Virus record (IMG/VR): IMGVR_UViG_3300030103_001846
Location: 1 to 60,658 of that record
Reading direction: 5' to 3' (one strand)
Source: a virus
DNA: 60,658 nucleotides
This document shows, piece by piece, positions 1 through 60,658 of the stretch. How positions within the stretch are numbered: the first letter of the stretch is position 1; every line of letters begins with the position of its first letter. The notes under the pieces were generated by a model. It was not told the DNA's origin and searched no databases. It saw only the letters and a program-made list of their open reading frames with translations. The position numbers were made by a program, and so were the translations under genes.

Positions 1-1436
1 CTTGTTATACCAACGTAAAACACTCTGGTTTCATCGTCAGGATCACGTTGATAATTATTAAAAACTTTATGTGTTATGTCTGTAAACAATATAACGTTGT
101 CCGCCTCTGCTCCTTTTGCAGCATGGATAGTAGATATACGAATACGAGGTTGTTTTAAAACTTTTTCTCCTCTTCTCAACATAGCTTGTAAATAACTTCT
201 TTCTGTTATAGAAACCATATCTAAACACTCAAACCATCTACCACGTGGTAAAACACCAACTATATTTTCTACGTAAGTTCTATCTACTTTTTCATCTCCT
301 TCGAACATTTTTAATTGTGTTTTAGCTACCTTTTTTATATATCTTAAAAATGTTCCACAATCTTGTTTGCTTAATTTTTCGTCTTTATTAAATTTTTCCC
401 AGTTCCTTACACCCTCTAACTTTATGGCTGTAATACTTGGATTACCCTTAACTTCAAAAAACCATCCTTCATGCTTACAGTGGTCTATAATATTGTTTAA
501 TAAATAATTAGTTCTTGCTAAAACTAGCCAAGTTCCTTCACTCATGTCTATATGTTCAAATCCTCTTTCCCAACTAACTAGTCCTTGTTCTTCTTTAGGT
601 TTCCAAGACTTAGCAACTCTTTTAGATAATCTTCCTACTGTGTCTCTAGCTAATTTGTGTACGGAGCTAGGTATCCTATAACTTTGATTTAAAACAGTAG
701 CATTTTTACAGTTATTAATTAAATAATCTACGTCAGCCCCCGCCCATTTATATATGGCTTGGTCATCATCACCTGCTATATAAATTTTATGACTGCCCTC
801 TATAATCTTATTAACTACAGACCATTGCAATGGGCTTAAATCCTGAGCTTCGTCTATAAATAAAGCGTCTAACTTAGGTGCATAACCTCTTTGTAAAAAG
901 AAAGTAAGCATATCTGTATAGTCGTATAATCTTCTAACCTTTTTATAAGCCTCATACCCTCTACTAAATCTATCTAAAGCATACCAATTTACTGCGTCTT
1001 CTACCTCATGCCACACATCTTCTAAAGGTTCTTTCTTCATTCTAGCTAAATTATCTATAAACATTAATCTATCGTCTTTAGACATACTGTATATAGTTCC
1101 GTCTTCTGTATTTTGAGAACCTGTAAGTTTTATATTTAATTTATCGTTTAATTCAATTAAATGTGTTCTTTCAAAAACATCCTCTTTATTTAAACCTAAT
1201 TGATGAAAGCTTAGAGAATGTAATGTTTTGAAATAAGGTAAGTCTTTTTTAGACAACGAAAATTTATGCATGGCTCTTTCAATACCTTCGTTTACAGCTC
1301 TTTTAGTAAAAGTAAAAAACCCAATCTTATCTGGAGATACACCACTATCTAATTCGTTTTCTATTAATTGTAATAAAGTAGACGTTTTACCTGTTCCCGG
1401 TGGTCCTAATATCACTTGAGTTTTTTCAGGCAACAT
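1..1436 (-). CDS. UvrD/Rep-like superfamily 1 DNA helicase (3' end continues at the right edge)
   Basis: An SF1 helicase that should unwind DNA in phage replication or recombination. It starts at ATG 1436 behind an AGGACAGG ribosome site. Walker A (GPPGTGKTS) is at residues 11-19, the DEAQD box is in LFIDEAQDLSPLQW, GDDDQAIYKWAGA follows, and the last motif is VFYVGITRA. The reading frame runs off base 1. The missing end is at 60499-60556, giving 497 residues when the map is closed. It sits directly downstream of the AlkB-like gene and upstream of the methyltransferase. Family assignment is firm; UvrD versus PcrA/RecD2-type role is not resolved. Confidence 0.93.
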   Translation of the reverse strand, partial: MLPEKTQVILGPPGTGKTSTLLQLIENELDSGVSPDKIGFFTFTKRAVNEGIERAMHKFSLSKKDLPYFKTLHSLSFHQLGLNKEDVFERTHLIELNDKLNIKLTGSQNTEDGTIYSMSKDDRLMFIDNLARMKKEPLEDVWHEVEDAVNWYALDRFSRGYEAYKKVRRLYDYTDMLTFFLQRGYAPKLDALFIDEAQDLSPLQWSVVNKIIEGSHKIYIAGDDDQAIYKWAGADVDYLINNCKNATVLNQSYRIPSSVHKLARDTVGRLSKRVAKSWKPKEEQGLVSWERGFEHIDMSEGTWLVLARTNYLLNNIIDHCKHEGWFFEVKGNPSITAIKLEGVRNWEKFNKDEKLSKQDCGTFLRYIKKVAKTQLKMFEGDEKVDRTYVENIVGVLPRGRWFECLDMVSITERSYLQAMLRRGEKVLKQPRIRISTIHAAKGAEADNVILFTDITHKVFNNYQRDPDDETRVFYVGIT

Positions 1437-1438
1437 AT

Positions 1439-2023
1439 TTATATACCTGTCCTAAAAGTTAAATTAATTCTTGTATCTATTGGTGATTCTACATCTAATA
1501 TATTGTGTGTAGATTTAAGTTGGCTTTTACCATCAAATATGATTACATCACCGTCCTCTAATAAAAAATATTTTGTGCAATCTAATTGTTTATACCTTAC
1601 ATCTATTTCAGAGGTATTAGTTTTATCTTTAATATTTTTTGCATATTGTCTCCAACCAAATACTCTAGGTGCACCAAATGAAACAGAAACTACTAAATCT
1701 TTTTCTGTAGGCACTGTGTCGGAATGGTAAGGGATACCTTTTCCTTCTTCGCTATAAAAACCACACAAACAAAAATTAAATTCTACTTCCTCATTTAGTT
1801 CTTGTTTAATAAGTGTTTGTAGATTATCTTTGATATATTTCATTGGTTTTGTCCATGGGTCTGGTTTATAAACTTTACCTGCATAATTAAAGTTTTTATT
1901 CCCAAAAGCTCTAGTCGGTCTGCCTTTAACTAAATTACCTTTATACAATCTTATGTTAGGTTCATCCCAATAATCTATCTTAGGATCAAAACCAGATAGA
2001 CCACCTTTTATAAATTTAATCAT
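1439..2023 (-). CDS. AlkB-like 2-oxoglutarate/Fe(II) dioxygenase
   Basis: A 194-residue oxygenase of the AlkB family, which hydroxylates alkyl groups on nucleic-acid bases using Fe(II) and 2-oxoglutarate. Iron ligands are visible as H100-x-D102 and H163, and the signature RxNxTxR is RINLTFR at 175-181. The fold core SVSFGAPRVFGWRQ follows the first metal motif as in AlkB. Length fits the family. It lies two bases upstream of the UvrD-like helicase and next to the base-modification cluster. DNA repair is the default role; action on a modified thymine is an inference from context. Confidence 0.85.
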   Translation of the reverse strand: MIKFIKGGLSGFDPKIDYWDEPNIRLYKGNLVKGRPTRAFGNKNFNYAGKVYKPDPWTKPMKYIKDNLQTLIKQELNEEVEFNFCLCGFYSEEGKGIPYHSDTVPTEKDLVVSVSFGAPRVFGWRQYAKNIKDKTNTSEIDVRYKQLDCTKYFLLEDGDVIIFDGKSQLKSTHNILDVESPIDTRINLTFRTGI

Positions 2024-2159
2024 TCTTTTCCCATTTACAATTTATGATGTCTTCAGTGTCTTTATTCCTATCTATCCACCTTCTAGAATAAACAAAAACA
2101 AAACTAAGTAAGTTCCATAAAATAAATATTGTTATAACCCAAAATAAAATTTCTAACAT
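2016..2159 (-). CDS. small single-pass membrane protein
   Basis: A 47-residue ORF starting at ATG 2159 after GGGGAAG and overlapping the AlkB-like start by 8 bases. Residues 3-26 are a hydrophobic span (ILFWVITIFILWNLLSFVFV) followed by a charged tail, so it is probably an inner-membrane protein with a short cytoplasmic end. No family recognised. Position and ribosome site support translation. Confidence 0.6.
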   Translation of the reverse strand: MLEILFWVITIFILWNLLSFVFVYSRRWIDRNKDTEDIINCKWEKND

Positions 2160-2168
2160 ATCTTCCCC

Positions 2169-2423
2169 TTATATTGATTTCTTATAATTATTACTGCTAA
2201 TTATTTCTTTAAATTTAACTCCAAGTAATTTATGTATTCTGTCTTCAAATAGACTTACATGATCACTTACCATTTCTTGTTCTTTACCAGACATATTATC
2301 CCAGTCCTCTATAAATTCTTCTGGTTCTTGTTTTAATCCATCGAACACTTTCATTAAATAATCTGATATTGTATGTTTAGCTTTTACTTTAGCTGTAACT
2401 TTATGACCTTGATATTCAATCAT
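2169..2423 (-). CDS. hypothetical protein in replication operon
   Basis: 84 residues, acidic and helical, with no motif I recognise. The start at 2423 has a perfect AGAGGAGG ribosome site and overlaps the primase stop by 4 bases (ATGA), so it is translationally coupled to the primase and probably serves replication. Confidence 0.7.
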   Translation of the reverse strand: MIEYQGHKVTAKVKAKHTISDYLMKVFDGLKQEPEEFIEDWDNMSGKEQEMVSDHVSLFEDRIHKLLGVKFKEIISSNNYKKSI

Positions 2424-3949
2424 ATTTCCTCCTCTATGTCCGTAATGTCTTTAGGTATTAGGAAACTTTCTGTTTGTGTTTCAAACTCAGGCACATACCA
2501 TACATTTGTTCCTTTACCTTTAATATTAAAAAAGTGTGCACCTCCTCCCATTTGTCTTAATTTAGAAGTTATTTTATTTCTAGCGTATTCTTTAAAACCA
2601 TTTCTAGTTAAATAATCTACTAAATCACTTACCCTAAAATATGTTTTGCTACCATCAGTCCAAGGCTTATGCAATAATATTTCATCTCTTTCTCTAGCAG
2701 GTCTTTCAGTGCAAAAAGTTTCTAGTAACTCTTTAAAATGCCCCTCGTTAGATGCGTCGTCTGGCATTTCTATAACTGTTAAAGTATCTAATAATTGTTG
2801 TATAAGTTGTCTCCATACGTTTTCTTTTACTTTAGGTGGTATTACATTAAGTGCATCCATACATTTTCTTTGAAATCTATTTTGGTTTAATAAATCATCT
2901 GTCTCTAATTCTAATCTACCTCCTTCAACATCTAAAAACCATATCGGGGGATCACTATTTTGTTTTGTTAAATTACTAAACTGTGGTGTTCCTCCAGAAG
3001 AACCTATACCAAACTTCCTAGTCCTACATACCGTTGAATTACAATGACCTGCTATAGGTTGGTCATTACACCTATAAAAATAATCTTTTTTCTGAACCTG
3101 TTTTATAACTGTCAACACCTCCTGTGCCACTAATGGTGGGCTCATGTGTTGCATATTTACTTGCTCTAAACGTTTCTCCCAATCGTCTTCATATTTCTTT
3201 CTTAAAAACACACCTAAATTAAATAAACCAGAGTTCCTAGTTCCTTTAGGAAAACCCTGCGTAATTAAATGTTGTAAGCAAGGAGGAGACTGTTCTAACC
3301 ACTCCTCATCTTGTGAAGCCTCTACAACATATTCTTCTAGTTCTTTAGCTGTTATAGTTTTGCTACTTGCATATTCAATAAACTCCTCAGGTGTTAAAGC
3401 TACACCGCTTTTACCGAATGCATATCTTGTTGAATCTTCACCACCAAAATAAGGCATATTTAAGGCACTGCCTTTATCCCCCCTATCTAACAATAATTTA
3501 GTTTGTTTAGGAAAAATCTCTGCTTGACCATAGCCTAAACAAGCTGCAATATCTTTTAACTTTTTTTGTAGTATAGATGCAGGAACAGGATCAAAAACAA
3601 AAAGAAAGATATGTGCACCGCCGCTTTTACTTCTACATAAAACTAACGGTAGTTTCATCTGATGAAGTTTTTTAGCTAACTTTTTAAGATCGATAGTAAA
3701 GTCGTCAACGTCTATAGCCCCCCACGAGCAACAATTTTCTTCATTAATAGGCACAATACCTATAGAAGTAACTCCGCTCAAGTGTTGATCCCATAGGTCT
3801 CTTAACCTATTTTCTGTCAGTTGTTCAGATACAGTAATAACTTTACCACCGACTTTACCATCATCCCTTAATTCAGATGTTTGAGTAAACTTTCCATAAG
3901 CCTGTTTTAGCCCTGCAAATAACTTTGCATAATCACGAGCTAAAGACAT
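2420..3949 (-). CDS. archaeo-eukaryotic-type primase (TOTE-type AEP)
   Basis: A 509-residue primase that should make the RNA or DNA primers for phage replication. The N-terminal half carries the AEP catalytic signature: the acidic pair D80 and D82 in WGAIDVDDF and the nucleotide-binding stretch SKSGGAH at 107-113. Resemblance is to the AEP domain of TOTE conflict systems and of many phages. The C-terminal 150 residues contain a helical region that may bind DNA. It lies between the putative ssDNA-binding protein and a coupled small gene. No DnaB-type helicase is fused or nearby. Confidence 0.8.
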   Translation of the reverse strand: MSLARDYAKLFAGLKQAYGKFTQTSELRDDGKVGGKVITVSEQLTENRLRDLWDQHLSGVTSIGIVPINEENCCSWGAIDVDDFTIDLKKLAKKLHQMKLPLVLCRSKSGGAHIFLFVFDPVPASILQKKLKDIAACLGYGQAEIFPKQTKLLLDRGDKGSALNMPYFGGEDSTRYAFGKSGVALTPEEFIEYASSKTITAKELEEYVVEASQDEEWLEQSPPCLQHLITQGFPKGTRNSGLFNLGVFLRKKYEDDWEKRLEQVNMQHMSPPLVAQEVLTVIKQVQKKDYFYRCNDQPIAGHCNSTVCRTRKFGIGSSGGTPQFSNLTKQNSDPPIWFLDVEGGRLELETDDLLNQNRFQRKCMDALNVIPPKVKENVWRQLIQQLLDTLTVIEMPDDASNEGHFKELLETFCTERPARERDEILLHKPWTDGSKTYFRVSDLVDYLTRNGFKEYARNKITSKLRQMGGGAHFFNIKGKGTNVWYVPEFETQTESFLIPKDITDIEEEI

Positions 3950-3952
3950 GAC

Positions 3953-4699
3953 TTATATACTGTCTTCTTGTTTTACTTTTACGTCTCCTGACTTTGCTGC
4001 CATCATAAAGTCTTTCGCTTGTAAAGCTAAAGACTTTTCAGCACCAGTAATTTGGTCAGCTTGAGTAACATTAAAACCGAACCAAGAACCTTTATCATTA
4101 CTTAGTTCTACAGTAGTTAAAAGATACTTATAAGCAAATATGGGAGCTGACACAAAAACACCTTCAGAGTTTTGTATCTTAGCCATACGTAAAATAGTAT
4201 TCCATTTTCTAGCTACTCCTAGTTGACTTCTACTAAAACTTAATACACATTGCTGTGGACCTTCATTAGGGTCTAACAACAATATAAAAAACTGTGCAGT
4301 TTCATCAATAGTATTACCATTTTCTAAAACAGGTATACCTTGATCGTTCTTTGTAGTGTTTCTAAGAATAGTAGGGTCATGGTCTGCAGTAACTAAACCA
4401 CCACCTTTTTCCCTTGGTATCCATTCTAAGTATCGTTTTGTATAGCTACAAGGAATTATTTCAACACCTTTTTCACCATCATATATAGCATTAGTAACAG
4501 TATTATGTAACATACCTACTTCTGCCCCCTCAACGTGCTCTGGTGCACGTTTATTTACTTGTGGTGATAAAGCTTGTAAGACCCTTATAAAAGGTATAGC
4601 TAAATCATCACTAGTCATGTTTTCTAAACCAGTCCCTGCACTAAGCAGATCATCGTCGAAAACGGCTATATTTGTGCTTTTTTTACTTTCTTCAGACAT
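3953..4699 (-). CDS. probable ssDNA-binding protein
   Basis: 248 residues starting after an excellent AAGGAGGA site. The N-terminus is acidic, the centre is beta-rich (EKGVEIIPCSYTKRYLEWIP, PIFAYKYLLTTVEL) and the tail is charged. Proteins of this look next to phage primases are usually annotated as ssDNA-binding or recombination-associated proteins. No catalytic motif is visible. The call rests on general resemblance and position next to the primase. Confidence 0.45.
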   Translation of the reverse strand: MSEESKKSTNIAVFDDDLLSAGTGLENMTSDDLAIPFIRVLQALSPQVNKRAPEHVEGAEVGMLHNTVTNAIYDGEKGVEIIPCSYTKRYLEWIPREKGGGLVTADHDPTILRNTTKNDQGIPVLENGNTIDETAQFFILLLDPNEGPQQCVLSFSRSQLGVARKWNTILRMAKIQNSEGVFVSAPIFAYKYLLTTVELSNDKGSWFGFNVTQADQITGAEKSLALQAKDFMMAAKSGDVKVKQEDSI

Positions 4700-4714
4700 A
4701 AGTCCTCCTTCTTT

Positions 4715-5287
4715 CTAAGATATTTTTGCACGACTACCAATAAAAAGACCAAATATATCAGTAGGAATGTTGCCATTACCACTTTCTATTTGTTCTTTCA
4801 CCCAAGCTTTTAACGTGGAAGAGTGCACACCTTTATTATTATAAGGTGTAAAACCCATTGCACGGAGTTGGTCGTAAGCAGAGACAGCATCAATAGATTG
4901 ATCCTTACCAAATTTTACCCCCACCTCATGTTTTATAATGTCACCAAAGCCATTATCTTCTAACCAAGCAAAAGCTTGTTCAGAATTAGCTTTAGATATA
5001 TGAGCATTATAAAAGTCTTGAATAACGATTTTAACACCGTTATTTAATTTAATTTCACTAAAACCTACTTCAGCCATCTTTTCAGGCAGTTGCCTTTCTT
5101 GGATGTCTCGTAGTTCTTCTTTAGCTAAACTAAGTTCTTCTGTAAGTTGGTCAACCTTATTTTTTGCTTCTACTTGTTTTTGAGCAAGGTCAGATACACC
5201 TTTCATCTCGTCATCAGTAGTAGCGTTTTTCCAATCAACATCTTGTTCAAAGAACTCTGCAGTTAGATTATCATTCGATTCCTTCAT
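4715..5287 (-). CDS. hypothetical protein with N-terminal coiled coil
   Basis: 190 residues. Residues 25-70 are a heptad-rich coiled coil (KNKVDQLTEELSLAKEELRD), followed by a compact alpha/beta domain. The start at 5287 is chosen for its AAGGAGGA site. It overlaps the upstream gene by 17 bases and precedes the putative ssDNA-binding protein, so a role in replication or recombination is likely. I do not recognise the family. Confidence 0.7.
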   Translation of the reverse strand: MKESNDNLTAEFFEQDVDWKNATTDDEMKGVSDLAQKQVEAKNKVDQLTEELSLAKEELRDIQERQLPEKMAEVGFSEIKLNNGVKIVIQDFYNAHISKANSEQAFAWLEDNGFGDIIKHEVGVKFGKDQSIDAVSAYDQLRAMGFTPYNNKGVHSSTLKAWVKEQIESGNGNIPTDIFGLFIGSRAKIS

Positions 5288-5615
5288 GTAAGTCCTCCTT
5301 AGCTTCTAGGTCTAATGATACAGGATAATAAACTTGCGTTTCTCTATCCCACTTTAAAACTTTAAACTTACTAAATTTTTGTGCTATCAAAGCACAGCAT
5401 ATTCCAATAGCAGAAGGATCGCCTATTAATAATAGATAATCTTCTTCAGGATTGAAATTAACAAGTTTACGTTTTAACTTCCTAATAACTGGTATACTAC
5501 TGAACATAATATTAGTATTAGCAGGTAACAATACATCAAGATTGCCAAATGAAGTTGCTTTTAGTATGTTTTTGCCCGGAGTTTCCTGAACAACATACAC
5601 ATAATTATCTTTCAT
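5271..5615 (-). CDS. hypothetical protein, first gene of the primase operon
   Basis: 114 residues with no recognised motif. The start is ATG 5615 behind AAAGGTAG. It is the first gene after the promoter at 5647-5682, so it heads the operon that leads to the primase and helicase. Its sequence is mixed alpha/beta and soluble. Confidence 0.65.
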   Translation of the reverse strand: MKDNYVYVVQETPGKNILKATSFGNLDVLLPANTNIMFSSIPVIRKLKRKLVNFNPEEDYLLLIGDPSAIGICCALIAQKFSKFKVLKWDRETQVYYPVSLDLEAKEDLHEGIE

Positions 5616-5646
5616 TCTTTCTACCTTTCTTATAGTTATTAATTAG

Positions 5647-5682
5647 TTTTTATAATTTATAAAAAAAGTAAGTCAAAGTAAA
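5647..5682 (-). promoter_or_regulatory. phage-type promoter for the primase operon
   Basis: On the minus strand GCTTTACT (-35 TTTACT at 5682-5677) is followed after 17 bases by TAAATT. An overlapping TTGACT-N18-TATAAA is also possible. The GCTTTACTTT block recurs upstream of other early genes in this genome. Confidence 0.6.
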
Positions 5683-5730
5683 GCGTTTTATTATTTTTTA
5701 TAGTATATTAGTTTTTAGAGAGAAGAAATT

Positions 5731-7167
5731 ATGTATAAGTTTAAAACTGTTCCCTATGAACATCAACATAAAGCTTTAAAAGAAAGTTGGAATAAACGTT
5801 CTTATGCTTATTTTATGGAGATGGGCACAGGTAAATCTAAAGTATTAATTGATAATATAGCTATTTTATATGATAGAGGAGCTATTAATACAGCAGTTAT
5901 TATTGCACCTAAAGGTGTTTATCTAAACTGGTTAGAAAAAGAAATACCTGCTCATATGCCAGACCATGTAGAAACATATATTGCTTTATGGAAAGCAGCA
6001 CCTACAAAAAGAAAACAAGAAGCTTTATTAAAACTATTTACAGAAAGCGATAAATTAAGAATATTAATAATAAACGTTGAGGCTTTTTCTTCCCAAAAAG
6101 GTAAAACCTTTACAGAAAAGTTTGTAAGGTCTACAGACTGTTTATTAGCTATAGACGAAAGCACTACTATAAAAAACCCAAAAGCTAACAGAACTAAAAA
6201 TCTTTTAAAAATAAGCCATGAGGCAAAGTTTAAAAGAATATTAACAGGTTTTCCTATTACTAAATCACCTATGGATTTTTATACACAGTTTAAATTTTTA
6301 GATACTAACATTTTAGGCTATGAATCTTTTTACGCTTTTCAAAACCATTTTGCAGAAGTTGTATCTAGGTCTGTAGGATCACATAGTTTTAGAGAAATTA
6401 AAAGTTTTAGAAACTTAGAAGAACTTAAAAAATTAACAAAACAACATAGTTACAGAGTTTTGAAAAAAGACTGTTTAGATTTACCCGATAAAATTTATAA
6501 CAAACATTACGTAGAACTAACACCTGAGCAAAATAAATTATATAAAGAAATGAAAAAAGATGCGTTAGCTACTTTAAATGATTTAGAAACAGTAACAGCT
6601 AATTCTGTAATGACACAATTATTAAGATTACATACTATGTTATGTGGTTTTGTAAAGACTGATACAGATAGCATTATAGATATAAAAAATAATAGATTAG
6701 ACGCATTACTAGAATTAATATCTTACAATGATAATAAAGTTATTATATGGGCTAATTATGTTCATAATATTAAAGCCATAAAAGAAGTATTAGAAAAAAC
6801 TTATGGCGGAGGTAGTGTTGTTAGTTATTATGGCAGCACAGGTCTTGATGATAGAAAACAAGCTATTGAATTATTTCAGTCTCAAGAAAGCGATGTTAGG
6901 TTTTTTGTAGGTAATCAAATGACAGCAGGGTATGGTATTACTTTAACTAGTGCAAACAATGTTATTTATTATTCTAATAGTTTTGATTTAGAAAAACGTT
7001 TACAATCAGAAGATAGAGCTCACCGTATAGGTCAAAATGATAAAGTTACTTATTATGATTTAACTGTAAAAGACACTATAGATGAAAAAATTGTAAAAAC
7101 TTTATGTGCTAAATTAGATTTAGCTCAACAAGTATTAGGTGATGGATTTCAATCTTGGTTAAATTAG
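5731..7167 (+). CDS. SNF2-family helicase/translocase
   Basis: 478 residues of an SF2 SNF2-type double-stranded DNA translocase. Walker A is MGTGKSK at 31-37, the DExx box is IDEST at 141-145, motif III is LTGFPI, and the arginine-finger motif is SEDRAHRIGQ near the C-terminus. It has no extra domains. It is the only gene on the plus strand, divergent from the primase operon and overlapping the last virion gene tail-to-tail by 4 bases. It probably acts as a replication or recombination helicase; its own promoter must lie in 5616-5730. Confidence 0.93.
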   Translation: MYKFKTVPYEHQHKALKESWNKRSYAYFMEMGTGKSKVLIDNIAILYDRGAINTAVIIAPKGVYLNWLEKEIPAHMPDHVETYIALWKAAPTKRKQEALLKLFTESDKLRILIINVEAFSSQKGKTFTEKFVRSTDCLLAIDESTTIKNPKANRTKNLLKISHEAKFKRILTGFPITKSPMDFYTQFKFLDTNILGYESFYAFQNHFAEVVSRSVGSHSFREIKSFRNLEELKKLTKQHSYRVLKKDCLDLPDKIYNKHYVELTPEQNKLYKEMKKDALATLNDLETVTANSVMTQLLRLHTMLCGFVKTDTDSIIDIKNNRLDALLELISYNDNKVIIWANYVHNIKAIKEVLEKTYGGGSVVSYYGSTGLDDRKQAIELFQSQESDVRFFVGNQMTAGYGITLTSANNVIYYSNSFDLEKRLQSEDRAHRIGQNDKVTYYDLTVKDTIDEKIVKTLCAKLDLAQQVLGDGFQSWLN

Positions 7168-7958
7168 ACAGGCATTTGTCTAATAATATCTATCTCTCTT
7201 AAAAAATCATCCATATTAGCTAAACTTAAACCTAATCTTTGATCTGGTGCTCCGCCACCACTGCCACCTCTTATATTAAAATTCATCATATCGTTTTGAA
7301 GTATCGGGTTTACCTCTACTCCTTTTATAGGATCAAAAACTAAATCTCCTATGCCTCCTGCAGGAGGTGGAGATTGAACAAGTTGTGATTCTTTTTTATC
7401 TTCTTCATCTACCCCTTCTGGGAAAGTAGGTATTTCTTGATTCAAAGCATCCATAATTGTTATTCTATATGGGTCATAACCAAACCCTAGTTGTGGAAAA
7501 AATCCTGCTCTTTGTCCTTGTATAAGTCTTAATAAAGGTTCAGGCATTTGCCTAATTAAATCTTTAGTTTGTTGTTCTTGCGTAGCTGGTGGGAGATCCA
7601 ATCTTTCAGGTTCACCAACCATTTGGTTTTGCAAAATACCACCGTCTTGCATACCTCTTATAGAATCAAAATCTGCAGTAGCTTCCATAAGTTCATTAAT
7701 TCTATTTTTCATAGTTTTAGTTTTATTCGAATTAAAATTATCTACTTCTATATCATATACTGATGGGTTATCTTTTTTAGATTTACCTCTAAGCTGTGTT
7801 ATTTCGAAATCTACTTTTTTAAGATTGTTTCTAATATTAGTGCCGTCTCGCATAATATCTTGTGTGTCCATCTTATCAAGGTTATTACCTAATTGATTAG
7901 TCATATTAGATAAAGATACTATGCCTTCTTCTATATTATTTAATTTATCAGATATCAT
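7164..7958 (-). CDS. putative virion protein, coiled-coil N-terminus
   Basis: 264 residues. The first 75 form amphipathic helices (SNMTNQLGNNLDKMDTQD); the rest is proline- and glycine-rich. ATGA overlap with the 1069-residue protein couples their translation. As the last gene of the internal-virion block it is probably a minor virion component. No family recognised. Confidence 0.6.
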   Translation of the reverse strand: MISDKLNNIEEGIVSLSNMTNQLGNNLDKMDTQDIMRDGTNIRNNLKKVDFEITQLRGKSKKDNPSVYDIEVDNFNSNKTKTMKNRINELMEATADFDSIRGMQDGGILQNQMVGEPERLDLPPATQEQQTKDLIRQMPEPLLRLIQGQRAGFFPQLGFGYDPYRITIMDALNQEIPTFPEGVDEEDKKESQLVQSPPPAGGIGDLVFDPIKGVEVNPILQNDMMNFNIRGGSGGGAPDQRLGLSLANMDDFLREIDIIRQMPV

Positions 7959-10900
7959 CTTTGTTTCGGTAATAATGTAATTTCTTCAGTTGTTAATTTT
8001 TCTGGTTCATCTTCAGCAAAAAATTGTTTTGCTAAAAAACCACCTAATATAGAATCCCTTCTTATTTTACTTGTTCTTTTAAATCTATTTTTAACAAATT
8101 CATTTAATAATACAGGATTTTCTACTAATTTTGTAACAGTATCAAAACCTCGTGCTAGACTATCACTACTAGCAATTCTAAATTTTACTGAATATTTATT
8201 TAATGGACCTAATATAAATTGTGCTAATTGTTGTCCTTCAGAATATTGTTTTCCATAAAAATTAATTATATCTCTGGCTGTGCCTTTATTTATAGCAAGA
8301 TCAAGACCTTCACCTCTAAACGAATTACCTAATGCTCTTTCTTGTAAATTAATAAAATTATTTATTAATTTTAAATTAGTAACATACTCTCTGCCTAAAA
8401 AATCACCGTAAGTTTTATTAAAATTAACATCTTTTGTTAATTTATTTAACGTAGCAGGGTTAAAAGTATTTCCATAAAAAGTATCTTTTATAGTTAATTT
8501 TTCAGATAAATCTTTCATTAAAAAGTTTTGAACTTCTTTTTCTAATACAGGGTTATCTTTTATAATATTTATTAATTCTCTTTTCTTAACTGTAGGAATT
8601 TTATCTGGGCTATCAATTAATAACCTATAAACTAAATTACCTACTTCTGCAGTGTCATCCTTTATTAAATCACCAAATTGTGCTTTTAATGTCCCTCTTG
8701 CTAAATCTGCTTTTTCTCTAGCAGCAATTTCTAATCCTAGTGATCTATTAAAATTACCTTTAATTTTCCTAATTTCATCAGGTGTAAAAATCCTATTTGC
8801 TAACGCAGAATTATCTTCGAAGAAATCTTTGACTATTTTTTTAGCTTGACCTTTATCAGTTATATTTTCTGTTGCGTTTCTTAATCTTTCAAAAACTCCT
8901 TCTCTAAAAGCAGGAATAAAATCTTGACTGCCTTTATCTAATATTTGAAATATTTCATCTATTGCACCCATAGATTGATAACTTTTACCATCTTGTCTAG
9001 CTAAATAATCAAAAAAACTTGCGTAGTCAAAACGACCTGTTCTAAAATCTTGTAAAACTTGTGATCTAAAATTTTCATTAGCTTGTTGGTATAGATTATC
9101 AACATAATTTTTAGCAGATAAAGGATTGTCAAATAGTTGTCCTTCTATAGTTATAGGGCTATCAAATTTATTTGCACCTAAAGCTTTATCTATATCGTTT
9201 TGTATAGCTTCTCCTAGTTTTAATAATGAAGCTTTAGTGCTAGGGCTATCAGTATTTTTAATTAAATAATCTAAACCTTCTTTAGTAGATCTTAATTCAC
9301 CAATTTTCATTCCGTCTGCTGCATTTTTAAATTGACCTTTAGAGTTCCTATCTCCTAATCTTAATAAAAAATCTCCAAAAGCGTCTCCCTCTAAGCCTAA
9401 CTCTCTTCTTAAATTAGGGTTTGCTAAACTTGCTATTAAATTTGCAGCTCCTTTATTATTTGCTTTATCTAACTTTAATAAAACTTCTCTAAAATTTTCT
9501 GGTTTAGCAGGAATATTATTTATTGCAGGATTTAATACATTGTTATAAACATTGTCTACTTCTTCTTTAAAACTTCTAGCAGTATCAAATATATAATTAT
9601 CGAAAGTTCCGGGAATCTTAGTTTGTGTAGGATCAACAGCTTCTCTACCAAATAAAGTGCGTCCTACTTCAAAAGCGTTACCTCTTTGTTGATTATAAGC
9701 ACCTCTTATATTTCTAGCTCTAGTTAATTCTTCTTGTAATTCTTTATTAATAACACCTTCTAATAAATTAATTCTATCTCTGGATAAAGTTTGTATTTCC
9801 GGTGCAATTTTTTCTAAAATTTCTCTTGATGATAAAGTATTACCCTCAACAGTCAATAAATTTTTAACGTAGTCTGCGATAGCTCTATTATTATCTTCTA
9901 ATTGAGATAAATATCTTTGTCTTACTTCTTTATTTGTAATGCTAGAACCTAAAAATACACTTTCTAATTCTAATAAATCAGCATCTTTAGTTCTTTGACC
10001 GAAAGTAGGTTTGAAACCAGCAGGTGCTTCATCTATTACTTCTTCTCGACTAATTTTAAGACCTGCTGTTTTTACTATATTATTAAGATCATTTAATATT
10101 TCATTCGGAACTTTACCTTCTGATAAAAAACCATGTAAACTTCTTAAACCAGTAGAAACTACTCCAAAAACACCTTCGCCTGCACCGGCTAGACCAGCAA
10201 TTAAACCTGCGTCTTGAGCTAAATCTGTGTAAGTTTTATCTTTATTTAAACCTAATTTTTCTTTACCTACAGCTAATCTTATATACTCATATAAGCCATT
10301 AATCAAAAAAGCAGGTGCAACTTGTGTCTTTGTAAAAGCAGCTGCTTTTTTTCCTCTACCCTCTAAAAGTTCTCCTTTACCAAAAAATCTATTTTTTAAA
10401 ACTATTGATGTTGCTATTTCTGGAATTAAAGGAGCTGCATCTTGCACACCAAACTCTGCTAAATCTTCTACAGTAAATCCGGGAGTATTGATAGTTTGAG
10501 GTGTATCATTTTCATTCATTTGAAAAACGATAGGGCTATTTTTATCTCCTGCTATTATGTGCCCTACAAAATAAGGTTCTTGCCCTCTTGTTTTTGTTAA
10601 AGTAGTTTGAACATCATCTACTGTATAATTTCTTGTGGCACCAACACCTAAATAAGCTCTTTCACCTATGTTAAAACCATCAAAGGGGTCTATACCTAAA
10701 TCTTGATATCGCTTTCGTTCTCCTGTAGGATCTAATAATTCACCTGCTTTTGAATAACCTTTTGATAAAATACTTGTAAATGTAGCAGGTGTATTAAAAG
10801 GTTTTAAAAACTCAGGAGTAATATCTCTTAATTTTTGAGAACCGCTACCAAGAAGTTCACCCATACCTTGTAATGTTTTAGCAGCACCTACTTGAAAACC

Positions 10901-11164
10901 TTGATTAAGGTCTTCTGGAGGTAATTGTTCTTTAGGTTCTAAAACTTGTTTTAATTGTGTTCTTTTTTGAACATCTTGTAATATATTACGAAGTTTTTCA
11001 CCAACTTCATCGTCTCTTTCTAAAAACTTTTGTCTAGTTTCAGCATCTAACTTTTGATAAGTATTTATAAATTCAATATCTTCATTAGATAATAAACTAG
11101 CTGTATCATCACCTAATTTAAAATTTAAAATATTATCAGATGATTCTGTTATAGGGTCAATCAT
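7955..11164 (-). CDS. large internal virion (ejection-type) protein
   Basis: 1069 residues, largely helical, with several long coiled stretches and an alanine/glycine segment near 310-330 (DAGLIAGLAGAGEGVFGV) that could insert in a membrane. Large helical proteins at the end of the podovirus structural block are usually carried inside the capsid and ejected with the DNA. No lysozyme or protease motif is visible. Function is inferred from size, composition and position after the tail-hub gene. Confidence 0.65.
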   Translation of the reverse strand: MIDPITESSDNILNFKLGDDTASLLSNEDIEFINTYQKLDAETRQKFLERDDEVGEKLRNILQDVQKRTQLKQVLEPKEQLPPEDLNQGFQVGAAKTLQGMGELLGSGSQKLRDITPEFLKPFNTPATFTSILSKGYSKAGELLDPTGERKRYQDLGIDPFDGFNIGERAYLGVGATRNYTVDDVQTTLTKTRGQEPYFVGHIIAGDKNSPIVFQMNENDTPQTINTPGFTVEDLAEFGVQDAAPLIPEIATSIVLKNRFFGKGELLEGRGKKAAAFTKTQVAPAFLINGLYEYIRLAVGKEKLGLNKDKTYTDLAQDAGLIAGLAGAGEGVFGVVSTGLRSLHGFLSEGKVPNEILNDLNNIVKTAGLKISREEVIDEAPAGFKPTFGQRTKDADLLELESVFLGSSITNKEVRQRYLSQLEDNNRAIADYVKNLLTVEGNTLSSREILEKIAPEIQTLSRDRINLLEGVINKELQEELTRARNIRGAYNQQRGNAFEVGRTLFGREAVDPTQTKIPGTFDNYIFDTARSFKEEVDNVYNNVLNPAINNIPAKPENFREVLLKLDKANNKGAANLIASLANPNLRRELGLEGDAFGDFLLRLGDRNSKGQFKNAADGMKIGELRSTKEGLDYLIKNTDSPSTKASLLKLGEAIQNDIDKALGANKFDSPITIEGQLFDNPLSAKNYVDNLYQQANENFRSQVLQDFRTGRFDYASFFDYLARQDGKSYQSMGAIDEIFQILDKGSQDFIPAFREGVFERLRNATENITDKGQAKKIVKDFFEDNSALANRIFTPDEIRKIKGNFNRSLGLEIAAREKADLARGTLKAQFGDLIKDDTAEVGNLVYRLLIDSPDKIPTVKKRELINIIKDNPVLEKEVQNFLMKDLSEKLTIKDTFYGNTFNPATLNKLTKDVNFNKTYGDFLGREYVTNLKLINNFINLQERALGNSFRGEGLDLAINKGTARDIINFYGKQYSEGQQLAQFILGPLNKYSVKFRIASSDSLARGFDTVTKLVENPVLLNEFVKNRFKRTSKIRRDSILGGFLAKQFFAEDEPEKLTTEEITLLPKQR

Positions 11165-12925
11165 CTATGGCTTTCTCATAATTAAATCAGTAAAAATTTT
11201 TTCTATTTCTTCCTCTGTAAGAGGGGGATTATTGTCTGTGCCTGAGTCAGCAGTATTAGGGTTTATAAATGATTTATAATCAAAACTAGAGTCTAATAAT
11301 TGTGTTTCTAATAAATCTGGATGAGTTAAATTTATAATATTCATAACAGATCTTGTAGTATTAGGTTTATCTTCTACTAACATTTTAAAAGGATCTTTAA
11401 AACCTATTTCAACTGCTTCTTTAGAATATGGTTTTTTGTCTACGCCTTCTACATAAGTTTCTCTTAAACGTTTACCTCTTTTTTCTAAATTAGCAGTAGT
11501 GCTTAATACAAAACTTGACATTAACCTTATAGCACCGTTTACATCAGAAACTTCACCACCAACAATATTTAACATATTTACAATATCTTTATCAGAAAGT
11601 GATCTACCTTCTTGACCATTAATCATCGCTGCCTGATACGCCATTTGTAATAAAATAGATTTATATTGTGAATCTTTAGCTTTATCATCAGATAGTCTAC
11701 CAAACCTATCCCAATTAAATTTATTTCCATCTGCTCCTACTATGCCATTTAATTTATTAGGGTCATCAAAGACTTCTCTCATTCGTTCAGTTGAAGCAGC
11801 GTTTTGTGCTTTTAATTCATCTACTGATATTCCTATATTTTTTGCTAAACTAGATACTTGTTCATCGCCTAATAATAAATTAGACATTTCATTTATTTGT
11901 TGATTACCAGATACAACAAGCCCTTTTACAGCTTGAGCTAAACCAAATTGATCTGTTGCAGCAGGAACTATTTCACCTAATAAACTTAAACCAGAATTAG
12001 CTAAACCATATAATGCGTCTAATGCTAATAATCTTTCACTGTATTTATCTACTCTTTTATCAAATGCTGTTTGACTTCCAGATTGTCTATCTAAATCAAA
12101 AGCACTACGTAAATTTAACCTATCTTTATCCCATGATTCAGCTTGGGGGTCTAATGGTCTATATACATTACCTTGATAGAATATTTGATCTCCACTCATT
12201 TGATCTTGAGTTAAAGGTTCACCTTTTTCATTTGTTGCTAAAGCAAATACCTCATCAGTTTCGAAACCTTTACCGTCTCTAATTTTTCTTATTACACCAC
12301 CAGTTTCTTCACCGGTTGACCTATTTATAGTAAATACAGGTTCTAATTTAGGTGTAAAAGAGTCTCCTTCTTCTAAGAAATCATCTAATAATTTACCATA
12401 AATAGTTTTTCTAGTATCTTGTTTTGTAGCCATTAGTTCTGCTTCGGCTTTAGCTTCTTTTCCTCTTTGAGCTAAAAAGCCTCTTTGAAACTCTGGACTT
12501 TGTCCTGCTGCTATTAACCTTAATACAGTATCTTTTACAAAACCACGGTCTTGACCAGTAGTTTGTGGGTATAACTCATTAGTTAATAAATTAGCTATAT
12601 CGTCTATATTACCTAAATTAATTTCATCTTTATCAAAATTACTTAAAAGGCTACTAATAGGACTTCGCCCACCACCACCTTGAGAAATTAAATCATCTAA
12701 TCTATTAGCTGAACCGCCTGTAGGTATATTAGCTGTAGGTAAATTTGCTCTAGGTATATTATTAACCATAGATACACCACCTGCTTGCGGTGCATCAACT
12801 CCGGGAAGATTAACATCTTTAAGGGTAGTTATACCACCACCGGGAGTGGTGCCACGTCTATACATATCTAACGGATATAAACCTCCGCTTTGAGCTATCA
12901 TTCTTTCTAAATCTTGTAAATTCAT
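11165..12925 (-). CDS. putative internal virion / DNA-ejection protein
   Basis: 586 residues. The first 90 are rich in glycine and proline (disordered); the remainder is helical. One base separates it from the next gene in each direction, so it belongs to the internal-virion operon (15.4 to 7.2 kb). No catalytic motif recognised. Role inferred from context. Confidence 0.6.
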   Translation of the reverse strand: MNLQDLERMIAQSGGLYPLDMYRRGTTPGGGITTLKDVNLPGVDAPQAGGVSMVNNIPRANLPTANIPTGGSANRLDDLISQGGGGRSPISSLLSNFDKDEINLGNIDDIANLLTNELYPQTTGQDRGFVKDTVLRLIAAGQSPEFQRGFLAQRGKEAKAEAELMATKQDTRKTIYGKLLDDFLEEGDSFTPKLEPVFTINRSTGEETGGVIRKIRDGKGFETDEVFALATNEKGEPLTQDQMSGDQIFYQGNVYRPLDPQAESWDKDRLNLRSAFDLDRQSGSQTAFDKRVDKYSERLLALDALYGLANSGLSLLGEIVPAATDQFGLAQAVKGLVVSGNQQINEMSNLLLGDEQVSSLAKNIGISVDELKAQNAASTERMREVFDDPNKLNGIVGADGNKFNWDRFGRLSDDKAKDSQYKSILLQMAYQAAMINGQEGRSLSDKDIVNMLNIVGGEVSDVNGAIRLMSSFVLSTTANLEKRGKRLRETYVEGVDKKPYSKEAVEIGFKDPFKMLVEDKPNTTRSVMNIINLTHPDLLETQLLDSSFDYKSFINPNTADSGTDNNPPLTEEEIEKIFTDLIMRKP

Positions 12926-12926
12926 T

Positions 12927-14381
12927 TTATATTGAACCTAATCCTGCACCCATACTCATATCAAACTGATTACCTATTGGTATTACAGATGTTGTAGAAC
13001 CTGCTAATGGTGCAAGCCCACCAAATATTCCTGCTACATTAGCAATAGTTTGCATAGGTAAATTATATTGACCAACAAAGTTTTGATAATCTAAATCAAG
13101 ACCTGTTTGTTGCATACCTCTTTGTGTACCACCTATATTACCTAATAATTGAACATCTCCTCTTTGTAGAGCAGGTAGCTGTCTACCTATATTAAGTTGT
13201 TGTGTACCTAATTGTCCTAATCCTTGTCCTAAACTTGAACCTAAAGCACCTGTATAACGTCCTGCACCTAAACCTAAAGTTCCAAGTTGTGAACCTAGCT
13301 GACCGATACCTAGACCTACTTGTCGACCTGCAGTTCCTGCAGCTTGTCCTAATCTACCTAGTTGTTGTGCTAATTGTGATTGTTGAGCACCACCTAATTG
13401 TGTAGCACCTAATAAACCTTGTAATCCAGCTTGTTGTCCGGCTAGTGTTTGTTGTCCTAATGCACCAGTTTGTCCTGCTAATTGTGATAATAATCTAGCT
13501 TGATTTGCTTGTCTAGCTTGTTGTGCTTCAAATGCTTGTTGTGCAGCATTTTGTGCTAAACCAAACCCTTGTGCTCTTATCCCACCTACTGCTTCTGCTG
13601 CTCCACGACCTGCACGTCTAGCTAATTCTTCAGAAGCTAATCTACCTCTAGCTCCACCAAAAGCACCACTTCTAACTTGTTGTGCTCTATTAGCTATATC
13701 TGATGTAGCTAAACCTTCGCCAACATCACGTAATGTTTGTTGTACAACAGCGTCTTCAAAAGGATTAAAGAAAGCACTTGTTGATCTAGGATCAAAACCT
13801 CTTGTAGATAAAAGACCTGCAAGACCTGCTTGACCTAGTCCCCCTAATGCAGAAGAAATAAATGGAGCTTGACTTCCTGCAAGACCTCTAAAGCCCATCT
13901 GTGCTTCACTTACCCCTCGACCTACGTCACCTGCTCCCATACGAGCTGCTTCTTCTGCCTGTCTATATAAATCTAATTCAGGAGCTAATGAACCTTCTAA
14001 CCTTGATACACCTCTACCTGCTAAATCTGTTGCTTGTGCTAAACCAGAAGCAATTTGTTCTCTACCAGTTTGTCCGCTACGCATTAATTCTTGTGCAGCT
14101 TGTTCTGTTAAAGACGCACTTCTATCTAAAAAAGGTCTATATGAACCTATAGCTTGTTCACCTAATTCGAAAGCTCGTCTTTCTTGCGGTGTAAAGTCAG
14201 CTATACGTTGTCCTGTATATGTAAAAGGATTAGTATCTGGTAAACCTAGTTGTGAGAACTGATTAACTAATTGTTGATTTAATAAAGGAAATAATCCGGG
14301 AATACCTGCTCCGCCACCTGCAATCATATCTTGTACGATTCTGTTAGGGGCTAATATTTGTTGTTGTGATTCTACTGCCAT
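12927..14381 (-). CDS. Ala/Gly/Gln-rich internal virion protein
   Basis: 484 residues with very low complexity: from about 80 to 420 it is an Ala-Gly-Gln-Leu helical array with imprecise repeats such as GLGQLGTQQL and QLGSQLGTLGLG. This composition is typical of ejection proteins of marine podoviruses. Start codon overlaps the preceding stop by one base. Confidence 0.65.
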   Translation of the reverse strand: MAVESQQQILAPNRIVQDMIAGGGAGIPGLFPLLNQQLVNQFSQLGLPDTNPFTYTGQRIADFTPQERRAFELGEQAIGSYRPFLDRSASLTEQAAQELMRSGQTGREQIASGLAQATDLAGRGVSRLEGSLAPELDLYRQAEEAARMGAGDVGRGVSEAQMGFRGLAGSQAPFISSALGGLGQAGLAGLLSTRGFDPRSTSAFFNPFEDAVVQQTLRDVGEGLATSDIANRAQQVRSGAFGGARGRLASEELARRAGRGAAEAVGGIRAQGFGLAQNAAQQAFEAQQARQANQARLLSQLAGQTGALGQQTLAGQQAGLQGLLGATQLGGAQQSQLAQQLGRLGQAAGTAGRQVGLGIGQLGSQLGTLGLGAGRYTGALGSSLGQGLGQLGTQQLNIGRQLPALQRGDVQLLGNIGGTQRGMQQTGLDLDYQNFVGQYNLPMQTIANVAGIFGGLAPLAGSTTSVIPIGNQFDMSMGAGLGSI

Positions 14382-15412
14382 TATACTAATTTTGTCCTTA
14401 TTTGTTCTAGGTTAGCTATGCCTTGTTCGTAATCTCCGCCACCTAAATAATCTACCATAACTTTCGGTAAAACATATTCTTGGTCGCTTAAGTATACAGG
14501 AATATCATCGCTTGTTGGTGTGCCGGGACCTCTTATTTCTCCGTCTGGTCTAACCATCATAGCATCAAGTTTAGGTCCTCCATCTTTATAACCTATTTTC
14601 CCACCGAACATTGCTCTATTTGCTCCTACGAAATTTTTTAAATTTGGAAACTGTGGTGTATTAACTACTGAACCTTGTATATAAGGGTTATTTTGTAAAG
14701 GGTTTACTCCCGGTCTAAGACCTTGATCAGCAAAACTAAACCTACCTTGAGTTCCATATGGGTCTTTACCATAAATAGCTTCGACTAATTTAGGAAATAT
14801 TAATTGTGTTCCAAGTTGAGTTGTGAGAGGATTTTCTTTAGCAAATTCTTCTAAACTACCTATACCTCCTTTAATTCTATCTAATACAGTTTTATCTCCT
14901 GCTAGGTCAGCAGTTTTACTTGCAACCATCTCTCTTCTACCTTCATAAAATTTAGGAGGACTTAAAGAATTACCTTTAGGATCAACAAATTTCCTTGTCT
15001 TTTTATCAAAAGTTGCATTAGAAAAATCGAACCCTTGATTACCTATACCTAATAAACTACCTAAAGTCGAATCACCAACATTAGCAAAAGCTGAACTAAA
15101 TGCTTGTCCGGGATTTGAAAAAGTAGCCCTAAACCCTTGACCCTGTGCACCAAAGCCACCGGCTAGACCAGCAGCAAGTAACATATTTTGTGCATAATTA
15201 TCACTAGCAGAAGTTTTCGTTCCAATACCAGCACCGATTGCAGCACCGGGAGCTCCACCTATAACACCGCCTATGATAGCCCCGATTGCAGGACCTAATT
15301 TTTTAAATGCTTTTCTAAGTTCACCACCTATTCCATACTCAGGTGCAGACTCAAAATCTTTTTCTACCATATTAGATAAAGAACCTATTCCTTGTTTTTC
15401 TAACATTTCCAT
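14381..15412 (-). CDS. virion protein with glycine-zipper segment
   Basis: 343 residues. Residues 38-66 form a glycine-zipper membrane-type helix (GPAIGAIIGGVIGGAPGAA). The C-terminus carries the stretch GPGTPTSDDIPVYLSDQEYV, common in structural proteins of marine phages. It overlaps the basic protein upstream by 13 bases; a second ATG at 15406 is also possible. Probable ejection or tail protein. Confidence 0.65.
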   Translation of the reverse strand: MEMLEKQGIGSLSNMVEKDFESAPEYGIGGELRKAFKKLGPAIGAIIGGVIGGAPGAAIGAGIGTKTSASDNYAQNMLLAAGLAGGFGAQGQGFRATFSNPGQAFSSAFANVGDSTLGSLLGIGNQGFDFSNATFDKKTRKFVDPKGNSLSPPKFYEGRREMVASKTADLAGDKTVLDRIKGGIGSLEEFAKENPLTTQLGTQLIFPKLVEAIYGKDPYGTQGRFSFADQGLRPGVNPLQNNPYIQGSVVNTPQFPNLKNFVGANRAMFGGKIGYKDGGPKLDAMMVRPDGEIRGPGTPTSDDIPVYLSDQEYVLPKVMVDYLGGGDYEQGIANLEQIRTKLV

Positions 15413-15702
15413 CTTCTTCTAGCCTGTCTTAATCTTGAATTAGGATTTTTTGCCGCTTTTGGGAATTTTTTCATTTGTCCTGCACTTCTTGCACAATAAG
15501 ATTTCCTACGTTTTGCAGCTTTACTGCCTTTTTTAACTTTTCCAGTTACTGCAGTTTTTAATTTAGATCCGGGATTTTTACGTCTATAAGCTTTTACACC
15601 TTTAGCAGTCATTCCTGCTCCACTTTTAGTAGGTCTGTAATTAGCCCCTTTGCCTTTAGTAGTGCGTCGTATAGATTTTTCTTTACGTTTTGCTTTAGCC
15701 AT
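15400..15702 (-). CDS. small Lys/Arg-rich protein (DUF6321-like)
   Basis: 100 residues, strongly basic, with the marine-phage signature GVKAYRRKNPGSKLKTAVTG and SYCARSAGQ. It should bind DNA or RNA. The family is widespread in marine phages without known function; the name is from memory. Starts behind GGGAG. Confidence 0.7.
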   Translation of the reverse strand: MAKAKRKEKSIRRTTKGKGANYRPTKSGAGMTAKGVKAYRRKNPGSKLKTAVTGKVKKGSKAAKRRKSYCARSAGQMKKFPKAAKNPNSRLRQARRRWKC

Positions 15703-15811
15703 AAACTCCCTGCATACAAATCCTTATGTAATCTATAAATAGATGCAGGTAGTCTTATTGACTCCTGAATACTTTATATCATAGCTATTATTATTAATAA
15801 GATAAAGTTTT
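15703..15811. other. 109-base gap, no gene
   Basis: Separates the hub-side gene from the internal-virion operon. I see the ribosome site for the downstream gene but no clear terminator or promoter. Confidence 0.5.
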
Positions 15812-16123
15812 TTAACTTATAGTAACAGTCACTGAGCCGACAGCTGAAGTAGCAGTTCCTACAATACATTTAACTGTAAAAGGTGTAGAAAGGTTTACAA
15901 ACTCAAACCCATCCCATAGTTGTAAAGTATTTTCTGAAGTATTAAAAATTACAGTGCCAGTATTAAAATTTTGTTTATCTCTATCCGCAGTATTTACTTG
16001 ATAAGTATTTAATATATCTACTTGCCCTAAATTAAGTTCAAGTATTCTAATTAATTTATTAAATAATTCTGGACTTACTTCATCTACTGCAAAAGGCAAA
16101 TTAGTCGGTAATAATTTAGCCAT
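15812..16123 (-). CDS. hypothetical tail-associated protein
   Basis: 103 residues, ending in a beta-strand (TSAVGSVTVTI). Its start codon shares a base with the stop of the gp10-like hub gene, so it is translated with it and is probably a small tail component. Confidence 0.6.
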   Translation of the reverse strand: MAKLLPTNLPFAVDEVSPELFNKLIRILELNLGQVDILNTYQVNTADRDKQNFNTGTVIFNTSENTLQLWDGFEFVNLSTPFTVKCIVGTATSAVGSVTVTIS

Positions 16124-17994
16124 TACCTTCTACCGTCTTGCCTTACATCTACTCTTGTAGCTCCTAATCTCCAACCTGTGCCTGTATTAGCAGGTGCGTT
16201 ATCATCATCTGATTCTACTCTAAATACAAACTGTCTACCCCTAGCTCTTATATGTTTTTGAGTTGTAGTAGAAGTAATTTCACTAGTATTAGCAGTAGCT
16301 AAGTCCTCATTAGGAAAGTTTCTAACTTTAGTAACCATATTTAATTGACCTCCACCAGAATTAGATAAAAACTTAACATCAGGTATAAGCCTATTTATAA
16401 ACGAAAACGTATCGCCCTCACCAATATCAATATCAGAACTTTCTATAAACACACCTGTCATAGGTTGACCATCATCATCAAAACCAGTTTCATGTTGATA
16501 AATATAATTATTAGCACTAGCTTGTGGGAAATTTTCTACCCCCTCGTCTAACCATGAAGTTCTAATAAGTTGTCCATATGTCCAAGTATCTTCTTCATAG
16601 TTATATATTACATATCTATCTATTTCATCAGACGAAGCAGAAGGATAAAACCATCCGACTTCATTTTTATTGTTTATAGTAAAAGCAAATATTTTATAAG
16701 CCTGACCTCTGTTAATATCACTAAATACATAATTTTGCACTGTGCACCTTACTTTATTAACAGCTCCTGTATAAGCATAAAAGTTTTCATACCCCATCCA
16801 TAAAACAGCTTTCGGTGTAGTAATAGCAGCTTTTGGAGCCATTAAACCAGAATTTTCATTTATTAAATTAATTCCAAAAGTAAAAGGAGGTCCAATAAAT
16901 TGCATAGAATATAATGAGGTATCTGTCCATACTAATATTTCTTGACGGGCTTTTACACCTCCAACAATTAAAGAACCAGAAGATAATCTTAAACTTCCTG
17001 CTGTATTAGTAGTTAAAGGTTTAAATACTGCAGGATTTTCTTGATCACTAAAAGTTATTAACATAGGGTCTATAGACCCTGTTCTAGCATCCTCATCAGC
17101 ATTTAAGGGATCAGAACCTAAAACTATTAAATGTCTATCAGTTTCTGAAGTTAAAACTTGTAAAGCTTTTGTAGGTGCTAAATTAGCTCCTGATAATGAT
17201 GATAAAGCTACCGCTCTAGTACTTAAACCATTAGTTTGATCCCAATAAAAAATTCCACCACCTCTAGGGTTTATAACTAAATCTTCACCAAAATTATCAT
17301 GTGTCCAAAGTCTAAGTTGATTAGATGCAGATATAGGTGAAGTAGAACCCCATCCTCCATCACCCCAAGTATTTACTCCCCAACCACTAGAGGCTACGAA
17401 CACATCTAAACCAGTATTAATCTGATAAGCCCCTACAACAGATCCCCCACCATTACCTGTATCACTAGAATTAGCAGTAACAGTAACTCCACTAGTATTT
17501 TTAGCTTCTATTGTGTAAGAGTTTGCATTTACAATAGTTGCTATTTGATATTCTTGATTTAATACAGCAGAATTTATATTACCGCCTAAAGAAGAAGCAC
17601 CAGAAAAAGTAACGAAATCATTTTTTACTGCTCCGTGTGCAGTATCTGTTACTGTTATTGTAGCGTCTGAATTAGTTGCAGAAAAAGTTACATCACCTGC
17701 TGCAGTTGTTGATCTTATAGGTGTTATATCGTTGTAAGAAGAACCTTCTAAAATATAATATTTTAAATTAGTTCCTATACCTAATAATTTTGTGCTACTT
17801 AAAGTAACCCAATTATGTAAAGCTCTTGCTGTGCCTAAAAAAGTATTAGCTGTTAATTTTAACCAACCACCAAATTTTTCTGGTCTACCTTTTCTAAAAC
17901 GAACTAAATTAACATCAAACCAACCACCTTCATTATCATAGTCAGTGCCTTCTCTATTTATTCCCGGTCTAAATATTAATTTTTGTAACGCCAT
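16123..17994 (-). CDS. P22 gp10-like tail hub / DNA stabilisation protein
   Basis: 623 residues, beta-rich. The N-terminus LIFRPGINREGTDYDNEGGW and the GRPEKFGGW segment are typical of the P22 gp10-like packaged-DNA stabilisation family, which forms the nozzle plugging the podovirus portal after packaging. The C-terminus ends in a beta domain with GTGWRLGATRVDVRQDGRR. It sits upstream of the internal-virion genes and downstream of lysozyme. Family call is good; propeller fold is known from the family. Confidence 0.75.
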   Translation of the reverse strand: MALQKLIFRPGINREGTDYDNEGGWFDVNLVRFRKGRPEKFGGWLKLTANTFLGTARALHNWVTLSSTKLLGIGTNLKYYILEGSSYNDITPIRSTTAAGDVTFSATNSDATITVTDTAHGAVKNDFVTFSGASSLGGNINSAVLNQEYQIATIVNANSYTIEAKNTSGVTVTANSSDTGNGGGSVVGAYQINTGLDVFVASSGWGVNTWGDGGWGSTSPISASNQLRLWTHDNFGEDLVINPRGGGIFYWDQTNGLSTRAVALSSLSGANLAPTKALQVLTSETDRHLIVLGSDPLNADEDARTGSIDPMLITFSDQENPAVFKPLTTNTAGSLRLSSGSLIVGGVKARQEILVWTDTSLYSMQFIGPPFTFGINLINENSGLMAPKAAITTPKAVLWMGYENFYAYTGAVNKVRCTVQNYVFSDINRGQAYKIFAFTINNKNEVGWFYPSASSDEIDRYVIYNYEEDTWTYGQLIRTSWLDEGVENFPQASANNYIYQHETGFDDDGQPMTGVFIESSDIDIGEGDTFSFINRLIPDVKFLSNSGGGQLNMVTKVRNFPNEDLATANTSEITSTTTQKHIRARGRQFVFRVESDDDNAPANTGTGWRLGATRVDVRQDGRR

Positions 17995-18438
17995 TTACAC
18001 CTCAGTCCAATCTTTACCTTCAAATAATAAAGCTTCTGCTTCCCTACGTCTTACTAAACCTTGTAAAACCTTACCTCCTGCTTTATTCCAACGTTTAATT
18101 TGATGAGGCACTTCATTAAAATCTTTATCATTCAGAACTTTTAACATAGTGCTTTCATTTAAATTTGTTGGACCTAAATTATACGTCCATGATACCAAAG
18201 CATCAAACTCATTTTGTTTTAAATCAATCTTGACTGCTTTTTCAACATGTTCGCAATACTCATCTAATTCATTAAGCAACATATTGTCAGCTTGTTCTTT
18301 AGAAATAGTCATACCTTCTCTAACGTTTTTTGTATGACCATATCCTATAGTCCAGACTCCAACTGCGTCCTTGTATGCCTCTAACTCACAACCCTCAAAC
18401 TTTTTTATTAAATTAATACCTTCACTTGATATATGCAT
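17995..18438 (-). CDS. T4-type lysozyme (glycoside hydrolase 24 endolysin)
   Basis: 147 residues. Cleaves peptidoglycan at host lysis. The catalytic triad spacing of T4 lysozyme is kept: E in KKFEG, D nine residues later (AYKD), T six later (VGVWTIGYGHT). Start ATG 18438 is chosen because the longer frame overlaps the SNase gene and because GGGGGGA lies just upstream. No signal peptide, so it needs a holin. Ends one base before the hub gene. Confidence 0.93.
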   Translation of the reverse strand: MHISSEGINLIKKFEGCELEAYKDAVGVWTIGYGHTKNVREGMTISKEQADNMLLNELDEYCEHVEKAVKIDLKQNEFDALVSWTYNLGPTNLNESTMLKVLNDKDFNEVPHQIKRWNKAGGKVLQGLVRRREAEALLFEGKDWTEV

Positions 18439-18439
18439 A

Positions 18440-18820
18440 TTAATAGTCCCCCCATACTTTAGTTTTTTTACCGCCATCATATTTAACTGCATGACCTTCA
18501 TTGATAAGCATTTCGCAAATATCCTCATCATTTTCTGTATAAGGGATTGCAAGTATTCTGCCATATTTGCCTTTGCCAAATGATTTAATAGTTATAGACC
18601 CAATACATAATTCTTTTAGTCTATCTTTTGCTGCAAGCCCTAATTTTTTCTCTGCTAAATCACGAGTCCTTGACTCAGGTGTGTCTATGCCTGCCAACCT
18701 GCAGCGTTGTTTATACAAGCGGACATCAAATCCTAAGTCAAGGGTAACATCAATAGTATCCCCATCAACCACTCTTTCGATAGTTGCTTTATACACATAT
18801 GGTTCTGGTTTACTACTCAT
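18440..18820 (-). CDS. staphylococcal nuclease-like (SNase) nuclease
   Basis: 126 residues of the thermonuclease family, which hydrolyses DNA and RNA with Ca2+. Active-site elements are VVDGDT (17-22), R41, D46-T47-P48-E49 in RLAGIDTPES, and R88 in KYGRI. No signal peptide, so it acts in the cytoplasm or the virion. It sits between the spanin and lysozyme genes, overlapping the spanin frame by 8 bases. Confidence 0.9.
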   Translation of the reverse strand: MSSKPEPYVYKATIERVVDGDTIDVTLDLGFDVRLYKQRCRLAGIDTPESRTRDLAEKKLGLAAKDRLKELCIGSITIKSFGKGKYGRILAIPYTENDEDICEMLINEGHAVKYDGGKKTKVWGDY

Positions 18821-19193
18821 TATCTTTAGTTGTTACTTTTCTATAATATACAACAACATCTTTTAATTCTGTAATATATCTTTTTATCTCTTGCATATTG
18901 TATGCCATAATCTCATAATCCGGTATTGTCATAGCTAAGAACACTAATTCACCCTCTTGCTTTTCTATTTTTGCAAGTTGTTCTTCCCAATTTTCTGGTG
19001 TTACTGCAATCCATTGTAATTCTTGAAGATTTATTTCTCTTGGCATAATAGGTTGCACTATCTGCCTTTCAATAGGCTTTGCACTAACCTGTATTTGTTT
19101 AGTTGGTAGTAGACTGCAACTGTAAGCCATCATCAAGACTATCAACAGTAATGCTGATTTTCTCGATGTCTTCCATAATATGTTTTGTGCCAT
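18813..19193 (-). CDS. putative o-spanin-like lipoprotein
   Basis: 126 residues. An N-terminal hydrophobic stretch (SALLLIVLMMAYSC) ends in a cysteine that could be lipidated, though the lipobox is imperfect. It starts inside the i-spanin-like gene in another frame, overlapping by 95 bases, the Rz/Rz1 arrangement. It is longer than a usual Rz1 and lacks its proline-rich tail, so the call rests on the layout. Confidence 0.55.
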   Translation of the reverse strand: MAQNILWKTSRKSALLLIVLMMAYSCSLLPTKQIQVSAKPIERQIVQPIMPREINLQELQWIAVTPENWEEQLAKIEKQEGELVFLAMTIPDYEIMAYNMQEIKRYITELKDVVVYYRKVTTKDNE

Positions 19194-19494
19194 TATTTAT
19201 CTTCCTTTCCATTTCTATAGGGTTAGCTAATATTTTAGAAGCTAATTCATAATTTTGTATAAATTGTGTATATCTATTTAATTCTCTTTGAGCTATTTGA
19301 CTTTTGATACTTAGATCTTGAAGTTGTTGGGTTTGTAATTCAAAATCTGCCTGCAAGCTTTTGATGGTTTCTTCTTGTGTAGATACAGCACCTTCTAAAA
19401 CTGCGTTATTAGTTTGAAGTATTTGGTTTTGGCTATACAAATAATAAGAAACTGCAAGCAAAACTAAAACTATACCTAATAAAACTTTACTCAT
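19099..19494 (-). CDS. putative Rz-like i-spanin
   Basis: 131 residues from ATG 19494, chosen because the hydrophobic anchor (VLLGIVLVLLAVSYYLY) then lies at the N-terminus as in Rz. The periplasmic part is a coiled coil. It should pair with the overlapping lipoprotein to fuse inner and outer membranes at lysis. It overlaps the upstream small lipoprotein by 8 bases. Confidence 0.65.
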   Translation of the reverse strand: MSKVLLGIVLVLLAVSYYLYSQNQILQTNNAVLEGAVSTQEETIKSLQADFELQTQQLQDLSIKSQIAQRELNRYTQFIQNYELASKILANPIEMERKINNGTKHIMEDIEKISITVDSLDDGLQLQSTTN

Positions 19495-19690
19495 TACCCA
19501 TACACCAATTCCAAGCATCGTGATCGTGGTATAAAAATGCCTCACATTTTTTATATTTTTCTCGCCATTTATCAGAGTCAAACTTATCGTTCCACTCTAA
19601 GCTAGAATCTTTTGCTATAGGTATAAATTTAGATGGTGTTGAACAACCTATACAAAATATACTAACCAGCAAGAGGGTTTTTATTTTCAT
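19487..19690 (-). CDS. small lipoprotein in lysis cassette
   Basis: 67 residues with a signal peptide ending in a lipobox-like FCIGC (cysteine 16), then a soluble part with two more cysteines (KKCEAFLYHDHDAWNWC). Probably anchored in the envelope. It could be the real o-spanin partner or an entry-exclusion lipoprotein. Confidence 0.6.
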   Translation of the reverse strand: MKIKTLLLVSIFCIGCSTPSKFIPIAKDSSLEWNDKFDSDKWREKYKKCEAFLYHDHDAWNWCMGNE

Positions 19691-20009
19691 TTTCTATATC
19701 CTCTATTTTTTCTTCTAAACTTTTTAAACTGGCTTTTATTGTGGCTATGTCAGTTTTTATTTCCGTAACGTCGGGGATAGATATATTATCTAATTCTTTT
19801 TCAAGAAAATCTACTGACGTTTCTATGCTTGCAAAACGTTCTTCAATAATTTTTTGTGCGTCTTTAGTGTCTCCTATTCCACCTATTTTAGCTTCTAGGT
19901 TGTCAATTCTATTAACATACTGTGCACCAGTCCATCCGAATCCCGCTAAAGTAGAAACTATCCCTACTAGAGCTATTAATTGTGTTGTTTTACTCTGTAA
20001 CCAATCCAT
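19662..20009 (-). CDS. single-pass membrane protein with coiled coil
   Basis: 115 residues from ATG 20009, preferred over the longer frame for its GGAGAT site and position just after the preceding stop. A transmembrane helix at 11-30 (LIALVGIVSTLAGFGWTGA) is followed by a long coiled coil. It resembles holin-associated or haemolysin XhlA-like proteins and probably aids lysis. Confidence 0.6.
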   Translation of the reverse strand: MDWLQSKTTQLIALVGIVSTLAGFGWTGAQYVNRIDNLEAKIGGIGDTKDAQKIIEERFASIETSVDFLEKELDNISIPDVTEIKTDIATIKASLKSLEEKIEDIENENKNPLAG

Positions 20010-20010
20010 T

Positions 20011-22248
20011 TTATCTCCATATATTAGGCTGATCATCAATCATGTTTTGTAAATTATTTATATTTGTACTCGCATAATTATAAAAAGCATTTATATTATC
20101 ATCTAAAACTATATTACTATAAATATCTTCAGAACTATACCAAGACTGTTGATCAGGTAAATTTAATTGTGTGTATGTATTAAATTGTGGTACATAACCT
20201 ATCAAGGCTACTAAACTTGATTCATCTCCATATTCTCCTGTAGCTTGTTGTTCTTCTTGCATTTCTTCTTGTTGTTGTTCTATATTTTGTGCGATAATTT
20301 TATCAGCTATTTGATCAGCCTCAGATTGTGTCATGACACCACCAACTGCTGTATCAATTTGACCTTGCACATTTTGTACTTGAACGTCTGCCATAACGAC
20401 CTCTGATCCTCCATCCACAGATGCGATAGGGGTTATACTTACACTAACTCCACCAACACCAGAACTCATAGATAAAACTTGATTATTTTGTGCTGTAGCA
20501 CTAGCGTACTGGTCTGAAATACTAGGTGAACTAGAGGTGCTAATACCCCCAGCAGAACTTGAACTAGTATTACCTGTATTAGTAACTGAATTAATTACTC
20601 CTGATGAGTTTGTTTGGCTAGAGGTAGAACCGTAATTAACACTGTTAGAGGCAGTATTTAAAGCGTTTTTTATAACTTTTAAAGCAATACTTCTATTTTT
20701 ACTTTTACTAGTAGGTTCGTCGTTTTCAATAATTTCTAATTCTTCTAAAACTTCATCATTATTTTCTTCCTCAACCTCCGCTAATCTTTCTTCTTCTAAT
20801 TCTTCAAATACTTCTTCAAGTTCTTCAAAAACTTCTTCTACAGCTTCTTCTTCAAATATTTCTTCTATAAATTCTTCTTCGGGTTCGTCTCTTTCAACAA
20901 TTCTTTCTTCTCTAATTTCCTCTCTTATTTCTCTAGTTTCTTCTTCAAACCAATCATCAAGTTCTTCTATAGTATTAATAGCTAAAAAATTTTCAGGTTC
21001 GCTAAAATCCTCTACAAATAAAGTTTCTTGTAAAACAAATTGTTCTAATAATATATCCTCTTGGTGTAAAGGATCTTCATGTCTATGATGAAAATTATCT
21101 ACAAATGGTAAAGGCTCTGGTTCAAAGAAAATAATAAATTCGTCCTCCTCAGGCTCACCAAAAAAATCCTCAAAGTCATCATGACCAAATTCTTCAAAAG
21201 GAGGAAACATTTCTTCTTCAAAAACATCTATAACTACAAAAGGTTCTTCTTCGTGGTGGTGATGACCATCATCTATAAATATACCTGTAGCAAACTGTTC
21301 TTGTTCATCTACAAAACCGAAGTCAACATTTCTGTCATCAAAGAAAGCTACTGATTCCTCTTGTCTAAATCCGGGACAAAAAGGTGCGTATTGAGGGTCT
21401 TCATCGCACTGTTGATCATCATAAGCAGACCAATAGCTAGGGCAGGATTCACTATAAAGCTGATTTATATTACATTGTTGTGTTAAAAAAGCATCTGCGT
21501 AACCTGCACAGCTACTATTATTTAAAGGGTCTGAACAATCAAGCCCATTACCACTACCTACTCCGTATAAACTACCACCACCCTCAAGTAAAGTATTAAA
21601 AGATGTATTGTTCCAATTAGTATTTACACAGCTGCTTGTATTAGTAGTGCCTGTGTTACATTCATCGTGAAATAAATATTGATAAACTTGAGTAGAGTTA
21701 GCCCCTACTTCGCCAATAATTACGTCATGGTTAATAATATCTAATTCATCGTATCTATATTCAAATGAATTATTTGGATAAAGAATAACTTCGAAACTAT
21801 TATCAGAGTTACGGTTATATTCTCTCATGTCATACCAACCGAATATCATCTTCGTATTATCCCCCCAAGACTTCATACGAGAATTACTATCTCTAATAAG
21901 ATCAGTCCAAAAAGGAAACATAGTATAGGTATATTGAGAACCTATCGGGTCAGGTGTGTAATCACCACAATAATTATTATAATTCACGTTACCTGTTCCT
22001 AAACCAAAATGTAAACAACCATTAGTTGCCATGCGAGCTTTATCAAAAGTTTGACCGTAAAATGTAAAATTAAAAGTTAGATCTATTGAAGTAGATAATT
22101 GATCATCACCCACAGAGTAAGCTAATTCACCTTCAAAGTTATTAGCATTTTTCTGTAACTGAAATAAATCTTGATTAGCTTCGTATATGTATTGACTGGG
22201 AAGATTGCAGGATAGAAGAACTAGCCCCCATATAATTCTTTTTTGCAT
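20011..22248 (-). CDS. nidogen-domain (NIDO-like) exported lipoprotein with acidic stalk
   Basis: 745 residues. The N-terminus MQKRIIWGLVLLSCN looks like a short signal with lipobox LLSC (cysteine 14). Residues 40-200 resemble the NIDO domain (FTFYGQTFDKARMATNGCLH, MFPFWTDLI). Next come paired cysteines, a Phe/Glu-rich acidic stretch of about 290-530 with a short His cluster, and a Ser/Thr-rich beta tail. Likely placed on the host surface or in the virion. It overlaps the Asn/Thr-repeat gene by 28 bases. Role unknown: adhesion, exclusion or fibre are options. Confidence 0.6.
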   Translation of the reverse strand: MQKRIIWGLVLLSCNLPSQYIYEANQDLFQLQKNANNFEGELAYSVGDDQLSTSIDLTFNFTFYGQTFDKARMATNGCLHFGLGTGNVNYNNYCGDYTPDPIGSQYTYTMFPFWTDLIRDSNSRMKSWGDNTKMIFGWYDMREYNRNSDNSFEVILYPNNSFEYRYDELDIINHDVIIGEVGANSTQVYQYLFHDECNTGTTNTSSCVNTNWNNTSFNTLLEGGGSLYGVGSGNGLDCSDPLNNSSCAGYADAFLTQQCNINQLYSESCPSYWSAYDDQQCDEDPQYAPFCPGFRQEESVAFFDDRNVDFGFVDEQEQFATGIFIDDGHHHHEEEPFVVIDVFEEEMFPPFEEFGHDDFEDFFGEPEEDEFIIFFEPEPLPFVDNFHHRHEDPLHQEDILLEQFVLQETLFVEDFSEPENFLAINTIEELDDWFEEETREIREEIREERIVERDEPEEEFIEEIFEEEAVEEVFEELEEVFEELEEERLAEVEEENNDEVLEELEIIENDEPTSKSKNRSIALKVIKNALNTASNSVNYGSTSSQTNSSGVINSVTNTGNTSSSSAGGISTSSSPSISDQYASATAQNNQVLSMSSGVGGVSVSITPIASVDGGSEVVMADVQVQNVQGQIDTAVGGVMTQSEADQIADKIIAQNIEQQQEEMQEEQQATGEYGDESSLVALIGYVPQFNTYTQLNLPDQQSWYSSEDIYSNIVLDDNINAFYNYASTNINNLQNMIDDQPNIWR

Positions 22249-23345
22249 TGTTTTTTAGATTTTGTTTTTCTTGTATAAATAACTTTAACTGCTCCAACAA
22301 CATCTTTATTTATCTTATCTCTTTTAGGGTTATTTTCCTTTGTGCACTCTGCAACAAACTCTGCTTCAATATCTTTTTTATCTGGTCTTTTGTTAGGGTT
22401 TTTAGCCCATAAACTTCTAGCTTCTTCACCTATCTTACCGTTATAGGGGCAAGGTGTTCCAGCACTCCACATAGCTTTAAACACTCTTTCGTCTTGACAC
22501 AATAAACTAACTGAGGCTACTTTCATTCCCATATCATAAAGATATTTACTTAGTTTTAATCTTTCACAATTCATGTCCCTTACAGACTTACCACCAGATA
22601 GACCAAATACTTGCCCTTGAAAAGCACCGCTTAAGCCAGTTGTACATAAATCTTGACTATAACTCATTATAGAAGGAGCTATAGCTGATGCAGGTGGTGC
22701 TTCTGATTTTACATTTTGATTGATTGTCTGAACTGATTTTGATTCATTAATGTTTCGGTTCGTATTGTCAGACTTAGTATTATTATTATTTTGATTTACA
22801 TTATTAGTCTGTACGTTTGATTGCGAAGTAGATTCATTAATATTTCTGTTCGTATTGTCAGAAGTGCTAGTTGATGTATTTACATTCGTATTATTTACAG
22901 TTTGATTTACTGTTGAATTTACATTACTGGTTGAAGTAGATGTATTGATGTTTGTGTTTGTATTATTCGAGGTGGCAGTGCTTGTCGAGGTGTTTACATT
23001 TGTGTTTACATTTGTGTTTTGATTTGTATTTACATTTGTATTTGACGAAGTATTTGTATTCGTAGAAACATTTGTGTTCGTTGAAACATTAGTATTGTTC
23101 GTGGTGGTGTTGTTTGTGTTTGTGTTAGTGTTAGTGTTGCTGTTTGTATTATTTGTGGTCGTCTGATTTGTAGTGTAAACATTGCTGTTTTCACAATATT
23201 GTGTACCGTTTACACAAGCTGTACCAGATTGTTGAGAAGATTGAGCATTTACTTGTATAGATATTCCTGCTACTAATGTAATACAAAACATTATTGCCGC
23301 CCAAGCAAGCATATTGTCATGCTTTCTTTGGTCGTCGTTTTTCAC
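22221..23345 (-). CDS. exported Asn/Thr-repeat protein
   Basis: 374 residues. A signal peptide or anchor at 13-33 (LAWAAIMFCITLVAGISI) is followed by a cysteine pair and about 150 residues made almost only of N, T, S and V in imprecise repeats such as NTNVNTS and DNTNRNINES. The last 150 residues form a Cys-containing domain with a basic end. The repeat is mirrored in the DNA. Start lies 4 bases inside the preceding gene. Function unknown; envelope or surface location is inferred from the signal. Confidence 0.65.
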   Translation of the reverse strand: MKNDDQRKHDNMLAWAAIMFCITLVAGISIQVNAQSSQQSGTACVNGTQYCENSNVYTTNQTTTNNTNSNTNTNTNTNNTTTNNTNVSTNTNVSTNTNTSSNTNVNTNQNTNVNTNVNTSTSTATSNNTNTNINTSTSTSNVNSTVNQTVNNTNVNTSTSTSDNTNRNINESTSQSNVQTNNVNQNNNNTKSDNTNRNINESKSVQTINQNVKSEAPPASAIAPSIMSYSQDLCTTGLSGAFQGQVFGLSGGKSVRDMNCERLKLSKYLYDMGMKVASVSLLCQDERVFKAMWSAGTPCPYNGKIGEEARSLWAKNPNKRPDKKDIEAEFVAECTKENNPKRDKINKDVVGAVKVIYTRKTKSKKQCKKELYGG

Positions 23346-23728
23346 TTATCTTCGCCTTTAAAACTTTTGCTTGCTCCACTTGTTCCAGCATATAAACCAA
23401 ACCATGCAGCTCCTGCTCCAACGACTACAGAAATTAATCCTGATTGTTCAAAATTAGGTTCTTCTAAACCCATAAACCACATAACCGTTGTATATAAAAG
23501 AATAATATATACAGTTAAAAAAGCCCTTGGAAATATTCTCCAAGAGTCAACAGCTTGAGCTAAGTGAATCCATTTTTGATGAGGGTTTCTTGTTGTTTCA
23601 TCTTCAAGATCCCTAATCTTATCTTTCAGTTGTGATATTTCTTCAATCATAGCCATAAACTTATTGAGATCCATCTCAACCTCATTACGGTCCATATCTC
23701 CAGAAAATCTACTTCTATGCTCGTCCAT
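23342..23728 (-). CDS. two-span membrane protein, possible holin
   Basis: 128 residues: a helical N-terminus with a heptad segment, then two hydrophobic spans (FPRAFLTVYIILLYTTVMWF and LISVVVGAGAAWFGLYAG) and a short basic tail. This is a frequent marine-phage protein near lysis genes and could be the holin. Stop and start overlap both neighbours. Confidence 0.6.
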   Translation of the reverse strand: MDEHRSRFSGDMDRNEVEMDLNKFMAMIEEISQLKDKIRDLEDETTRNPHQKWIHLAQAVDSWRIFPRAFLTVYIILLYTTVMWFMGLEEPNFEQSGLISVVVGAGAAWFGLYAGTSGASKSFKGEDK

Positions 23729-23910
23729 TATAAAAACTTAGCTAAAACTACACTTATAACAATAAAAGGATAAACACCCCATATCATGTTTTCTAATTTA
23801 TCAAAACGTTTAGCTCCAGACTCTAACCTTTGTTCTATGTTTTGATAACGTAAACTACACTCTTTTTCATGTGTAGCTATTTTATTTAATGCCTGCTTTA
23901 CTTCAGACAT
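23728..23910 (-). CDS. small membrane protein, haemolysin XhlA-like
   Basis: 60 residues with a coiled N-terminus (YQNIEQRLESGAKRFDKLEN) and one C-terminal hydrophobic helix (WGVYPFIVISVVLAKFL), the layout of XhlA-like lysis accessory proteins. Shares one base with each neighbouring gene. Confidence 0.6.
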   Translation of the reverse strand: MSEVKQALNKIATHEKECSLRYQNIEQRLESGAKRFDKLENMIWGVYPFIVISVVLAKFL

Positions 23911-24077
23911 TATTTATCTTTTGCTTTACCTACATTAATTGCACACCAGTCAATAAGCCAATACACCTTTGCAAGCATTTGGTCGTCTTTTGGTGTGGGT
24001 GTTAAAGCACAAATAAGTGATGCACCTGATATTACCCAAGGTGCTAATTGTATTAATTTTAAAGTTAAATCTAACAT
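23910..24077 (-). CDS. small membrane protein (55 aa)
   Basis: 55 residues from ATG 24077 with a hydrophobic N-terminal half (LIQLAPWVISGASLICAL) and a second weak span (YWLIDWCAINV). TAATG overlap with the next gene couples them. Similar tiny proteins occur in marine phage lysis regions. Possible holin component. Confidence 0.6.
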   Translation of the reverse strand: MLDLTLKLIQLAPWVISGASLICALTPTPKDDQMLAKVYWLIDWCAINVGKAKDK

Positions 24078-24086
24078 ATTTTACTC

Positions 24087-24626
24087 CTATGAAGTTGGTT
24101 CTGTTGGAAACTCACCAAGTGGTCTTACTGGTGGTGTAGCATCATTATATTTATAAAGATCAGCTAAAGCATCTACAGTTGAGACTGCATTTATTTTTGT
24201 TTTCATGTCAGTTGCCGCTGTTCTTACTGCTACTCTATAGTCTAGCCAATCTGAAGGTATAGCTTTAGAACTTTCTGCATTTCTAACAACCATCCAATCA
24301 TTAGGTTGTAATAAACCATAAGCTTCATTATCTATTGTTTGACAATGATCTGTTTTCAAAGTGTCTAAATCTCTTGCTGTTGCAGTACCATAAGATGCTG
24401 TTACTTTATTACTACCAAATGCAAACTCTTGATTTGTATTGATGTAATATTTAGGGTCTTTATAATTTGTATTATCTATTATAACTTCATAAATACCTAT
24501 GGCTTTTAGCTCTGCTTCTGACCAAAGACTATGAATATTGCTAGGGTATTTAATATCCCCTATGGTTAATTGTGTAGGTTTATTATAAACCTTACTTATT
24601 TTACTATCTTCTACTAATGCCCACAT
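24087..24626 (-). CDS. tail-fibre-assembly-like protein
   Basis: 179 residues. The N-terminus MWALVEDSKISKVYNKPTQL and the helical C-terminus resemble tail fibre assembly / chaperone-type proteins encoded next to fibre genes. It directly follows the fibre cluster. Confidence is moderate. Confidence 0.5.
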   Translation of the reverse strand: MWALVEDSKISKVYNKPTQLTIGDIKYPSNIHSLWSEAELKAIGIYEVIIDNTNYKDPKYYINTNQEFAFGSNKVTASYGTATARDLDTLKTDHCQTIDNEAYGLLQPNDWMVVRNAESSKAIPSDWLDYRVAVRTAATDMKTKINAVSTVDALADLYKYNDATPPVRPLGEFPTEPTS

Positions 24627-24654
24627 AATTTTATATTACCTCAAATTAATTATT

Positions 24655-25713
24655 TTACCTAGCTGTAGTTGGTATACCTGTTGATGTTACGAATGGATTT
24701 TCTGCAAATGCAGCATAAAAATATGTTCCGCCACTTGCGTTTTGTGATGCACTTGAAGCTCTTAACTTAAATCCATTAGACAATAAATCTACCGAAGTTG
24801 TTGAAGCATCTTCTGCCGAAGAACTATCGGGATAAAGTTTGTCTTGTTTAGGATTATAACCTGACCTTTTATGGTCATAAATTAACCAATTATTAGACGC
24901 ATCATTTCTCTTTATCATAACAAAAGCAGGTTTGAAACCTGTATAAACGAATGTACCATTTGCATCTCCGTTGCCTGTGTAAAAGCCACATTTTTGAAAA
25001 CCCTGTTTGTTTGCAAATACATAAGCAACATAAGTACCACTACTTGCGTTTAAGGATGCGTCATCTGAAACTCTAATAATGGTTGAGTTTGGTGCAGAAT
25101 CTCCCCAAATATTATTAACTTCACTATTAGCTTGAGTTCCATTTAAAAGCATATAGTTGCTAGTACCACCCCAAGGACCCAAACTAGAGCCTACGTTCCA
25201 ACTAGCAACTGCCTCTCGTCTTTTTACAATCCACCAAGTAGGTTTAACACCTAATCCATGTCCTATTGTTTGGTTATTACTACCATTACCTGTATAAGTA
25301 ATAATACTAAATCCTGCATCTGTGTTAGCTTGGACAGTAGAAGTAATATTTCCATCTGTATTGCTTGAGGTTGTTCCACCATTGGCTTTCCATTGCCATG
25401 CTACATATGTATAGCCACTACCATTTACACCTACACTAGTGCCTAAAGTAACACCATCTGTATCAAAAGATTTTATTCTGCTTGTTGCAGTATATTCAGC
25501 AGCAGTGTTATCACTTTCTAAGTTTTTTGTAACACCTCTATTAGAATCTTGCAGTATGTGATTGGTAGCACTATTTCTTCTTTTAAACCAAACAAAATCA
25601 GGCTGTAGATTACTATTACCATCATTGGTTATTGCTGTATCATCAGTGCTATTACCTGAATATGTCTTAGTCTGAAAATTTGCTGATGGATCGTCTATAT
25701 TTGTATAAGCCAT
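24655..25713 (-). CDS. tail fibre-like protein with repeated beta modules
   Basis: 352 residues with two or more copies of a module built around YTGNG...GFKPAFVMIKR and GLGVKPTWWIVKRR, as in marine phage fibre proteins. Rich in Asn, Ser, Thr. Start overlaps the lectin-domain gene by one base. Probably exposed on the tail for host contact. Confidence 0.6.
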   Translation of the reverse strand: MAYTNIDDPSANFQTKTYSGNSTDDTAITNDGNSNLQPDFVWFKRRNSATNHILQDSNRGVTKNLESDNTAAEYTATSRIKSFDTDGVTLGTSVGVNGSGYTYVAWQWKANGGTTSSNTDGNITSTVQANTDAGFSIITYTGNGSNNQTIGHGLGVKPTWWIVKRREAVASWNVGSSLGPWGGTSNYMLLNGTQANSEVNNIWGDSAPNSTIIRVSDDASLNASSGTYVAYVFANKQGFQKCGFYTGNGDANGTFVYTGFKPAFVMIKRNDASNNWLIYDHKRSGYNPKQDKLYPDSSSAEDASTTSVDLLSNGFKLRASSASQNASGGTYFYAAFAENPFVTSTGIPTTAR

Positions 25714-27125
25714 TATCCAAACTCCGCTAAATTTTTTGAGCAGATTGAATAGAAGCCTGATGGTGGTGCATATTCAAAATTGCCATATCCATTGCCATCC
25801 GCATTACCACTTGATATAGGCATAGTGGTAAAGCCACCAAAGTTACCTAACCAAATAATATTTGTATAGCCAGTTACACCCATAGTTATAACATCAGTCC
25901 AAAGATCACCAAGAGTTGAAGATGTCGCCCAAGTAACACCATTAGTTCCATTAGCAGGATCGCCTGAATTAACATAAGTGCCATTTACCGCCCAATATGC
26001 TTTCCTATTGTCCATATCTAAAGCAAGAGAAACAATATTGCCACCTACAAATCCAGCACCAGTCGCTGAATTATTATCGTTCATAATTACACCATTACTA
26101 CCTTGCATACCTACAGACCTATTTTGATTGCCACCTGCATAGCCTAAATAATAACCAGTATGGTTTTGTGGTATATAAGCATCTTCAACATCAACAAATC
26201 CTACAATAGTTGTGCTTGAATTAGGATAAAATTCTGCATACCATTTACCACTTGATACTGCTATAGATGAAACTGCTGTTTGCCAATTAGAACCAGTATA
26301 AAACTTTGTAGCACCTTCACTTATATATCCACTTGCTTGTAAAGGCTGAAGTGCATTGAAAGTTGCAAAATTATTGGTCGGAGAATCAGTCGCTTGATCT
26401 GCGGCTGTGAGGTTTGTTTCTGCAAAGTCATTGCCATTACCACTTTCATCATCACCTAAGTCTGAAGCATCTGCAAAATCTAAATAGAAGCCATTAGTTC
26501 CATAAGAGCCTGAATATGCTTTAGGAATCCAAATACCAGTATCACTATCAAACTCGCCAAAACTATCAGAGGTTAATGCAGAGCCATCAACTGAATGAAC
26601 TTCTGCCATGTAGCCACAAGACTGAAAAGTGGTTGAACCATTTTGCCCACCTATTGATTGTGCAACAGTATTATTCCAATGTGTGCTATCACCACTGTCC
26701 ATATTTTCATAAGTATTTAATTGATAATCTGTCTCTCTTACACCATTGACATAAAACCTACCTCTATCTGCGGCAGTTCCATTGGTTGCATCACATACAA
26801 CTACAAAATGATAAAAGGCGGCAGTATCTCTAAATACTCTATTGGTGGCTAAAAAGAAGTTTGTACCAGCACCACGATAGTTTATATACATTTTATCGTC
26901 ATTCCCTAAATACATATAAGTATCTGAGGAACCAAATAACATTTGATTTATGCCAAGTTCTGTAAACTTAAACCACATACTTACAGTCCAAGTTTGTCTA
27001 TTACCAGCAGAGCTAGGTGTTCTTAAAAGTTCTTCTTGATTGTCTGCTTCAAACTTACATGAAAAATCAATATCATACCCAGTAGAGACACTTCCTCGAT
27101 TAGCAGTTCTCTGTAGGGTTTCCAT
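25713..27125 (-). CDS. LamG/concanavalin-like tail protein
   Basis: 470 residues. The first 200 look like a LamG/jelly-roll lectin domain (RQTWTVSMWFKFTELGINQ, FYHFVVVCDATNG). A second beta-sandwich at about 270-420 resembles SPRY (GKWYAEFYPNSSTTIVGFVD). Likely binds host surface glycans. It lies one base downstream of the fibre protein. Confidence 0.65.
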   Translation of the reverse strand: METLQRTANRGSVSTGYDIDFSCKFEADNQEELLRTPSSAGNRQTWTVSMWFKFTELGINQMLFGSSDTYMYLGNDDKMYINYRGAGTNFFLATNRVFRDTAAFYHFVVVCDATNGTAADRGRFYVNGVRETDYQLNTYENMDSGDSTHWNNTVAQSIGGQNGSTTFQSCGYMAEVHSVDGSALTSDSFGEFDSDTGIWIPKAYSGSYGTNGFYLDFADASDLGDDESGNGNDFAETNLTAADQATDSPTNNFATFNALQPLQASGYISEGATKFYTGSNWQTAVSSIAVSSGKWYAEFYPNSSTTIVGFVDVEDAYIPQNHTGYYLGYAGGNQNRSVGMQGSNGVIMNDNNSATGAGFVGGNIVSLALDMDNRKAYWAVNGTYVNSGDPANGTNGVTWATSSTLGDLWTDVITMGVTGYTNIIWLGNFGGFTTMPISSGNADGNGYGNFEYAPPSGFYSICSKNLAEFG

Positions 27126-27126
27126 G

Positions 27127-28107
27127 TTAGCTTTGTGTTAGGTTTTGACTAATACCAATGTTTTGCCATTTTGAACCATTGTATCTAAAAGCGTATATAT
27201 CAGTCTTAGCATCTGTAGCGGTCTGTGTTGGAGTCACATCCCCAACAAATTCAAATATTGCATTCCAAGCTAAAGTATATGGACCGCTCGTAGCATGTTG
27301 TGCTACCTCAATACTAATAATAGCTCCCTCTACTGCATTACTTGGTGCAGATATTGTAGAGTTTTCTTCTAATAATAAGAAAGCATTAGCAGCGGCTTTT
27401 GCATCCCATGAAACTGTACCATCTGTTAAAGCTACTTGAGTTATATTAGCTGAAGTAGATGCTGTCACTATTTGTGGCATAGTCACATTTTGGTTTTCAT
27501 CTACTGAGATAGCTGGTGTTGTACCAACTGTTGAGCCAAGACCTATTACAAGATCATCAGCACTATCATCAAGACCTATATAAAAATCTTGTGCATTACC
27601 ATCAAAAACTATTTTAGTGTCTTCGGCTGTTGCATCACCAATAGTTAACGTAGTTCCGTTGATTGATAAGCTGTCTGTGACAGCTAGATCTGTAAGTGCA
27701 TCTAAAACTGCTGCCCCAGATCCTGCTCCATCTAATTGAACTACCGCTACTTTTCCAGGAGCGATAGTTACATTAGCACCAGAGCCTTGCGATATAATTA
27801 TGTTTTGAGATCCACTTGTTGCGTTTTCAATAATTTGAACTCGCTTCATAGTATTAGGTGCAATAGTAATCGTACAAGCTGAATCTAAAGTACCTGTGTA
27901 TTTTAAATAAAAAGCTCTACCTGCATCAGAGCTACCGTCTGCTACGGTTGTGGTATGTGTATCTGCGTTAGTAGTAATGGCTTCTGTACCAACACCTAAA
28001 GCTTCTCCTATCAGCTCTAAATTAGTGTTTGTAGAAGTACCCCAAGTTCCGCTTTCGTCACCTGTTGCTATTTCTTTTAGTCTTAGATTATTTACGTAAG
28101 TTGCCAT
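27127..28107 (-). CDS. tail fibre protein
   Basis: 326 residues. The N-terminus VNNLRLKEIATGDESGTWG is the conserved attachment segment of many marine phage fibres. The middle is a beta-rich shaft (DGNAQDFYIGLDDSADDLVI) and the end resembles a fibre tip. Precedes the lectin-type protein in the same operon. Confidence 0.65.
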   Translation of the reverse strand: MATYVNNLRLKEIATGDESGTWGTSTNTNLELIGEALGVGTEAITTNADTHTTTVADGSSDAGRAFYLKYTGTLDSACTITIAPNTMKRVQIIENATSGSQNIIISQGSGANVTIAPGKVAVVQLDGAGSGAAVLDALTDLAVTDSLSINGTTLTIGDATAEDTKIVFDGNAQDFYIGLDDSADDLVIGLGSTVGTTPAISVDENQNVTMPQIVTASTSANITQVALTDGTVSWDAKAAANAFLLLEENSTISAPSNAVEGAIISIEVAQHATSGPYTLAWNAIFEFVGDVTPTQTATDAKTDIYAFRYNGSKWQNIGISQNLTQS

Positions 28108-28157
28108 AATTTAAACCTCTTTTATATGTTAAATCATATTTAATCAATTATATAGCA

Positions 28158-28796
28158 TTAAGCTGCTATTTCTTTCCAATTAGGAGTTTGTGAATCATCT
28201 ACTTCTTGCCATTTAAAAGCGTTTCCAACCTCTGCTGTAGCTGATACACCTGTAATTGTAACATTAGCTTTACAATTAAAGGTTGGGTCTCCAACCAATC
28301 CAACAGTATTACCAAATACATTGATAACAAACCTATTATCAGTTTTGGTGCTTGCAGTACCAAGTGCTGATGTAGCACCCTGTCCTGTAGGAGTTTGATT
28401 AGCTTTAGCTATAATAGTTGGAGCACCAAGACCACTTGTAGCTGCAAAACCTGAAAGACTTGCATTAGCCTCTGCATCAGTGGTTGCAGTACCTAGTGCT
28501 GAGGTGCCAGCTAATCCTGAGATGGTTAAAACATTGGTTGATGGTGTAATAACAGTTCCTAAAGCAGAAACTCCTGCTAAACCATTGACTCCCACTACTC
28601 CCGGTGCATCTACCGCTACACCACCATTGACTGCTGTTACGCTTAATCCTGTAAGAGTGAAGTTTGCTTCTGCATCAATAGTAACAGTTCCTAATGCCGA
28701 TGTTGCTGCATTAGGTGCTGTTAAAGTAAAAGGTAAAGCTTCGCCCCAAGCACCCTCGCCCCATGTGCCTCGACCCCAACCGTTTATAATAGCCAT
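28158..28796 (-). CDS. tail protein with ~25-residue repeats
   Basis: 212 residues. After a conserved WGRGTWGEGAWGEALPF start there are six imperfect repeats centred on ATSALGTATT and LTGLSVTA, each about 25 residues, predicted all-beta. Probably a short fibre or shaft protein at the tail tip. Confidence 0.65.
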   Translation of the reverse strand: MAIINGWGRGTWGEGAWGEALPFTLTAPNAATSALGTVTIDAEANFTLTGLSVTAVNGGVAVDAPGVVGVNGLAGVSALGTVITPSTNVLTISGLAGTSALGTATTDAEANASLSGFAATSGLGAPTIIAKANQTPTGQGATSALGTASTKTDNRFVINVFGNTVGLVGDPTFNCKANVTITGVSATAEVGNAFKWQEVDDSQTPNWKEIAA

Positions 28797-28808
28797 ATTA
28801 GGCTAAAA

Positions 28809-29237
28809 CTAAGCTATTCTTATAATAGCAGTTGATGCAGCTGCAGCTGGAAAAACTATAGTAAAGTCTCCTGCTGTTGATGTTTTATCCCCACCAAAAT
28901 CTATGGTAGCGACTGATTTATCACTATTAGTGTCGTTATAAATCATACAACCTCTAGCTGTAACAGTAGCTGTGCCAAAAGTTAAATCACTAAAATCACA
29001 AAAACCAGTAGTACCAGAACTAGTTGGAGCTATATTTGTTAATGCTGCTCCGCCAGAAGTATAATTAGTTCCACTTGATTGTCCTGTGGTAGTGAATGCT
29101 GTTGTGGTTGCACCAAGTGTAGCACTTGATGTGTATAAAGCTAATTTAAAAGAATTTCCACCAGAAGCACTAAAGTTATGCACAGCCTCTAGTAATTCTT
29201 TTTTAAAACTAGTTGTTAATGTTGATGAAATTGCCAT
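28809..29237 (-). CDS. hypothetical tail/virion protein
   Basis: 142 residues, Thr/Ser/Ala-rich and beta-rich. The sequence resembles small structural proteins next to fibre genes of marine phages. No catalytic motif. Confidence 0.55.
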   Translation of the reverse strand: MAISSTLTTSFKKELLEAVHNFSASGGNSFKLALYTSSATLGATTTAFTTTGQSSGTNYTSGGAALTNIAPTSSGTTGFCDFSDLTFGTATVTARGCMIYNDTNSDKSVATIDFGGDKTSTAGDFTIVFPAAAASTAIIRIA

Positions 29238-29238
29238 A

Positions 29239-29529
29239 TTAAAGCTCCTTTAAAATTTTAGCTAAATTTTCATGTCCTTGTGCATTTAGTATATTCGAAA
29301 TCGTACAACGATCACTGCTAATAGCACTTTTAATATAATACAGGATTGTATTATAAATCGCTAGTTTGTATGCTTCGGCTTGTTGTCTAATATGTGGAGC
29401 TGCATTTTCTGATATACCACAGATTCTGTTAGTTGCCTGTTCTGCCCACCATTCAGGGTCGTGTCCTTTATTAGTTTCTGTTTGAACCTCTATTGATCCT
29501 AAAAACGAATCTACTTTATCGTCTAACAT
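29239..29529 (-). CDS. hypothetical helical protein
   Basis: 96 residues, helical, with HDPEWWAEQATNRI near the start. One-base spacings to both neighbours. Recurrent in marine phage structural operons; function unknown. Confidence 0.55.
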   Translation of the reverse strand: MLDDKVDSFLGSIEVQTETNKGHDPEWWAEQATNRICGISENAAPHIRQQAEAYKLAIYNTILYYIKSAISSDRCTISNILNAQGHENLAKILKEL

Positions 29530-30263
29530 TAATACCTCTTTGCCTCGGGCGGTGCATCAATTACAGTTCTTATTTCTGTAATATTTTTTAATTGTTCTTC
29601 ATGTAATAGTTTTTTATATTTAGATAATTTCATTTGATGATAAGTTTTAGCATCATCTAGAACCATTATATCAGGGTCTTCAAGTCTATGGTATCCATAA
29701 ACTCTTGATTCTATAGGCACATCTGTATCTAATAATCCTGATCTAGCACCTACTTTAACTGTTATACCTCTTTCTATGCATTTAGATAGCCAAAACTCAC
29801 AACAAGCTTTACCGGACTCTGCAAAGTGCAAATTACCTTTATAACTAAAATCTATACCAAATAAATTTATAGTGTCTACTTCATTATACAAAGCAAAAGC
29901 AAAAGCATAAGGCACAGTATTATTTAAATAGGCACAGTCTGCATACCTTACAATCTCTTCTAAGGGATAAACAACAGCACTAGGACATCTTTCGTCAAGC
30001 TCACAAGTATATATAGGGCAGTCTGCTACTGGAAGCCATCTTCGCATAATATCTGTTTGTGTTCCTGCATCGTCTGTGTCCATAAATCTACTAACTGGAT
30101 CTAACATAAATACTCTATCGCATTTAGTAATAGCCCCCATACAGTTTATCCCCCAAACTTCGTCGTAAACTTTAGAATGAATTAAACTTAAATGAAAGTC
30201 AAGTTGACTTTCACCCATAGCAACAATAGCAATATTCTTGCCTTTTAGATTATCGTCTGTCAT
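29529..30263 (-). CDS. MptE/DUF115-like Rossmann protein
   Basis: 244 residues. The N-terminal KNIAIVAMGESQLDFHL is a Rossmann-type nucleotide-binding start, followed by VWGINCMGA and INLFGIDFSY strands. Fold resembles 6-hydroxymethylpterin kinase MptE-like / DUF115 proteins, often tied to glycan or sialic-acid transfer. In the tail operon it might modify fibres or host surface sugars; that is inference. Confidence 0.45.
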   Translation of the reverse strand: MTDDNLKGKNIAIVAMGESQLDFHLSLIHSKVYDEVWGINCMGAITKCDRVFMLDPVSRFMDTDDAGTQTDIMRRWLPVADCPIYTCELDERCPSAVVYPLEEIVRYADCAYLNNTVPYAFAFALYNEVDTINLFGIDFSYKGNLHFAESGKACCEFWLSKCIERGITVKVGARSGLLDTDVPIESRVYGYHRLEDPDIMVLDDAKTYHQMKLSKYKKLLHEEQLKNITEIRTVIDAPPEAKRY

Positions 30264-30276
30264 TTTTTCTCCTTTT

Positions 30277-30636
30277 CTAATAATACTTAGTAACTTTTCT
30301 CCTATTAGACATTACTGCACCGCATCCTCTAGCGATTTTCTTTTTAATTTGTCCGCCTTTAGCTTTTTTAGCAAAAGTTCTTACATTAGTAGGTTTTCCT
30401 CCGGGATTACCTGCAGCTCTTTTTCTTCTAACTGCACTACGTCTTTGTGATTCTGTCATACTGCGGGCTTTTGATCTGGGAACACATTTGGGATATTTTC
30501 TTTTACTACTACCTTTTGCGGATTTACGACCACATTTTTGAAATTTACCTTTCTTTTTAGGTGCACCAATGTCTACCCAATCACCCTTAGGTCCTTTTCC
30601 AAACCATGCTGTCAATCCACCTTTAGGTTTAGCCAC
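30277..30636 (-). CDS. basic protein, DUF5872-like
   Basis: 119 residues, highly basic, with GLTAWFGKGPKGDWVDIGAP and KYPKCVPRSKARSM, a signature I associate with DUF5872. Begins with GTG at 30636, overlapping the small basic gene by 8 bases. Probably binds nucleic acid or packs in the virion. Confidence 0.65.
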   Translation of the reverse strand: MAKPKGGLTAWFGKGPKGDWVDIGAPKKKGKFQKCGRKSAKGSSKRKYPKCVPRSKARSMTESQRRSAVRRKRAAGNPGGKPTNVRTFAKKAKGGQIKKKIARGCGAVMSNRRKVTKYY

Positions 30637-30802
30637 GTCTACCTCTTATTTTTCTTTTGCGTTTAGTACCTTGTTTAGCTTTTTTCATTTGTGCTGCTGT
30701 AGGTGCACCTTTTGCACCTTTTTTACGCATACGTTCTCCAGAACCTGCTTTTATACGTTTACGTTTAGCCTGTATATTAGCCCATAAGCCTTTTCTAGCC
30801 AT
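30629..30802 (-). CDS. small basic protein (57 aa)
   Basis: 57 residues starting ATG 30802: MARKGLWANIQAKRKRIKAG, ending in a KRKRKIRGRRG tail. Closely resembles a short protein seen in many marine phages. Overlaps both neighbours by 8 bases. Confidence 0.7.
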   Translation of the reverse strand: MARKGLWANIQAKRKRIKAGSGERMRKKGAKGAPTAAQMKKAKQGTKRKRKIRGRRG

Positions 30803-31139
30803 TTTTCTTTTTCCTAGATCTTCTTATACTTTCTTTACCTTTTTTAAAAATACTTGCCACTGCGGATTTACCCATCACTTTAGCTCTTTGCTCACCAACA
30901 GTTAATATTTGTATTTTTCTAGCAAATGGTTTTTTAACTTTTTTAACTTTTGCTACAGTTGCTCTAGCGTCTGCAGTTGTAGCAAATTTTATTCTAACAG
31001 TGTCTTTAGGGTTCTCATCTGTATATAAACGTCTGCCACTACCTTTAGGCTTTTTACCTGTGCCTACTTTAGGATCTTTACGCTTTTTCCTTTTTCCTTT
31101 AGTTACAGACTTTTTTATACTACTTCTTCTAATAGGCAT
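30795..31139 (-). CDS. basic small protein
   Basis: 114 residues, strongly Lys/Arg-rich at both ends with a short alpha/beta centre (KDTVRIKFATTADARATVAK). One of a run of basic genes between 30.3 and 31.3 kb. Function unknown; nucleic-acid binding likely. Confidence 0.6.
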   Translation of the reverse strand: MPIRRSSIKKSVTKGKRKKRKDPKVGTGKKPKGSGRRLYTDENPKDTVRIKFATTADARATVAKVKKVKKPFARKIQILTVGEQRAKVMGKSAVASIFKKGKESIRRSRKKKNG

Positions 31140-31324
31140 TACCTATACCCACCACCACGTTTTTTATAAGTTCTAACTAACCATCCATTTGCATATGCAG
31201 AAGGGTAGACTTTAAATTTTCTTTTAGCCTCAGCCTTTACCCTAGCATACAAAGCTGGATTAGTTGGTGTAGCACCTTTTTTCTTTTTAGTTGCTTTCTT
31301 TTTACTTTTCTTTTTTATCGCCAT
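31139..31324 (-). CDS. basic small protein (YPSAYANGW motif)
   Basis: 61 residues with a poly-Lys start and NPALYARVKAEAKRKF then YPSAYANGWLVRTYKKRGG, a motif also found in larger basic proteins of marine phages and viruses. Shares one base with the adaptor gene. Confidence 0.65.
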   Translation of the reverse strand: MAIKKKSKKKATKKKKGATPTNPALYARVKAEAKRKFKVYPSAYANGWLVRTYKKRGGGYR

Positions 31325-31971
31325 TATGTCGGTTCTCTCCTTAATTGATCATATCTATATTCTTGTCTAGTAGCTCTGCCTTCACTCATATTTTTTAGTC
31401 TATCTAATGATTGAATAAACCTTTGCTCATAAACAGGAATTATTTCATAATTTTTCATAAACACACAAGCCTCTACCAATGTTCCATAGAGGATAGTTTC
31501 TGGAGCATTTTTAGAAACCCAAGTTGTTCCATTATCTCCTGCTTGTGTTAGTGAATTAGGTTTATACAAATAATGTAGTTCTACATCTAAATCAGATGTT
31601 GGTACAGGAGCTATAATAAATGTATTATCATCAAAAAGTGCATAATATAATGGAGACCCCGTTGTGCTGGGTGAAGCACAGTAATCTCTTATAAAAGTAA
31701 CGTGTTTATATTTTAAGTAACTAAAATCACCACTAGAGTTTTTTACTGCTAAAGAATAAGGGGCTAAAAAATCATCAGGTGTAGTCAAATAAGGTGAATT
31801 AGCACTAAGTTGACCCTCTACGTTTTTTCTAAAATTAGCTGTTTCTACTAATTTGAGTATTCTATCTTCTGCATTTTCAATAAAATTATTTAAATTATTA
31901 ACAAATGCAGTTTCATCGTTTTGCATATAATCCTGCACAGCAGTTTTAAGTTCTGAATATGTATAACTCAT
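31324..31971 (-). CDS. head-tail adaptor-like protein
   Basis: 215 residues. The start YSELKTAVQDYMQNDETAF and AEDRILKL are typical of adaptor proteins that seat on the portal ring in podovirus-type phages. Overlaps the cupredoxin-domain gene by 4 bases. Confidence 0.6.
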   Translation of the reverse strand: MSYTYSELKTAVQDYMQNDETAFVNNLNNFIENAEDRILKLVETANFRKNVEGQLSANSPYLTTPDDFLAPYSLAVKNSSGDFSYLKYKHVTFIRDYCASPSTTGSPLYYALFDDNTFIIAPVPTSDLDVELHYLYKPNSLTQAGDNGTTWVSKNAPETILYGTLVEACVFMKNYEIIPVYEQRFIQSLDRLKNMSEGRATRQEYRYDQLRREPT

Positions 31972-32696
31972 GTGTTAATTTGACCCCCCATCCCTGAATG
32001 GTTAGTACAATAATAATACAATGTTGGTGCCCCTGAAGCAACCTCTATTTGTGTATACGCACCAGACTCACCGGGAACTCCATTAGTTGTCACCCCTGTA
32101 GTGTATTCTACTCCACCTGCATGAGTTCCATTAGAGGTTATTGAAAACCTCAAAGGGTGATTGTTATTAGTGCTGTCTGATTGATCAAACTTATAAGTTT
32201 GTCCTTCTGTAAAATTTAATGTAGGAGCTCTGCTACCATCAACGTAAAAATAATTTGCCCCATAATAAGCAGCCACAGTTACAGTATATGTAGTTATCGA
32301 GGGCGATGGTGTTGGTGCTGGTGTAGGCGAAGGTGTTGGAGAAGGAGATGGTGTTGACGATGAAACACCAGATACAGTAATTTCTCCAACACCGCCTAAA
32401 GCTGACAGTAAATTAAAACTGCCACCTATGAAATCGTCAGTAGTATTATATTGTGGGTTGCTACTTGTTGTTCTAACAATACCAACGTTTACTTCTTTAT
32501 CTATGTCTGGTCTAGACTGATATAAAGCCTCAGGATCTACAAAAACTCTATTTGGTTGTAATTGTGGGTGTTTAGGTTCATATTGATCAGGTCCTACCTT
32601 TAAACCGTCCCAAGTCTTTTTTAAATCATTATACTTATATCTTAAACCTGATCTATCGCATATTCCGTAAGCATACTTACCTTTAGCGTAGCTCAT
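31968..32696 (-). CDS. virion protein with cupredoxin-like C-terminal domain
   Basis: 242 residues. Residues 1-110 are a conserved tail/neck domain (KGKYAYGICDRSGLRYKYND). A Ser-Thr-Pro linker (114-134) leads to a beta domain with potential type 1 copper ligands H180, C230, H233 and M236 (NNNHPLRF, YYYCTNHSGMGG). The C-x2-H-x2-M spacing equals that of amicyanin. The domain is probably displayed outside the virion. Metal binding is inferred. Confidence 0.6.
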   Translation of the reverse strand: MSYAKGKYAYGICDRSGLRYKYNDLKKTWDGLKVGPDQYEPKHPQLQPNRVFVDPEALYQSRPDIDKEVNVGIVRTTSSNPQYNTTDDFIGGSFNLLSALGGVGEITVSGVSSSTPSPSPTPSPTPAPTPSPSITTYTVTVAAYYGANYFYVDGSRAPTLNFTEGQTYKFDQSDSTNNNHPLRFSITSNGTHAGGVEYTTGVTTNGVPGESGAYTQIEVASGAPTLYYYCTNHSGMGGQINT

Positions 32697-33364
32697 ATTG
32701 ATTGTCTAAAAGGAACTAATCTTAAACTAGATCTATCCCTATCAGATTCATAAGCTCTATTAAATTCTTCCTCATACATCTGTTTTAACATCATAGATTT
32801 TTGAGGGTTCTTTTTAACAGAAATATAATAGGCTAAACCGCTCACCATACAAGGTATAAATCTTGAAGGCAAATCTTGATCATTTTTAGAGTCATTTATA
32901 TCCTCTATTCTTTTCCATCTATAGGTGATTAATTGATCAGTAGAGTTTTCTGGTGTAGGGTATAAATAAATAGATGGTGTTAAAGTTCGTTCTACATAAA
33001 ATTGTGAAGGTCTACCTGTAGATGATTTTACAGGTATATTGAAATACTCTGATCTATCGATTCTTTCCATCTGTAAATCATTAGTAGTTCCTCCAGATGT
33101 TCTTCTAATTACAGCATCTAAAATATCTATATCGGATGCATTTAAAGAATAGTTTGCTGTGTCTTTAACAAGATTTGTAGTAACCTGTTCTACTTCCCAA
33201 AGTTGTACTCCTCTATTAGACCAGTCAGCAAACATGATGTTAAGACAACGTCTAGCAGAATTAGCGTCGTAACCAGTACGAACTTCTAATCCTGCTAATT
33301 CGTATGCCTCTTCAATTACATCTGCTGTATTAAGTGCAAATACTCTTGTTCCAGAAGTTGCCAT
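32693..33364 (-). CDS. P22 gp4-like tail adaptor protein
   Basis: 223 residues. The features DVIEEAYELAGLEVRTGYDA and ARRCLNIMFADWSNRGVQLW are diagnostic of the P22 gp4-type head completion family, which attaches beneath the portal ring. Precedes the other connector genes. Overlaps neighbours by one and four bases. Confidence 0.75.
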   Translation of the reverse strand: MATSGTRVFALNTADVIEEAYELAGLEVRTGYDANSARRCLNIMFADWSNRGVQLWEVEQVTTNLVKDTANYSLNASDIDILDAVIRRTSGGTTNDLQMERIDRSEYFNIPVKSSTGRPSQFYVERTLTPSIYLYPTPENSTDQLITYRWKRIEDINDSKNDQDLPSRFIPCMVSGLAYYISVKKNPQKSMMLKQMYEEEFNRAYESDRDRSSLRLVPFRQSI

Positions 33365-33774
33365 TAATCAAAATCTTTGAAACAAGTTAAAACAGCAACA
33401 TAGGTGTCACCACTACTAGCACCAGTGGTGGTTAATTTTATGTCTCCTGTTTTTCCAGAAGCAGCAGCAGTATTTCTAATACCACCAAACTCAGTAAAAT
33501 CTTCGTCTTGTGTATTATCAGAATTTAAATCCCAACAAATAGTATTAGTTGTTGCATGCCACAATAATCTTACACTCATACCAAAAGTAGAGTAAACAAT
33601 TTTAGCTAACCTTACTCCAGTGCAAGCTGCACCGTCTGAACTTCTAGTAGCCAAACCACTTACATCTACTTTGGTTACAGCAGACTCCCCTGTTCCATCA
33701 GAGGTATTAGTAAGTTGAACCACAAATAATCTATCGTTATCTGTTAATGTAGTTGATGTTACTGCGTCTGCCAT
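33364..33774 (-). CDS. hypothetical virion protein
   Basis: 136 residues, beta-rich, with one tryptophan-rich strand (RLLWHATTNTICWDLNSDNT). Position between coat and connectors suggests a minor head protein. Family not recognised. Confidence 0.6.
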   Translation of the reverse strand: MADAVTSTTLTDNDRLFVVQLTNTSDGTGESAVTKVDVSGLATRSSDGAACTGVRLAKIVYSTFGMSVRLLWHATTNTICWDLNSDNTQDEDFTEFGGIRNTAAASGKTGDIKLTTTGASSGDTYVAVLTCFKDFD

Positions 33775-33789
33775 ATTAAGCTCCTATAA

Positions 33790-34296
33790 TTAAGCGTCTG
33801 CGAATGGAGTAACCACAGTACCAGAAGCAAGGTTAATACCCTCTACTGCGTACTTGGCTGCACCAATGGCGGTTACTTTAATAACAGTACCAACTATGCC
33901 ACCTTTAGTAGTACCGTTTAATGTGATAACATCATTACTAGCACCTGAAAAGAATGTTTTACCTGCTGCGTCACTTTTACCCATATATAATCCACCAACG
34001 AACTTATCTGTTCCGTCAGTTTTGATATCTAAGTCTGTAGCTGCAGTTTCTATAACAAAAGTAAATGAAGCACCCAAATTATTTAATGAATTAGGGTCTG
34101 TAGGGTCACTAGGTGCAGTAGTAACGATTGAAGGTAAAGTAAATTTACCATCAGCATCATTACAAGTAAGTATGCGTCCTGCATGACTGTCTACGGTTAA
34201 TGTTGTGTCTGCTGTTAAACTTACTACTGAAGTATTACCTGCGGTAATAAATCCAGAAATAGATCTAACAGGACCTGAGAATGTTGATTTAGCCAT
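33790..34296 (-). CDS. hypothetical head protein, beta-rich
   Basis: 168 residues. Start ATG 34296 is preferred because AAAGGAG lies just upstream and the longer frame enters the leader region. Sequence is beta-rich and Thr/Gly-rich, like head fibre or decoration proteins. It follows the coat-gene terminator and a leader hairpin. Confidence 0.6.
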   Translation of the reverse strand: MAKSTFSGPVRSISGFITAGNTSVVSLTADTTLTVDSHAGRILTCNDADGKFTLPSIVTTAPSDPTDPNSLNNLGASFTFVIETAATDLDIKTDGTDKFVGGLYMGKSDAAGKTFFSGASNDVITLNGTTKGGIVGTVIKVTAIGAAKYAVEGINLASGTVVTPFADA

Positions 34297-34318
34297 TTTA
34301 ACTCCTTTAACTAAATAC

Positions 34319-34363
34319 GTTGTTTCATCTATGGAGATAGTCTGCCGAGCCAGTTGAAACAAC
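34319..34363 (-). promoter_or_regulatory. leader inverted repeat, possible three-way junction
   Basis: GTTGTTTCA (34319-34327) pairs with TGAAACAAC (34355-34363). Inside are CTAT/ATAG and CTG/CAG mini-hairpins. It lies between the coat terminator and the next start, in the leader of that transcript, with no T run. Role unknown. Confidence 0.45.
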
Positions 34364-34402
34364 AATTAATCTCGGTTTAATTTATTGTATGTTATATGTC
34401 CT

Positions 34403-34430
34403 AAAAAAGAAAGGGAGCCGAAGCTCCCTT
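34403..34430 (-). terminator. rho-independent terminator after major coat gene
   Basis: On the minus strand GGGAGC-TTCG-GCTCCC followed by TTTCTTTTTT: a six-pair stem with a TTCG tetraloop, 18 bases after the coat stop. Confidence 0.9.
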
Positions 34431-34447
34431 AATTAGACTTATGAAAC

Positions 34448-35356
34448 TTAAGCTCCGGGTGAACCGTACATTCCACGCCAGTCACTAAAGCCGAAAGAAT
34501 ATCTTTCTCTTGCTTTGTATCTTACGTTTCCTGTTTCGAAGTCACCTTCCATACCGGTTTTGATTCCACTTCTTACAAAGTGTTTCATTCCGTTTGGAGA
34601 GTCAGTTTTGATAAAGAATGCATCAGTGTCTGTTAAGAAATGATTTACTGTGTATCCTTCTGGAAGCATACCCATATTTCTTAAAGCATTGATATCGTTA
34701 TCAGATGTTGCTACTCTATTAGGAGTATTAAGAAGTCTATCAGCCACAAATTGTAATTGTGGTGGAACGATAAGCTTTCTAGCTTGAACGTTCACTTTTA
34801 AACCTCTTTCATCCTTAAATGCAGAGATGTCTATCATTGCATTTTCAAGAGAAGTTTCATTTAGATCAGCAGCGGTGCTAGGCTCATTTGATTGATCACC
34901 TGCTGTTAAAGTAGGATGGTCAGTAGTCAAAAGAGGCTTTCCGTCTCCTCCGGGGAAGGAAGTTGAGAAAGCATTATTTAACACGTTAGCAGCTTTGATT
35001 TGCTTTGTCTGAGACATTGATCGGGCTAATGCTCGAGTATATCTTGAAGACAAAGTATCATAGAGGTTATCCTCTATAGCTTCTTCAGTAAGTGAGAAAG
35101 CTAAAGCTACGGTTTCGTGTGAATATCTAGCAGTGAAAGTTTCTTGTGCGTAGTCATAACTGACTGAGGCACCCTCACCTTTCACCGGTGCTTCACCAAA
35201 TCCTGATAACATCACTTCTTCTTCAAAAGCTCTTTCAGAAGTTTCTGTATCAAAGATTTCTTCGTGCTCGTTTTCATAACGATTGTACTCTAAACCAAAA
35301 AGTGCGTTCAATCCCGGCTCGAGTTCTTTTACTAATTGTGCTCTGTTAATTGCCAT
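34448..35356 (-). CDS. major capsid protein (Mu gpT-like)
   Basis: 302 residues. Matches the Mu gpT-like major head subunit type: VEYN-like start LNALFGLEYNRYENEHEEIF, the long helix RYTRALARSMSQTKQIKAAN, the loop KPLLTTDHPTLTAGDQSNEP, and GMKHFVRSGIKTGMEGDFET. It should form the capsid shell. Followed at once by a strong terminator, as expected for a highly expressed gene. Preceded by the decoration and scaffold genes. Confidence 0.85.
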   Translation of the reverse strand: MAINRAQLVKELEPGLNALFGLEYNRYENEHEEIFDTETSERAFEEEVMLSGFGEAPVKGEGASVSYDYAQETFTARYSHETVALAFSLTEEAIEDNLYDTLSSRYTRALARSMSQTKQIKAANVLNNAFSTSFPGGDGKPLLTTDHPTLTAGDQSNEPSTAADLNETSLENAMIDISAFKDERGLKVNVQARKLIVPPQLQFVADRLLNTPNRVATSDNDINALRNMGMLPEGYTVNHFLTDTDAFFIKTDSPNGMKHFVRSGIKTGMEGDFETGNVRYKARERYSFGFSDWRGMYGSPGA

Positions 35357-35369
35357 AATTAATCACCTT

Positions 35370-35909
35370 TTAGTCGTTACCAAACGTTGAAGCTGGGAAT
35401 ACAAAATACCCTCTAGCGAATTGTCCTATGCTATTTCCGGGCTTTTCTACAAACCCTACTTGCTTAGCAATTCCACTAGCTGTGGTAGTCGTTACTCCTT
35501 CCTTCGAACGTCCGTTGTTAGAATCACCTGCAGTAGTAGAGATAGTATGTACTTTACCAACATCAGCTTGAGTTGGTGTTCCAGTGTATTGTGCTTCATA
35601 CACAATATCTGGATCAGTATATACATATGCTTTAATATCCGCAGAACCTAGTGTAGTAGTACCTGATACAAATCTTCTTACGAATTGTACTTCACCACTT
35701 GTATCTTGGTATTCAGCTCCATAAAATACACCTAAAGGGGCATCTGTTGCACCACCCTGAAGAACATAACCACTTGTAAGTTTAACTACATCACCGGAGA
35801 AAATATCTCCTGAAGCTCCACTTTCAATTTTAAATTCAGAAGGTCTAATAGTGCCACCGCTTAGATGAAAGGCAGGAGTGAATCCATCAGGATCATTTAC
35901 GTTTGCCAT
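35370..35909 (-). CDS. putative capsid decoration protein
   Basis: 179 residues, beta-rich, Gly/Thr-rich, with DPDGFTPAFHLSGGTIRPSE at the start. Sits between scaffold and coat genes where head decoration or stabilising proteins are found. Inferred from position and composition. Confidence 0.6.
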   Translation of the reverse strand: MANVNDPDGFTPAFHLSGGTIRPSEFKIESGASGDIFSGDVVKLTSGYVLQGGATDAPLGVFYGAEYQDTSGEVQFVRRFVSGTTTLGSADIKAYVYTDPDIVYEAQYTGTPTQADVGKVHTISTTAGDSNNGRSKEGVTTTTASGIAKQVGFVEKPGNSIGQFARGYFVFPASTFGND

Positions 35910-35939
35910 AATATATCACCATATTTTTATTAATTAATT

Positions 35940-36401
35940 TTACCCTTTCTTCAAACCACCAGATCCAAAAGTAACTTTACTTGATACCTTCGGTTTTTCG
36001 ATAGGCATAAGATCATTACTTTCTCTCATCAAGTTTGTTTCAAGAGCTTCCATTTGATTTTCCGCAACACCTCTATAATAAGCATTACGTTCATCAGCAG
36101 TTTCTTCTGGTATTTTTGCTAAAACCAATCCACCTACACCAATAACTCCATCATTCCTTCCACCTTCAATAGTAGGTGCAACAAAATCAGGATGATCTTC
36201 GGATCTCACTGGTTCCCAACCTTCACGTATACGTTTACTCATATTAGTCTTATCCTCTTGTCCGAGTAAAGACTCTCTAAGCCAACGATGTTTATAACCT
36301 TCAGGTGCGGGAGGAGCCTCCAAAGTAGATGGGGGTGTCCATGGTTTTCTGCGAGAAGTTTTTTCTCGAGTTTCAGCAGTTCGTGGAGTGCGATCTGACA
36401 T
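35940..36401 (-). CDS. hypothetical head assembly protein
   Basis: 153 residues, charged, with a proline-rich start (RRKPWTPPSTLEAPPAPEGY). Shows RWLRESLLG and a helical C-terminus. Two bases after the scaffold gene; recurrent in marine podoviruses. Role unknown. Confidence 0.6.
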   Translation of the reverse strand: MSDRTPRTAETREKTSRRKPWTPPSTLEAPPAPEGYKHRWLRESLLGQEDKTNMSKRIREGWEPVRSEDHPDFVAPTIEGGRNDGVIGVGGLVLAKIPEETADERNAYYRGVAENQMEALETNLMRESNDLMPIEKPKVSSKVTFGSGGLKKG

Positions 36402-36403
36402 AA

Positions 36404-37339
36404 TTATACTCCTTCTTTAACGTGTTTAGCATATTCTTCTAGGGGGACACCTAATCTTTTAGCAATAGCTACTTGAGAAGGGGTCAACCTAACCTTGCGT
36501 GAAGCTTTGTTAGCTGATCTTGTAGGAGCAGCTACTGTGGGCTTTACGTTTACATTTGCATCAGAGCTGTCTGACGAAAACTTGTGAGGAAAAGATTCTT
36601 TCATTCTTTTATCTATTTCCTCGTAATACTGATCTGATTGTAGGTCATAACCTAAATCATATAAATCTTTGTGAATACCAAATACAGCGTAAGTCATAAC
36701 ACTGTCCCTACCAAACCATTCATGTTTTGCAGCCCATTCTTGAGCTCGTGGGTCTGGGGGTGGTTGTTGTGCTTGTTCTGTTTCAGCATTTAAATTTGGT
36801 ATCTCTGTAATTTCTTCAGCTTCTGGCTCAGAGTCCAATCGTTTTTTAACCTGCGATAGGCTTTGTGCCTCAGCACTAAGTTTACCTATATCAGCGTTTG
36901 CAGTAGCCATTGCATCTGCATCACCATTTTCATAAGCTAACTTATATTGCTTTTTAGCTTGTTCTAATTGTGATTGTACACGACTTTCTGCTTCATTGAC
37001 TAGTGTTGCGTCAGAATTTTTTAAATTACTTTTTAAAGTGTTATTTTCTTTTAAAATGTTTTCTGCATATTTAACAGCCTCTTCTTTCTGTCTTTCTGCT
37101 TCTCTCATTTTATAAGTCAGTTGACTTATACGTTTTTTAACACCTTCACTATAATCCTCAAGCTCGTCTTCAGACTTTGCTTCTGCTACTTGTTCTTCTT
37201 GAGGTTCTACTTCTTTTACAGAGTCTTTACCAACTTCAAACTCAACAGAATTATGTTGTTGTTCTTCGTTAATAACATCTGCTTCACGGATGTCTACATC
37301 TTTATCTTCGACTTCGACAGTTAATTTTGGTTCTGCCAT
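36404..37339 (-). CDS. scaffolding-type protein
   Basis: 311 residues: an acidic start, a long coiled coil (about 60-160) and a helical C-terminal domain with HEWFGRDSVMTYAVFGIHKD and a basic tail. Acidic/coiled proteins immediately before the coat are typical internal scaffolds that guide capsid assembly. Follows GroES in the operon. Confidence 0.65.
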   Translation of the reverse strand: MAEPKLTVEVEDKDVDIREADVINEEQQHNSVEFEVGKDSVKEVEPQEEQVAEAKSEDELEDYSEGVKKRISQLTYKMREAERQKEEAVKYAENILKENNTLKSNLKNSDATLVNEAESRVQSQLEQAKKQYKLAYENGDADAMATANADIGKLSAEAQSLSQVKKRLDSEPEAEEITEIPNLNAETEQAQQPPPDPRAQEWAAKHEWFGRDSVMTYAVFGIHKDLYDLGYDLQSDQYYEEIDKRMKESFPHKFSSDSSDANVNVKPTVAAPTRSANKASRKVRLTPSQVAIAKRLGVPLEEYAKHVKEGV

Positions 37340-37347
37340 GTTTTTTC

Positions 37348-37794
37348 CTATGCGTGGTGGACAACGTTTTCAGGATCTTTAATAACAGCTAAAACTTCAT
37401 CATCATTTAACAATCGCATTTCGCCACCGTCAATTTTGATTCTAGCTCCGGCATATCTACCAAAGATAATCCAGTCGCCTTTTTTGCACCAAGCCCCACA
37501 AGGATACTTATCAGGATCGGTGTAAGCGTCAGGTCCGAGATCAACTACATACCCCACGTTAGTAGACAGTCTTTCTCTTTCAACCGTTTCTTTTGCTAAT
37601 ACTATACCACCTTTTGTCTTTTTAGCAATGGTGTAGGGCAAAATTAGTAATCTATAGCCTGTGGGCTTAGGAAGTTTTTCTACTTCTCTTTCGCAATCTT
37701 CTGGAGTAGTAATACCTTTTTTATCGTCTTCTTCGACGGTTTTATTAGTTCTGTTTTTGAAATTTAATACTTGATCCGGTATTTTATTAGTCAT
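37348..37794 (-). CDS. groES: co-chaperonin GroES (Cpn10)
   Basis: 148 residues. Residues 42-143 are a GroES domain with the mobile-loop signature KGGIVL (61-66), VGYVVDLGPDAY and the tail DDEVLAVIKD. A bacterial GroES is about 97 residues; the first 40 here are an extra charged extension. It should bind host GroEL and help fold the coat protein, as T4 gp31 does. It lies between the portal and scaffold genes, so it is made with them. Confidence 0.85.
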   Translation of the reverse strand: MTNKIPDQVLNFKNRTNKTVEEDDKKGITTPEDCEREVEKLPKPTGYRLLILPYTIAKKTKGGIVLAKETVERERLSTNVGYVVDLGPDAYTDPDKYPCGAWCKKGDWIIFGRYAGARIKIDGGEMRLLNDDEVLAVIKDPENVVHHA

Positions 37795-37984
37795 CTATAT
37801 CGTCCTTATTTTCTAGCAGGTCTTTAATAGTAAATTCAGCGAAACTTAGACCTGAAAGTTCGCCTACAATCCTTTGATACTGCTCATGATCCTGTATTGA
37901 CCCCGATTTGAGCGTTTCAGTCAATTGTTCGTCCCTTTCTCTAATTAATTTTAAGAATTTACGAACAATATCAATATATTCCAC
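37787..37984 (-). CDS. small helical protein
   Basis: 65 residues, helical and acidic, with DIVRKFLKLIRERDEQLTET. Overlaps GroES by 8 bases and the basic gene by one. Family not recognised. Confidence 0.6.
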   Translation of the reverse strand: MEYIDIVRKFLKLIRERDEQLTETLKSGSIQDHEQYQRIVGELSGLSFAEFTIKDLLENKDDIDD

Positions 37985-38184
37985 TAATCCGGTTGTTTGT
38001 GGAACATTATACCTTGCGTAGCTTTACCGGTACCTTTAGTTTTTGTTAAAATAGCCTTAACTTCTCTAACTCCAACGTTTACTGGACCACCTTGACGCAT
38101 AAAACCCATTTTATTCCTTACACCTACGGGTAATTTGCGTAAACCGGCTCCTTTTTTACCTTCTGGTATTGGTTTCTTTGCCAT
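37984..38184 (-). CDS. small basic protein
   Basis: 66 residues, Lys/Gly-rich (KKPIPEGKKGAGLRKLPVGV). Between portal and GroES genes; probably binds nucleic acid or a virion partner. Start follows AAAGGAG. Confidence 0.6.
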   Translation of the reverse strand: MAKKPIPEGKKGAGLRKLPVGVRNKMGFMRQGGPVNVGVREVKAILTKTKGTGKATQGIMFHKQPD

Positions 38185-38196
38185 TTTTACTCCTTT

Positions 38197-40635
38197 TTAG
38201 TTATTTTCTGGTAAATTTCTAGCTTGTTGAGCTTCTTTTGCTAATTCTACTATATCTTTTAAACTTTGTTCTTCTTTTTCTATTAAATCTTGCTGTAAAT
38301 TGACAGCTAAACGTGCATCTTGTCGTTTTTCTTCTGATTCGATACGTTTTTCGTCGGTTTCAGCTTGAATATTAGCTCTTTCTATCTCAGTTTGTGCTCT
38401 TAATTGTGATTCAGCTTGTCGTAATTGTAGTTTTGCTTGTTCTAATTGCATTTGTGCTTGGAACATTTGCATTTGTGGGTCTACTTGTGCATTTAATTGT
38501 GCCTGTCTTATAGCTTGATCTTTACCTGTTACTTGTTGTGTGGCTTGAACCGCTTGTTGTGCTATGGCATTTTGCACTTCCATAGGTAATGGTTGACCTT
38601 CAGGAGGTAATTCTATACCTTGTTGTGCTAATAATTGAGCAACTTCTAATCTATATTTCAATGCGAAGTGTTCTTGTATATGTGCTTGTAAAGCAGCAAC
38701 TACTTGTTGATTAGCTTGAACGTTAGGGTTTTGTAAAAAGGCAGTATGTGCAGCAATATGTGCATCATGATCTTGTTCTAAGAAAGCTTTTAGAGGTGTA
38801 CCCATCATAGCTTCTTGGTTTTCAGTTATAGGGTCTTTAGGAAACTGTTGTGCTTCTGGTTTTAATATATCATCTAAGTTTTTTACATCTAAAGCTATAT
38901 ACATATTTTTATAAGCTTCCCGTAAATTATGTATTCCGGGAGCACTTTGTGCTAATTGTAGCTGTGTTTGAGCCATTGTAATTCTTTGTGAAGTAGAAAA
39001 TATATTAGGATCACTTACAGGTATTACATCAACTTTTCTATCGAAGTCTTGTATAAAAACACTTCTTGAAGCACCTGCTACATCAAAAGGATATTCTTCA
39101 GGAATACTTTCGCTAAATACTCTAGCTAAAATTTTAAATTCTAATTTTTGTGCATAATGTAAACGTTTATGTATAGCAGACATAACTTTAGAACCACGTT
39201 CTAATAACGCTATCGTTGTGCCTACTGGTGCTTGTTGATTACTATCACCAACTTGCATATCAGCAATAGAAGCAAACCTTCTTCCACTATCAACTAATAC
39301 ACCTAATAATTGTGCTAATGTTCCGCTAGGTTCTTTATAAGGTAGCGGCATAATAGCATCTCTTAATGTTCCTCCCGGAATATCTACATCTCTAAACTCT
39401 CCCGGCTGTAACGGTTCATCTAATTTACTAACATTCATACCTCTAGCTTTAAAACCTGCGGGTAAATTTGATAATGTACCTGCGTCAATAAGCTGTCGTA
39501 AAATAGAAGTAGCTGATTGACTTAATCCACCTATCATGTGGATTAAACCAAAACCGTAAAAACCTAATCCCGGTAAAAATTTATAATGTACAAAATGTTG
39601 TATTTTACGTTTTAAAGGATCGTCTTCTCTATAGTTTTTACGTATAGATAAAATAGTATTAGTTTCACTTACAAAAGTTACTATATAAGGCAAGGCTATA
39701 CCTGTAGGATTACCTTCTTCATCTGCATCCTCAAAACCTTCTAAATCTAGGTTTACGTGCATTTCTAATAAAGTATATTCTTCATCCTCATTAATTCCAG
39801 ATAAACCTTGTAGTTCCTCCATTTTTTCTTGCACTTCTGTTTCTTCGTAAGCAGGGTCACTTAATTCAACATTTTTATAAAAACCATTTACTTGTAATTT
39901 ACGTAAATCGTTATAAGGCATTTTAATTACGTGAGTTACTCTAGGGCTAGTCATTAAGTCAGTAGCATAATAAGGAACAACTAAATCTTCAGCCATAATA
40001 AATTTAGAACAAGCCCTAGCCATAGCAGGGTCGAAATAAACTTTTTTGAAAGCACTACCAGATAAAGGTAAATAAAATAATAATTGATCCATATCTGGAT
40101 CGTATTCTTCCATTACGTGCATTATTTGATAGTTCATAAATTCACGAACTCTTTCGGCTTGTTTAGCAATTTCGTTAGTCATATCACCAACTACTTGCGT
40201 ATTTACAGGTCCACCGGCAGGTAATAATTCTTTATAAGCTTGAGCTTGGAACTGAGTAACAGCTTCTGCTAATAATGGGTGATGAACACCACTTGCACCT
40301 TGAAAAGGTTGTGTTCTTTCTTGATCGTATTTGATACCTAATAGTTCAAGACCTTGAGTAAAAGCGTTATACCAATCTTCTCTAGAATCATAATCTTCTT
40401 GATAATGGTCGCTTAACGAAGAACATAAAGTATTTAAAATATCTTCTTCAATACTTTCTGCTAAATTATCACCAAAAGTAATACTTTCCATGCTTAGCTC
40501 ATCTACGTCAAGATCACCTATTTCTTTAATTAAAACTTCTAAGTCTTGTGGTATTTCTTGTTGTGATTCATCAATCTCTATTTCTAGAGGTCCTTCAGTT
40601 TCAACTTGTTGTAGGTTTTCTTTTTCGATAGCCAT
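38197..40635 (-). CDS. portal protein (podovirus type)
   Basis: 812 residues. The N-terminus contains SREDWYNAFTQGLELLGIKY and FQGASGVHHPLLAEAVTQF, a signature of portal proteins from marine podovirus-type phages. The middle holds the clip/stem region; the last 150 residues form a Gln-rich coiled barrel (QAQMQLEQAKLQLRQAESQL), as in P22 gp1. It forms the ring through which DNA enters and leaves. Coupled to a small basic gene by a TAATG overlap. Confidence 0.8.
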   Translation of the reverse strand: MAIEKENLQQVETEGPLEIEIDESQQEIPQDLEVLIKEIGDLDVDELSMESITFGDNLAESIEEDILNTLCSSLSDHYQEDYDSREDWYNAFTQGLELLGIKYDQERTQPFQGASGVHHPLLAEAVTQFQAQAYKELLPAGGPVNTQVVGDMTNEIAKQAERVREFMNYQIMHVMEEYDPDMDQLLFYLPLSGSAFKKVYFDPAMARACSKFIMAEDLVVPYYATDLMTSPRVTHVIKMPYNDLRKLQVNGFYKNVELSDPAYEETEVQEKMEELQGLSGINEDEEYTLLEMHVNLDLEGFEDADEEGNPTGIALPYIVTFVSETNTILSIRKNYREDDPLKRKIQHFVHYKFLPGLGFYGFGLIHMIGGLSQSATSILRQLIDAGTLSNLPAGFKARGMNVSKLDEPLQPGEFRDVDIPGGTLRDAIMPLPYKEPSGTLAQLLGVLVDSGRRFASIADMQVGDSNQQAPVGTTIALLERGSKVMSAIHKRLHYAQKLEFKILARVFSESIPEEYPFDVAGASRSVFIQDFDRKVDVIPVSDPNIFSTSQRITMAQTQLQLAQSAPGIHNLREAYKNMYIALDVKNLDDILKPEAQQFPKDPITENQEAMMGTPLKAFLEQDHDAHIAAHTAFLQNPNVQANQQVVAALQAHIQEHFALKYRLEVAQLLAQQGIELPPEGQPLPMEVQNAIAQQAVQATQQVTGKDQAIRQAQLNAQVDPQMQMFQAQMQLEQAKLQLRQAESQLRAQTEIERANIQAETDEKRIESEEKRQDARLAVNLQQDLIEKEEQSLKDIVELAKEAQQARNLPENN

Positions 40636-40799
40636 TATTTTCTTTTAGGTGTTCTTTTCTTTTTTGGTGCTTTTACTACACTTAATCTTTTTTGATCTTT
40701 ATTAATCTTTTCTAATTTTTTAGCTTGTGCTGCGTGTAGTCTACTGGCTTTTTTTAAGCCTTTAATAATTTCGTTAAGGTCTTTAGTATAATGAGCCAT
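40635..40799 (-). CDS. small basic helical protein (54 aa)
   Basis: 54 residues (KDLNEIIKGLKKASRLHAAQ then a KAPKKKRTPKRK tail) from ATG 40799. Overlaps the portal start by one base (TAATG). Unknown function. Confidence 0.65.
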   Translation of the reverse strand: MAHYTKDLNEIIKGLKKASRLHAAQAKKLEKINKDQKRLSVVKAPKKKRTPKRK

Positions 40800-40801
40800 A
40801 A

Positions 40802-41488
40802 TTATTTTTTCTCCTTATCATTATATAAGTTATCAAAAGTTATATCAGGATCCATATAACTATCATGTTCTTCTGCAGAATTTAAATATTGTGAAGGAGT
40901 AAAATCAGGTGCACCTTCTCCGGTAACCCAAAGTGCAGGACTTGTTGCTCTAACACGGTTATTAGGTAAAGCTACAAAATTACCCGTCCACTTCCCTGCG
41001 TCAGTTAAATATAATACATGACTTTGTTTATGTTGAGCCGGATCATCAGCTATATCGTTACCAGTATAATCTACGGTAAATAAATATTTACCAGTATAAA
41101 ATTCACTGCCAATTTTACATTGCCAAGGGCTAGAACTAACTCTATCTATAACTACAACACTATGTTCACGTGATTCGCAATCCCAAGGTTGTGCTAAATG
41201 ACTTTCCATACGTTCTCCCCATTGTTCTAATGGTATATCAGCAACTAATGCTTGTATAGGCATACGTGCCCACATTGCACCGCCATGAACACTTGTTTCT
41301 TGTTCATCGTCTAACTCTATCTCACAACCAGTAAAAACAACTTGAAAAGATAAAGATCTGTCAGGAATGGTATTTACCGCTATGGCAAGGGCATGAAGAT
41401 ATTCTCCATGGTAATCTTGATGATTAGCTGTAAATTCCTTTCGCACCCAGCATTTAAAATGCGGGATGTTAGAAATTAAGTAAGGCAC
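40802..41488 (-). CDS. hypothetical protein conserved beside terminase
   Basis: 228 residues, mixed alpha/beta, with ISNIPHFKCWVRKEF and GEYLHALAIAV. Position between portal and terminase suggests a packaging or head function. Seen in marine phages; function unknown. Confidence 0.6.
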   Translation of the reverse strand: MPYLISNIPHFKCWVRKEFTANHQDYHGEYLHALAIAVNTIPDRSLSFQVVFTGCEIELDDEQETSVHGGAMWARMPIQALVADIPLEQWGERMESHLAQPWDCESREHSVVVIDRVSSSPWQCKIGSEFYTGKYLFTVDYTGNDIADDPAQHKQSHVLYLTDAGKWTGNFVALPNNRVRATSPALWVTGEGAPDFTPSQYLNSAEEHDSYMDPDITFDNLYNDKEKK

Positions 41489-41491
41489 TTT

Positions 41492-41629
41492 TTATCTTTT
41501 TTTACGTCCTACTTTTCTCTTTACTCCACCACGTGATTTCATTTTGGATTTTTTAACTCCACCACGGGATTTCATTTTGGATTTTTTAACTCCGCCGCCT
41601 ACACGCATTTTAGACATTTTTCTTGGCAT
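41492..41629 (-). CDS. small basic repeat protein
   Basis: 45 residues from ATG 41629 (site TAGGAGA). Contains three near copies of GGVKKSKMKSR, mirrored as a 33-base DNA repeat at 41520-41590, and a KRKVGRKKR tail. Strongly cationic; likely nucleic-acid binding. Confidence 0.65.
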   Translation of the reverse strand: MPRKMSKMRVGGGVKKSKMKSRGGVKKSKMKSRGGVKRKVGRKKR

Positions 41630-41639
41630 ATTTATTCTC

Positions 41640-43157
41640 CTAATAATATACTCTGTTATTAAACGATGAAGATTCCTCTTCATCCGCCCAATCATTACTT
41701 AATCTTAAGAACCCTCCTTGCCTAAATCTCATTAAGGCTTGAGTCATACTATCGACTAAGTCGTCATGCTCTCCACTAGGAAAGTCATTGACTTCTTCTA
41801 CAAGTTCTTCAGCCCAGTTTGTTTGAGGAACCCAAACTTTACCATCAGCTAAAATGGAACTTATTGAATTTACTCTTGCTACTTTATCTTGTCCTCGACT
41901 AGGTGTAAAGTTAAAAATAGGAATTCCTACTGCCCTTAATTCTTGTGTTAAAGGTAAGCCACTTGCTTTAGCTTCTATAATTACAGAATCAGGTTGCCAT
42001 TGTTTATAATATTTTATTGCAGCTTCTTTTAATTCAGGAAAATCAAACCGATCATGGAGGACATCTAGCAAAATAATATGGGCTTGTTTACCATCGTAAT
42101 ATTCTTCCCCTATTTTTCCACTAGGATAAAAAATACCCCAAGTCGTTACTGCGGTAAAGTCAGCAGATTCTTTTTTCAAAAAAGCTGTATCGAAAGATTG
42201 AATAATATATTCACAATAAGGTGCATCTTCACTTTCCCAGATTTTAAACCATTCTTTAGGAATAATAGCAATCTCACCGCCAGTAGGTTGTTGCATATAA
42301 TTAGCAAACCATTTACTAGGGGATATACTAGCTTTTACTTTTTCTAATTCATCTAACGACCAAAAATTACCCCATAAAGGATTACCACTAGGCAATATAG
42401 CAGGGAACTCTATAATTTCCCATTGATCTGCGTTTTCATCGGTAGCCATCTTTTTAATTAATTTACCTGTTAAATCACGTTTTGACCAACGGGTCATTAC
42501 AATAACTATTGCTCCTCCGGGCTGTAGCCTTTGTCGAGGACCTGTCATAAACCATTCATAAGTATCATCTAAAGCTTTTTCTGACATTGCGTCTTGTTCA
42601 GAATGTGGGTCATCAATAATAAATAAGTCCGCTCCCCTACCGGCTAACGCACCACCAACACCAGCAGCAAAGTATTCACCGCCTTTAGACGTATTCCATT
42701 TACCGGCTGATTTAGAATCTGCTTTTAGAGATGTATCAGGAAATAATTTTTGATATTCTTCACTATCAATTAAGTCCCTAATTTTTCTACCGAAATTAAC
42801 CGCAAGGTCTGCGGTATGAGTTGCTTGTATAATTTTTAGATCGGGTTTTTTACCTAATAAATAAGCCGGAAAATAATGTGAAGCAAACTCAGATTTAGTA
42901 TGACGGGGTGCCATATTAACAATAACTCTTTTAGTTTTACCTTCAGCTATATCATCAAAGACTTTTGCCATCTTTTTATGATGTTCACCTTCTATAAAAC
43001 TATCCCATAGGGTTTTTACAAAAGTTAAAAAATTTGAAGTAGCTGCTTCTCTATTATGCCTACGTTCAAGTTCTTCTAATAATAAAATATATTCTTTAGC
43101 TTCGTTTTCGCTAAGATGAGAAAGGTCAATGTTTTGTAATTGCTCTATATGAGCCAT
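41640..43157 (-). CDS. terL: large terminase subunit
   Basis: 505 residues. The packaging ATPase has a Walker A variant PRHTKSE (84-90) and Walker B FIIDDPHSE (179-186). The nuclease domain shows SFDTAF, DSVIIEAKASG and the final HDDLVDSM acidic motif, as in Terminase_6. It drives DNA into the head through the portal and cuts concatemers. The circularly closing map fits headful packaging, but this is not proven. Confidence 0.93.
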   Translation of the reverse strand: MAHIEQLQNIDLSHLSENEAKEYILLLEELERRHNREAATSNFLTFVKTLWDSFIEGEHHKKMAKVFDDIAEGKTKRVIVNMAPRHTKSEFASHYFPAYLLGKKPDLKIIQATHTADLAVNFGRKIRDLIDSEEYQKLFPDTSLKADSKSAGKWNTSKGGEYFAAGVGGALAGRGADLFIIDDPHSEQDAMSEKALDDTYEWFMTGPRQRLQPGGAIVIVMTRWSKRDLTGKLIKKMATDENADQWEIIEFPAILPSGNPLWGNFWSLDELEKVKASISPSKWFANYMQQPTGGEIAIIPKEWFKIWESEDAPYCEYIIQSFDTAFLKKESADFTAVTTWGIFYPSGKIGEEYYDGKQAHIILLDVLHDRFDFPELKEAAIKYYKQWQPDSVIIEAKASGLPLTQELRAVGIPIFNFTPSRGQDKVARVNSISSILADGKVWVPQTNWAEELVEEVNDFPSGEHDDLVDSMTQALMRFRQGGFLRLSNDWADEEESSSFNNRVYY

Positions 43158-43162
43158 GATTT

Positions 43163-43804
43163 TTATGTATTAGATTTTATTCTATCTAAAGCTGATAATA
43201 AACCACCGTTAGCTAAACCGCTTTTTTTCATAAAACTTTTACCAACCGTTTCAGCCATTTGAGGGTCGACGTTAGGTTGTTTTGTTTTTCTAATAGTAGC
43301 TGCTTTTGGAACGTTTTTTAATATATCATCAAATTGTTCTAAAGCTATAACATTTTTATTTATAATCTCAGAGCCAGTAAACATAGGGTCTGCATCTTCT
43401 ATAGTTTGTGTTCTTTTTGCTCTAGTGGTTAAATCAGCAATTTTAGGTTTTAAAAATTCTGCTGCTTCAGTTTTATCTTTACCTGTTAATTTATTAAATT
43501 CTTTAAAAACTTTTTGCATAGTAGGTAATATATCATCTAATAAATTAGTAGGTAATTTAAATAATTTAGTAAATTTAGCAGGACCTACTACATTCATCAT
43601 CATTGATTCTATACCTGTAGAGCCTACGGGTTGCATTAAAGCATCTAAACGATTTGACATGGCAGGAGCTTTTTTAATGATTTCATTCATTTGAGAATTA
43701 CTTAAATCAGCCATTAGGGGGATACCACGTTTTTTAAGCTCTAACTCAATTTGTGGTTTTATGTTTTGTGCTAATTTGATTAGTTCTGGTGAAACTTCTG
43801 CCAT
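43163..43804 (-). CDS. hypothetical helical protein next to TerL
   Basis: 213 residues, helical, with a Lys-rich C-terminal end (SFMKKSGLANGGLLSALDRI). Located between terminase and a small membrane protein. Family not recognised. Confidence 0.6.
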   Translation of the reverse strand: MAEVSPELIKLAQNIKPQIELELKKRGIPLMADLSNSQMNEIIKKAPAMSNRLDALMQPVGSTGIESMMMNVVGPAKFTKLFKLPTNLLDDILPTMQKVFKEFNKLTGKDKTEAAEFLKPKIADLTTRAKRTQTIEDADPMFTGSEIINKNVIALEQFDDILKNVPKAATIRKTKQPNVDPQMAETVGKSFMKKSGLANGGLLSALDRIKSNT

Positions 43805-43811
43805 AATTTAA

Positions 43812-44069
43812 TTATATATTAGATACGTATACAAAACCTATAATAGCACCTAAAATTAAAATAGCAAATAAGTAATCACCTAAAGAATAATTATTTTCTT
43901 TAGGTTCTTGAACATAAGCTTCATTAATATTAGGTGTAGAAGGGTCATCAGCAATATATTGACCTTTAGCTGTTCTGGCTCTTTTCTTTGTCGTAGAAGC
44001 AGCTTTTACTGTTGATACAGCTTGAGCTACTGCTTTTTTACGTTGTTTATTGCTCTTTACTTTCGTCAT
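43812..44069 (-). CDS. tail-anchored small membrane protein
   Basis: 85 residues: a basic N-terminal half and a C-terminal hydrophobic helix (YLFAILILGAIIGFVYV). Suggests a tail-anchored inner-membrane protein with a cytoplasmic basic domain. Role unknown. Confidence 0.6.
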   Translation of the reverse strand: MTKVKSNKQRKKAVAQAVSTVKAASTTKKRARTAKGQYIADDPSTPNINEAYVQEPKENNYSLGDYLFAILILGAIIGFVYVSNI

Positions 44070-44358
44070 AATATTATCTCCTTAATAATTACTAATTTCG
44101 ATTATATTCCAAAAGTGGTAATAGGTAAAATTTTATTCGTAAAGTTACTACCATTGAGTCCGCCCAATAAGGGAGGGTGGGTGGGACGGTCCCTATAAGC
44201 GTAGTTTATGGGGGTGGGGGGTGGTTATAAGTTAAGCTTATATTGGTTAAACGCTATGAACCTTATACAAGCGGTCTTTAGTATGTAAGTAAGTACTAAC
44301 TTACAGTTTTAAAAATAAAAAAGGGCAAAATTAATTGCCCTTAATTAAGCTTAGCGGT
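44070..44358. other. gene-free stretch with G-quadruplex motif
   Basis: 289 bases without a plausible gene. Holds GGGAGGGTGGGTGGG (44171-44185, plus strand), a second G-rich run at 44210-44224, short inverted repeats around 44284-44305 and a terminator at its right end. Unusual base composition for this genome. Confidence 0.7.
44311..44342 (-). terminator. rho-independent terminator
   Basis: GGGCAA-N6-TTGCCC followed on the minus strand by TTTTTTATTTTT, directly after the 113-residue gene. Confidence 0.88.
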
Positions 44359-44700
44359 TTACACTAATTTATAAACACCGCAGTCAGATAAAGCTTTTTT
44401 ATAATGAGCTACTACCTTACTAATAGGTTGTGTAGTTTTAAAGCTATCACAACTTGCTAAGGTTTCTAATAGCGTATCATTATCTATAATAGGGCTATTA
44501 GATTTGTTAGCTATATCTACCATACAATTAATAATAGCTAACACTTGGCTAGAACTACCTCTATAAGCTTGAGGGTTAATAAGCTCATACGTAGAACTAG
44601 AAGAACCTCTAAAGGCAGTTTGTTTAACATTATTAAATAAAGCTTTTTTAGCGTCTACCGCCTCTATAGCTTGTTTAACAGTTTGTTTATCTTTTTTCAT
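44359..44700 (-). CDS. paralogous small protein (family A, copy 1)
   Basis: 113 residues. The C-terminal part (TLASCDSFKTTQPISKVVAH through YKKALSDCGVYKLV) matches the proteins at 45016 and 52384, so the genome carries three members. The shape suggests a winged-helix domain for DNA or protein binding. It is flanked by terminators and has its own leader, so it is expressed on its own. No known family. Confidence 0.7.
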   Translation of the reverse strand: MKKDKQTVKQAIEAVDAKKALFNNVKQTAFRGSSSSTYELINPQAYRGSSSQVLAIINCMVDIANKSNSPIIDNDTLLETLASCDSFKTTQPISKVVAHYKKALSDCGVYKLV

Positions 44701-45015
44701 ATTACCTCCTATATATATAATTGATTAAAGATACTTATTATATTAATGATATTTTACTAATAGTCAAGAGTATAAGCGTAAATAATACTATTTATTTTAA
44801 GCTTATATTTAAGCGTAATAAACTATAAATAAGCGACGAGGGACGAGTTACGAACGACGAGCGACGAGTAGCGATGCGACGATAGACGAGGATATTGGAT
44901 ATTGGACCTTGGTTGGTTGGACGATTGGACGAAAGATGATTGGAGGATTGGACGATTGGACGATTGGATTGGATAAAGAAAAGGGATCCGAAGATCCCTT
45001 AATCTTAAAATGTAA
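44701..45015. repeat. gene-free region with GACGAG / GGACGATTGG iterons
   Basis: About 315 bases. From 44833 to 44892 GACGAG-like hexamers are tandemly arranged; from 44905 to 44972 GGACGATTGG and truncated copies recur (44919, 44950, 44958). Followed by a terminator at 44975. No ORF fits. Possible replication origin, packaging site or protein-binding array. Confidence 0.7.
44975..45000 (-). terminator. rho-independent terminator with TTCG loop
   Basis: GGGATC-TTCG-GATCCC then TTTTCTTT on the minus strand, 16 bases after the 93-residue gene. Confidence 0.9.
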
Positions 45016-45297
45016 TTAAGCTATTAACTCAACACATGATCTTTCGACCAGTGCTTTTTGGTAATGTCTTATTACTTTAATCACCGGCTGGACGGTTTTG
45101 AAATCGTCAACTTTTTGTAAGAAGTCAACAACATCTTCAACAGATGCTACACCTGTTTTATTGGTACATTGACTAATCGCCCAAAGTATAAGCATCGCCT
45201 GTGGAGCCATTTTTGGTATGGTCTCACAAGTCAATTTAAAGGCGGTCACTCCCTCGGCAGATCGAACAGTGACATTTGGTTTTTCGAATTTTTTCAT
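45016..45297 (-). CDS. paralogous small protein (family A, copy 2)
   Basis: 93 residues. Shares VDDFKTVQPVIKVIRHYQKA and the C-terminal pattern with the 44359 and 52384 proteins. Driven by a TTTACT/TATAAT promoter at 45356-45385 and closed by its own terminator, so it is a single-gene transcript. Possibly a DNA-binding regulator. Confidence 0.7.
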   Translation of the reverse strand: MKKFEKPNVTVRSAEGVTAFKLTCETIPKMAPQAMLILWAISQCTNKTGVASVEDVVDFLQKVDDFKTVQPVIKVIRHYQKALVERSCVELIA

Positions 45298-45355
45298 AGT
45301 TACTCCTTTTTAAAATTCGTTTATTGTTAAATAACCCATTTATTTAACATAGGGT

Positions 45356-45385
45356 ATTATAACTTTAAAACGGCAATAAAGTAAA
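45356..45385 (-). promoter_or_regulatory. phage-type promoter
   Basis: GCTTTACT (-35 TTTACT 45385-45380) then 18 bases and a perfect TATAAT (45361-45356), 60 bases upstream of the 93-residue gene. Confidence 0.8.
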
Positions 45386-45456
45386 GCGGTTTATTATCTA
45401 GTTTATCCGTCCTGTTTTTATGGTCTGTGCGACGAAAGACGATTGACGATTGAAGA

Positions 45457-45990
45457 TTAGTCAGTAGACGATTTGACGACTTGAGCTTCGACTATTTTAG
45501 GGAAATTGGATTGGACGAGTTGTTCAAGACGTTGGATGATTTCCTCTTTAGGCATAGATTGGATTTGTTGTTGGATGACTTCTCGACGATCGACGTATAG
45601 ACCACCGGCTTTACCACGATGGACCTCGGCTGTGATGGCAGCAGACAGTTGACCAGTGTCTTTGGCTTCTTCTCTTAAGTCATATAGTGCTGCAAGATGA
45701 GAATCCATGCTCACCTGAGCCCTGTCTTGCAACTTAATCGATTGGTCTATAAGGTGGTTTCGGACTACTGGGTTATGATTTAGTAACACGCTCCCTTGTC
45801 TTTTGGCTGCATTACGGTTTTTAGTATAGCCTGCTTTTATAGCTGATTGGGTAGCACTTTCACCTTTTAAATACTCTTTAACAAATAGTTTTTGTTTATT
45901 GTTTAACGGTTGCCAAATCTTACCATCGGTATCTACTAAGGCTTTACCATCATCAGTAGGTTCTAATCTTGTATATTCTAAATCTTTCAT
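45457..45990 (-). CDS. terS: small terminase subunit
   Basis: 177 residues. The core LNNKQKLFVKEYLKGESATQSAIKAGYT is the DNA-binding helix-turn-helix of the Terminase_2 small subunit; a coiled region (EVIQQQIQSMPKEEIIQRLE) follows. It recognises the packaging site and activates TerL. Start ATG 45990 with AAGGG about ten bases away. Its 3' coding sequence contains the same TTGGAYGA-type words as the repeat array next to it. Confidence 0.85.
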   Translation of the reverse strand: MKDLEYTRLEPTDDGKALVDTDGKIWQPLNNKQKLFVKEYLKGESATQSAIKAGYTKNRNAAKRQGSVLLNHNPVVRNHLIDQSIKLQDRAQVSMDSHLAALYDLREEAKDTGQLSAAITAEVHRGKAGGLYVDRREVIQQQIQSMPKEEIIQRLEQLVQSNFPKIVEAQVVKSSTD

Positions 45991-46304
45991 CGGTTATTAC
46001 CCTTGTTGTTACAGTATATATTTCTAATATAAAAATAAAATAATAAAAAGAAAAAACTTTTCCTTTCTGTTTTATATAGTATGCCACACTTGTTGGCTCA
46101 CAACTGTAAAAAAGTAATAGGTCGGTTAAAAAGTAATATATTTAAGAAAAAGTAATAGACCAAAAAAGACTATATTTTAGAGACATACAGCATTGATCTA
46201 TTACTTTATTGAAGATATTAGTAGTTTTAAGAATTTTTTTATAAAAATAAAATATTTTAGAAATAACTATATAACACTAATAATTTAATAGAACATGATA
46301 GACA
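45991..46304. other. gene-free region with AAAGTAATAG repeats
   Basis: About 310 bases of very AT-rich sequence. AAAGTAATA occurs at 46111, 46130 and 46149 (direct) and as CTATTACTTT at 46197-46207 (inverted). A TATACT element upstream of TerS may be its promoter. No convincing ORF. Confidence 0.6.
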
Positions 46305-46340
46305 TAAAAAACCCCCGACCAACGCACCGCTGACCGAGGG
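46305..46340 (-). terminator. rho-independent terminator (early region end)
   Basis: On the minus strand CCCTCGGTC and GGTCGGGGG pair over nine positions (six Watson-Crick, three G-T), 11-base loop, then TTTTTT. It ends the early operon in front of TerS. Confidence 0.8.
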
Positions 46341-46353
46341 CAAAGATTAAATA

Positions 46354-46965
46354 TTAATAACTAAAGTTTAATAAATCGGCAATATCAACTCTTTCGGTTA
46401 AGTATCGCATCGCTGATTCTAGATGATCTCCTTCAAGATTATCGTATACAAAATGCCTAATATTAGCAATCGTGTCTTGATCATGAATTGAAATAATAAT
46501 ATGTATAACTTCATCATCATTAGCTAAAAACTTATCGTAAGCTTCTTTCCAATGATGATCTTCATACTTTTCTTTCAAAAACTGTATAAACATTTTAGGT
46601 AATTTCCTATTTTCAAAAGTTTTAAACTGTTTCGAAGTTAAAGTTAACATTCCACTACCTATAGTTTCATCCTCTTGCCAGTCGGTGTAGATATATTCAT
46701 GTTCATCTACTGGTCTCGACACAGCAGTTCTATCCCAACTTTCACTTTTAAATAATGAATTTAAATCAAAATAATATCTAGGCTCTACTACTATATTATG
46801 GTTAATATAACTATTAGTCGCTCTATACCAATCATCTTTGATTTCTATCTTACTTCCAGCTAACCAAATGTTATGTTTGGTCATCTGTATAAATTCAGGA
46901 TCACCCGCTGCTTTCAACAGTTTGTTAATCCTGGTAACATTTTCTTTTATTAGTTTTTCTAACAT
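46354..46965 (-). CDS. hypothetical early protein
   Basis: 203 residues from ATG 46965, chosen for its perfect AGGAGGT site and no overlap with the preceding gene. Acidic and helical with KMFIQFLKEKYEDHHWKEAY. No family recognised. Last gene before a strong terminator. Confidence 0.65.
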   Translation of the reverse strand: MLEKLIKENVTRINKLLKAAGDPEFIQMTKHNIWLAGSKIEIKDDWYRATNSYINHNIVVEPRYYFDLNSLFKSESWDRTAVSRPVDEHEYIYTDWQEDETIGSGMLTLTSKQFKTFENRKLPKMFIQFLKEKYEDHHWKEAYDKFLANDDEVIHIIISIHDQDTIANIRHFVYDNLEGDHLESAMRYLTERVDIADLLNFSY

Positions 46966-46966
46966 T

Positions 46967-47161
46967 TTACGCCACCTCCTGTGGTATTTGTAATCTTTTT
47001 TCCGCAAAGCCTAGCTTGTAGCCTTTGTAATAATCGTTAACATACTTTCCATAATAGTTAGCTGTTTTTCGTGTTGTTGATGCATCGCAAGGTAATCCTG
47101 CTTTAGCGTCGTTTATGCCTTTATTCTGAGCGGCAATTTGCTCTTTAGTAAATATTTTCAT
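46967..47161 (-). CDS. small hypothetical early protein
   Basis: 64 residues with AQNKGINDAKAGLPCDASTT and YYKGYKLGFAEKR, a pattern seen in short phage proteins (ATKYYKGY-like). Function unknown. Good AGGAGG site. Confidence 0.6.
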   Translation of the reverse strand: MKIFTKEQIAAQNKGINDAKAGLPCDASTTRKTANYYGKYVNDYYKGYKLGFAEKRLQIPQEVA

Positions 47162-47175
47162 AGTATCCTCCTTTT

Positions 47176-47532
47176 TTATAAATATTTTTTGTTAAACTGT
47201 GGCTCTCTCGTCATAGTGTATCCACCACATCCGTCAATCCAAGCCGTCTTTACAGTATAAACATATCCGTCGTATATATACGCAATACATACCATTTCAT
47301 GTTCTGCCTTATAATCATCATCTTCCCATTGCGTCTCTACAAATAGAGCGTCTTTACTTTCGTTATACTCTATTTTTGCAGCTTCCAACTGGTCACACAA
47401 CTCAAAACTATCAAGTTCTCCCATATTAATATCGTAAGCTTCTCGGTTCAACACCTCAGTCCCGAACGGGCAACTGGTCTTATCCCAGAGCTCGTTGTTT
47501 GCGTATATTTCGTATATTTTATTATCATCCAT
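47176..47532 (-). CDS. hypothetical early protein
   Basis: 118 residues, acidic. No motif recognised. Shares its start MDDNK with the gene at 47608, which may reflect a common leader or duplication. Preceded by a nine-pair intercistronic hairpin. Confidence 0.6.
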   Translation of the reverse strand: MDDNKIYEIYANNELWDKTSCPFGTEVLNREAYDINMGELDSFELCDQLEAAKIEYNESKDALFVETQWEDDDYKAEHEMVCIAYIYDGYVYTVKTAWIDGCGGYTMTREPQFNKKYL

Positions 47533-47550
47533 AATATCCTCCTTTGTTAT

Positions 47551-47578
47551 ATATGGGATAACTTATGTCATCCCATAT
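47551..47578 (-). promoter_or_regulatory. intercistronic hairpin before the 118-residue gene
   Basis: ATATGGGAT and ATCCCATAT pair perfectly over a 10-base loop, nine bases before the AAAGGAGG site. No T run, so it is more likely a processing or stability element than a terminator. Confidence 0.5.
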
Positions 47579-47607
47579 TGTTTTAATATTAATAACCTTT
47601 CGGCAGT

Positions 47608-47859
47608 CTATTGTTGCCAATCTTCCCATGTAGGTAATCTAAGGGTTATACCTAAATCACCACCCTCTTCTGGCATTCTTATCGTAAGGTAATTGTAACC
47701 GTTGGTCTTATTCACGTGGAAAACAAAATGCTCGTTGTTTTCATCATATCTACCTACTTCTTTACCTAAATCTATCTCAGGGAAATCACTAGCGTCGGCT
47801 CCTACAAAGTATTCGCCTCCGTGCTCAAGTTCTTTCCACTTACTTTTATTATCATCCAT
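47608..47859 (-). CDS. small hypothetical early protein
   Basis: 83 residues, acidic, with WKELEHGGEYFVGADASDFP. No known family. AAGGAGG site; preceded by a weak member of the promoter series. Confidence 0.6.
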   Translation of the reverse strand: MDDNKSKWKELEHGGEYFVGADASDFPEIDLGKEVGRYDENNEHFVFHVNKTNGYNYLTIRMPEEGGDLGITLRLPTWEDWQQ

Positions 47860-47909
47860 AATATCCTCCTTGGATTAAAATCGTAAAAATTAATTTTTTT
47901 ACTTTATAT

Positions 47910-47938
47910 ATTATAAAAAACATTAAAAAAGAAAAAAG
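47910..47938 (-). promoter_or_regulatory. weak promoter candidate
   Basis: CTTTTT-N17-TATAAT preceded by GGTAAATGC, resembling the phage promoter series but with a degenerate -35. It would serve the 47859 gene. Confidence 0.4.
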
Positions 47939-47942
47939 GCAT

Positions 47943-48032
47943 TTACCAGCTTACAATAGCTAAGTAAGAACTAATAATTAGGGCAACTATCCCTAATAGA
48001 AAAAACATTAATAAATTTTCTGGTTCTAACAT
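47943..48032 (-). CDS. tiny membrane protein (29 aa)
   Basis: MLEPENLLMFFLLGIVALII then SSYLAIVSW: one hydrophobic span. Starts in a TAATG overlap with the preceding stop, which supports translation. Very short, so moderate confidence. Confidence 0.5.
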   Translation of the reverse strand: MLEPENLLMFFLLGIVALIISSYLAIVSW

Positions 48033-48466
48033 TAATACCAACACTCCATAACGCAACCTCTTTCACTTCCGCAACGTAATAATAATTCTAAATCTTGGAT
48101 TTCTTGGTAAGAATATTCATACGGGGAATTATGTCTAGTTTGGTAAATTATTGTATCTGGTTTTAAAGTACGTTCTTCTTCTCTAGCGTCAGATTCAACT
48201 GCATGAATTAAATCGGCTAATGCTTTAGCTTGTTTCTTTAATTGGTCAGCTTGGATATATTCACCTTCATCTGGATACCATACACAATCTTCTTCTAATA
48301 ATTCACTAATTAAAGGGTCGTACCATTTACCTCTAAACGATCCGTCAGCCCCGTGGTTGCTCATCATACCACCGCATAAATTAACATCTTTTATACGTGG
48401 GTCATCTTCATAAGTAAAAGCTTTCTCACGGTCATTACCGTGTACAATATAACAATCTAATCCCAT
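48032..48466 (-). CDS. hypothetical early protein
   Basis: 144 residues starting MGLDCYIVHGNDREKAFTYE. Contains NLCGGMMSNHGADGSFRGKW and a Cys-rich end. Family unknown, though similar starts occur in phage proteins. Coupled to both neighbours by one-base overlaps. Confidence 0.6.
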   Translation of the reverse strand: MGLDCYIVHGNDREKAFTYEDDPRIKDVNLCGGMMSNHGADGSFRGKWYDPLISELLEEDCVWYPDEGEYIQADQLKKQAKALADLIHAVESDAREEERTLKPDTIIYQTRHNSPYEYSYQEIQDLELLLRCGSERGCVMECWY

Positions 48467-48855
48467 TAGTTCATCTCCTTTTCATCTGGTATTGGTATAA
48501 ACTGCATAAAAGGTTCTTCGACATGATCTTCAGGCATCCACTCGATAGTTTCTATAAATTTATCTATAGAATTATCATAAATAAAACTAACTGTTTCACC
48601 TTCTTCACCATAACCTACGACTATAGCTCGGTTTGCTAATGGTTGATGAAACTCTGATAATTTAAAATATCGCATATCGTTTTTAAGTAATGCTTCATCA
48701 TCAACTATTACCATCGTATCATCGGTTAAGGTAACAATATCAATAGGTCCATCAAGCTTCATAAAAAACTTTGCATCTTTTAAAGTGTTATTATCACTTA
48801 ATCCTACTCTAGTAACACTTTGCTCAAACGGGTCTATAAGTAATCCGTGTATCAT
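48466..48855 (-). CDS. hypothetical early protein
   Basis: 129 residues, acidic (MIHGLLIDPFEQSVTRVGLS). No motif identified. Four-base overlap with the upstream zinc-ribbon-like gene. Confidence 0.6.
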   Translation of the reverse strand: MIHGLLIDPFEQSVTRVGLSDNNTLKDAKFFMKLDGPIDIVTLTDDTMVIVDDEALLKNDMRYFKLSEFHQPLANRAIVVGYGEEGETVSFIYDNSIDKFIETIEWMPEDHVEEPFMQFIPIPDEKEMN

Positions 48856-49226
48856 TTTTCCTCCTTTAATAATCGGTCTTCTTCGACCTGATAATTAACA
48901 TCATCTGGATAATTATCGTGGTTAATTTTAGGCTTATCCTCTGGCTCCATAAACATCATGCCAACGTTAGCCCTCTTAAATATATCACCATCATGTATAA
49001 CGGTAATATTTTCTTCTTTATTTGCAGACTCTAAACAATCTGCACAAAAAACATGCCAAGCACAATCATCCCTACCTTCCATAGTTATCTTTATTAGCCA
49101 TGTATCTAAAGGTAATGAACGGTGTCTTTTAACTCCGCTCACTTGATTACTACCTTCTTTTTGACATCCTTCACAATAATCAGAACGTCTAACATCAGTA
49201 GTAAAAGTTAATCTTGGTTCATTCAT
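48852..49226 (-). CDS. putative zinc-binding early protein
   Basis: 124 residues with Cys pairs CEGC and CADC about 50 residues apart, consistent with a zinc ribbon. Function unknown; possibly modifies host transcription. Confidence 0.6.
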   Translation of the reverse strand: MNEPRLTFTTDVRRSDYCEGCQKEGSNQVSGVKRHRSLPLDTWLIKITMEGRDDCAWHVFCADCLESANKEENITVIHDGDIFKRANVGMMFMEPEDKPKINHDNYPDDVNYQVEEDRLLKEEK

Positions 49227-49235
49227 AATATCCTC

Positions 49236-49469
49236 CTATTTTTCTACAGTTTTAAATAATGGTCCAGCAGCAACAAACTCGGTGTTTTCAATACCATATT
49301 TCAATACGGTATTAACAATCAAGTTTTGTTGGAATGCACAAGCCATATGCATCAACATAGCCTCTTCAGGTATATGTTTATCTATACGTGCATTAAGTTC
49401 TTCTTGGCTCTCGGGAGTCCAAAACATATTTGACTCACAAATAGTGAGTAGTTTCTTTTTCTTAGTCAT
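49236..49469 (-). CDS. small hypothetical early protein
   Basis: 77 residues with a helical centre (ARIDKHIPEEAMLMHMACAF). Good AGGAGG site and own TTTATT/TATTAT promoter at 49504-49532. No family recognised. Confidence 0.55.
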   Translation of the reverse strand: MTKKKKLLTICESNMFWTPESQEELNARIDKHIPEEAMLMHMACAFQQNLIVNTVLKYGIENTEFVAAGPLFKTVEK

Positions 49470-49503
49470 AATATCCTCCTAATAAGATTTTTTAACTATA
49501 TAA

Positions 49504-49532
49504 ATAATAAAAAACAGCCTAACGAAAATAAA
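49504..49532 (-). promoter_or_regulatory. phage-type promoter
   Basis: GGCTTTATT (-35 TTTATT 49532-49527), 17 bases, TATTAT (49509-49504). Member of the recurring series. Confidence 0.6.
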
Positions 49533-49544
49533 GCCATTTACCAG

Positions 49545-49856
49545 TTAATCTTTTTTAAACAATCCGTCTTCTAAAACACCCTTACGATTTTTAATTTCTC
49601 CATAAGCGGTATCTAAACATTCACGAATACTCAGATCATTTTGTTTTGCTAATACTATTAAACAAACTAAACAATCACCTATACCGTCAGCTAAAGACCA
49701 TTTATCTTTATAGGCAACTGCTTTTGCTGTTTCTCCGACTTCTTCTACAAGTTTTAACATTTGTTTTTCTGGTTGGACATCAGCAGTAAAAAGCCCTCGA
49801 ACTTTCGCCCAATCTTCTACTTCTCTAATTAAAAATTCTATTGGTTCATCTATCAT
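49545..49856 (-). CDS. MazG-like nucleotide pyrophosphohydrolase
   Basis: 103 residues of the all-alpha MazG/dUTPase-like fold. The metal-binding EExxE motif is EEVGE in LKLVEEVGETAKAV, and the second acidic helix has IGDCLVCLIVLA. These enzymes hydrolyse nucleoside triphosphates, for example to clean the pool or lower ppGpp-type signals. Common in marine phages. Follows the structured RNA-like region. Confidence 0.82.
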   Translation of the reverse strand: MIDEPIEFLIREVEDWAKVRGLFTADVQPEKQMLKLVEEVGETAKAVAYKDKWSLADGIGDCLVCLIVLAKQNDLSIRECLDTAYGEIKNRKGVLEDGLFKKD

Positions 49857-49875
49857 TTTTTCTCCTTTCTTATTA

Positions 49876-50106
49876 ATAAACTAAAGTGTGGCGTTGTATT
49901 AGGATTGTTCCTTTAAGCCTCATCCTTGTATTAAGGCACCACAAGATCGTTTTTGAGCACAAGTGATCTAATCTTGTTAAACAGGAGAACGGAGTCCCCT
50001 TGCTCTGAGTATGAAAATTACGCATATGAATTTGATGCGGTCAAACGTAATTTTCTTTTACAATCTAAGCTAATACTCATAGCTTTACAGGAGGTGTGAC
50101 CGCTCA
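49876..50106 (-). ncRNA. candidate structured non-coding RNA with pseudoknot
   Basis: Between the MazG and zinc-ribbon genes no ORF fits, but complementary segments abound (plus coordinates): GAAAATTACG 50013-50022 with CGTAATTTTC 50046-50055; TGAGTAT 50006-50012 with ATACTCA 50073-50079; GCGGTCA 50037-50043 (in the first loop) with TGACCGC 50097-50103; ACAAGAT 49941-49947 with ATCTTGT 49971-49977; GAGCA 49955-49959 with TGCTC 50001-50005. The third and fifth cross others, giving pseudoknots. Strand and ends are not certain. Confidence 0.5.
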
Positions 50107-50129
50107 AAGATTACCTCGCTAACTTTTCT

Positions 50130-50330
50130 CTATCTCCCAATAGTTTTTAAATCATTTTTAGTTATATATTGATAGGCACCTTTATTATAAACAGGTGCAA
50201 TCTGTCGCCTACGCTGTAAGCTAATCTCATTAGCTAACGCTTCACCACACTCTAAACAAGTATGTTTTCCTAAAGCCCATCGACCTTTATCTACTGGCTC
50301 GGAACATAATTTACAATCGTATTTAGTCAT
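50130..50330 (-). CDS. small zinc-ribbon protein
   Basis: 66 residues with CKLC and CLEC 19 residues apart (KYDCKLCSEPV, KHTCLECGEAL), a zinc ribbon that probably binds nucleic acid or RNA polymerase. Own promoter at 50358-50386. Confidence 0.65.
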   Translation of the reverse strand: MTKYDCKLCSEPVDKGRWALGKHTCLECGEALANEISLQRRRQIAPVYNKGAYQYITKNDLKTIGR

Positions 50331-50357
50331 AAAACCTCCTTTATTTATTACTAAATA

Positions 50358-50386
50358 AATATAAAAACCATTTAAAAGAAAGTAAA
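50358..50386 (-). promoter_or_regulatory. phage-type promoter
   Basis: TCGCTTTACT (-35 50386-50381), 17 bases, TATATT (50363-50358). Best-spaced member of the series with the 51828 site. Confidence 0.75.
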
Positions 50387-50391
50387 GCGAT

Positions 50392-50784
50392 TTACGTAAA
50401 GCGATTTTTAGCGTTATGTCTAGCTCGTTTAAAAGGTCCTACCTTGCGTCCATCATGTATTTTTAAAACTGATTTAATCGCTCCAATCATATGCTGCCAA
50501 CGGTGTATATTAGAAACTTCATAATTTTCTGCTTCTTGTAATATCATTGGATCTACACTATATTCTTCATAAAATGTAACATACCTTGGTTGATCATCTT
50601 TATCATCATCATCAAGTTTTTCGTGTTGGTGTATTCCATAAAATGTGTTTTGAATAGTTTTACCTTCTTCTTGACATTTTTGACAAATAGTTTTAGAACG
50701 GGTTACGTGTTTATGATTGCTATTAACATAAAAATCTATTTCGGCATAACAAAGTTCGCAATAATATACCCCGTCTATTTCCAT
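50392..50784 (-). CDS. zinc-binding early protein
   Basis: 130 residues. Two Cys pairs (YYCELCYAEI and TICQKCQEEG) form a likely zinc ribbon; the C-terminal part is helical and basic (GRKVGPFKRARHNAKNRF). Function unknown. TAATG overlap with the tiny upstream gene. Confidence 0.65.
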   Translation of the reverse strand: MEIDGVYYCELCYAEIDFYVNSNHKHVTRSKTICQKCQEEGKTIQNTFYGIHQHEKLDDDDKDDQPRYVTFYEEYSVDPMILQEAENYEVSNIHRWQHMIGAIKSVLKIHDGRKVGPFKRARHNAKNRFT

Positions 50785-50879
50785 TATGTTCTTTGTCTAA
50801 ATAAATATATAAGATTCCTTAACGCTTCCCTAGATAAATGTTCTAAGTGTTTAGGTATCTTAATTCCTCTTACTATCAT
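50784..50879 (-). CDS. tiny basic protein (31 aa)
   Basis: MIVRGIKIPKHLEHLSREAL plus a short basic end. ATGA overlap with the preceding gene and TAATG overlap with the next argue that it is translated. Confidence 0.5.
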   Translation of the reverse strand: MIVRGIKIPKHLEHLSREALRNLIYLFRQRT

Positions 50880-51211
50880 TCCCACCCCTCCATTGTAAAA
50901 GTTGGTAAGTTATTAAAATCTTCATAACTCATATCGATAGTAAACCTTTCTAAACTATGTGGCTCTTGACCAAAAACAAAAGTTGTTCTAACTTCTATAT
51001 CGTTATGCTCCATAGTCCACGTTACTGGAAATTTAACTTCTTCTGGGTCATAACCTTGGCTAATAACAGCTTTTTCTAGTTTATCTATTTCGATAGATCT
51101 ATTTTTCTCACCTTCGATAGCTCTATTATTTACTGCTCTAATCATATCAAGAGTAGCATATTTAAAGTCTTTTTTATATCTTTGGTAATCTATTTCAGGT
51201 ATTTCACTCAT
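50876..51211 (-). CDS. hypothetical early protein
   Basis: 111 residues, acidic. No motif recognised. Coupled to both neighbours by short overlaps. Confidence 0.6.
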   Translation of the reverse strand: MSEIPEIDYQRYKKDFKYATLDMIRAVNNRAIEGEKNRSIEIDKLEKAVISQGYDPEEVKFPVTWTMEHNDIEVRTTFVFGQEPHSLERFTIDMSYEDFNNLPTFTMEGWE

Positions 51212-51384
51212 GTAGAACCCTCCGAATCAAAATGAAGATGGTCTTGAATTTTTCTTCTTAATCCACTCCAGTCATCTAATGTTCTTAAAACATCATGTCC
51301 TAAATCAATATCTAATTCGTGGCACAAAGATCTTTCAAGATTTTGAACAGCTTTTTCTATTACATCCATATTAGGTTTAGTCAT
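51208..51384 (-). CDS. small hypothetical early protein
   Basis: 58 residues from ATG 51384 (site GGAGG), helical (NMDVIEKAVQNLERSLCHEL). A longer frame to 51417 lies inside the neighbouring gene and is less likely. Confidence 0.55.
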   Translation of the reverse strand: MTKPNMDVIEKAVQNLERSLCHELDIDLGHDVLRTLDDWSGLRRKIQDHLHFDSEGST

Positions 51385-51793
51385 CTTTAATACCTCCATA
51401 AGCTTTAGCTGTATCAATAACCATTGCAGTAATAGCTTCTTGCATAGGTGTATTTTTATCTACTAATAATTTTTTATCACGTAAATAAACACCTTTAGCA
51501 TCGATATATACAGTAGGTTCTAAAGCAGTAGACTCATCTATTTTTCTATACTTTTTACCATCTATATATAAAGTTTGCACTCGATTTATCTGTTCTAATA
51601 ACTTTAATATTAAATCTAGATTTTCTTTATGTGCAGGTAAAATATAAGAACCTACCATATCTAATCGCACAGTAGCTCCTCTATTTTCTATTTCGAAATC
51701 TGATAACTTAGTAGGTCTGTAATCCTCATCAGGACCATCTTCTTCTTGGTTATCAAAGTTAGACGGATCGTAATCGTCCGGGAATGTCACCAT
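51377..51793 (-). CDS. hypothetical early protein
   Basis: 138 residues, acidic start (DDYDPSNFDNQEEDGPDEDY), beta-rich centre with TLYIDGKKYRKI. No family identified. First gene behind the promoter at 51828-51856. Confidence 0.6.
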   Translation of the reverse strand: MVTFPDDYDPSNFDNQEEDGPDEDYRPTKLSDFEIENRGATVRLDMVGSYILPAHKENLDLILKLLEQINRVQTLYIDGKKYRKIDESTALEPTVYIDAKGVYLRDKKLLVDKNTPMQEAITAMVIDTAKAYGGIKDD

Positions 51794-51827
51794 AATAATT
51801 CTCCTTTCTAATAATTAACATACTTAT

Positions 51828-51856
51828 AATATAAATAACAATTTAAACAAAGTAAA
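51828..51856 (-). promoter_or_regulatory. phage-type promoter
   Basis: TCGCTTTACT (-35 51856-51851), exactly 17 bases, TATATT (51833-51828). Confidence 0.75.
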
Positions 51857-51861
51857 GCGAT

Positions 51862-52353
51862 TTAAGACTTAATTAATTTTAAATGATTACGTCTTTGTTC
51901 TCTATCTCTAGTTTCAATATATTTATTATAAATTTTATTTGGTTGTATTCTTATGTCTTCTATAACATGTAAAGAACATATTTCATAAAGTTTTGTTTCA
52001 AACCATTGTTTAGTATTTAAATAATCTACGTCTGTAATTAATCCGTGTCTTTTAAATAATTCTTCTGGTTTTACAGGATCTTCCCAAGAATCTAACTTAG
52101 TTAAAATATGTTGTCTAATCAACCATGAGTGTATTCCTAAATCATCTAGCTCTGGAATATTAAACCAATGACTACATATTATAATTTGTTGGGTAATTGG
52201 ATCAAGATCACTAGGTTGTAAACCTTCTTCCTGTTCTTCATATTCAACATAAGAAAATAATTTCTCCCAATCTTTTATGTGGGTTAAATCGTAGCTTACT
52301 AATAATCTATTATCTTTCAATATACCTTTGGGTGAATGAAACATTATATCCAT
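51862..52353 (-). CDS. hypothetical early protein with start codon in a hairpin loop
   Basis: 163 residues, helical, no motif recognised. Its ATG (52353) is in the loop of a 16-pair hairpin formed by 52325-52340 and 52359-52374, and no free ribosome site is visible, so translation may be controlled by RNA folding. Confidence 0.6.
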   Translation of the reverse strand: MDIMFHSPKGILKDNRLLVSYDLTHIKDWEKLFSYVEYEEQEEGLQPSDLDPITQQIIICSHWFNIPELDDLGIHSWLIRQHILTKLDSWEDPVKPEELFKRHGLITDVDYLNTKQWFETKLYEICSLHVIEDIRIQPNKIYNKYIETRDREQRRNHLKLIKS

Positions 52354-52374
52354 GATACTTCACTCACCCAAAAG
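52325..52374 (-). promoter_or_regulatory. 16-bp hairpin enclosing a start codon
   Basis: In RNA the arms (from 52374 down to 52359 and 52340 down to 52325) pair at all 16 positions with two G-U pairs; the 18-base loop holds the AUG at 52353. The GUGAG/GUGAAG ribosome-like bases are in the stem. Confidence 0.6.
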
Positions 52375-52383
52375 ATTAAATTG

Positions 52384-52728
52384 TTAACTAACAATTTCTA
52401 AGATACCTTCATCAAGAAATCTTTTCTTATAAAATCTAAAGATTCTTAATGGGTCTTGGTTAGTAGTTAAAATACCTTCTTTATAAGCAAAGGTCATTAA
52501 CTCCGTAACTTCTGCTTGTTTACCTTTAAATGTATCAAGTGCTTCTAATATAGAATGCATTTGAGCAGGTAACTTCGCAGTAGCGTCTGGAAGTTGTTTT
52601 ACTTTAACTACAGAAGACGCAATATTAGATCGTGTCTTCTTTACAGGGGCAGGTATTGATATTTTACCTTTCGCCTTTGGGGTTTTTGCAACGACTTTTA
52701 GCGTTGACTTTTTTTCAGTTTTTGGCAT
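52384..52728 (-). CDS. paralogous small protein (family A, copy 3)
   Basis: 114 residues. A basic, proline-containing N-terminus (about 50) precedes the shared domain (AEVTELMTFAYKEGILTTNQ then DPLRIFRFYKKRFLDEGILE). It matches the proteins at 44359 and 45016. Winged-helix-like architecture is plausible; function unknown. It has its own promoter. Confidence 0.7.
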   Translation of the reverse strand: MPKTEKKSTLKVVAKTPKAKGKISIPAPVKKTRSNIASSVVKVKQLPDATAKLPAQMHSILEALDTFKGKQAEVTELMTFAYKEGILTTNQDPLRIFRFYKKRFLDEGILEIVS

Positions 52729-52760
52729 ATTATTCTCCTTTCTTATTTAACAAAAACATT

Positions 52761-52792
52761 ATTATACTGCTTTACATTTTTTACAAAGTAAA
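52761..52792 (-). promoter_or_regulatory. phage-type promoter (long spacer)
   Basis: GGCTTTACT (-35 52792-52787) and a perfect TATAAT (52766-52761), but 20 bases apart. It precedes the 114-residue gene. Confidence 0.55.
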
Positions 52793-52810
52793 GCCATTTA
52801 TGAGTGTGGA

Positions 52811-53119
52811 TTATTCTACCCGCCAAACTCTAACACCGTTAATAGTTGCATTATCTACACCTTTTTCTAAAACTTGGTGAACTGCAAATTTTAATGAAGA
52901 CCCACCCTCGGTAGTCTTTTTATATCTATTAACTGCATTACGTAAACGATGTCTTAATCTAGTTAAAACTTTATTAAGATCATCTTCTTCTGCTGTAGCA
53001 ACCACAGGTATCATAAAAGATTGTCCTTTTTGCATGTCGCTAAAAGGATAGTTGTAAGAACTTACTCTTGCTCTACTAGGTATAGGCACACCACTTTCTA
53101 TTTTAATTTCTTCCGTCAT
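52811..53119 (-). CDS. hypothetical early protein
   Basis: 102 residues. Contains FMIPVVATAEEDDLNKVLTR and RHRLRNAVNRYKKTTEG, a basic central helix. Resembles short proteins with a TSCPD-like look but no family is clear. Confidence 0.55.
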   Translation of the reverse strand: MTEEIKIESGVPIPSRARVSSYNYPFSDMQKGQSFMIPVVATAEEDDLNKVLTRLRHRLRNAVNRYKKTTEGGSSLKFAVHQVLEKGVDNATINGVRVWRVE

Positions 53120-53127
53120 TTTATCTC

Positions 53128-53373
53128 CTAATGTTTAATAATTTTCTTTACTACACCTTCTGATTCTAAATAAGGTAACCAAAAAGCTAGTATATGAGTA
53201 GGGGTAACTTCTTCTACAGAAGTATCTATATCTTGACCAGCATTGATCATAAGTATAGCTAACTCAGTATATAAGTCTTTTAAACCTTGTTCATACAAAG
53301 CCACCCATAGAGCGGTAGCAAAACTACCGCTCATGCTAAAGGTATCGCTACCGCTACTAGGCAACATTCGCAT
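53128..53373 (-). CDS. small hypothetical protein
   Basis: 81 residues, helical and acidic. The start lies inside the 3' end of the DUF932 gene (17-base overlap); a second ATG at 53367 is possible. No family. Confidence 0.55.
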   Translation of the reverse strand: MRMLPSSGSDTFSMSGSFATALWVALYEQGLKDLYTELAILMINAGQDIDTSVEEVTPTHILAFWLPYLESEGVVKKIIKH

Positions 53374-54388
53374 ACTCTAATGCTAAATTTAATGCTTTAG
53401 ACTTTCTATTAGCCCCCGCACCAAACCATGCACTATGTAAAGTATTACCTGCTTCATGCTCATACTTCATGTGGTCTTCCACAAAAGTTACAGCATTTAA
53501 AGCTCCCCACCAAGTTCCTGCAGCAGACTTCATGTTTGCTCCGGGCTGTGTATCTACAGCTTCTATAACAGAAGTCGCTGTTTTATTTAGCTGTTCAATA
53601 ATTAAAGGTTCTTCACCTACAGCTTTACCAGCAGCTTTGGCAGTTCTAAAGGCTAGTAATTCATCATATACAGTTGGTTGATACACTCTGGTAACAAACT
53701 CTTGTAATAATGATTTATTAGCTTTTTTCTTAGCCAAGAACTCAGCTTGTTCTTTAAAACCTTTTAAAGTAGCAACAGTTAAACCTAATGCTTCTTCAGC
53801 TTCTTGCATAACATCAAGATTAAAGTCTCTAACGTGTGGCATTCTAAAAGCATTACCACCGCCTTCTAAGGCAAGAGTTAAAGTATTATTACAAACCACT
53901 CTGATAGGTGTGCATCGTATTGATAACGACTTACCTACTTTATGAGGTTGGTTAATTAATAAATAACCTTTTATCTCATCCCCTCCGGGAAGTTCAAAAT
54001 CATATTTGACTTTTGCTAAGCCCCATATTTCTGAACCATTTTTTAAAGAACCTGCGGTTTCCATTGTCATATTACCTGCTTTAGTAAACCTTTCGAAAAA
54101 CTCGAAGATTTTTTCATTCTGCACTGGTATATAACTAGTTCCACAGTGTGATAATATTTCATTATCAGTATCTCTGACAACGAAATAAGTGCTAGGGGTT
54201 TGGATAACTTCAACATCATCTGACCAGTCAGGTTCTGATAAAGTGTATCCCGGACGTTTTGAGACCGTCCAGTCTAATCCTGCAGCCTTCATCATATCAT
54301 GAGGCGACAAGTTTGCATCGACAGCTACTCCAAGTCCGTGCCAAGGCACTTCTCCGGCATAAGCCATCGTTTCTACTTCATGTGACAT
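53357..54388 (-). CDS. DUF932 / TIGR03299-type phage protein
   Basis: 343 residues. The start MAYAGEVPWHGLGVAVDANL and TPIRVVCNNTLTLAL are signatures of DUF932 (phage/plasmid-like TIGR03299). The family is frequent in phages and plasmids; its function is unknown, with an early or replication-linked role suspected. Driven by a TTTACT promoter at 54446-54474. Confidence 0.8.
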   Translation of the reverse strand: MSHEVETMAYAGEVPWHGLGVAVDANLSPHDMMKAAGLDWTVSKRPGYTLSEPDWSDDVEVIQTPSTYFVVRDTDNEILSHCGTSYIPVQNEKIFEFFERFTKAGNMTMETAGSLKNGSEIWGLAKVKYDFELPGGDEIKGYLLINQPHKVGKSLSIRCTPIRVVCNNTLTLALEGGGNAFRMPHVRDFNLDVMQEAEEALGLTVATLKGFKEQAEFLAKKKANKSLLQEFVTRVYQPTVYDELLAFRTAKAAGKAVGEEPLIIEQLNKTATSVIEAVDTQPGANMKSAAGTWWGALNAVTFVEDHMKYEHEAGNTLHSAWFGAGANRKSKALNLALEYANVA

Positions 54389-54445
54389 AATATTCTCCTT
54401 TCTTTATGTCGTTTACGTCAGTTAAGCCCTTAACTAACTACGGAT

Positions 54446-54474
54446 ACTTTAAAAAACAATTATATGACAGTAAA
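54446..54474 (-). promoter_or_regulatory. phage-type promoter for DUF932 gene
   Basis: TCGCTTTACT (-35 54474-54469), 17 bases, TAAAGT (54451-54446). A TATAAT lies closer but at the wrong distance. Confidence 0.55.
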
Positions 54475-54499
54475 GCGATTAACGAGTTAAATTTAAATC

Positions 54500-54697
54500 T
54501 TTTAAATTAAAAGTGTCGGTGGTAGATTAGCCCATCATAATACATTAATAATGTCCTATGTTTCATTACATCTATGAAAACAATTACAAAGACAGGAAAA
54601 TTAAACTAATAAAACCTCTCTTAAACCGCCAAGCGTCACACACATCTACCTCGATTACGCCATCCGACACAAACACAGCTTTGGAGTGGCGGGCTAA
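54500..54697 (-). ncRNA. candidate pseudoknotted non-coding RNA
   Basis: About 200 gene-free bases. Three perfect 7-base complementary pairs occur (plus coordinates): GTGTCGG 54513-54519 with CCGACAC 54664-54670; GGTAGAT 54521-54527 with ATCTACC 54644-54650; TTAGCCC 54527-54533 with GGGCTAA 54691-54697. The first two nest and the third crosses them (pseudoknot). A promoter at 54703-54731 would start transcription near 54696, right at the first pairing segment. No ORF. Class not recognised. Confidence 0.55.
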
Positions 54698-54702
54698 AGT
54701 AT

Positions 54703-54731
54703 ATTAAAAATAATTTTTTTATCAAAGTAAA
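54703..54731 (-). promoter_or_regulatory. phage-type promoter for the candidate RNA
   Basis: TCGCTTTACT (-35 54731-54726), 17 bases, TTTAAT (54708-54703). Expected start is about 54696. Confidence 0.6.
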
Positions 54732-54743
54732 GCGATAAACGAT

Positions 54744-55136
54744 TTAACTTAATATATTTTTTAATAATAAATTCCAATCTTCTTCTTTGTATATAGGTTC
54801 TATTTCTAGTATACATTGGATTGATGATAGCCCTTGTTCTTGTAAACCTTTAAATTGGAAACCATGGTATAAACGTATCCATTTATTTTTATTATGTTGG
54901 ATTAATGCAAAAACTTTACCTCCTGATGTAATACGTTTTTGAGCCCAGTTACATTGGAAGTTAGAAAATTTTATTTTATTACCTCTAGCTATCTTTAATT
55001 CTAACCAAAATTCTTTTGATTGGATACAACCATTTACATCGGGTGTTCCTTGCGTCATTGGTGACTCTATCCTTTGCCAATGTACTTGTGGAATATTCTT
55101 CCTAAGTGATTGATATAAGGTTGTTTCTTTAGGCAT
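54744..55136 (-). CDS. VRR-NUC-type nuclease
   Basis: 130 residues of the PD-(D/E)XK VRR-NUC family. Motifs are TQGTPDVNGC (catalytic D), FWLELKIARG (E-x-K) and a QCNWAQKRITSGGKV helix. Such enzymes are structure-specific nucleases; here probably resolving branched replication intermediates. Overlaps the HTH gene by 8 bases. Confidence 0.8.
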   Translation of the reverse strand: MPKETTLYQSLRKNIPQVHWQRIESPMTQGTPDVNGCIQSKEFWLELKIARGNKIKFSNFQCNWAQKRITSGGKVFALIQHNKNKWIRLYHGFQFKGLQEQGLSSIQCILEIEPIYKEEDWNLLLKNILS

Positions 55137-55431
55137 AAGTAGAAAACTTTTTATTATTGGCTGATACTTTTACTTTCTTTTCTGCAGTTAGCCAAGTTTT
55201 AAAATCTTCATAACTTAATGTTTGTTTTTTAAGTCTTGCTTCTTTTCTACCTTTATAATAATCACCATCACCAATTTGCATATATCTTAATATTTGGTGT
55301 ATTCTTTGTTTGCTTAGGTCAAACTCATAAGCTATGTCTTCATAAGTTTTACCCATGGCTCTCATATTCCATATAATTGGATATTGCTCTCTTTCTAGGT
55401 CATCTTTTATATCTTGGTTAATACCTTGCAT
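55129..55431 (-). CDS. sigma-like helix-turn-helix protein
   Basis: 100 residues from ATG 55431 behind AAAGGAGA; the longer frame overlaps the zinc-ribbon gene. MGKTYEDIAYEFDLSKQRIH resembles sigma-70 region 4 or similar HTH, followed by a basic tail. It could be a transcription regulator for the GCTTTACT promoters, though this is inference. Confidence 0.65.
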   Translation of the reverse strand: MQGINQDIKDDLEREQYPIIWNMRAMGKTYEDIAYEFDLSKQRIHQILRYMQIGDGDYYKGRKEARLKKQTLSYEDFKTWLTAEKKVKVSANNKKFSTYA

Positions 55432-55577
55432 TTTTTCTCCTTTGGTAAATATACTATTACTTCTGATTTGCATTTTGGGCAACTTAAATTAGTTTCCATG
55501 ATGTATTCATTGTTTTCATCTTCTATATCGTGGTCTCCACCCCATATTAATTGTGTACCGCAATGCCAACAATTCAT
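55407..55577 (-). CDS. small zinc-ribbon protein (56 aa)
   Basis: 56 residues from ATG 55577 (MNCWHCGTQLIWGGDHDIED) with CWHC and CPKC pairs: a zinc ribbon seen in many phages. ATGA overlap with the polymerase stop couples them; its 3' end overlaps the HTH gene by 25 bases. Confidence 0.7.
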   Translation of the reverse strand: MNCWHCGTQLIWGGDHDIEDENNEYIMETNLSCPKCKSEVIVYLPKEKKCKVLTKI

Positions 55578-57433
55578 TTTATTTCACCCCAACTTTTACC
55601 AACTTCCATATCTATATCCATTGGAACTTCTAAATTAACACAATTAATCATAGCTTTTTTAACTATTTCTTTTTCTTCTTGGGTAGCTAAAGAAAAGTCT
55701 AATTCATCATGAACTTGCAATAAAGGCACGATACCTTCTTTTCTAACTTCTAACATTGCTAACTTAGTCATGTCTGCTGCAGAGCCTTGGATTAATCTAT
55801 TTAAGGCTTTATAAGTAAATGCTCTTTTTAAATCAAATCCATATTCTTCTATAGCTTTTTGTTCTGGCAGGGGTGTTACTTCGTTATAACTACCACTTGG
55901 CTCCCATCTATCAAACCTTGCTTTTCTACCACCTAATGTTTTTACATACCCTCTATCAGAAGCTAACTTAGTGCAATAATCCATTAGACCTTTAATAAAA
56001 GGAACTTTAGTATGGTATTGGGCTAAAAGCTCGTTACCTTCCTCCTCAGAGACCCCTAGCTCGTTTATAAGCTTCCTTACACCCATCCCATAGGTAAGCC
56101 CTAAGTTTATATCTTTAGCTTGTTTACGGGGTATGTTTGCCATATCTGCTACTATTTGGTGAAAGTCAGCGTTACCTTCTTTATAACTTTTAACTGCTTG
56201 TTCAGCACCAACCATTTTTAATTTATGTGCAAAATGAACTGTTATTCTTGGTTCTTGTTGGCTGTAATCAAAACAACACCATTCTTGTCCGTCCTCAGGA
56301 ATAAATATAGATCTTATCATTGGACCTATTTCTGGATCTCTTGCGGGAACTTGTTGTAAGTTTGGATTAGAATAACTAAACCTACCTGTTACCGTTCCAC
56401 CAAGCTCTGATCTTGAACTATGTGCTTCAGCATGTATCCTTCCATTTACTTCATGATCAAATATCATTTTTTTAACAAAAGTCCCACCTGCTTTATTATA
56501 TTTTCTTGCACGTGCAATAGCTTTTGGTAAAGGATGTTCATGGTTTTCTAACCAACTAGCTTGGAAACTTGGTGAGCCTTTTTCTGTATAAGGGTAATGT
56601 AAACTATTTTTATCAAAGGCTTTTTGTATAGAGGCATTAGCCCATATATCAACCTCTACTCCATATTGTCTTTTTATATCTAATAAAATTGCTTGTTCTT
56701 TTATAGATAAGTCATGCATAATCTTTTCTGCTTTTTCTAAATCTACCCTTACCCCCATCATTCTCATTTCAATAACAAGCTGAACTATATCCATTTCTGT
56801 TTTAAATACTTTGGATAAATTTTCTTCAGCTATTTGTTGTTTTAAAACTTTCCATAGATCGTAAGTAAGCCTAGCGTCTCTTTCTGCATATAAGCCCACA
56901 TACTTAGACGGTAATTTCCACATATCACCTTTATTATTTAAACCATAAGATAATAAAGCCTCATCTAATAAACTCTCGTCTTTTTTCTGACCACAATACT
57001 TTTCGCCTAGATTATCTAAAGAATATGAAAATGCGTTTTCATCTAATAAAGGTGCGGCAACTAAAGTATCAACTATATTACCTTCTATGTTAAAACCCTC
57101 AGCTTTTAACCAACCTAAATCATAAACAGCGTTATGAAAAACTTTAGTAGCGTTAGAATTTAATTGCTTTTTTAACCATCTATAAACTATTTCTTTATCT
57201 AAATTACCACCGCCTAAATGAGAGAACGGTAAATAAATTTCACCGCTCTCCCACCCTACAGCAACACCTATAATCTCTCCTTCTTTTCTAGCCCAACCTG
57301 AACCTTTAGTCCTTAATGAAGGATCTCTAGTTTCTAAATCGACACTAAACTCTTTACAGTTTGTTAAGTTTGGTAAAGTGTCCGGTATAGACCAGTCTGT
57401 ATCTGGATTAAACAGTGTTCTTTGTAGACTCAT
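55574..57433 (-). CDS. family A DNA polymerase with 3'-5' exonuclease (Leu at the 762 position)
   Basis: 619 residues from ATG 57433; a TTG at 57478 gives a longer frame but lacks a ribosome site. The exonuclease domain has D32/E34 (SVDLETRD), FHNAVYDLGWL and YAERDARLTYD. Polymerase motif A is CCFDYSQQEPRITVHF (D389), unusual as the common form is DYSQIELR. Motif B is RKQAKDINLGLTYGMG with Leu at the E. coli 762 position, and motif C is VHDEL. No DnaJ insert. Overlaps the Nmad1-like gene by 26 bases. Confidence 0.93.
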   Translation of the reverse strand: MSLQRTLFNPDTDWSIPDTLPNLTNCKEFSVDLETRDPSLRTKGSGWARKEGEIIGVAVGWESGEIYLPFSHLGGGNLDKEIVYRWLKKQLNSNATKVFHNAVYDLGWLKAEGFNIEGNIVDTLVAAPLLDENAFSYSLDNLGEKYCGQKKDESLLDEALLSYGLNNKGDMWKLPSKYVGLYAERDARLTYDLWKVLKQQIAEENLSKVFKTEMDIVQLVIEMRMMGVRVDLEKAEKIMHDLSIKEQAILLDIKRQYGVEVDIWANASIQKAFDKNSLHYPYTEKGSPSFQASWLENHEHPLPKAIARARKYNKAGGTFVKKMIFDHEVNGRIHAEAHSSRSELGGTVTGRFSYSNPNLQQVPARDPEIGPMIRSIFIPEDGQEWCCFDYSQQEPRITVHFAHKLKMVGAEQAVKSYKEGNADFHQIVADMANIPRKQAKDINLGLTYGMGVRKLINELGVSEEEGNELLAQYHTKVPFIKGLMDYCTKLASDRGYVKTLGGRKARFDRWEPSGSYNEVTPLPEQKAIEEYGFDLKRAFTYKALNRLIQGSAADMTKLAMLEVRKEGIVPLLQVHDELDFSLATQEEKEIVKKAMINCVNLEVPMDIDMEVGKSWGEIK

Positions 57434-57740
57434 CAGATATTTTTTCTTTAGCCATTTGGTCAAATATATGCGACTCAACTAATAATAAGTATCTTCTTAA
57501 ATCCCCTATATCGTCTAAAATACCCTCAGCCCTAGAATCTTCTAACGCAGTTTGGAAAACATCCCAACCGTGTTTTTTAACTTGGTTTTCTAATCTATCC
57601 CACTTACGAGCTAACATCATAAAAGCTCCTACCCCACCACGTTGTTTCCAACTAGTGCCATAAGACTTCTCTGCCTCTTTAAGTATTTCGACATCGCCCC
57701 AAGCTAAGTCTTCTATTAATTTATAATTATTTCCCGTCAT
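57408..57740 (-). CDS. Nmad1/DUF1599-like protein
   Basis: 110 residues. KSYGTSWKQRGGVGAFMMLA, a K-x-D-R-L helix and ILDDIGDLRRYLLL resemble the nucleotide modification associated domain 1 (DUF1599) pattern of YG-x-SW plus an acidic helix. It sits between the polymerase and the thymidylate synthase homologue. Assignment is from memory of the family pattern and is tentative. Confidence 0.45.
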   Translation of the reverse strand: MTGNNYKLIEDLAWGDVEILKEAEKSYGTSWKQRGGVGAFMMLARKWDRLENQVKKHGWDVFQTALEDSRAEGILDDIGDLRRYLLLVESHIFDQMAKEKISDESTKNTV

Positions 57741-58748
57741 TTAAGTTCTCCTTTTTATATAACTACTACAGGCTAATCTCCAATCCTCTTGAAGAATAGT
57801 TTCAGCCATTTCTACTGATTCTCTAAATTTATGTTCCTTAAATAAATTCCAACTTTTTATAGCAGGTATAGCAACACGCTCTAAAAATACATTATTTAAT
57901 TTAACGTCCTGCCTATAATCACCGTCTAAAACAAACTTAAGTTCTTTATCAAAAGTCTCAGTATCTTTAACTAAAGGTATAGTTTTTTCATGTAAAGATT
58001 CAGCATACTTTTTATCGTTATAATTATGTAAACCTACTGCTACACTTATCTTAGAAACTTTATCTTTCCATATAGGAAAATCTATGTATAAATGTAAGTT
58101 ATCTGTAAAATGGTAATAAGTTCCTAATTTAACTCCTATCATTGCTGCCATGTATTCGTGTAATACACTGAAGTGAACCATGTTGGCTCCAAAACAACCC
58201 CATATTAAATCGTTAGACCGATTAGTTACCGTCATCCGTAAAGCACCATCTCTAATTTTGAAATATATTTGTGTATTACATGGAACATCTTTGCCCTCAC
58301 CCTCTAGGTGGTTTAAATCTTTTTCCGCTCCCCACATTTGTAAAACACAACGTCTATCATCAGGATTCTTTTTTAACATTTTTATTATCGTTTTTAATTG
58401 GTCTGTGCCAAACATCCATCTCCACCTATAACCATAAGCTCCCCATAAAGTTTTTCCATCATCACTATACTCTCGCATTCGTGGAACATAATGTTCCATA
58501 GAAGCTAAATCTCCTCTACCTGCTAACATCCATAAGCTTTCGGCTAAATGAAAAAATGGATTACAGTCTCTATAGGGGTCTTGTAAAACCCTTACATTTG
58601 GATATTTATAAGAAATACAAACAGGTGTTTTTATTTCCCATACCGTACCATTTCTAGTTTTTTGTTCAATGTAATTGCCGCTATAACCGAACATATCAAG
58701 TCCTTTATAAAAACCATCATTTACATTAAACGCTTGTATTGTATGCAT
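57741..58748 (-). CDS. thymidylate synthase-like enzyme, possible dUMP hydroxymethylase
   Basis: 335 residues of the ThyA fold. Kept: E70 (AESLWML), R132-R133, catalytic C157, R177-S178, D180, N189 and H219-x-Y221. Changed: the residue after C157 is Asn (VPCNT) rather than His, one extra residue precedes N189 (GCFGAN), and the segment around E. coli W80 is rewritten (MREYSDDG). It uses dUMP with methylene-tetrahydrofolate to make dTMP or, given its neighbours, 5-hydroxymethyl-dUMP. Overlaps the hypermodification gene by 23 bases. Confidence 0.8.
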   Translation of the reverse strand: MHTIQAFNVNDGFYKGLDMFGYSGNYIEQKTRNGTVWEIKTPVCISYKYPNVRVLQDPYRDCNPFFHLAESLWMLAGRGDLASMEHYVPRMREYSDDGKTLWGAYGYRWRWMFGTDQLKTIIKMLKKNPDDRRCVLQMWGAEKDLNHLEGEGKDVPCNTQIYFKIRDGALRMTVTNRSNDLIWGCFGANMVHFSVLHEYMAAMIGVKLGTYYHFTDNLHLYIDFPIWKDKVSKISVAVGLHNYNDKKYAESLHEKTIPLVKDTETFDKELKFVLDGDYRQDVKLNNVFLERVAIPAIKSWNLFKEHKFRESVEMAETILQEDWRLACSSYIKRRT

Positions 58749-59595
58749 ACTTACTCCTTGTCCTACCTTGCCCTTTTAAAATTCTTGAATACTTATCAAA
58801 CTCACATAAACCTCCCTCTACTTCTCTTAACTCAAAAGGATGTCTATTAGAGTTAAAAATACTTTTGGGTAATAAATACCTGCATATTTTATATAGTTCG
58901 TTCATCTCACCTACCCAATCGTGAGACTTCTTTTTAAAATCTAAATCTCTACCTGTCAACCTGTTTAAACCTCTCATTGCTCCGGGACCTGCATTAGCCC
59001 ATGTTAATCTGTCTTTAGCGTCTCTTCCAAATTTAGTAAAACTTAAATCTGTTACAATTTCATAAGCCATAAATGGACCTTGAAAAGGAAAGCTTTTTAT
59101 ATATAGCCACATATCCTGCATAGAGTTTTGACATGAATTTGCTTTTGCTAATATTTCTTTTCTTTGCTCCCACATATAATCAATACATAAACTAATACCT
59201 TTTAATTTATCGTAACCGTCCGGGCTTTTAATAACGTAAGCACCAGTAATCCATTGATCCTGTTCTCTAATTTTTTCGTTTGCTAATTCAGAGTCCCAAT
59301 TAATATGTAGATTGTGTTTTAATAAAGTCTCACCTGTTTGGATTAAGTTAAACCATCTAAATATAACAGTAGCCATAAATACTTCTTCAGAATTTTCTAA
59401 AGGGTTACGTATATTATCTATATACCATCTACTAGTTCTATCATCGTTTCTAAAAACTTGACAAAACTTATACTCTTTTAATATAGGGTCTTCAGTCCAA
59501 GGAGGAGTTTGATTTAACTCCTCCTTTTGGATTCTTATATTTTCTCTTTCTTCAATCCAATATAAATAAGTTTTTAATTCTTCTTTTAAAAACAT
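58726..59595 (-). CDS. thymine hypermodification protein (HMUDK helical domain / aGPT-pyrophosphorylase-like)
   Basis: 289 residues. ERENIRIQKEELNQTPPWTE (16-35), YKFCQVFRNDDRTSRW (42-57) and the HhH-like WANAGPGAMRGLNRLTG (199-215) match my recollection of the 5-hmdU DNA kinase helical domain / alpha-glutamyl-putrescinyl-thymine pyrophosphorylase family. These proteins act on 5-hydroxymethyluracil in DNA, installing an amine or amino acid. Position between the ThyA homologue and a methyltransferase supports this. No kinase P-loop is visible. Confidence 0.65.
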   Translation of the reverse strand: MFLKEELKTYLYWIEERENIRIQKEELNQTPPWTEDPILKEYKFCQVFRNDDRTSRWYIDNIRNPLENSEEVFMATVIFRWFNLIQTGETLLKHNLHINWDSELANEKIREQDQWITGAYVIKSPDGYDKLKGISLCIDYMWEQRKEILAKANSCQNSMQDMWLYIKSFPFQGPFMAYEIVTDLSFTKFGRDAKDRLTWANAGPGAMRGLNRLTGRDLDFKKKSHDWVGEMNELYKICRYLLPKSIFNSNRHPFELREVEGGLCEFDKYSRILKGQGRTRSKYAYNTSV

Positions 59596-60446
59596 TAAGC
59601 AGAGTCTTTTTTACTTAATCTCCAAAAACAATTATTTGAAGTTTCTGGATAAAAAGTAGCTGCAGCTACTCTTAAAAATTGTCTACCAAACCTTTCTTCT
59701 AACATAGATAATTGTTCTTTAGTCCATATCTCTTTTGCATTTTGAGATTGATTAAATTTACGCATTTGTGTAAACACACCAACTACTGACTCTAAATTAA
59801 AATATTTTTCTAATAGTTCTTTTAATTCTAAAAAGCCCCATTCATAAATATGATCTTCTGGAAGTTTATCGTTAGACCCATCATGATTAGGTGTAGAGAT
59901 AAATACAGTCCCGTCCTTTCTTAAAACCCTACTTAGTTCAGATATCCAAGGCTCTACAGCTTCTCTAGGCATATGTTCTATAACTTCTGTAGACCAAGCT
60001 ACATCTATAGATTCATCCTCATGAGGTAATATTGGATCAACACTAACGTCTTTTATTTCTAAAGTAGCGTTAAAGTTTTTAATCCATGTAGTGTCTTCAA
60101 GATCACATCCGTCTCCAGACCAATATCTTATTTCCTGAAAAGACGCAGGATCGATATCGTAACCCCAATAAGAAGCAACTACATCTGATTTTTTAACAAC
60201 AAAAGACTTATATAATGTCCTTAGCACCCATACCTCTCCACACCCTATTTCTAAAGTGTCTAAAGGTCTTCCTTTCTTTTTAGCATCATCTACTAAATAT
60301 GATGCAATTTTTTCGTACCTAGACATATGAGCTATCTCATCCGGTCTAAAGTTAGCGAATACACCTGCATGAGAAATATTCATCCGAGTATTTTTACACT
60401 CGTTTGGGTTTTGCTCAGCAGTTAATTTTTTTCTTATACTTGGCAT
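59595..60446 (-). CDS. class I SAM-dependent methyltransferase
   Basis: 283 residues with a Rossmann SAM-binding core: motif I TLEIGCGEVWV (64-74; third Gly replaced), WSTEVIEHMPRE and GTVFISTPNHDG. It resembles Methyltransf_11/23 proteins. It heads an operon with its own TTGATT/TATAAT promoter at 60481-60509 and precedes the hypermodification gene, so a role in base modification is possible. Substrate unknown. Confidence 0.75.
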   Translation of the reverse strand: MPSIRKKLTAEQNPNECKNTRMNISHAGVFANFRPDEIAHMSRYEKIASYLVDDAKKKGRPLDTLEIGCGEVWVLRTLYKSFVVKKSDVVASYWGYDIDPASFQEIRYWSGDGCDLEDTTWIKNFNATLEIKDVSVDPILPHEDESIDVAWSTEVIEHMPREAVEPWISELSRVLRKDGTVFISTPNHDGSNDKLPEDHIYEWGFLELKELLEKYFNLESVVGVFTQMRKFNQSQNAKEIWTKEQLSMLEERFGRQFLRVAAATFYPETSNNCFWRLSKKDSA

Positions 60447-60480
60447 AAGTTTCTCCTTTCTAGTTATAGATTAAAATTAT

Positions 60481-60509
60481 ATTATACAAAAAAGCTCTTT
60501 ACAAATCAA
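60481..60509 (-). promoter_or_regulatory. promoter of the modification operon
   Basis: TTGATT (60509-60504), 17 bases, TATAAT (60486-60481); consensus-like and different from the GCTTTACT series. Its -35 overlaps the end of the helicase gene. Confidence 0.75.
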
Positions 60510-60658
60510 AATATTTTCTTGTTGTTGGTTCGATTAAATATAATCGCTTTTTTGCCCTTGTTATACCAACGTAAAACACTCTGGTTTCATCGTCAGGATC
60601 ACGTTGATAATTATTAAAAACTTTATGTGTTATGTCTGTAAACAATATAACGTTATCT
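60499..60658 (-). CDS. UvrD-like helicase, 3' end (partial)
   Basis: Continues the frame of the gene at 1-1436 when the map is closed. Ends RVFYVGITRAKK then TTRKYFDL and TAA at 60499. Bases 60557-60658 repeat 1-102. Confidence 0.9.
   Translation of the reverse strand, partial: DNVILFTDITHKVFNNYQRDPDDETRVFYVGITRAKKRLYLIEPTTRKYFDL
60557..60658. repeat. terminal direct repeat of bases 1-102
   Basis: 98 identical bases followed by two mismatches (99 G/A, 102 C/T). Evidence for a circular or circularly permuted map. Confidence 0.95.

Follow-up and report, generated by a model that had tools for sequence, protein, structure and literature searches.

Can a stretch of phage DNA that holds no gene encode a functional RNA, and what would such an RNA do? 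The question is raised by a virus from the IMG/VR record IMGVR_UViG_3300030103_001846, analysed here over its whole 60,658 nt (the window, whose coordinates are used throughout). The original prediction, made from this DNA alone, was a functional pseudoknotted RNA of about 200 nt. Compensating changes among relatives support such an RNA, but it would be read from the minus strand and be about 180 nt long, and one of the proposed helices was wrong. The structured RNA extends over 54513-54692 (-), from the first base of helix D to the last base of the helix B 3' arm. By comparing homologs, we show that the window carries one member of a widespread and previously uncatalogued family of putative structured RNAs in marine phages related to HTVC023P and HTVC027P. 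The base-pairing of the predicted RNA is proven by its evolution across these relatives.

Complementarity and coding potential

All three of the perfect 7-bp complementarities proposed at the outset are present. The two nested ones (54513-54519/54664-54670 and 54521-54527/54644-54650) are real helices, here called B and C, which covary in homologs. The third, helix A, would cross them by pairing UUAGCCC with GGGCUAA (54691-54697/54527-54533); the window can form it, and other lineages cannot. For want of conservation it was rejected, and D takes its place as the true crossing helix.

The arrangement had been thought hard to obtain by chance. Three 7-bp helices with at least three G/C each, one of them crossing, arose in 0.06% of 5000 shuffles that kept dinucleotides, but two further spots in the window (32201-32321 and 44921) also carry three crossing 7-bp complementarities, which we take as chance. 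Thus, the complementarity pattern alone is a lead, not proof. Single-sequence folding compared with shuffles was unremarkable for the minus strand (z = 0.04); the plus strand gave z = -2.02.

As had been claimed, no ORF fits the element. The sole minus-strand ORF of at least 30 amino acids inside it, which lies over the conserved core, is frame-shifted by an indel in two relatives (L002/L003); this 30-aa ORF was rejected as coding since its frame is not kept. Between the RNA and the next promoter, the window has no ORF. A search with Rfam 15 (4227 covariance models, family thresholds) gave no match in the window, and a tRNA/tmRNA search found none. Under relaxed thresholds, Rfam returned nothing meaningful in the window element or in L116-L118, L129, L132, L140, L152, L160, L170, L171, and L181.

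Anatomy of the fold

From 5' to 3' on the minus strand, on which all of the following features lie, the order is helix D, a UCC-rich spacer, B, E, C, AUGUGUGUGA, E', D', variable hairpins, GNUAAU, C', a single A or G, and B'. Comparison of members shows that the 3' strand (C', A or G, B') closes two nested helices on the 5' domain, with D crossing both. The resulting double pseudoknot is compact and surrounds the invariant AUGUGUGUGA and UAAU segments.

Helix B pairs GUGUCGG (54664-54670) with CCGACAC (B', 54513-54519), and helix C pairs GGUAGAU (54644-54650) with AUCUACC (C', 54521-54527). A single nucleotide (A or G) links C' to B' in all tabulated members but one, so that the helices can stack. 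Helix D, which the earlier list did not contain, pairs CCGCCA (54687-54692) with UGGCGG (54626-54631, against 54692-54687). In the L002 group (L002/L003), it reads CCACUA/UAGUGG, which amounts to two full compensations. Helix E (GGCGU, 54657-54661; ACGCU, 54632-54636) encloses the C 5' arm; it is less certain and partly supported, with 62% of its cells paired in A3, our MAFFT alignment of 25 members.

The core AUGUGUGUGA (54636-54645) is invariant in A3. So is UAAU within the family consensus GNUAAU, represented in the window by the conserved segment GGGCUAA (54527-54533). The hairpins between D' and GNUAAU are long in the window and missing in L094/L097. They comprise hairpin F (AAGAGAGG/CCUGUCUU, 54589-54622, one mismatch), which marks a variable hairpin position where many members have a hairpin of other sequence, and two lineage-specific hairpins identified by near-relative comparison, G (54560-54581) and H (54536-54560).

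Relatives in marine viral contigs

Near relatives were retrieved from IMG/VR through neighbouring proteins. A covariance model of four closely related sequences (R1), run over DNA-polymerase relatives, gave weak matches in L097, L116, and L118. In all three, B and C are of different sequence and still paired: UGCUCUUGG/CCGAGAGCA (B) and GGUAAAU/AUUUACC (C) in L097, CUCCAG/CUGGAG (B) and GGUGGAAU/AUUCCACC (C) in L116, and GCUCUCAG/CUGAGAGC (B) and GAUAAAU/AUUUAUC (C) in L118. The three have AUGUGUGUGA in common, and it is found with the helices also in L086 and L094. The pattern scans described below required both AUGUGUGUGA and UAAU, yet the R1 matches had AUGUGUGUGA without selection for it, and UAAU was not demanded of them either.

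Viral contigs were scanned with AUGUGUGUGAYRY plus YUAAUYYNNC over three gap ranges and then with a descriptor for C and B. The descriptor splits the matches cleanly: true members have a C of 7-8 bp and a B of 6-10 bp, and chance matches a C of at most 5 bp. The scan with a gap of 98-128 gained no new lineage, and model R3 additionally found L254, with its own paired arms. A first pattern, TCGGATGGCGTAATCGA, was abandoned; it matched only the near relatives of the window and three unrelated contigs without the rest of the element. In total, one starting sequence led to about 36 IMG/VR contigs with the RNA, representing 25 distinct sequences. We define the family by a helix C of at least 6 bp between AUGUGUGUGA and the position after UAAU, a helix B that closes C, and a helix D that crosses; the window copy has every one of these features.

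Other searches were negative. Against a 50,697-record phage collection, BLAST returned nothing relevant for the window RNA, for six other members in full, or for part of one more, at a sensitivity that distant members could escape. Model R2 had no match in the isolate stretches HTVC023P 1-20000, HTVC027P 1-12000, and 023Pt_psg01 1-12000. A one-pattern scan of 84,980 cellular genomes gave 71 pattern matches, none with the helices. A description of the RNA family was not found in the open-access literature.

Covariation

Compensating changes in related phages, the test that the original prediction had named, are seen at most pairs. In A3, helix B is 99.4% paired, and both sides have changed at all seven pairs. 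Helix C is 93.7% paired (four rows are off by one column), with four pairs changed on both sides; it is 100% paired if anchored by position, an anchoring that is part of the membership filter. Over the 25 sequences, both-side changes occur at 12 pairs. The covariation score is 0.517; shuffles score 0.197 +/- 0.016, and slid controls no more than 0.12.

Helix D is too variable for column alignment (22 distinct arms among the 25 members). Even so, 99.3% of its pairs form, compared with at most 59% when arms are swapped between members, a control that incompletely corrects for the choice of the best helix. Together, B, C, and D are 99-100% paired, a level reached by none of 5000 arm swaps, although these percentages lean upward: C and a scoring B were conditions of membership, and the best helix in range was picked as D.

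Support that is independent of the descriptor comes from the three R1 matches, which preceded any descriptor, and from model R3. This model, whose training set held neither the window nor its relatives, matches the window at 54700-54509 on the minus strand (74.9 bits, E 2e-15), which upholds the claim of a functional RNA. All non-Watson-Crick pairs in B, C, and D are G-U except two, and none is A-C; this is as expected for a putative RNA of the minus strand, with the reservation that the descriptor allowed G-U and disallowed A-C.

Promoter and flanking repeats

The RNA is preceded by a promoter of a phage series (54698-54744, -), with the box ATCGCTTTACT at 54736-54726 and a -10-like TATACT at 54703-54698. 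The same ATCGCTTTACT...TATACT series precedes minus-strand early genes at 54479, 52797, 51861, and 50391, and is also found in relatives. The predicted transcript start, at about 54692, is the first base of helix D. A promoter at the exact 5' end of the RNA had been proposed; the series promoter is real, but it lies on the minus strand, and its predicted start is at helix D.

A second promoter copy (54444-54485, -) lies upstream of a DUF932 gene and is an imperfect 42-nt direct repeat of 54701-54742, with 74% identity. The RNA cassette is therefore flanked by imperfect copies of the promoter region, while relatives with one promoter have no cassette. This suggests that the cassette was gained or lost by recombination between the promoter repeats, which is plausible. 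Among near relatives, the element is present in L001, L016, and L002-L004; in L005-L009 and L011-L015 it is missing, and there is one promoter only. Since close relatives (neighbours 82-95% identical) are without the RNA at this site, it is dispensable. L002-L004 also have a 57-aa ORF (MKKYQINIKEIKSANYNIEAK...) between the RNA and the second promoter, absent from the window.

Genome context

The DNA polymerase family of these phages is common to HTVC023P, HTVC027P, and 023Pt_psg01 (45-52% identity). It is present in 15 of the 27 member records searched; the others are fragments, 4 to 32 kb long. Model R2 found one RNA copy per genome in 16 of 49 records. Where the polymerase gene is on the record, the RNA lies 0.7-6.8 kb downstream of it on the same strand, in the early module. 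Two sites are used: one after a VRR-NUC-like gene (window, L003, L094, L097, and L176) and the other a few kb past the DUF932 gene. The term "VRR-NUC-like" is our reading of the sequence; Pfam gave no match, and the PHROGs family is annotated as a DNA helicase. Elsewhere in the window, a helicase gene at 5731-7167 (+) is the one large plus-strand ORF amid minus-strand genes, and a ferredoxin-like auxiliary gene (phrog_3704) lies at 40802-41488.

Upstream stop codons are mostly 1-15 nt before helix D. Downstream, an ATG follows helix B by 2-7 nt in 9 of the 25 members, often opening a small zinc-ribbon ORF. Zinc-ribbon patterns occur in 6 of the 10 ORFs that start within 25 nt past the fold, against a background of 4.7%; the members are related, so that the P value is only indicative. 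The L164-type zinc-ribbon protein occurs at six loci, all of them on RNA-carrying contigs. Other members differ: a strong intrinsic terminator directly follows the fold in L158 (-25.9 kcal/mol) and the near-identical L160, and in L094, L097, and L176 the downstream gene is further off and has its own ribosome-binding site. The two genomic sites and the varied downstream genes indicate that the RNA does not depend on one neighbour. Just past the RNA, L161, L177, L151, L167, L145, and L148 share a conserved GURUC..UUGUAAU..GAUAC, which may form a hairpin or else be what is left of a CxxCN zinc-ribbon peptide that lacks a normal start codon.

Candidate functions

Our leading candidate is a stand-alone phage RNA that acts in trans, a role to which we give nearly an even chance. 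In the window phage, its own early promoter would yield a separate transcript of about 180 nt that begins with helix D. During infection, it would act through its three-dimensional shape, which would let it bind a protein of the host or the phage, or a small molecule; it would neither code for protein nor simply pair as an antisense RNA. Such a role is favoured by the covariation among 25 distinct members and the recovery of the window by R3, as well as by the single copy per genome near the polymerase and the two sites with several downstream genes. In the window, the RNA has a promoter to itself and no ORF intervenes before the next one, and L158/L160 have a terminator, promoter and terminator being documented in different members. 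Against a trans role stand the close relatives that are without the RNA at the site, and both the nearby ATG and the zinc-ribbon enrichment fit control in cis better.

Such control is the main rival, which we hold less probable. The RNA would be a translational regulator, riboswitch-like or protein-bound, whose fold hides the ribosome-binding site of the next gene, often a zinc-ribbon gene, with a ligand or protein deciding on translation. Besides the ATG and the enrichment, the exclusive occurrence of the L164-type loci on RNA-carrying contigs favours this reading, and the stop codons closely upstream of helix D resemble those before an intercistronic leader. However, no ORF separates the window copy from the promoter that follows, the L158/L160 copies run into a terminator, and downstream genes vary. 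Members with a nearby ORF do not differ from the rest in the Shine-Dalgarno strength of B' (p = 0.58), a result that speaks against cis control being what the family does in general; B' as a general Shine-Dalgarno element was rejected as a family rule on this result. For the trans-acting RNA, zinc-ribbon genes that start 2-7 nt past the fold would represent a secondary use or partnership rather than the core function. In such relatives, the structure would cover the ribosome-binding site, so that the fold and initiation at that ATG would be mutually exclusive and folding would have to compete with translation.

We consider it rather improbable that the RNA is a self-cleaving ribozyme, or a processing or RNase-blocking element that sets the end of the upstream or downstream transcript. 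Nested pseudoknots with invariant unpaired segments would suit it, as would the position of helix D directly past the upstream stop codon, and the order D, B, D', hairpin, B' resembles by inspection the HDV-like P1, P2, P1', P4, P2'. Yet no Rfam ribozyme family matches, helix D varies in length and first base, and helix C occupies the place of HDV P3 and P1.1. That these are chance complementarities in gene-free DNA, with no functional RNA at all, is barely conceivable: the chance triples at two other spots and the unremarkable minus-strand folding would allow it, but the pairs changed on both sides and the independent recovery of the window do not, and this reading is refuted by the covariation.

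Comparison with known systems

SAM-II and the preQ1 classes are pseudoknot riboswitches that hide the Shine-Dalgarno sequence. Similarly, the last pseudoknot strand of some members has a Shine-Dalgarno-like sequence right before an ATG. Unlike these riboswitches, the present RNA is larger, has another conserved core and no Rfam match, and is followed by no gene in several copies. Nor is its placement consistently that of a leader: zinc-ribbon ORFs follow some members, and other genes, a terminator, or no gene are found elsewhere. GOLLD is a large phage-carried noncoding RNA; both it and the present RNA are structured, but ours is far smaller and has no Rfam match.

HDV-like ribozymes have a nested double pseudoknot topology, P1-P2-P3-P1.1-P4. 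In the present RNA, a helix C of 7-8 bp connects the inner loop with the segment that directly precedes the last helix (B'), where HDV has P3 and P1.1, and no P1.1 equivalent is seen by inspection. It also differs in its variable first helix and the lack of an Rfam match. HDV-like ribozymes include the theta ribozymes of gut phages (PMC10879173). The present RNA shares the phage setting with the latter and, with the HDV-like fold, a 5' helix that crosses a helix to the 3' end, with a hairpin between. Comparative genomics of bacterial and metagenomic DNA has revealed orphan structured RNA motifs (PMC2864571). As with these motifs, our family is a conserved structured RNA found by covariation, with no function assigned; it differs in having no Rfam family for the members scanned and in occurring here only on phage contigs, mostly of one marine group.

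Significance

The family and its fold are new, while phage-encoded structured RNA as such is known. These results add a well-supported structured RNA family, with covariation-proven pseudoknots, to the relatives of SAR11-infecting phages. The consensus and models make the RNA directly searchable in marine metatranscriptomes, and so compact a fold lends itself to probing and structure work. Whether it is a trans-acting RNA, a translational switch, or a ribozyme is a clean question for experiment. Tentatively, and as something possible rather than probable, this may be a new class of phage RNA with a double-pseudoknot fold that, while its phage infects marine bacteria, targets host machinery in trans or has catalytic activity; in some phages a zinc-ribbon partner protein would be encoded just after it.

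Follow-up and report, generated by a model that had tools for sequence, protein, structure and literature searches.

A three-gene cassette lies directly upstream of the DNA polymerase gene (PolA) of an ocean-type virus infecting bacteria. It encodes a SAM-dependent methyltransferase (MT), a protein of the HMUDK_hel family (HEL) and a ThyA homolog (TS). From the sequences, we propose that the cassette specifies a three-enzyme hypermodification in which 5-hydroxymethyl-dU (5-hmdU) would be made and then O-methylated by MT to 5-methoxymethyl-dU, with the assistance of HEL, a reading to which we give a probability of roughly 0.55. The window, i.e., the whole stretch of 60,658 nucleotides that was analyzed (IMG/VR record IMGVR_UViG_3300030103_001846), is an apparently complete phage genome of the HTVC023P type, since a 102-bp direct repeat at its ends makes the contig terminally redundant (Table 1). 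The map join assumed in the initial annotation is therefore genuine, and the ORF of a UvrD helicase runs through it. Both PolA and TerL place the phage among the HTVC023P-type pelagiphages, the nearest phages by PolA being 023Pt_psg01, DSL-LC04, HTVC023P, and HTVC027P. The four minus-strand ORFs reported initially are all present and are arranged head to tail in the order MT, HEL, TS, O110, followed by PolA. The MT and HEL ORFs have one base in common, and those of HEL and TS overlap by 23 bases. The claim that this stretch has its own promoter did not hold: a 10/12 site occurs at 60509-60481, yet such sites are fewer in the region than in shuffled sequences, and neither a promoter scan nor Rfam gave anything above chance in the window.

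Table 1. Features of the window discussed in the text
Feature	Position	Strand	Evidence and remarks
Terminal direct repeat, copy 1	1..102		100/102 match to other copy
UvrD-like helicase	3..1436	-	Spans contig ends, continuing at 60658-60499
AlkB-like 2OG-Fe(II) dioxygenase	1439..2023	-	PF13532, 68.5 bits; neighbor, inconstant cassette part
DNA polymerase A (PolA)	55574..57478	-	DNA_pol_A, 214 bits; adjoins cassette
O110, conserved 110-aa protein	57408..57740	-	Alignment A5; no credible Pfam match
TS, ThyA family, proposed dUMP hydroxymethylase	57741..58748	-	PF00303, 80 bits; phrog_5131, 367 bits
HEL, HMUDK_hel (PF18723; formerly aGPT-Pplase1), 289 aa	58726..59595	-	149.7 bits
MT, SAM-dependent class I methyltransferase, 283 aa	59595..60446	-	Pfam Methyltransf_23/11
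Terminal direct repeat, copy 2	60557..60658		Pairs with 1..102

The MT-HEL-TS set recurs in about 94 non-redundant IMG/VR loci, none of which has a kinase. Order and strand are the same in 153/153 loci having all three genes, so the block is not a product of chance. HEL is present in 158 of the 159 MT loci, the lone exception being an incomplete locus. Among the 94 non-redundant MT+TS loci, MT never occurs together with a kinase or with TAGT. The nearest studied relatives, M6, PaMx11, and Ab18, show the same gene order with a 5-hmdU DNA kinase at the position of MT, and sibling HEL-TS phages carry TAGT (PF20691, 95 bits). This exchange of the third enzyme (kinase, TAGT, or MT) is the main argument for the role of MT. 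The initial annotation had counted the methyltransferase as an addition to a reduced set; it is present, but it stands in the kinase position and is not an extra. The rest of that description, a compact set of the thymine-hypermodification type that includes a methyltransferase and lacks a kinase, was upheld. In the HEL tree, the MT class forms one clade with PaMx11/Ab18 as its sister, and the loci are not independent, because the exchange pattern tracks this phylogeny.

The match of MT to the Pfam methyltransferase families agrees with its first description as a SAM methyltransferase, and its AF2 model (pLDDT 82.6) has a class I fold. The protein carries the motif E154-x-x-E157-H158 after strand 4 and D198-H199 after strand 5, and these five residues are invariant among the 29 members of alignment A1. 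Their counterparts in HEN1 are E796, E799, H800, D859, and H860 (PMC10781085). Compared by motif, not by structure superposition, MT thus has the E-x-x-E-H and (D)H signature of HEN1/UbiG-like O-methyltransferases. It shares the class I fold, the GCG SAM motif and these positions with UbiG and with HEN1/HENMT1, the 2′-O-methyltransferases of small RNAs, but other sequence similarity is very low, the substrate differs, and MT is not a member of either. UbiG is also its best NCBIfam relative, but at 19.6 bits against a cut-off of 103. The 29 members matched generic Methyltransf families, plus TehB once and mRNA cap methyltransferase once, and none matched the DNA N6-A, N4-C or C5-C methyltransferase families. 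A search of solved structures with the MT profile returned a single generic methyltransferase. We propose that MT is the O-methyltransferase, or “decorator,” of 5-hydroxymethyl-dU. Class I methyltransferases of its type have O, N, and C targets; Foldseek gave mixed O-, N-, and C-methyltransferase matches and was dropped as a means of choosing the target.

Alternatively, 5-hmdU could be made and MT could methylate a later amino or carboxyl group put on the methyl carbon by another phage or host enzyme, e.g., the AlkB-like dioxygenase, as in tRNA wobble uridine chemistry. Carboxyl- and N-methyltransferases do occur in the class I group of MT, and the enzyme noticed across the map join is indeed a 2OG-Fe(II) oxygenase near the cassette. 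We consider this unlikely: the amine-installing enzyme (PF18724) is absent, AlkB is missing from 30 of 84 comparable MT loci, and the annotated surroundings of AXL3-type MT homologs, which adjoin a hydroxymethylase, show no enzyme of this kind. Since AlkB accompanies only 54/84 MT loci and is found in some TAGT (glycosyltransferase-type) loci too, it is not a core part of the pathway. The label “Nmad1-like” for O110 was not substantiated, with no credible Pfam match in 18 family members. A homolog in Pam3 is annotated as “nucleotide modification.” In the MT class, O110 is the gene after TS; it is found too in the TAGT and kinase classes.

The initial assignment of HEL was confirmed by its HMUDK_hel match, far above the cut-off of 25 bits. 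The closest cultured homologs, in PaMx11/Ab18, are about 37 to 40% identical. The best PDB matches of its AF2 model, all weak in E-value, were the PaMx11 glycinyltransferase gp46 and then HhH DNA glycosylases. We propose that HEL is a recognition or base-flipping module for 5-hmdU-DNA; against the proposed pathway, HEL by itself might be catalytic. Other HEL-TS phages have a kinase or a glycosyltransferase as their third enzyme, so that HEL resembles a 5-hmdU-DNA module common to these phages, accompanied by a swappable decorator.

Distant MT homologs were found in AXL3, PW916, and two more phages, each beside a TS with D177 and T147 and without HEL; the Asp177 of these neighbors is of the cytosine type. 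The AXL3-type MT of MW202510 had no match when viral contigs were searched with it. Only enzymes with A/T-only sites cut the virion DNA of AXL3, which resists every tested enzyme with G or C in its site (PMC7504290). The pairing of the distant homologs with such a TS and the resistance of AXL3 DNA both speak for the O-methylation reading. MT genes of the AXL3 type have as neighbors an NTP pyrophosphatase and a gene resembling thymidylate kinase, and the 5hmC carbamoyltransferase accepts 5hmdCTP too (PMC8670742). Both observations would fit action of MT and HEL on nucleotides (5-hmdUMP or 5-hmdUTP), with PolA incorporating the methylated nucleotide. However, the window has no nucleotide kinase, the HEL family is the helical domain of 5-hmdU DNA kinases, and the fold of HEL is nearest to a glycinyltransferase acting on dsDNA, which makes this route about as unlikely as methylation of a later product.

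The reported lack of a separate kinase was borne out, as no PF18748 match exists in the genome whereas the positive controls match. A kinase hidden elsewhere was rejected by PF18748, by searches of the ORFs with the M6/Ab18 kinases and by Walker A motifs, the only convincing case of which among window ORFs of at least 60 aa is the helicase. The window thus has neither the kinase of M6/PaMx11-type pathways (PF18748 or the Ab18-type P-loop protein) nor, by a search in which the M6 and Ab18 controls match, their amino-acid:DNA transferase (PF18724), and no homologs of the M6 PLP or radical-SAM enzymes were found in it. Kinase, TAGT, and amino-acid:DNA transferase were found in 0/18 long MT-type contigs, in a scan that recovered the positive controls (4/4, 4/4, and 2/2, respectively). 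HEL is accompanied by a kinase in M6-type phages, and a host or unrecognized phage kinase could phosphorylate 5-hmdU, with HEL in its usual job and MT adding a step further along the established amino pathway. These absences, and the exact filling of the kinase slot by MT, render this distinctly improbable.

The description of TS as a divergent ThyA homolog was corroborated. It falls far under every NCBIfam dTMP synthase cut-off (80 versus 174.6, 69 versus 327, and 53 versus 108 bits), and among its PDB matches a CMP hydroxymethylase ranks first, with every dTMP synthase far behind. With these scores and the strong PF18723 match of HEL, the two sequence checks by which the initial annotation could have been overturned both left it standing. 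It is about 42% identical over its full length to the M6-group enzyme and keeps the equivalents of C146, R166, S167, D169, N177, H207, and Y209, with C157 and with N189 corresponding to E. coli N177; identity and conserved residues both suggest a dUMP hydroxymethylase of the M6 group. The Asp expected of dCMP hydroxymethylases at E. coli position 177 is Asn in this TS and in all 152 aligned TS of the MT class. The position of E. coli W80 has no Trp, which was rejected as proof of hydroxymethylation, since T4 gp42 retains that Trp. The least probable alternative, an ordinary dTMP synthase with MT and HEL in unrelated roles and no modified base, would fit the dUMP-type Asn at position 177 but not the similarity to hydroxymethylases, the scores under all cut-offs, or the strict TS-HEL linkage.

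In the proposed O-methylation pathway, TS would convert dUMP to 5-hydroxymethyl-dUMP, which would replace part of the thymine in DNA. No dedicated hmdUMP kinase was seen, and therefore the host TMK would have to serve. HEL, which the M6 and PaMx11 pathways have too and whose fold resembles that of DNA glycosylases, would recognize and probably flip 5-hmdU in DNA. MT would work together with HEL in the role that falls to a P-loop kinase or a TAGT glycosyltransferase in other phages, transferring the methyl group of SAM to the 5-hydroxymethyl oxygen via a HEN1/UbiG-like E-x-x-E-H...H metal site. The predicted product of the MT-HEL cassette is 5-methoxymethyl-2′-deoxyuridine, the likely purpose of which would be shielding from host restriction enzymes.

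The 5-NedU pathway of M6/YuA-type phages comprises a dUMP hydroxymethylase, a 5-hmdU DNA kinase, HMUDK_hel, an amino-acid:DNA transferase, a radical-SAM enzyme, and a PLP enzyme. The window and Pseudomonas phage M6 have homologous HEL and TS of the same Pfam families in the same order beside PolA, but the M6 kinase gp54 (PF18748), the transferase gp51, and the radical-SAM and PLP enzymes are missing. M6 DNA contains bases derived from 5-hmdU (PMC6449724). The 5-NmdU-type phages PaMx11/Ab18 have the order kinase-HEL-TS-Pol; in place of their kinase, glycinyltransferase, FAD enzyme, and acetyltransferase, the window has MT alone. In HTVC023P-type pelagiphages, the same lineage, a pairing of thymidylate synthase with aG/PT-PPlase1 next to PolA was reported, with no mention of a methyltransferase or of decorator exchange in the main text (PMC9599517). 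A precedent for the proposed pathway is the 5hmC carbamoyltransferase, for which the pairing of a hydroxymethylase with a decorator was predicted and later proven (MetaGPA, PMC8670742). That system, with its dCMP hydroxymethylase, and the T4 dCMP hydroxymethylase with its glucosyltransferase likewise combine a ThyA-type hydroxymethylase with a single hydroxyl-capping enzyme, but they modify cytosine with carbamoyl or glucose and lack HEL, whereas the window has HEL and a proposed methyl on uracil.

A broader reading, to which we give slightly less than even odds, is that the product is a base not yet described, that HMUDK_hel is a general 5-hmdU-DNA module with an interchangeable kinase, TAGT or GT-B glycosyltransferase, or methyltransferase, and that in AXL3-type phages members of the MT family act on 5-hydroxymethylcytosine. 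If true, the list of natural DNA bases would grow by one, a widespread phage lineage would have a route to thymine hypermodification of just three genes, and the restriction resistance of phage AXL3 would have a plain explanation. HMUDK_hel would be a recognition module shared among exchangeable chemistries, rather than a kinase part or a pyrophosphorylase. Gene order would then predict new modifications and would suggest a toolkit for writing varied groups onto 5-hmdU in DNA.

The two ends of the window agree at 100 of their terminal 102 bases, and a UvrD helicase ORF continues across their join, which makes a complete genome most likely. Its closest PolA and TerL relatives were those of 023Pt_psg01, DSL-LC04, HTVC023P and HTVC027P, and on sequence grounds the phage is assigned to the HTVC023P-type pelagiphages or their close kin. 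The genes encoding a SAM methyltransferase (MT), an HMUDK_hel protein (HEL) and a ThyA homologue (TS) precede those of a conserved 110-residue protein (O110) and PolA. In the mechanical ORF calls, MT has a single base in common with HEL (TAATG), and HEL overlaps TS by 23 bases, as in an operon. The window also encodes an AEP-TOTE-like primase and a MazG-like pyrophosphohydrolase, which may shape the dNTP pool.

Features of the window and of comparison loci (L-numbers, contigs of viruses or other origin, each with its own coordinates)
Feature	Position	Strand	Remarks
MT	60446-59595	-	Pfam Methyltransf_23/11
HEL	59595-58726	-	Pfam HMUDK_hel (PF18723), 149.7 bits
TS	58748-57741	-	Pfam Thymidylat_synt, 80 bits
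O110	57740-57408	-	Without Pfam match
PolA	57478-55574	-	Downstream end of the gene series
AEP-TOTE-like primase	2420-3949		PF22548; adjoins AlkB gene
MazG-like nucleotide pyrophosphohydrolase	49545-49856		
156-166-aa protein	L021:4641-5141, L209:4549-5019		MNIF...CDKH..KM.LESAQML
74-87-aa ORF	L021:6863-7123		Between HEL and TS
TAGT	L209:6635-7426, L207:5837-6619, L215:2867-3652		PF20691; about 30 more loci
GT-B or PIG-L	L205:3764-5011, L228:3858-4940, L236:2-874, L253:7263-8600, L201:596-1147, L185:3947-4510		Adjoin HEL
FkbM-type methyltransferase	L206:6097-6795, L252, L231:6104-6793		Near HEL
AXL3-type loci	L273:5920-9954 (AXL3), L274, L275, L086		Distant MT homologue beside D177-type ThyA
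HEL relatives	L254-L270		Patescibacteria chromosomes

The initial annotation had proposed a compact thymine hypermodification set, and profile searches agreed with it in part: PF18723 matched HEL, and no separate kinase was seen, since PF18748 (5-hmdU DNA kinase) had no match within the window, where the helicase carries the sole convincing Walker A motif. PF18724 (amino-acid:DNA transferase) likewise had no match there. The set also recurs in related contigs. MT-HEL-TS was present, wherever the contig extends, in 80 IMG/VR loci retrieved with HEL (HEL identity of 54-100%) and in 80 retrieved with MT, and its order and strand were kept in all 153 loci holding the three genes. Profile searches of 18 MT-type contigs of 58-82 kb gave no PF18748, PF18724 or PF20691 match, while the positive controls were matched in 4/4, 2/2 and 4/4 cases, respectively. 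In 45 of 84 MT loci and in most loci with a TET-associated glycosyltransferase (TAGT), a conserved protein of 156-166 residues is encoded between the helicase gene and that of MT or HEL; it is absent from the window, and the one member scanned had no Pfam or NCBIfam match. Many MT-class loci, but not the window, carry a small ORF between HEL and TS.

Aligned over its full length, TS shares about 42% identity with its homologues in the M6/YuA and PaMx11/Ab18 groups; HEL shares 30-40% with M6 gp55 and with the PaMx11 and Ab18 counterparts of that protein. M6 encodes, in order, the amino-acid:DNA transferase gp51 (PF18724), a PLP enzyme, a radical SAM protein, the kinase gp54 (PF18748), HEL gp55, Nmad5 gp56, TS gp58, an HD protein and Pol (gene list from PMC9476957). 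Its DNA contains 5-(2-aminoethyl)-dU, made via 5-hmdU and a 5-hmdU DNA kinase (PMC6449724). Ab18 and PaMx11 encode a transferase, an FAD enzyme, an acetyltransferase, a P-loop kinase, HEL, TS, an HD protein and Pol, in that order. MT occupies the position of the kinase in these orders.

A wider HEL search yielded non-redundant HEL-TS loci with MT (94), with a kinase (32) or with a GT-A protein matching TAGT at 95 bits (34), in proportions that vary with the queries used; a few carried GT-B or PIG-L genes. Redundancy was removed with an exact 500-base key, which may leave some near-identical contigs in these counts. No two of MT, kinase and TAGT co-occurred, and the third enzyme beside HEL-TS is thus exchangeable. 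In a quick HEL tree, the MT class formed a single clade (SH-aLRT 99) whose closest kin is the PaMx11/Ab18 kinase type. The loci are therefore not independent and Fisher values overstate the case; the argument is the exchange pattern, not the p-value. Sibling phages with TAGT in place of kinase or MT are predicted to glycosylate 5-hmdU. In rare loci, the GT-B or PIG-L (GlcNAc deacetylase-like) genes adjoining HEL could encode further decorators. An FkbM-type methyltransferase unrelated to MT, found in few loci (additionally to TAGT in 2 of the 34), is perhaps an independent methylating decorator.

The catalytic and dUMP-binding residues of TS, including Asn at E. coli position 177, were kept in 152/152 aligned MT-class enzymes. 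TS scored far under all NCBIfam dTMP synthase cut-offs, in line with the divergent ThyA initially annotated, and its best PDB match was the CMP hydroxymethylase MilA, well ahead of any dTMP synthase, suggesting that it likely hydroxymethylates dUMP. The E. coli W80 column is empty throughout the TS group, but since T4 gp42 retains W80, this residue alone decides nothing.

The MT, kinase and TAGT classes have 40 conserved HEL positions in common, which fits a single shared job. The top three PDB matches of the HEL model (AF2, pLDDT 86) were PaMx11 gp46 5-PmdU glycinyltransferase structures (8z2m, 8z2n; probability 0.99, TM ~0.44, E ~0.1), followed by HhH DNA glycosylases at low probability. Despite the weak E-values, the best match is a DNA-acting enzyme of the sister pathway, and the simplest reading is that HEL may be a base-flipping protein recognizing 5-hmdU. 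HEL relatives also occur in chromosomes of Patescibacteria (Uhrbacteria, Paceibacterota and others), with an identity of 22-25% over the full length that rises to as much as 44% in short segments; almost none of them has a ThyA gene in its vicinity.

MT belongs to the class I methyltransferases (AF2 pLDDT 82.6), and the 29 members scanned matched no DNA-methyltransferase family. Among its invariant residues are E154-x-x-E157-H158, which directly follows strand 4, and D198-H199, which follows strand 5. HEN1, which O-methylates an RNA hydroxyl, uses E796, E799, H800 and H860 as metal ligands, and D859 may take part (PMC10781085). This HEN1-like motif and the best NCBIfam relatives, which are UbiG-like and far below cut-off, favor O-methylation. 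The gene set, its conservation, the missing kinase route and the exchange of decorators are observed; as to the activities and the product, we infer that TS would make hmdUMP, the base would enter DNA, HEL would present 5-hmdU and MT would cap its hydroxyl with a methyl group, giving 5-methoxymethyl-dU. The same logic of hydroxymethylase plus capping enzyme served to predict 5hmC carbamoylation, which was then proved (PMC8670742). The TS/HEL pairing in HTVC023P-type pelagiphages is known, from a report whose main text does not include the methyltransferase (PMC9599517). A limited literature search, covering few subscription papers, found no published mention of a methoxymethyl base in phage DNA.

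Four other phages, MW202510, AXL3, PW916 and MW202621, encode distant MT homologues (MT profile scores of at least 53 bits for the last three). Each has a ThyA homologue, a dCMP deaminase and an NTP pyrophosphatase within a few genes of MT, and none has HEL. A thymidylate kinase-like gene is annotated at the AXL3 and MW202510 loci. The ThyA proteins of all four phages carry Thr at 147 and Asp at 177, the latter a cytosine-type signature (PMC8670742). Of 37 enzymes tried on AXL3 virion DNA, only 2 cut it, and both recognize A/T-only sites (PMC7504290), a result that modified cytosines would lead one to expect. Window-type and AXL3-type loci thus suggest that the MT family accompanies pyrimidine hydroxymethylases in two settings, a putative uracil type with HEL and a putative cytosine type without it.
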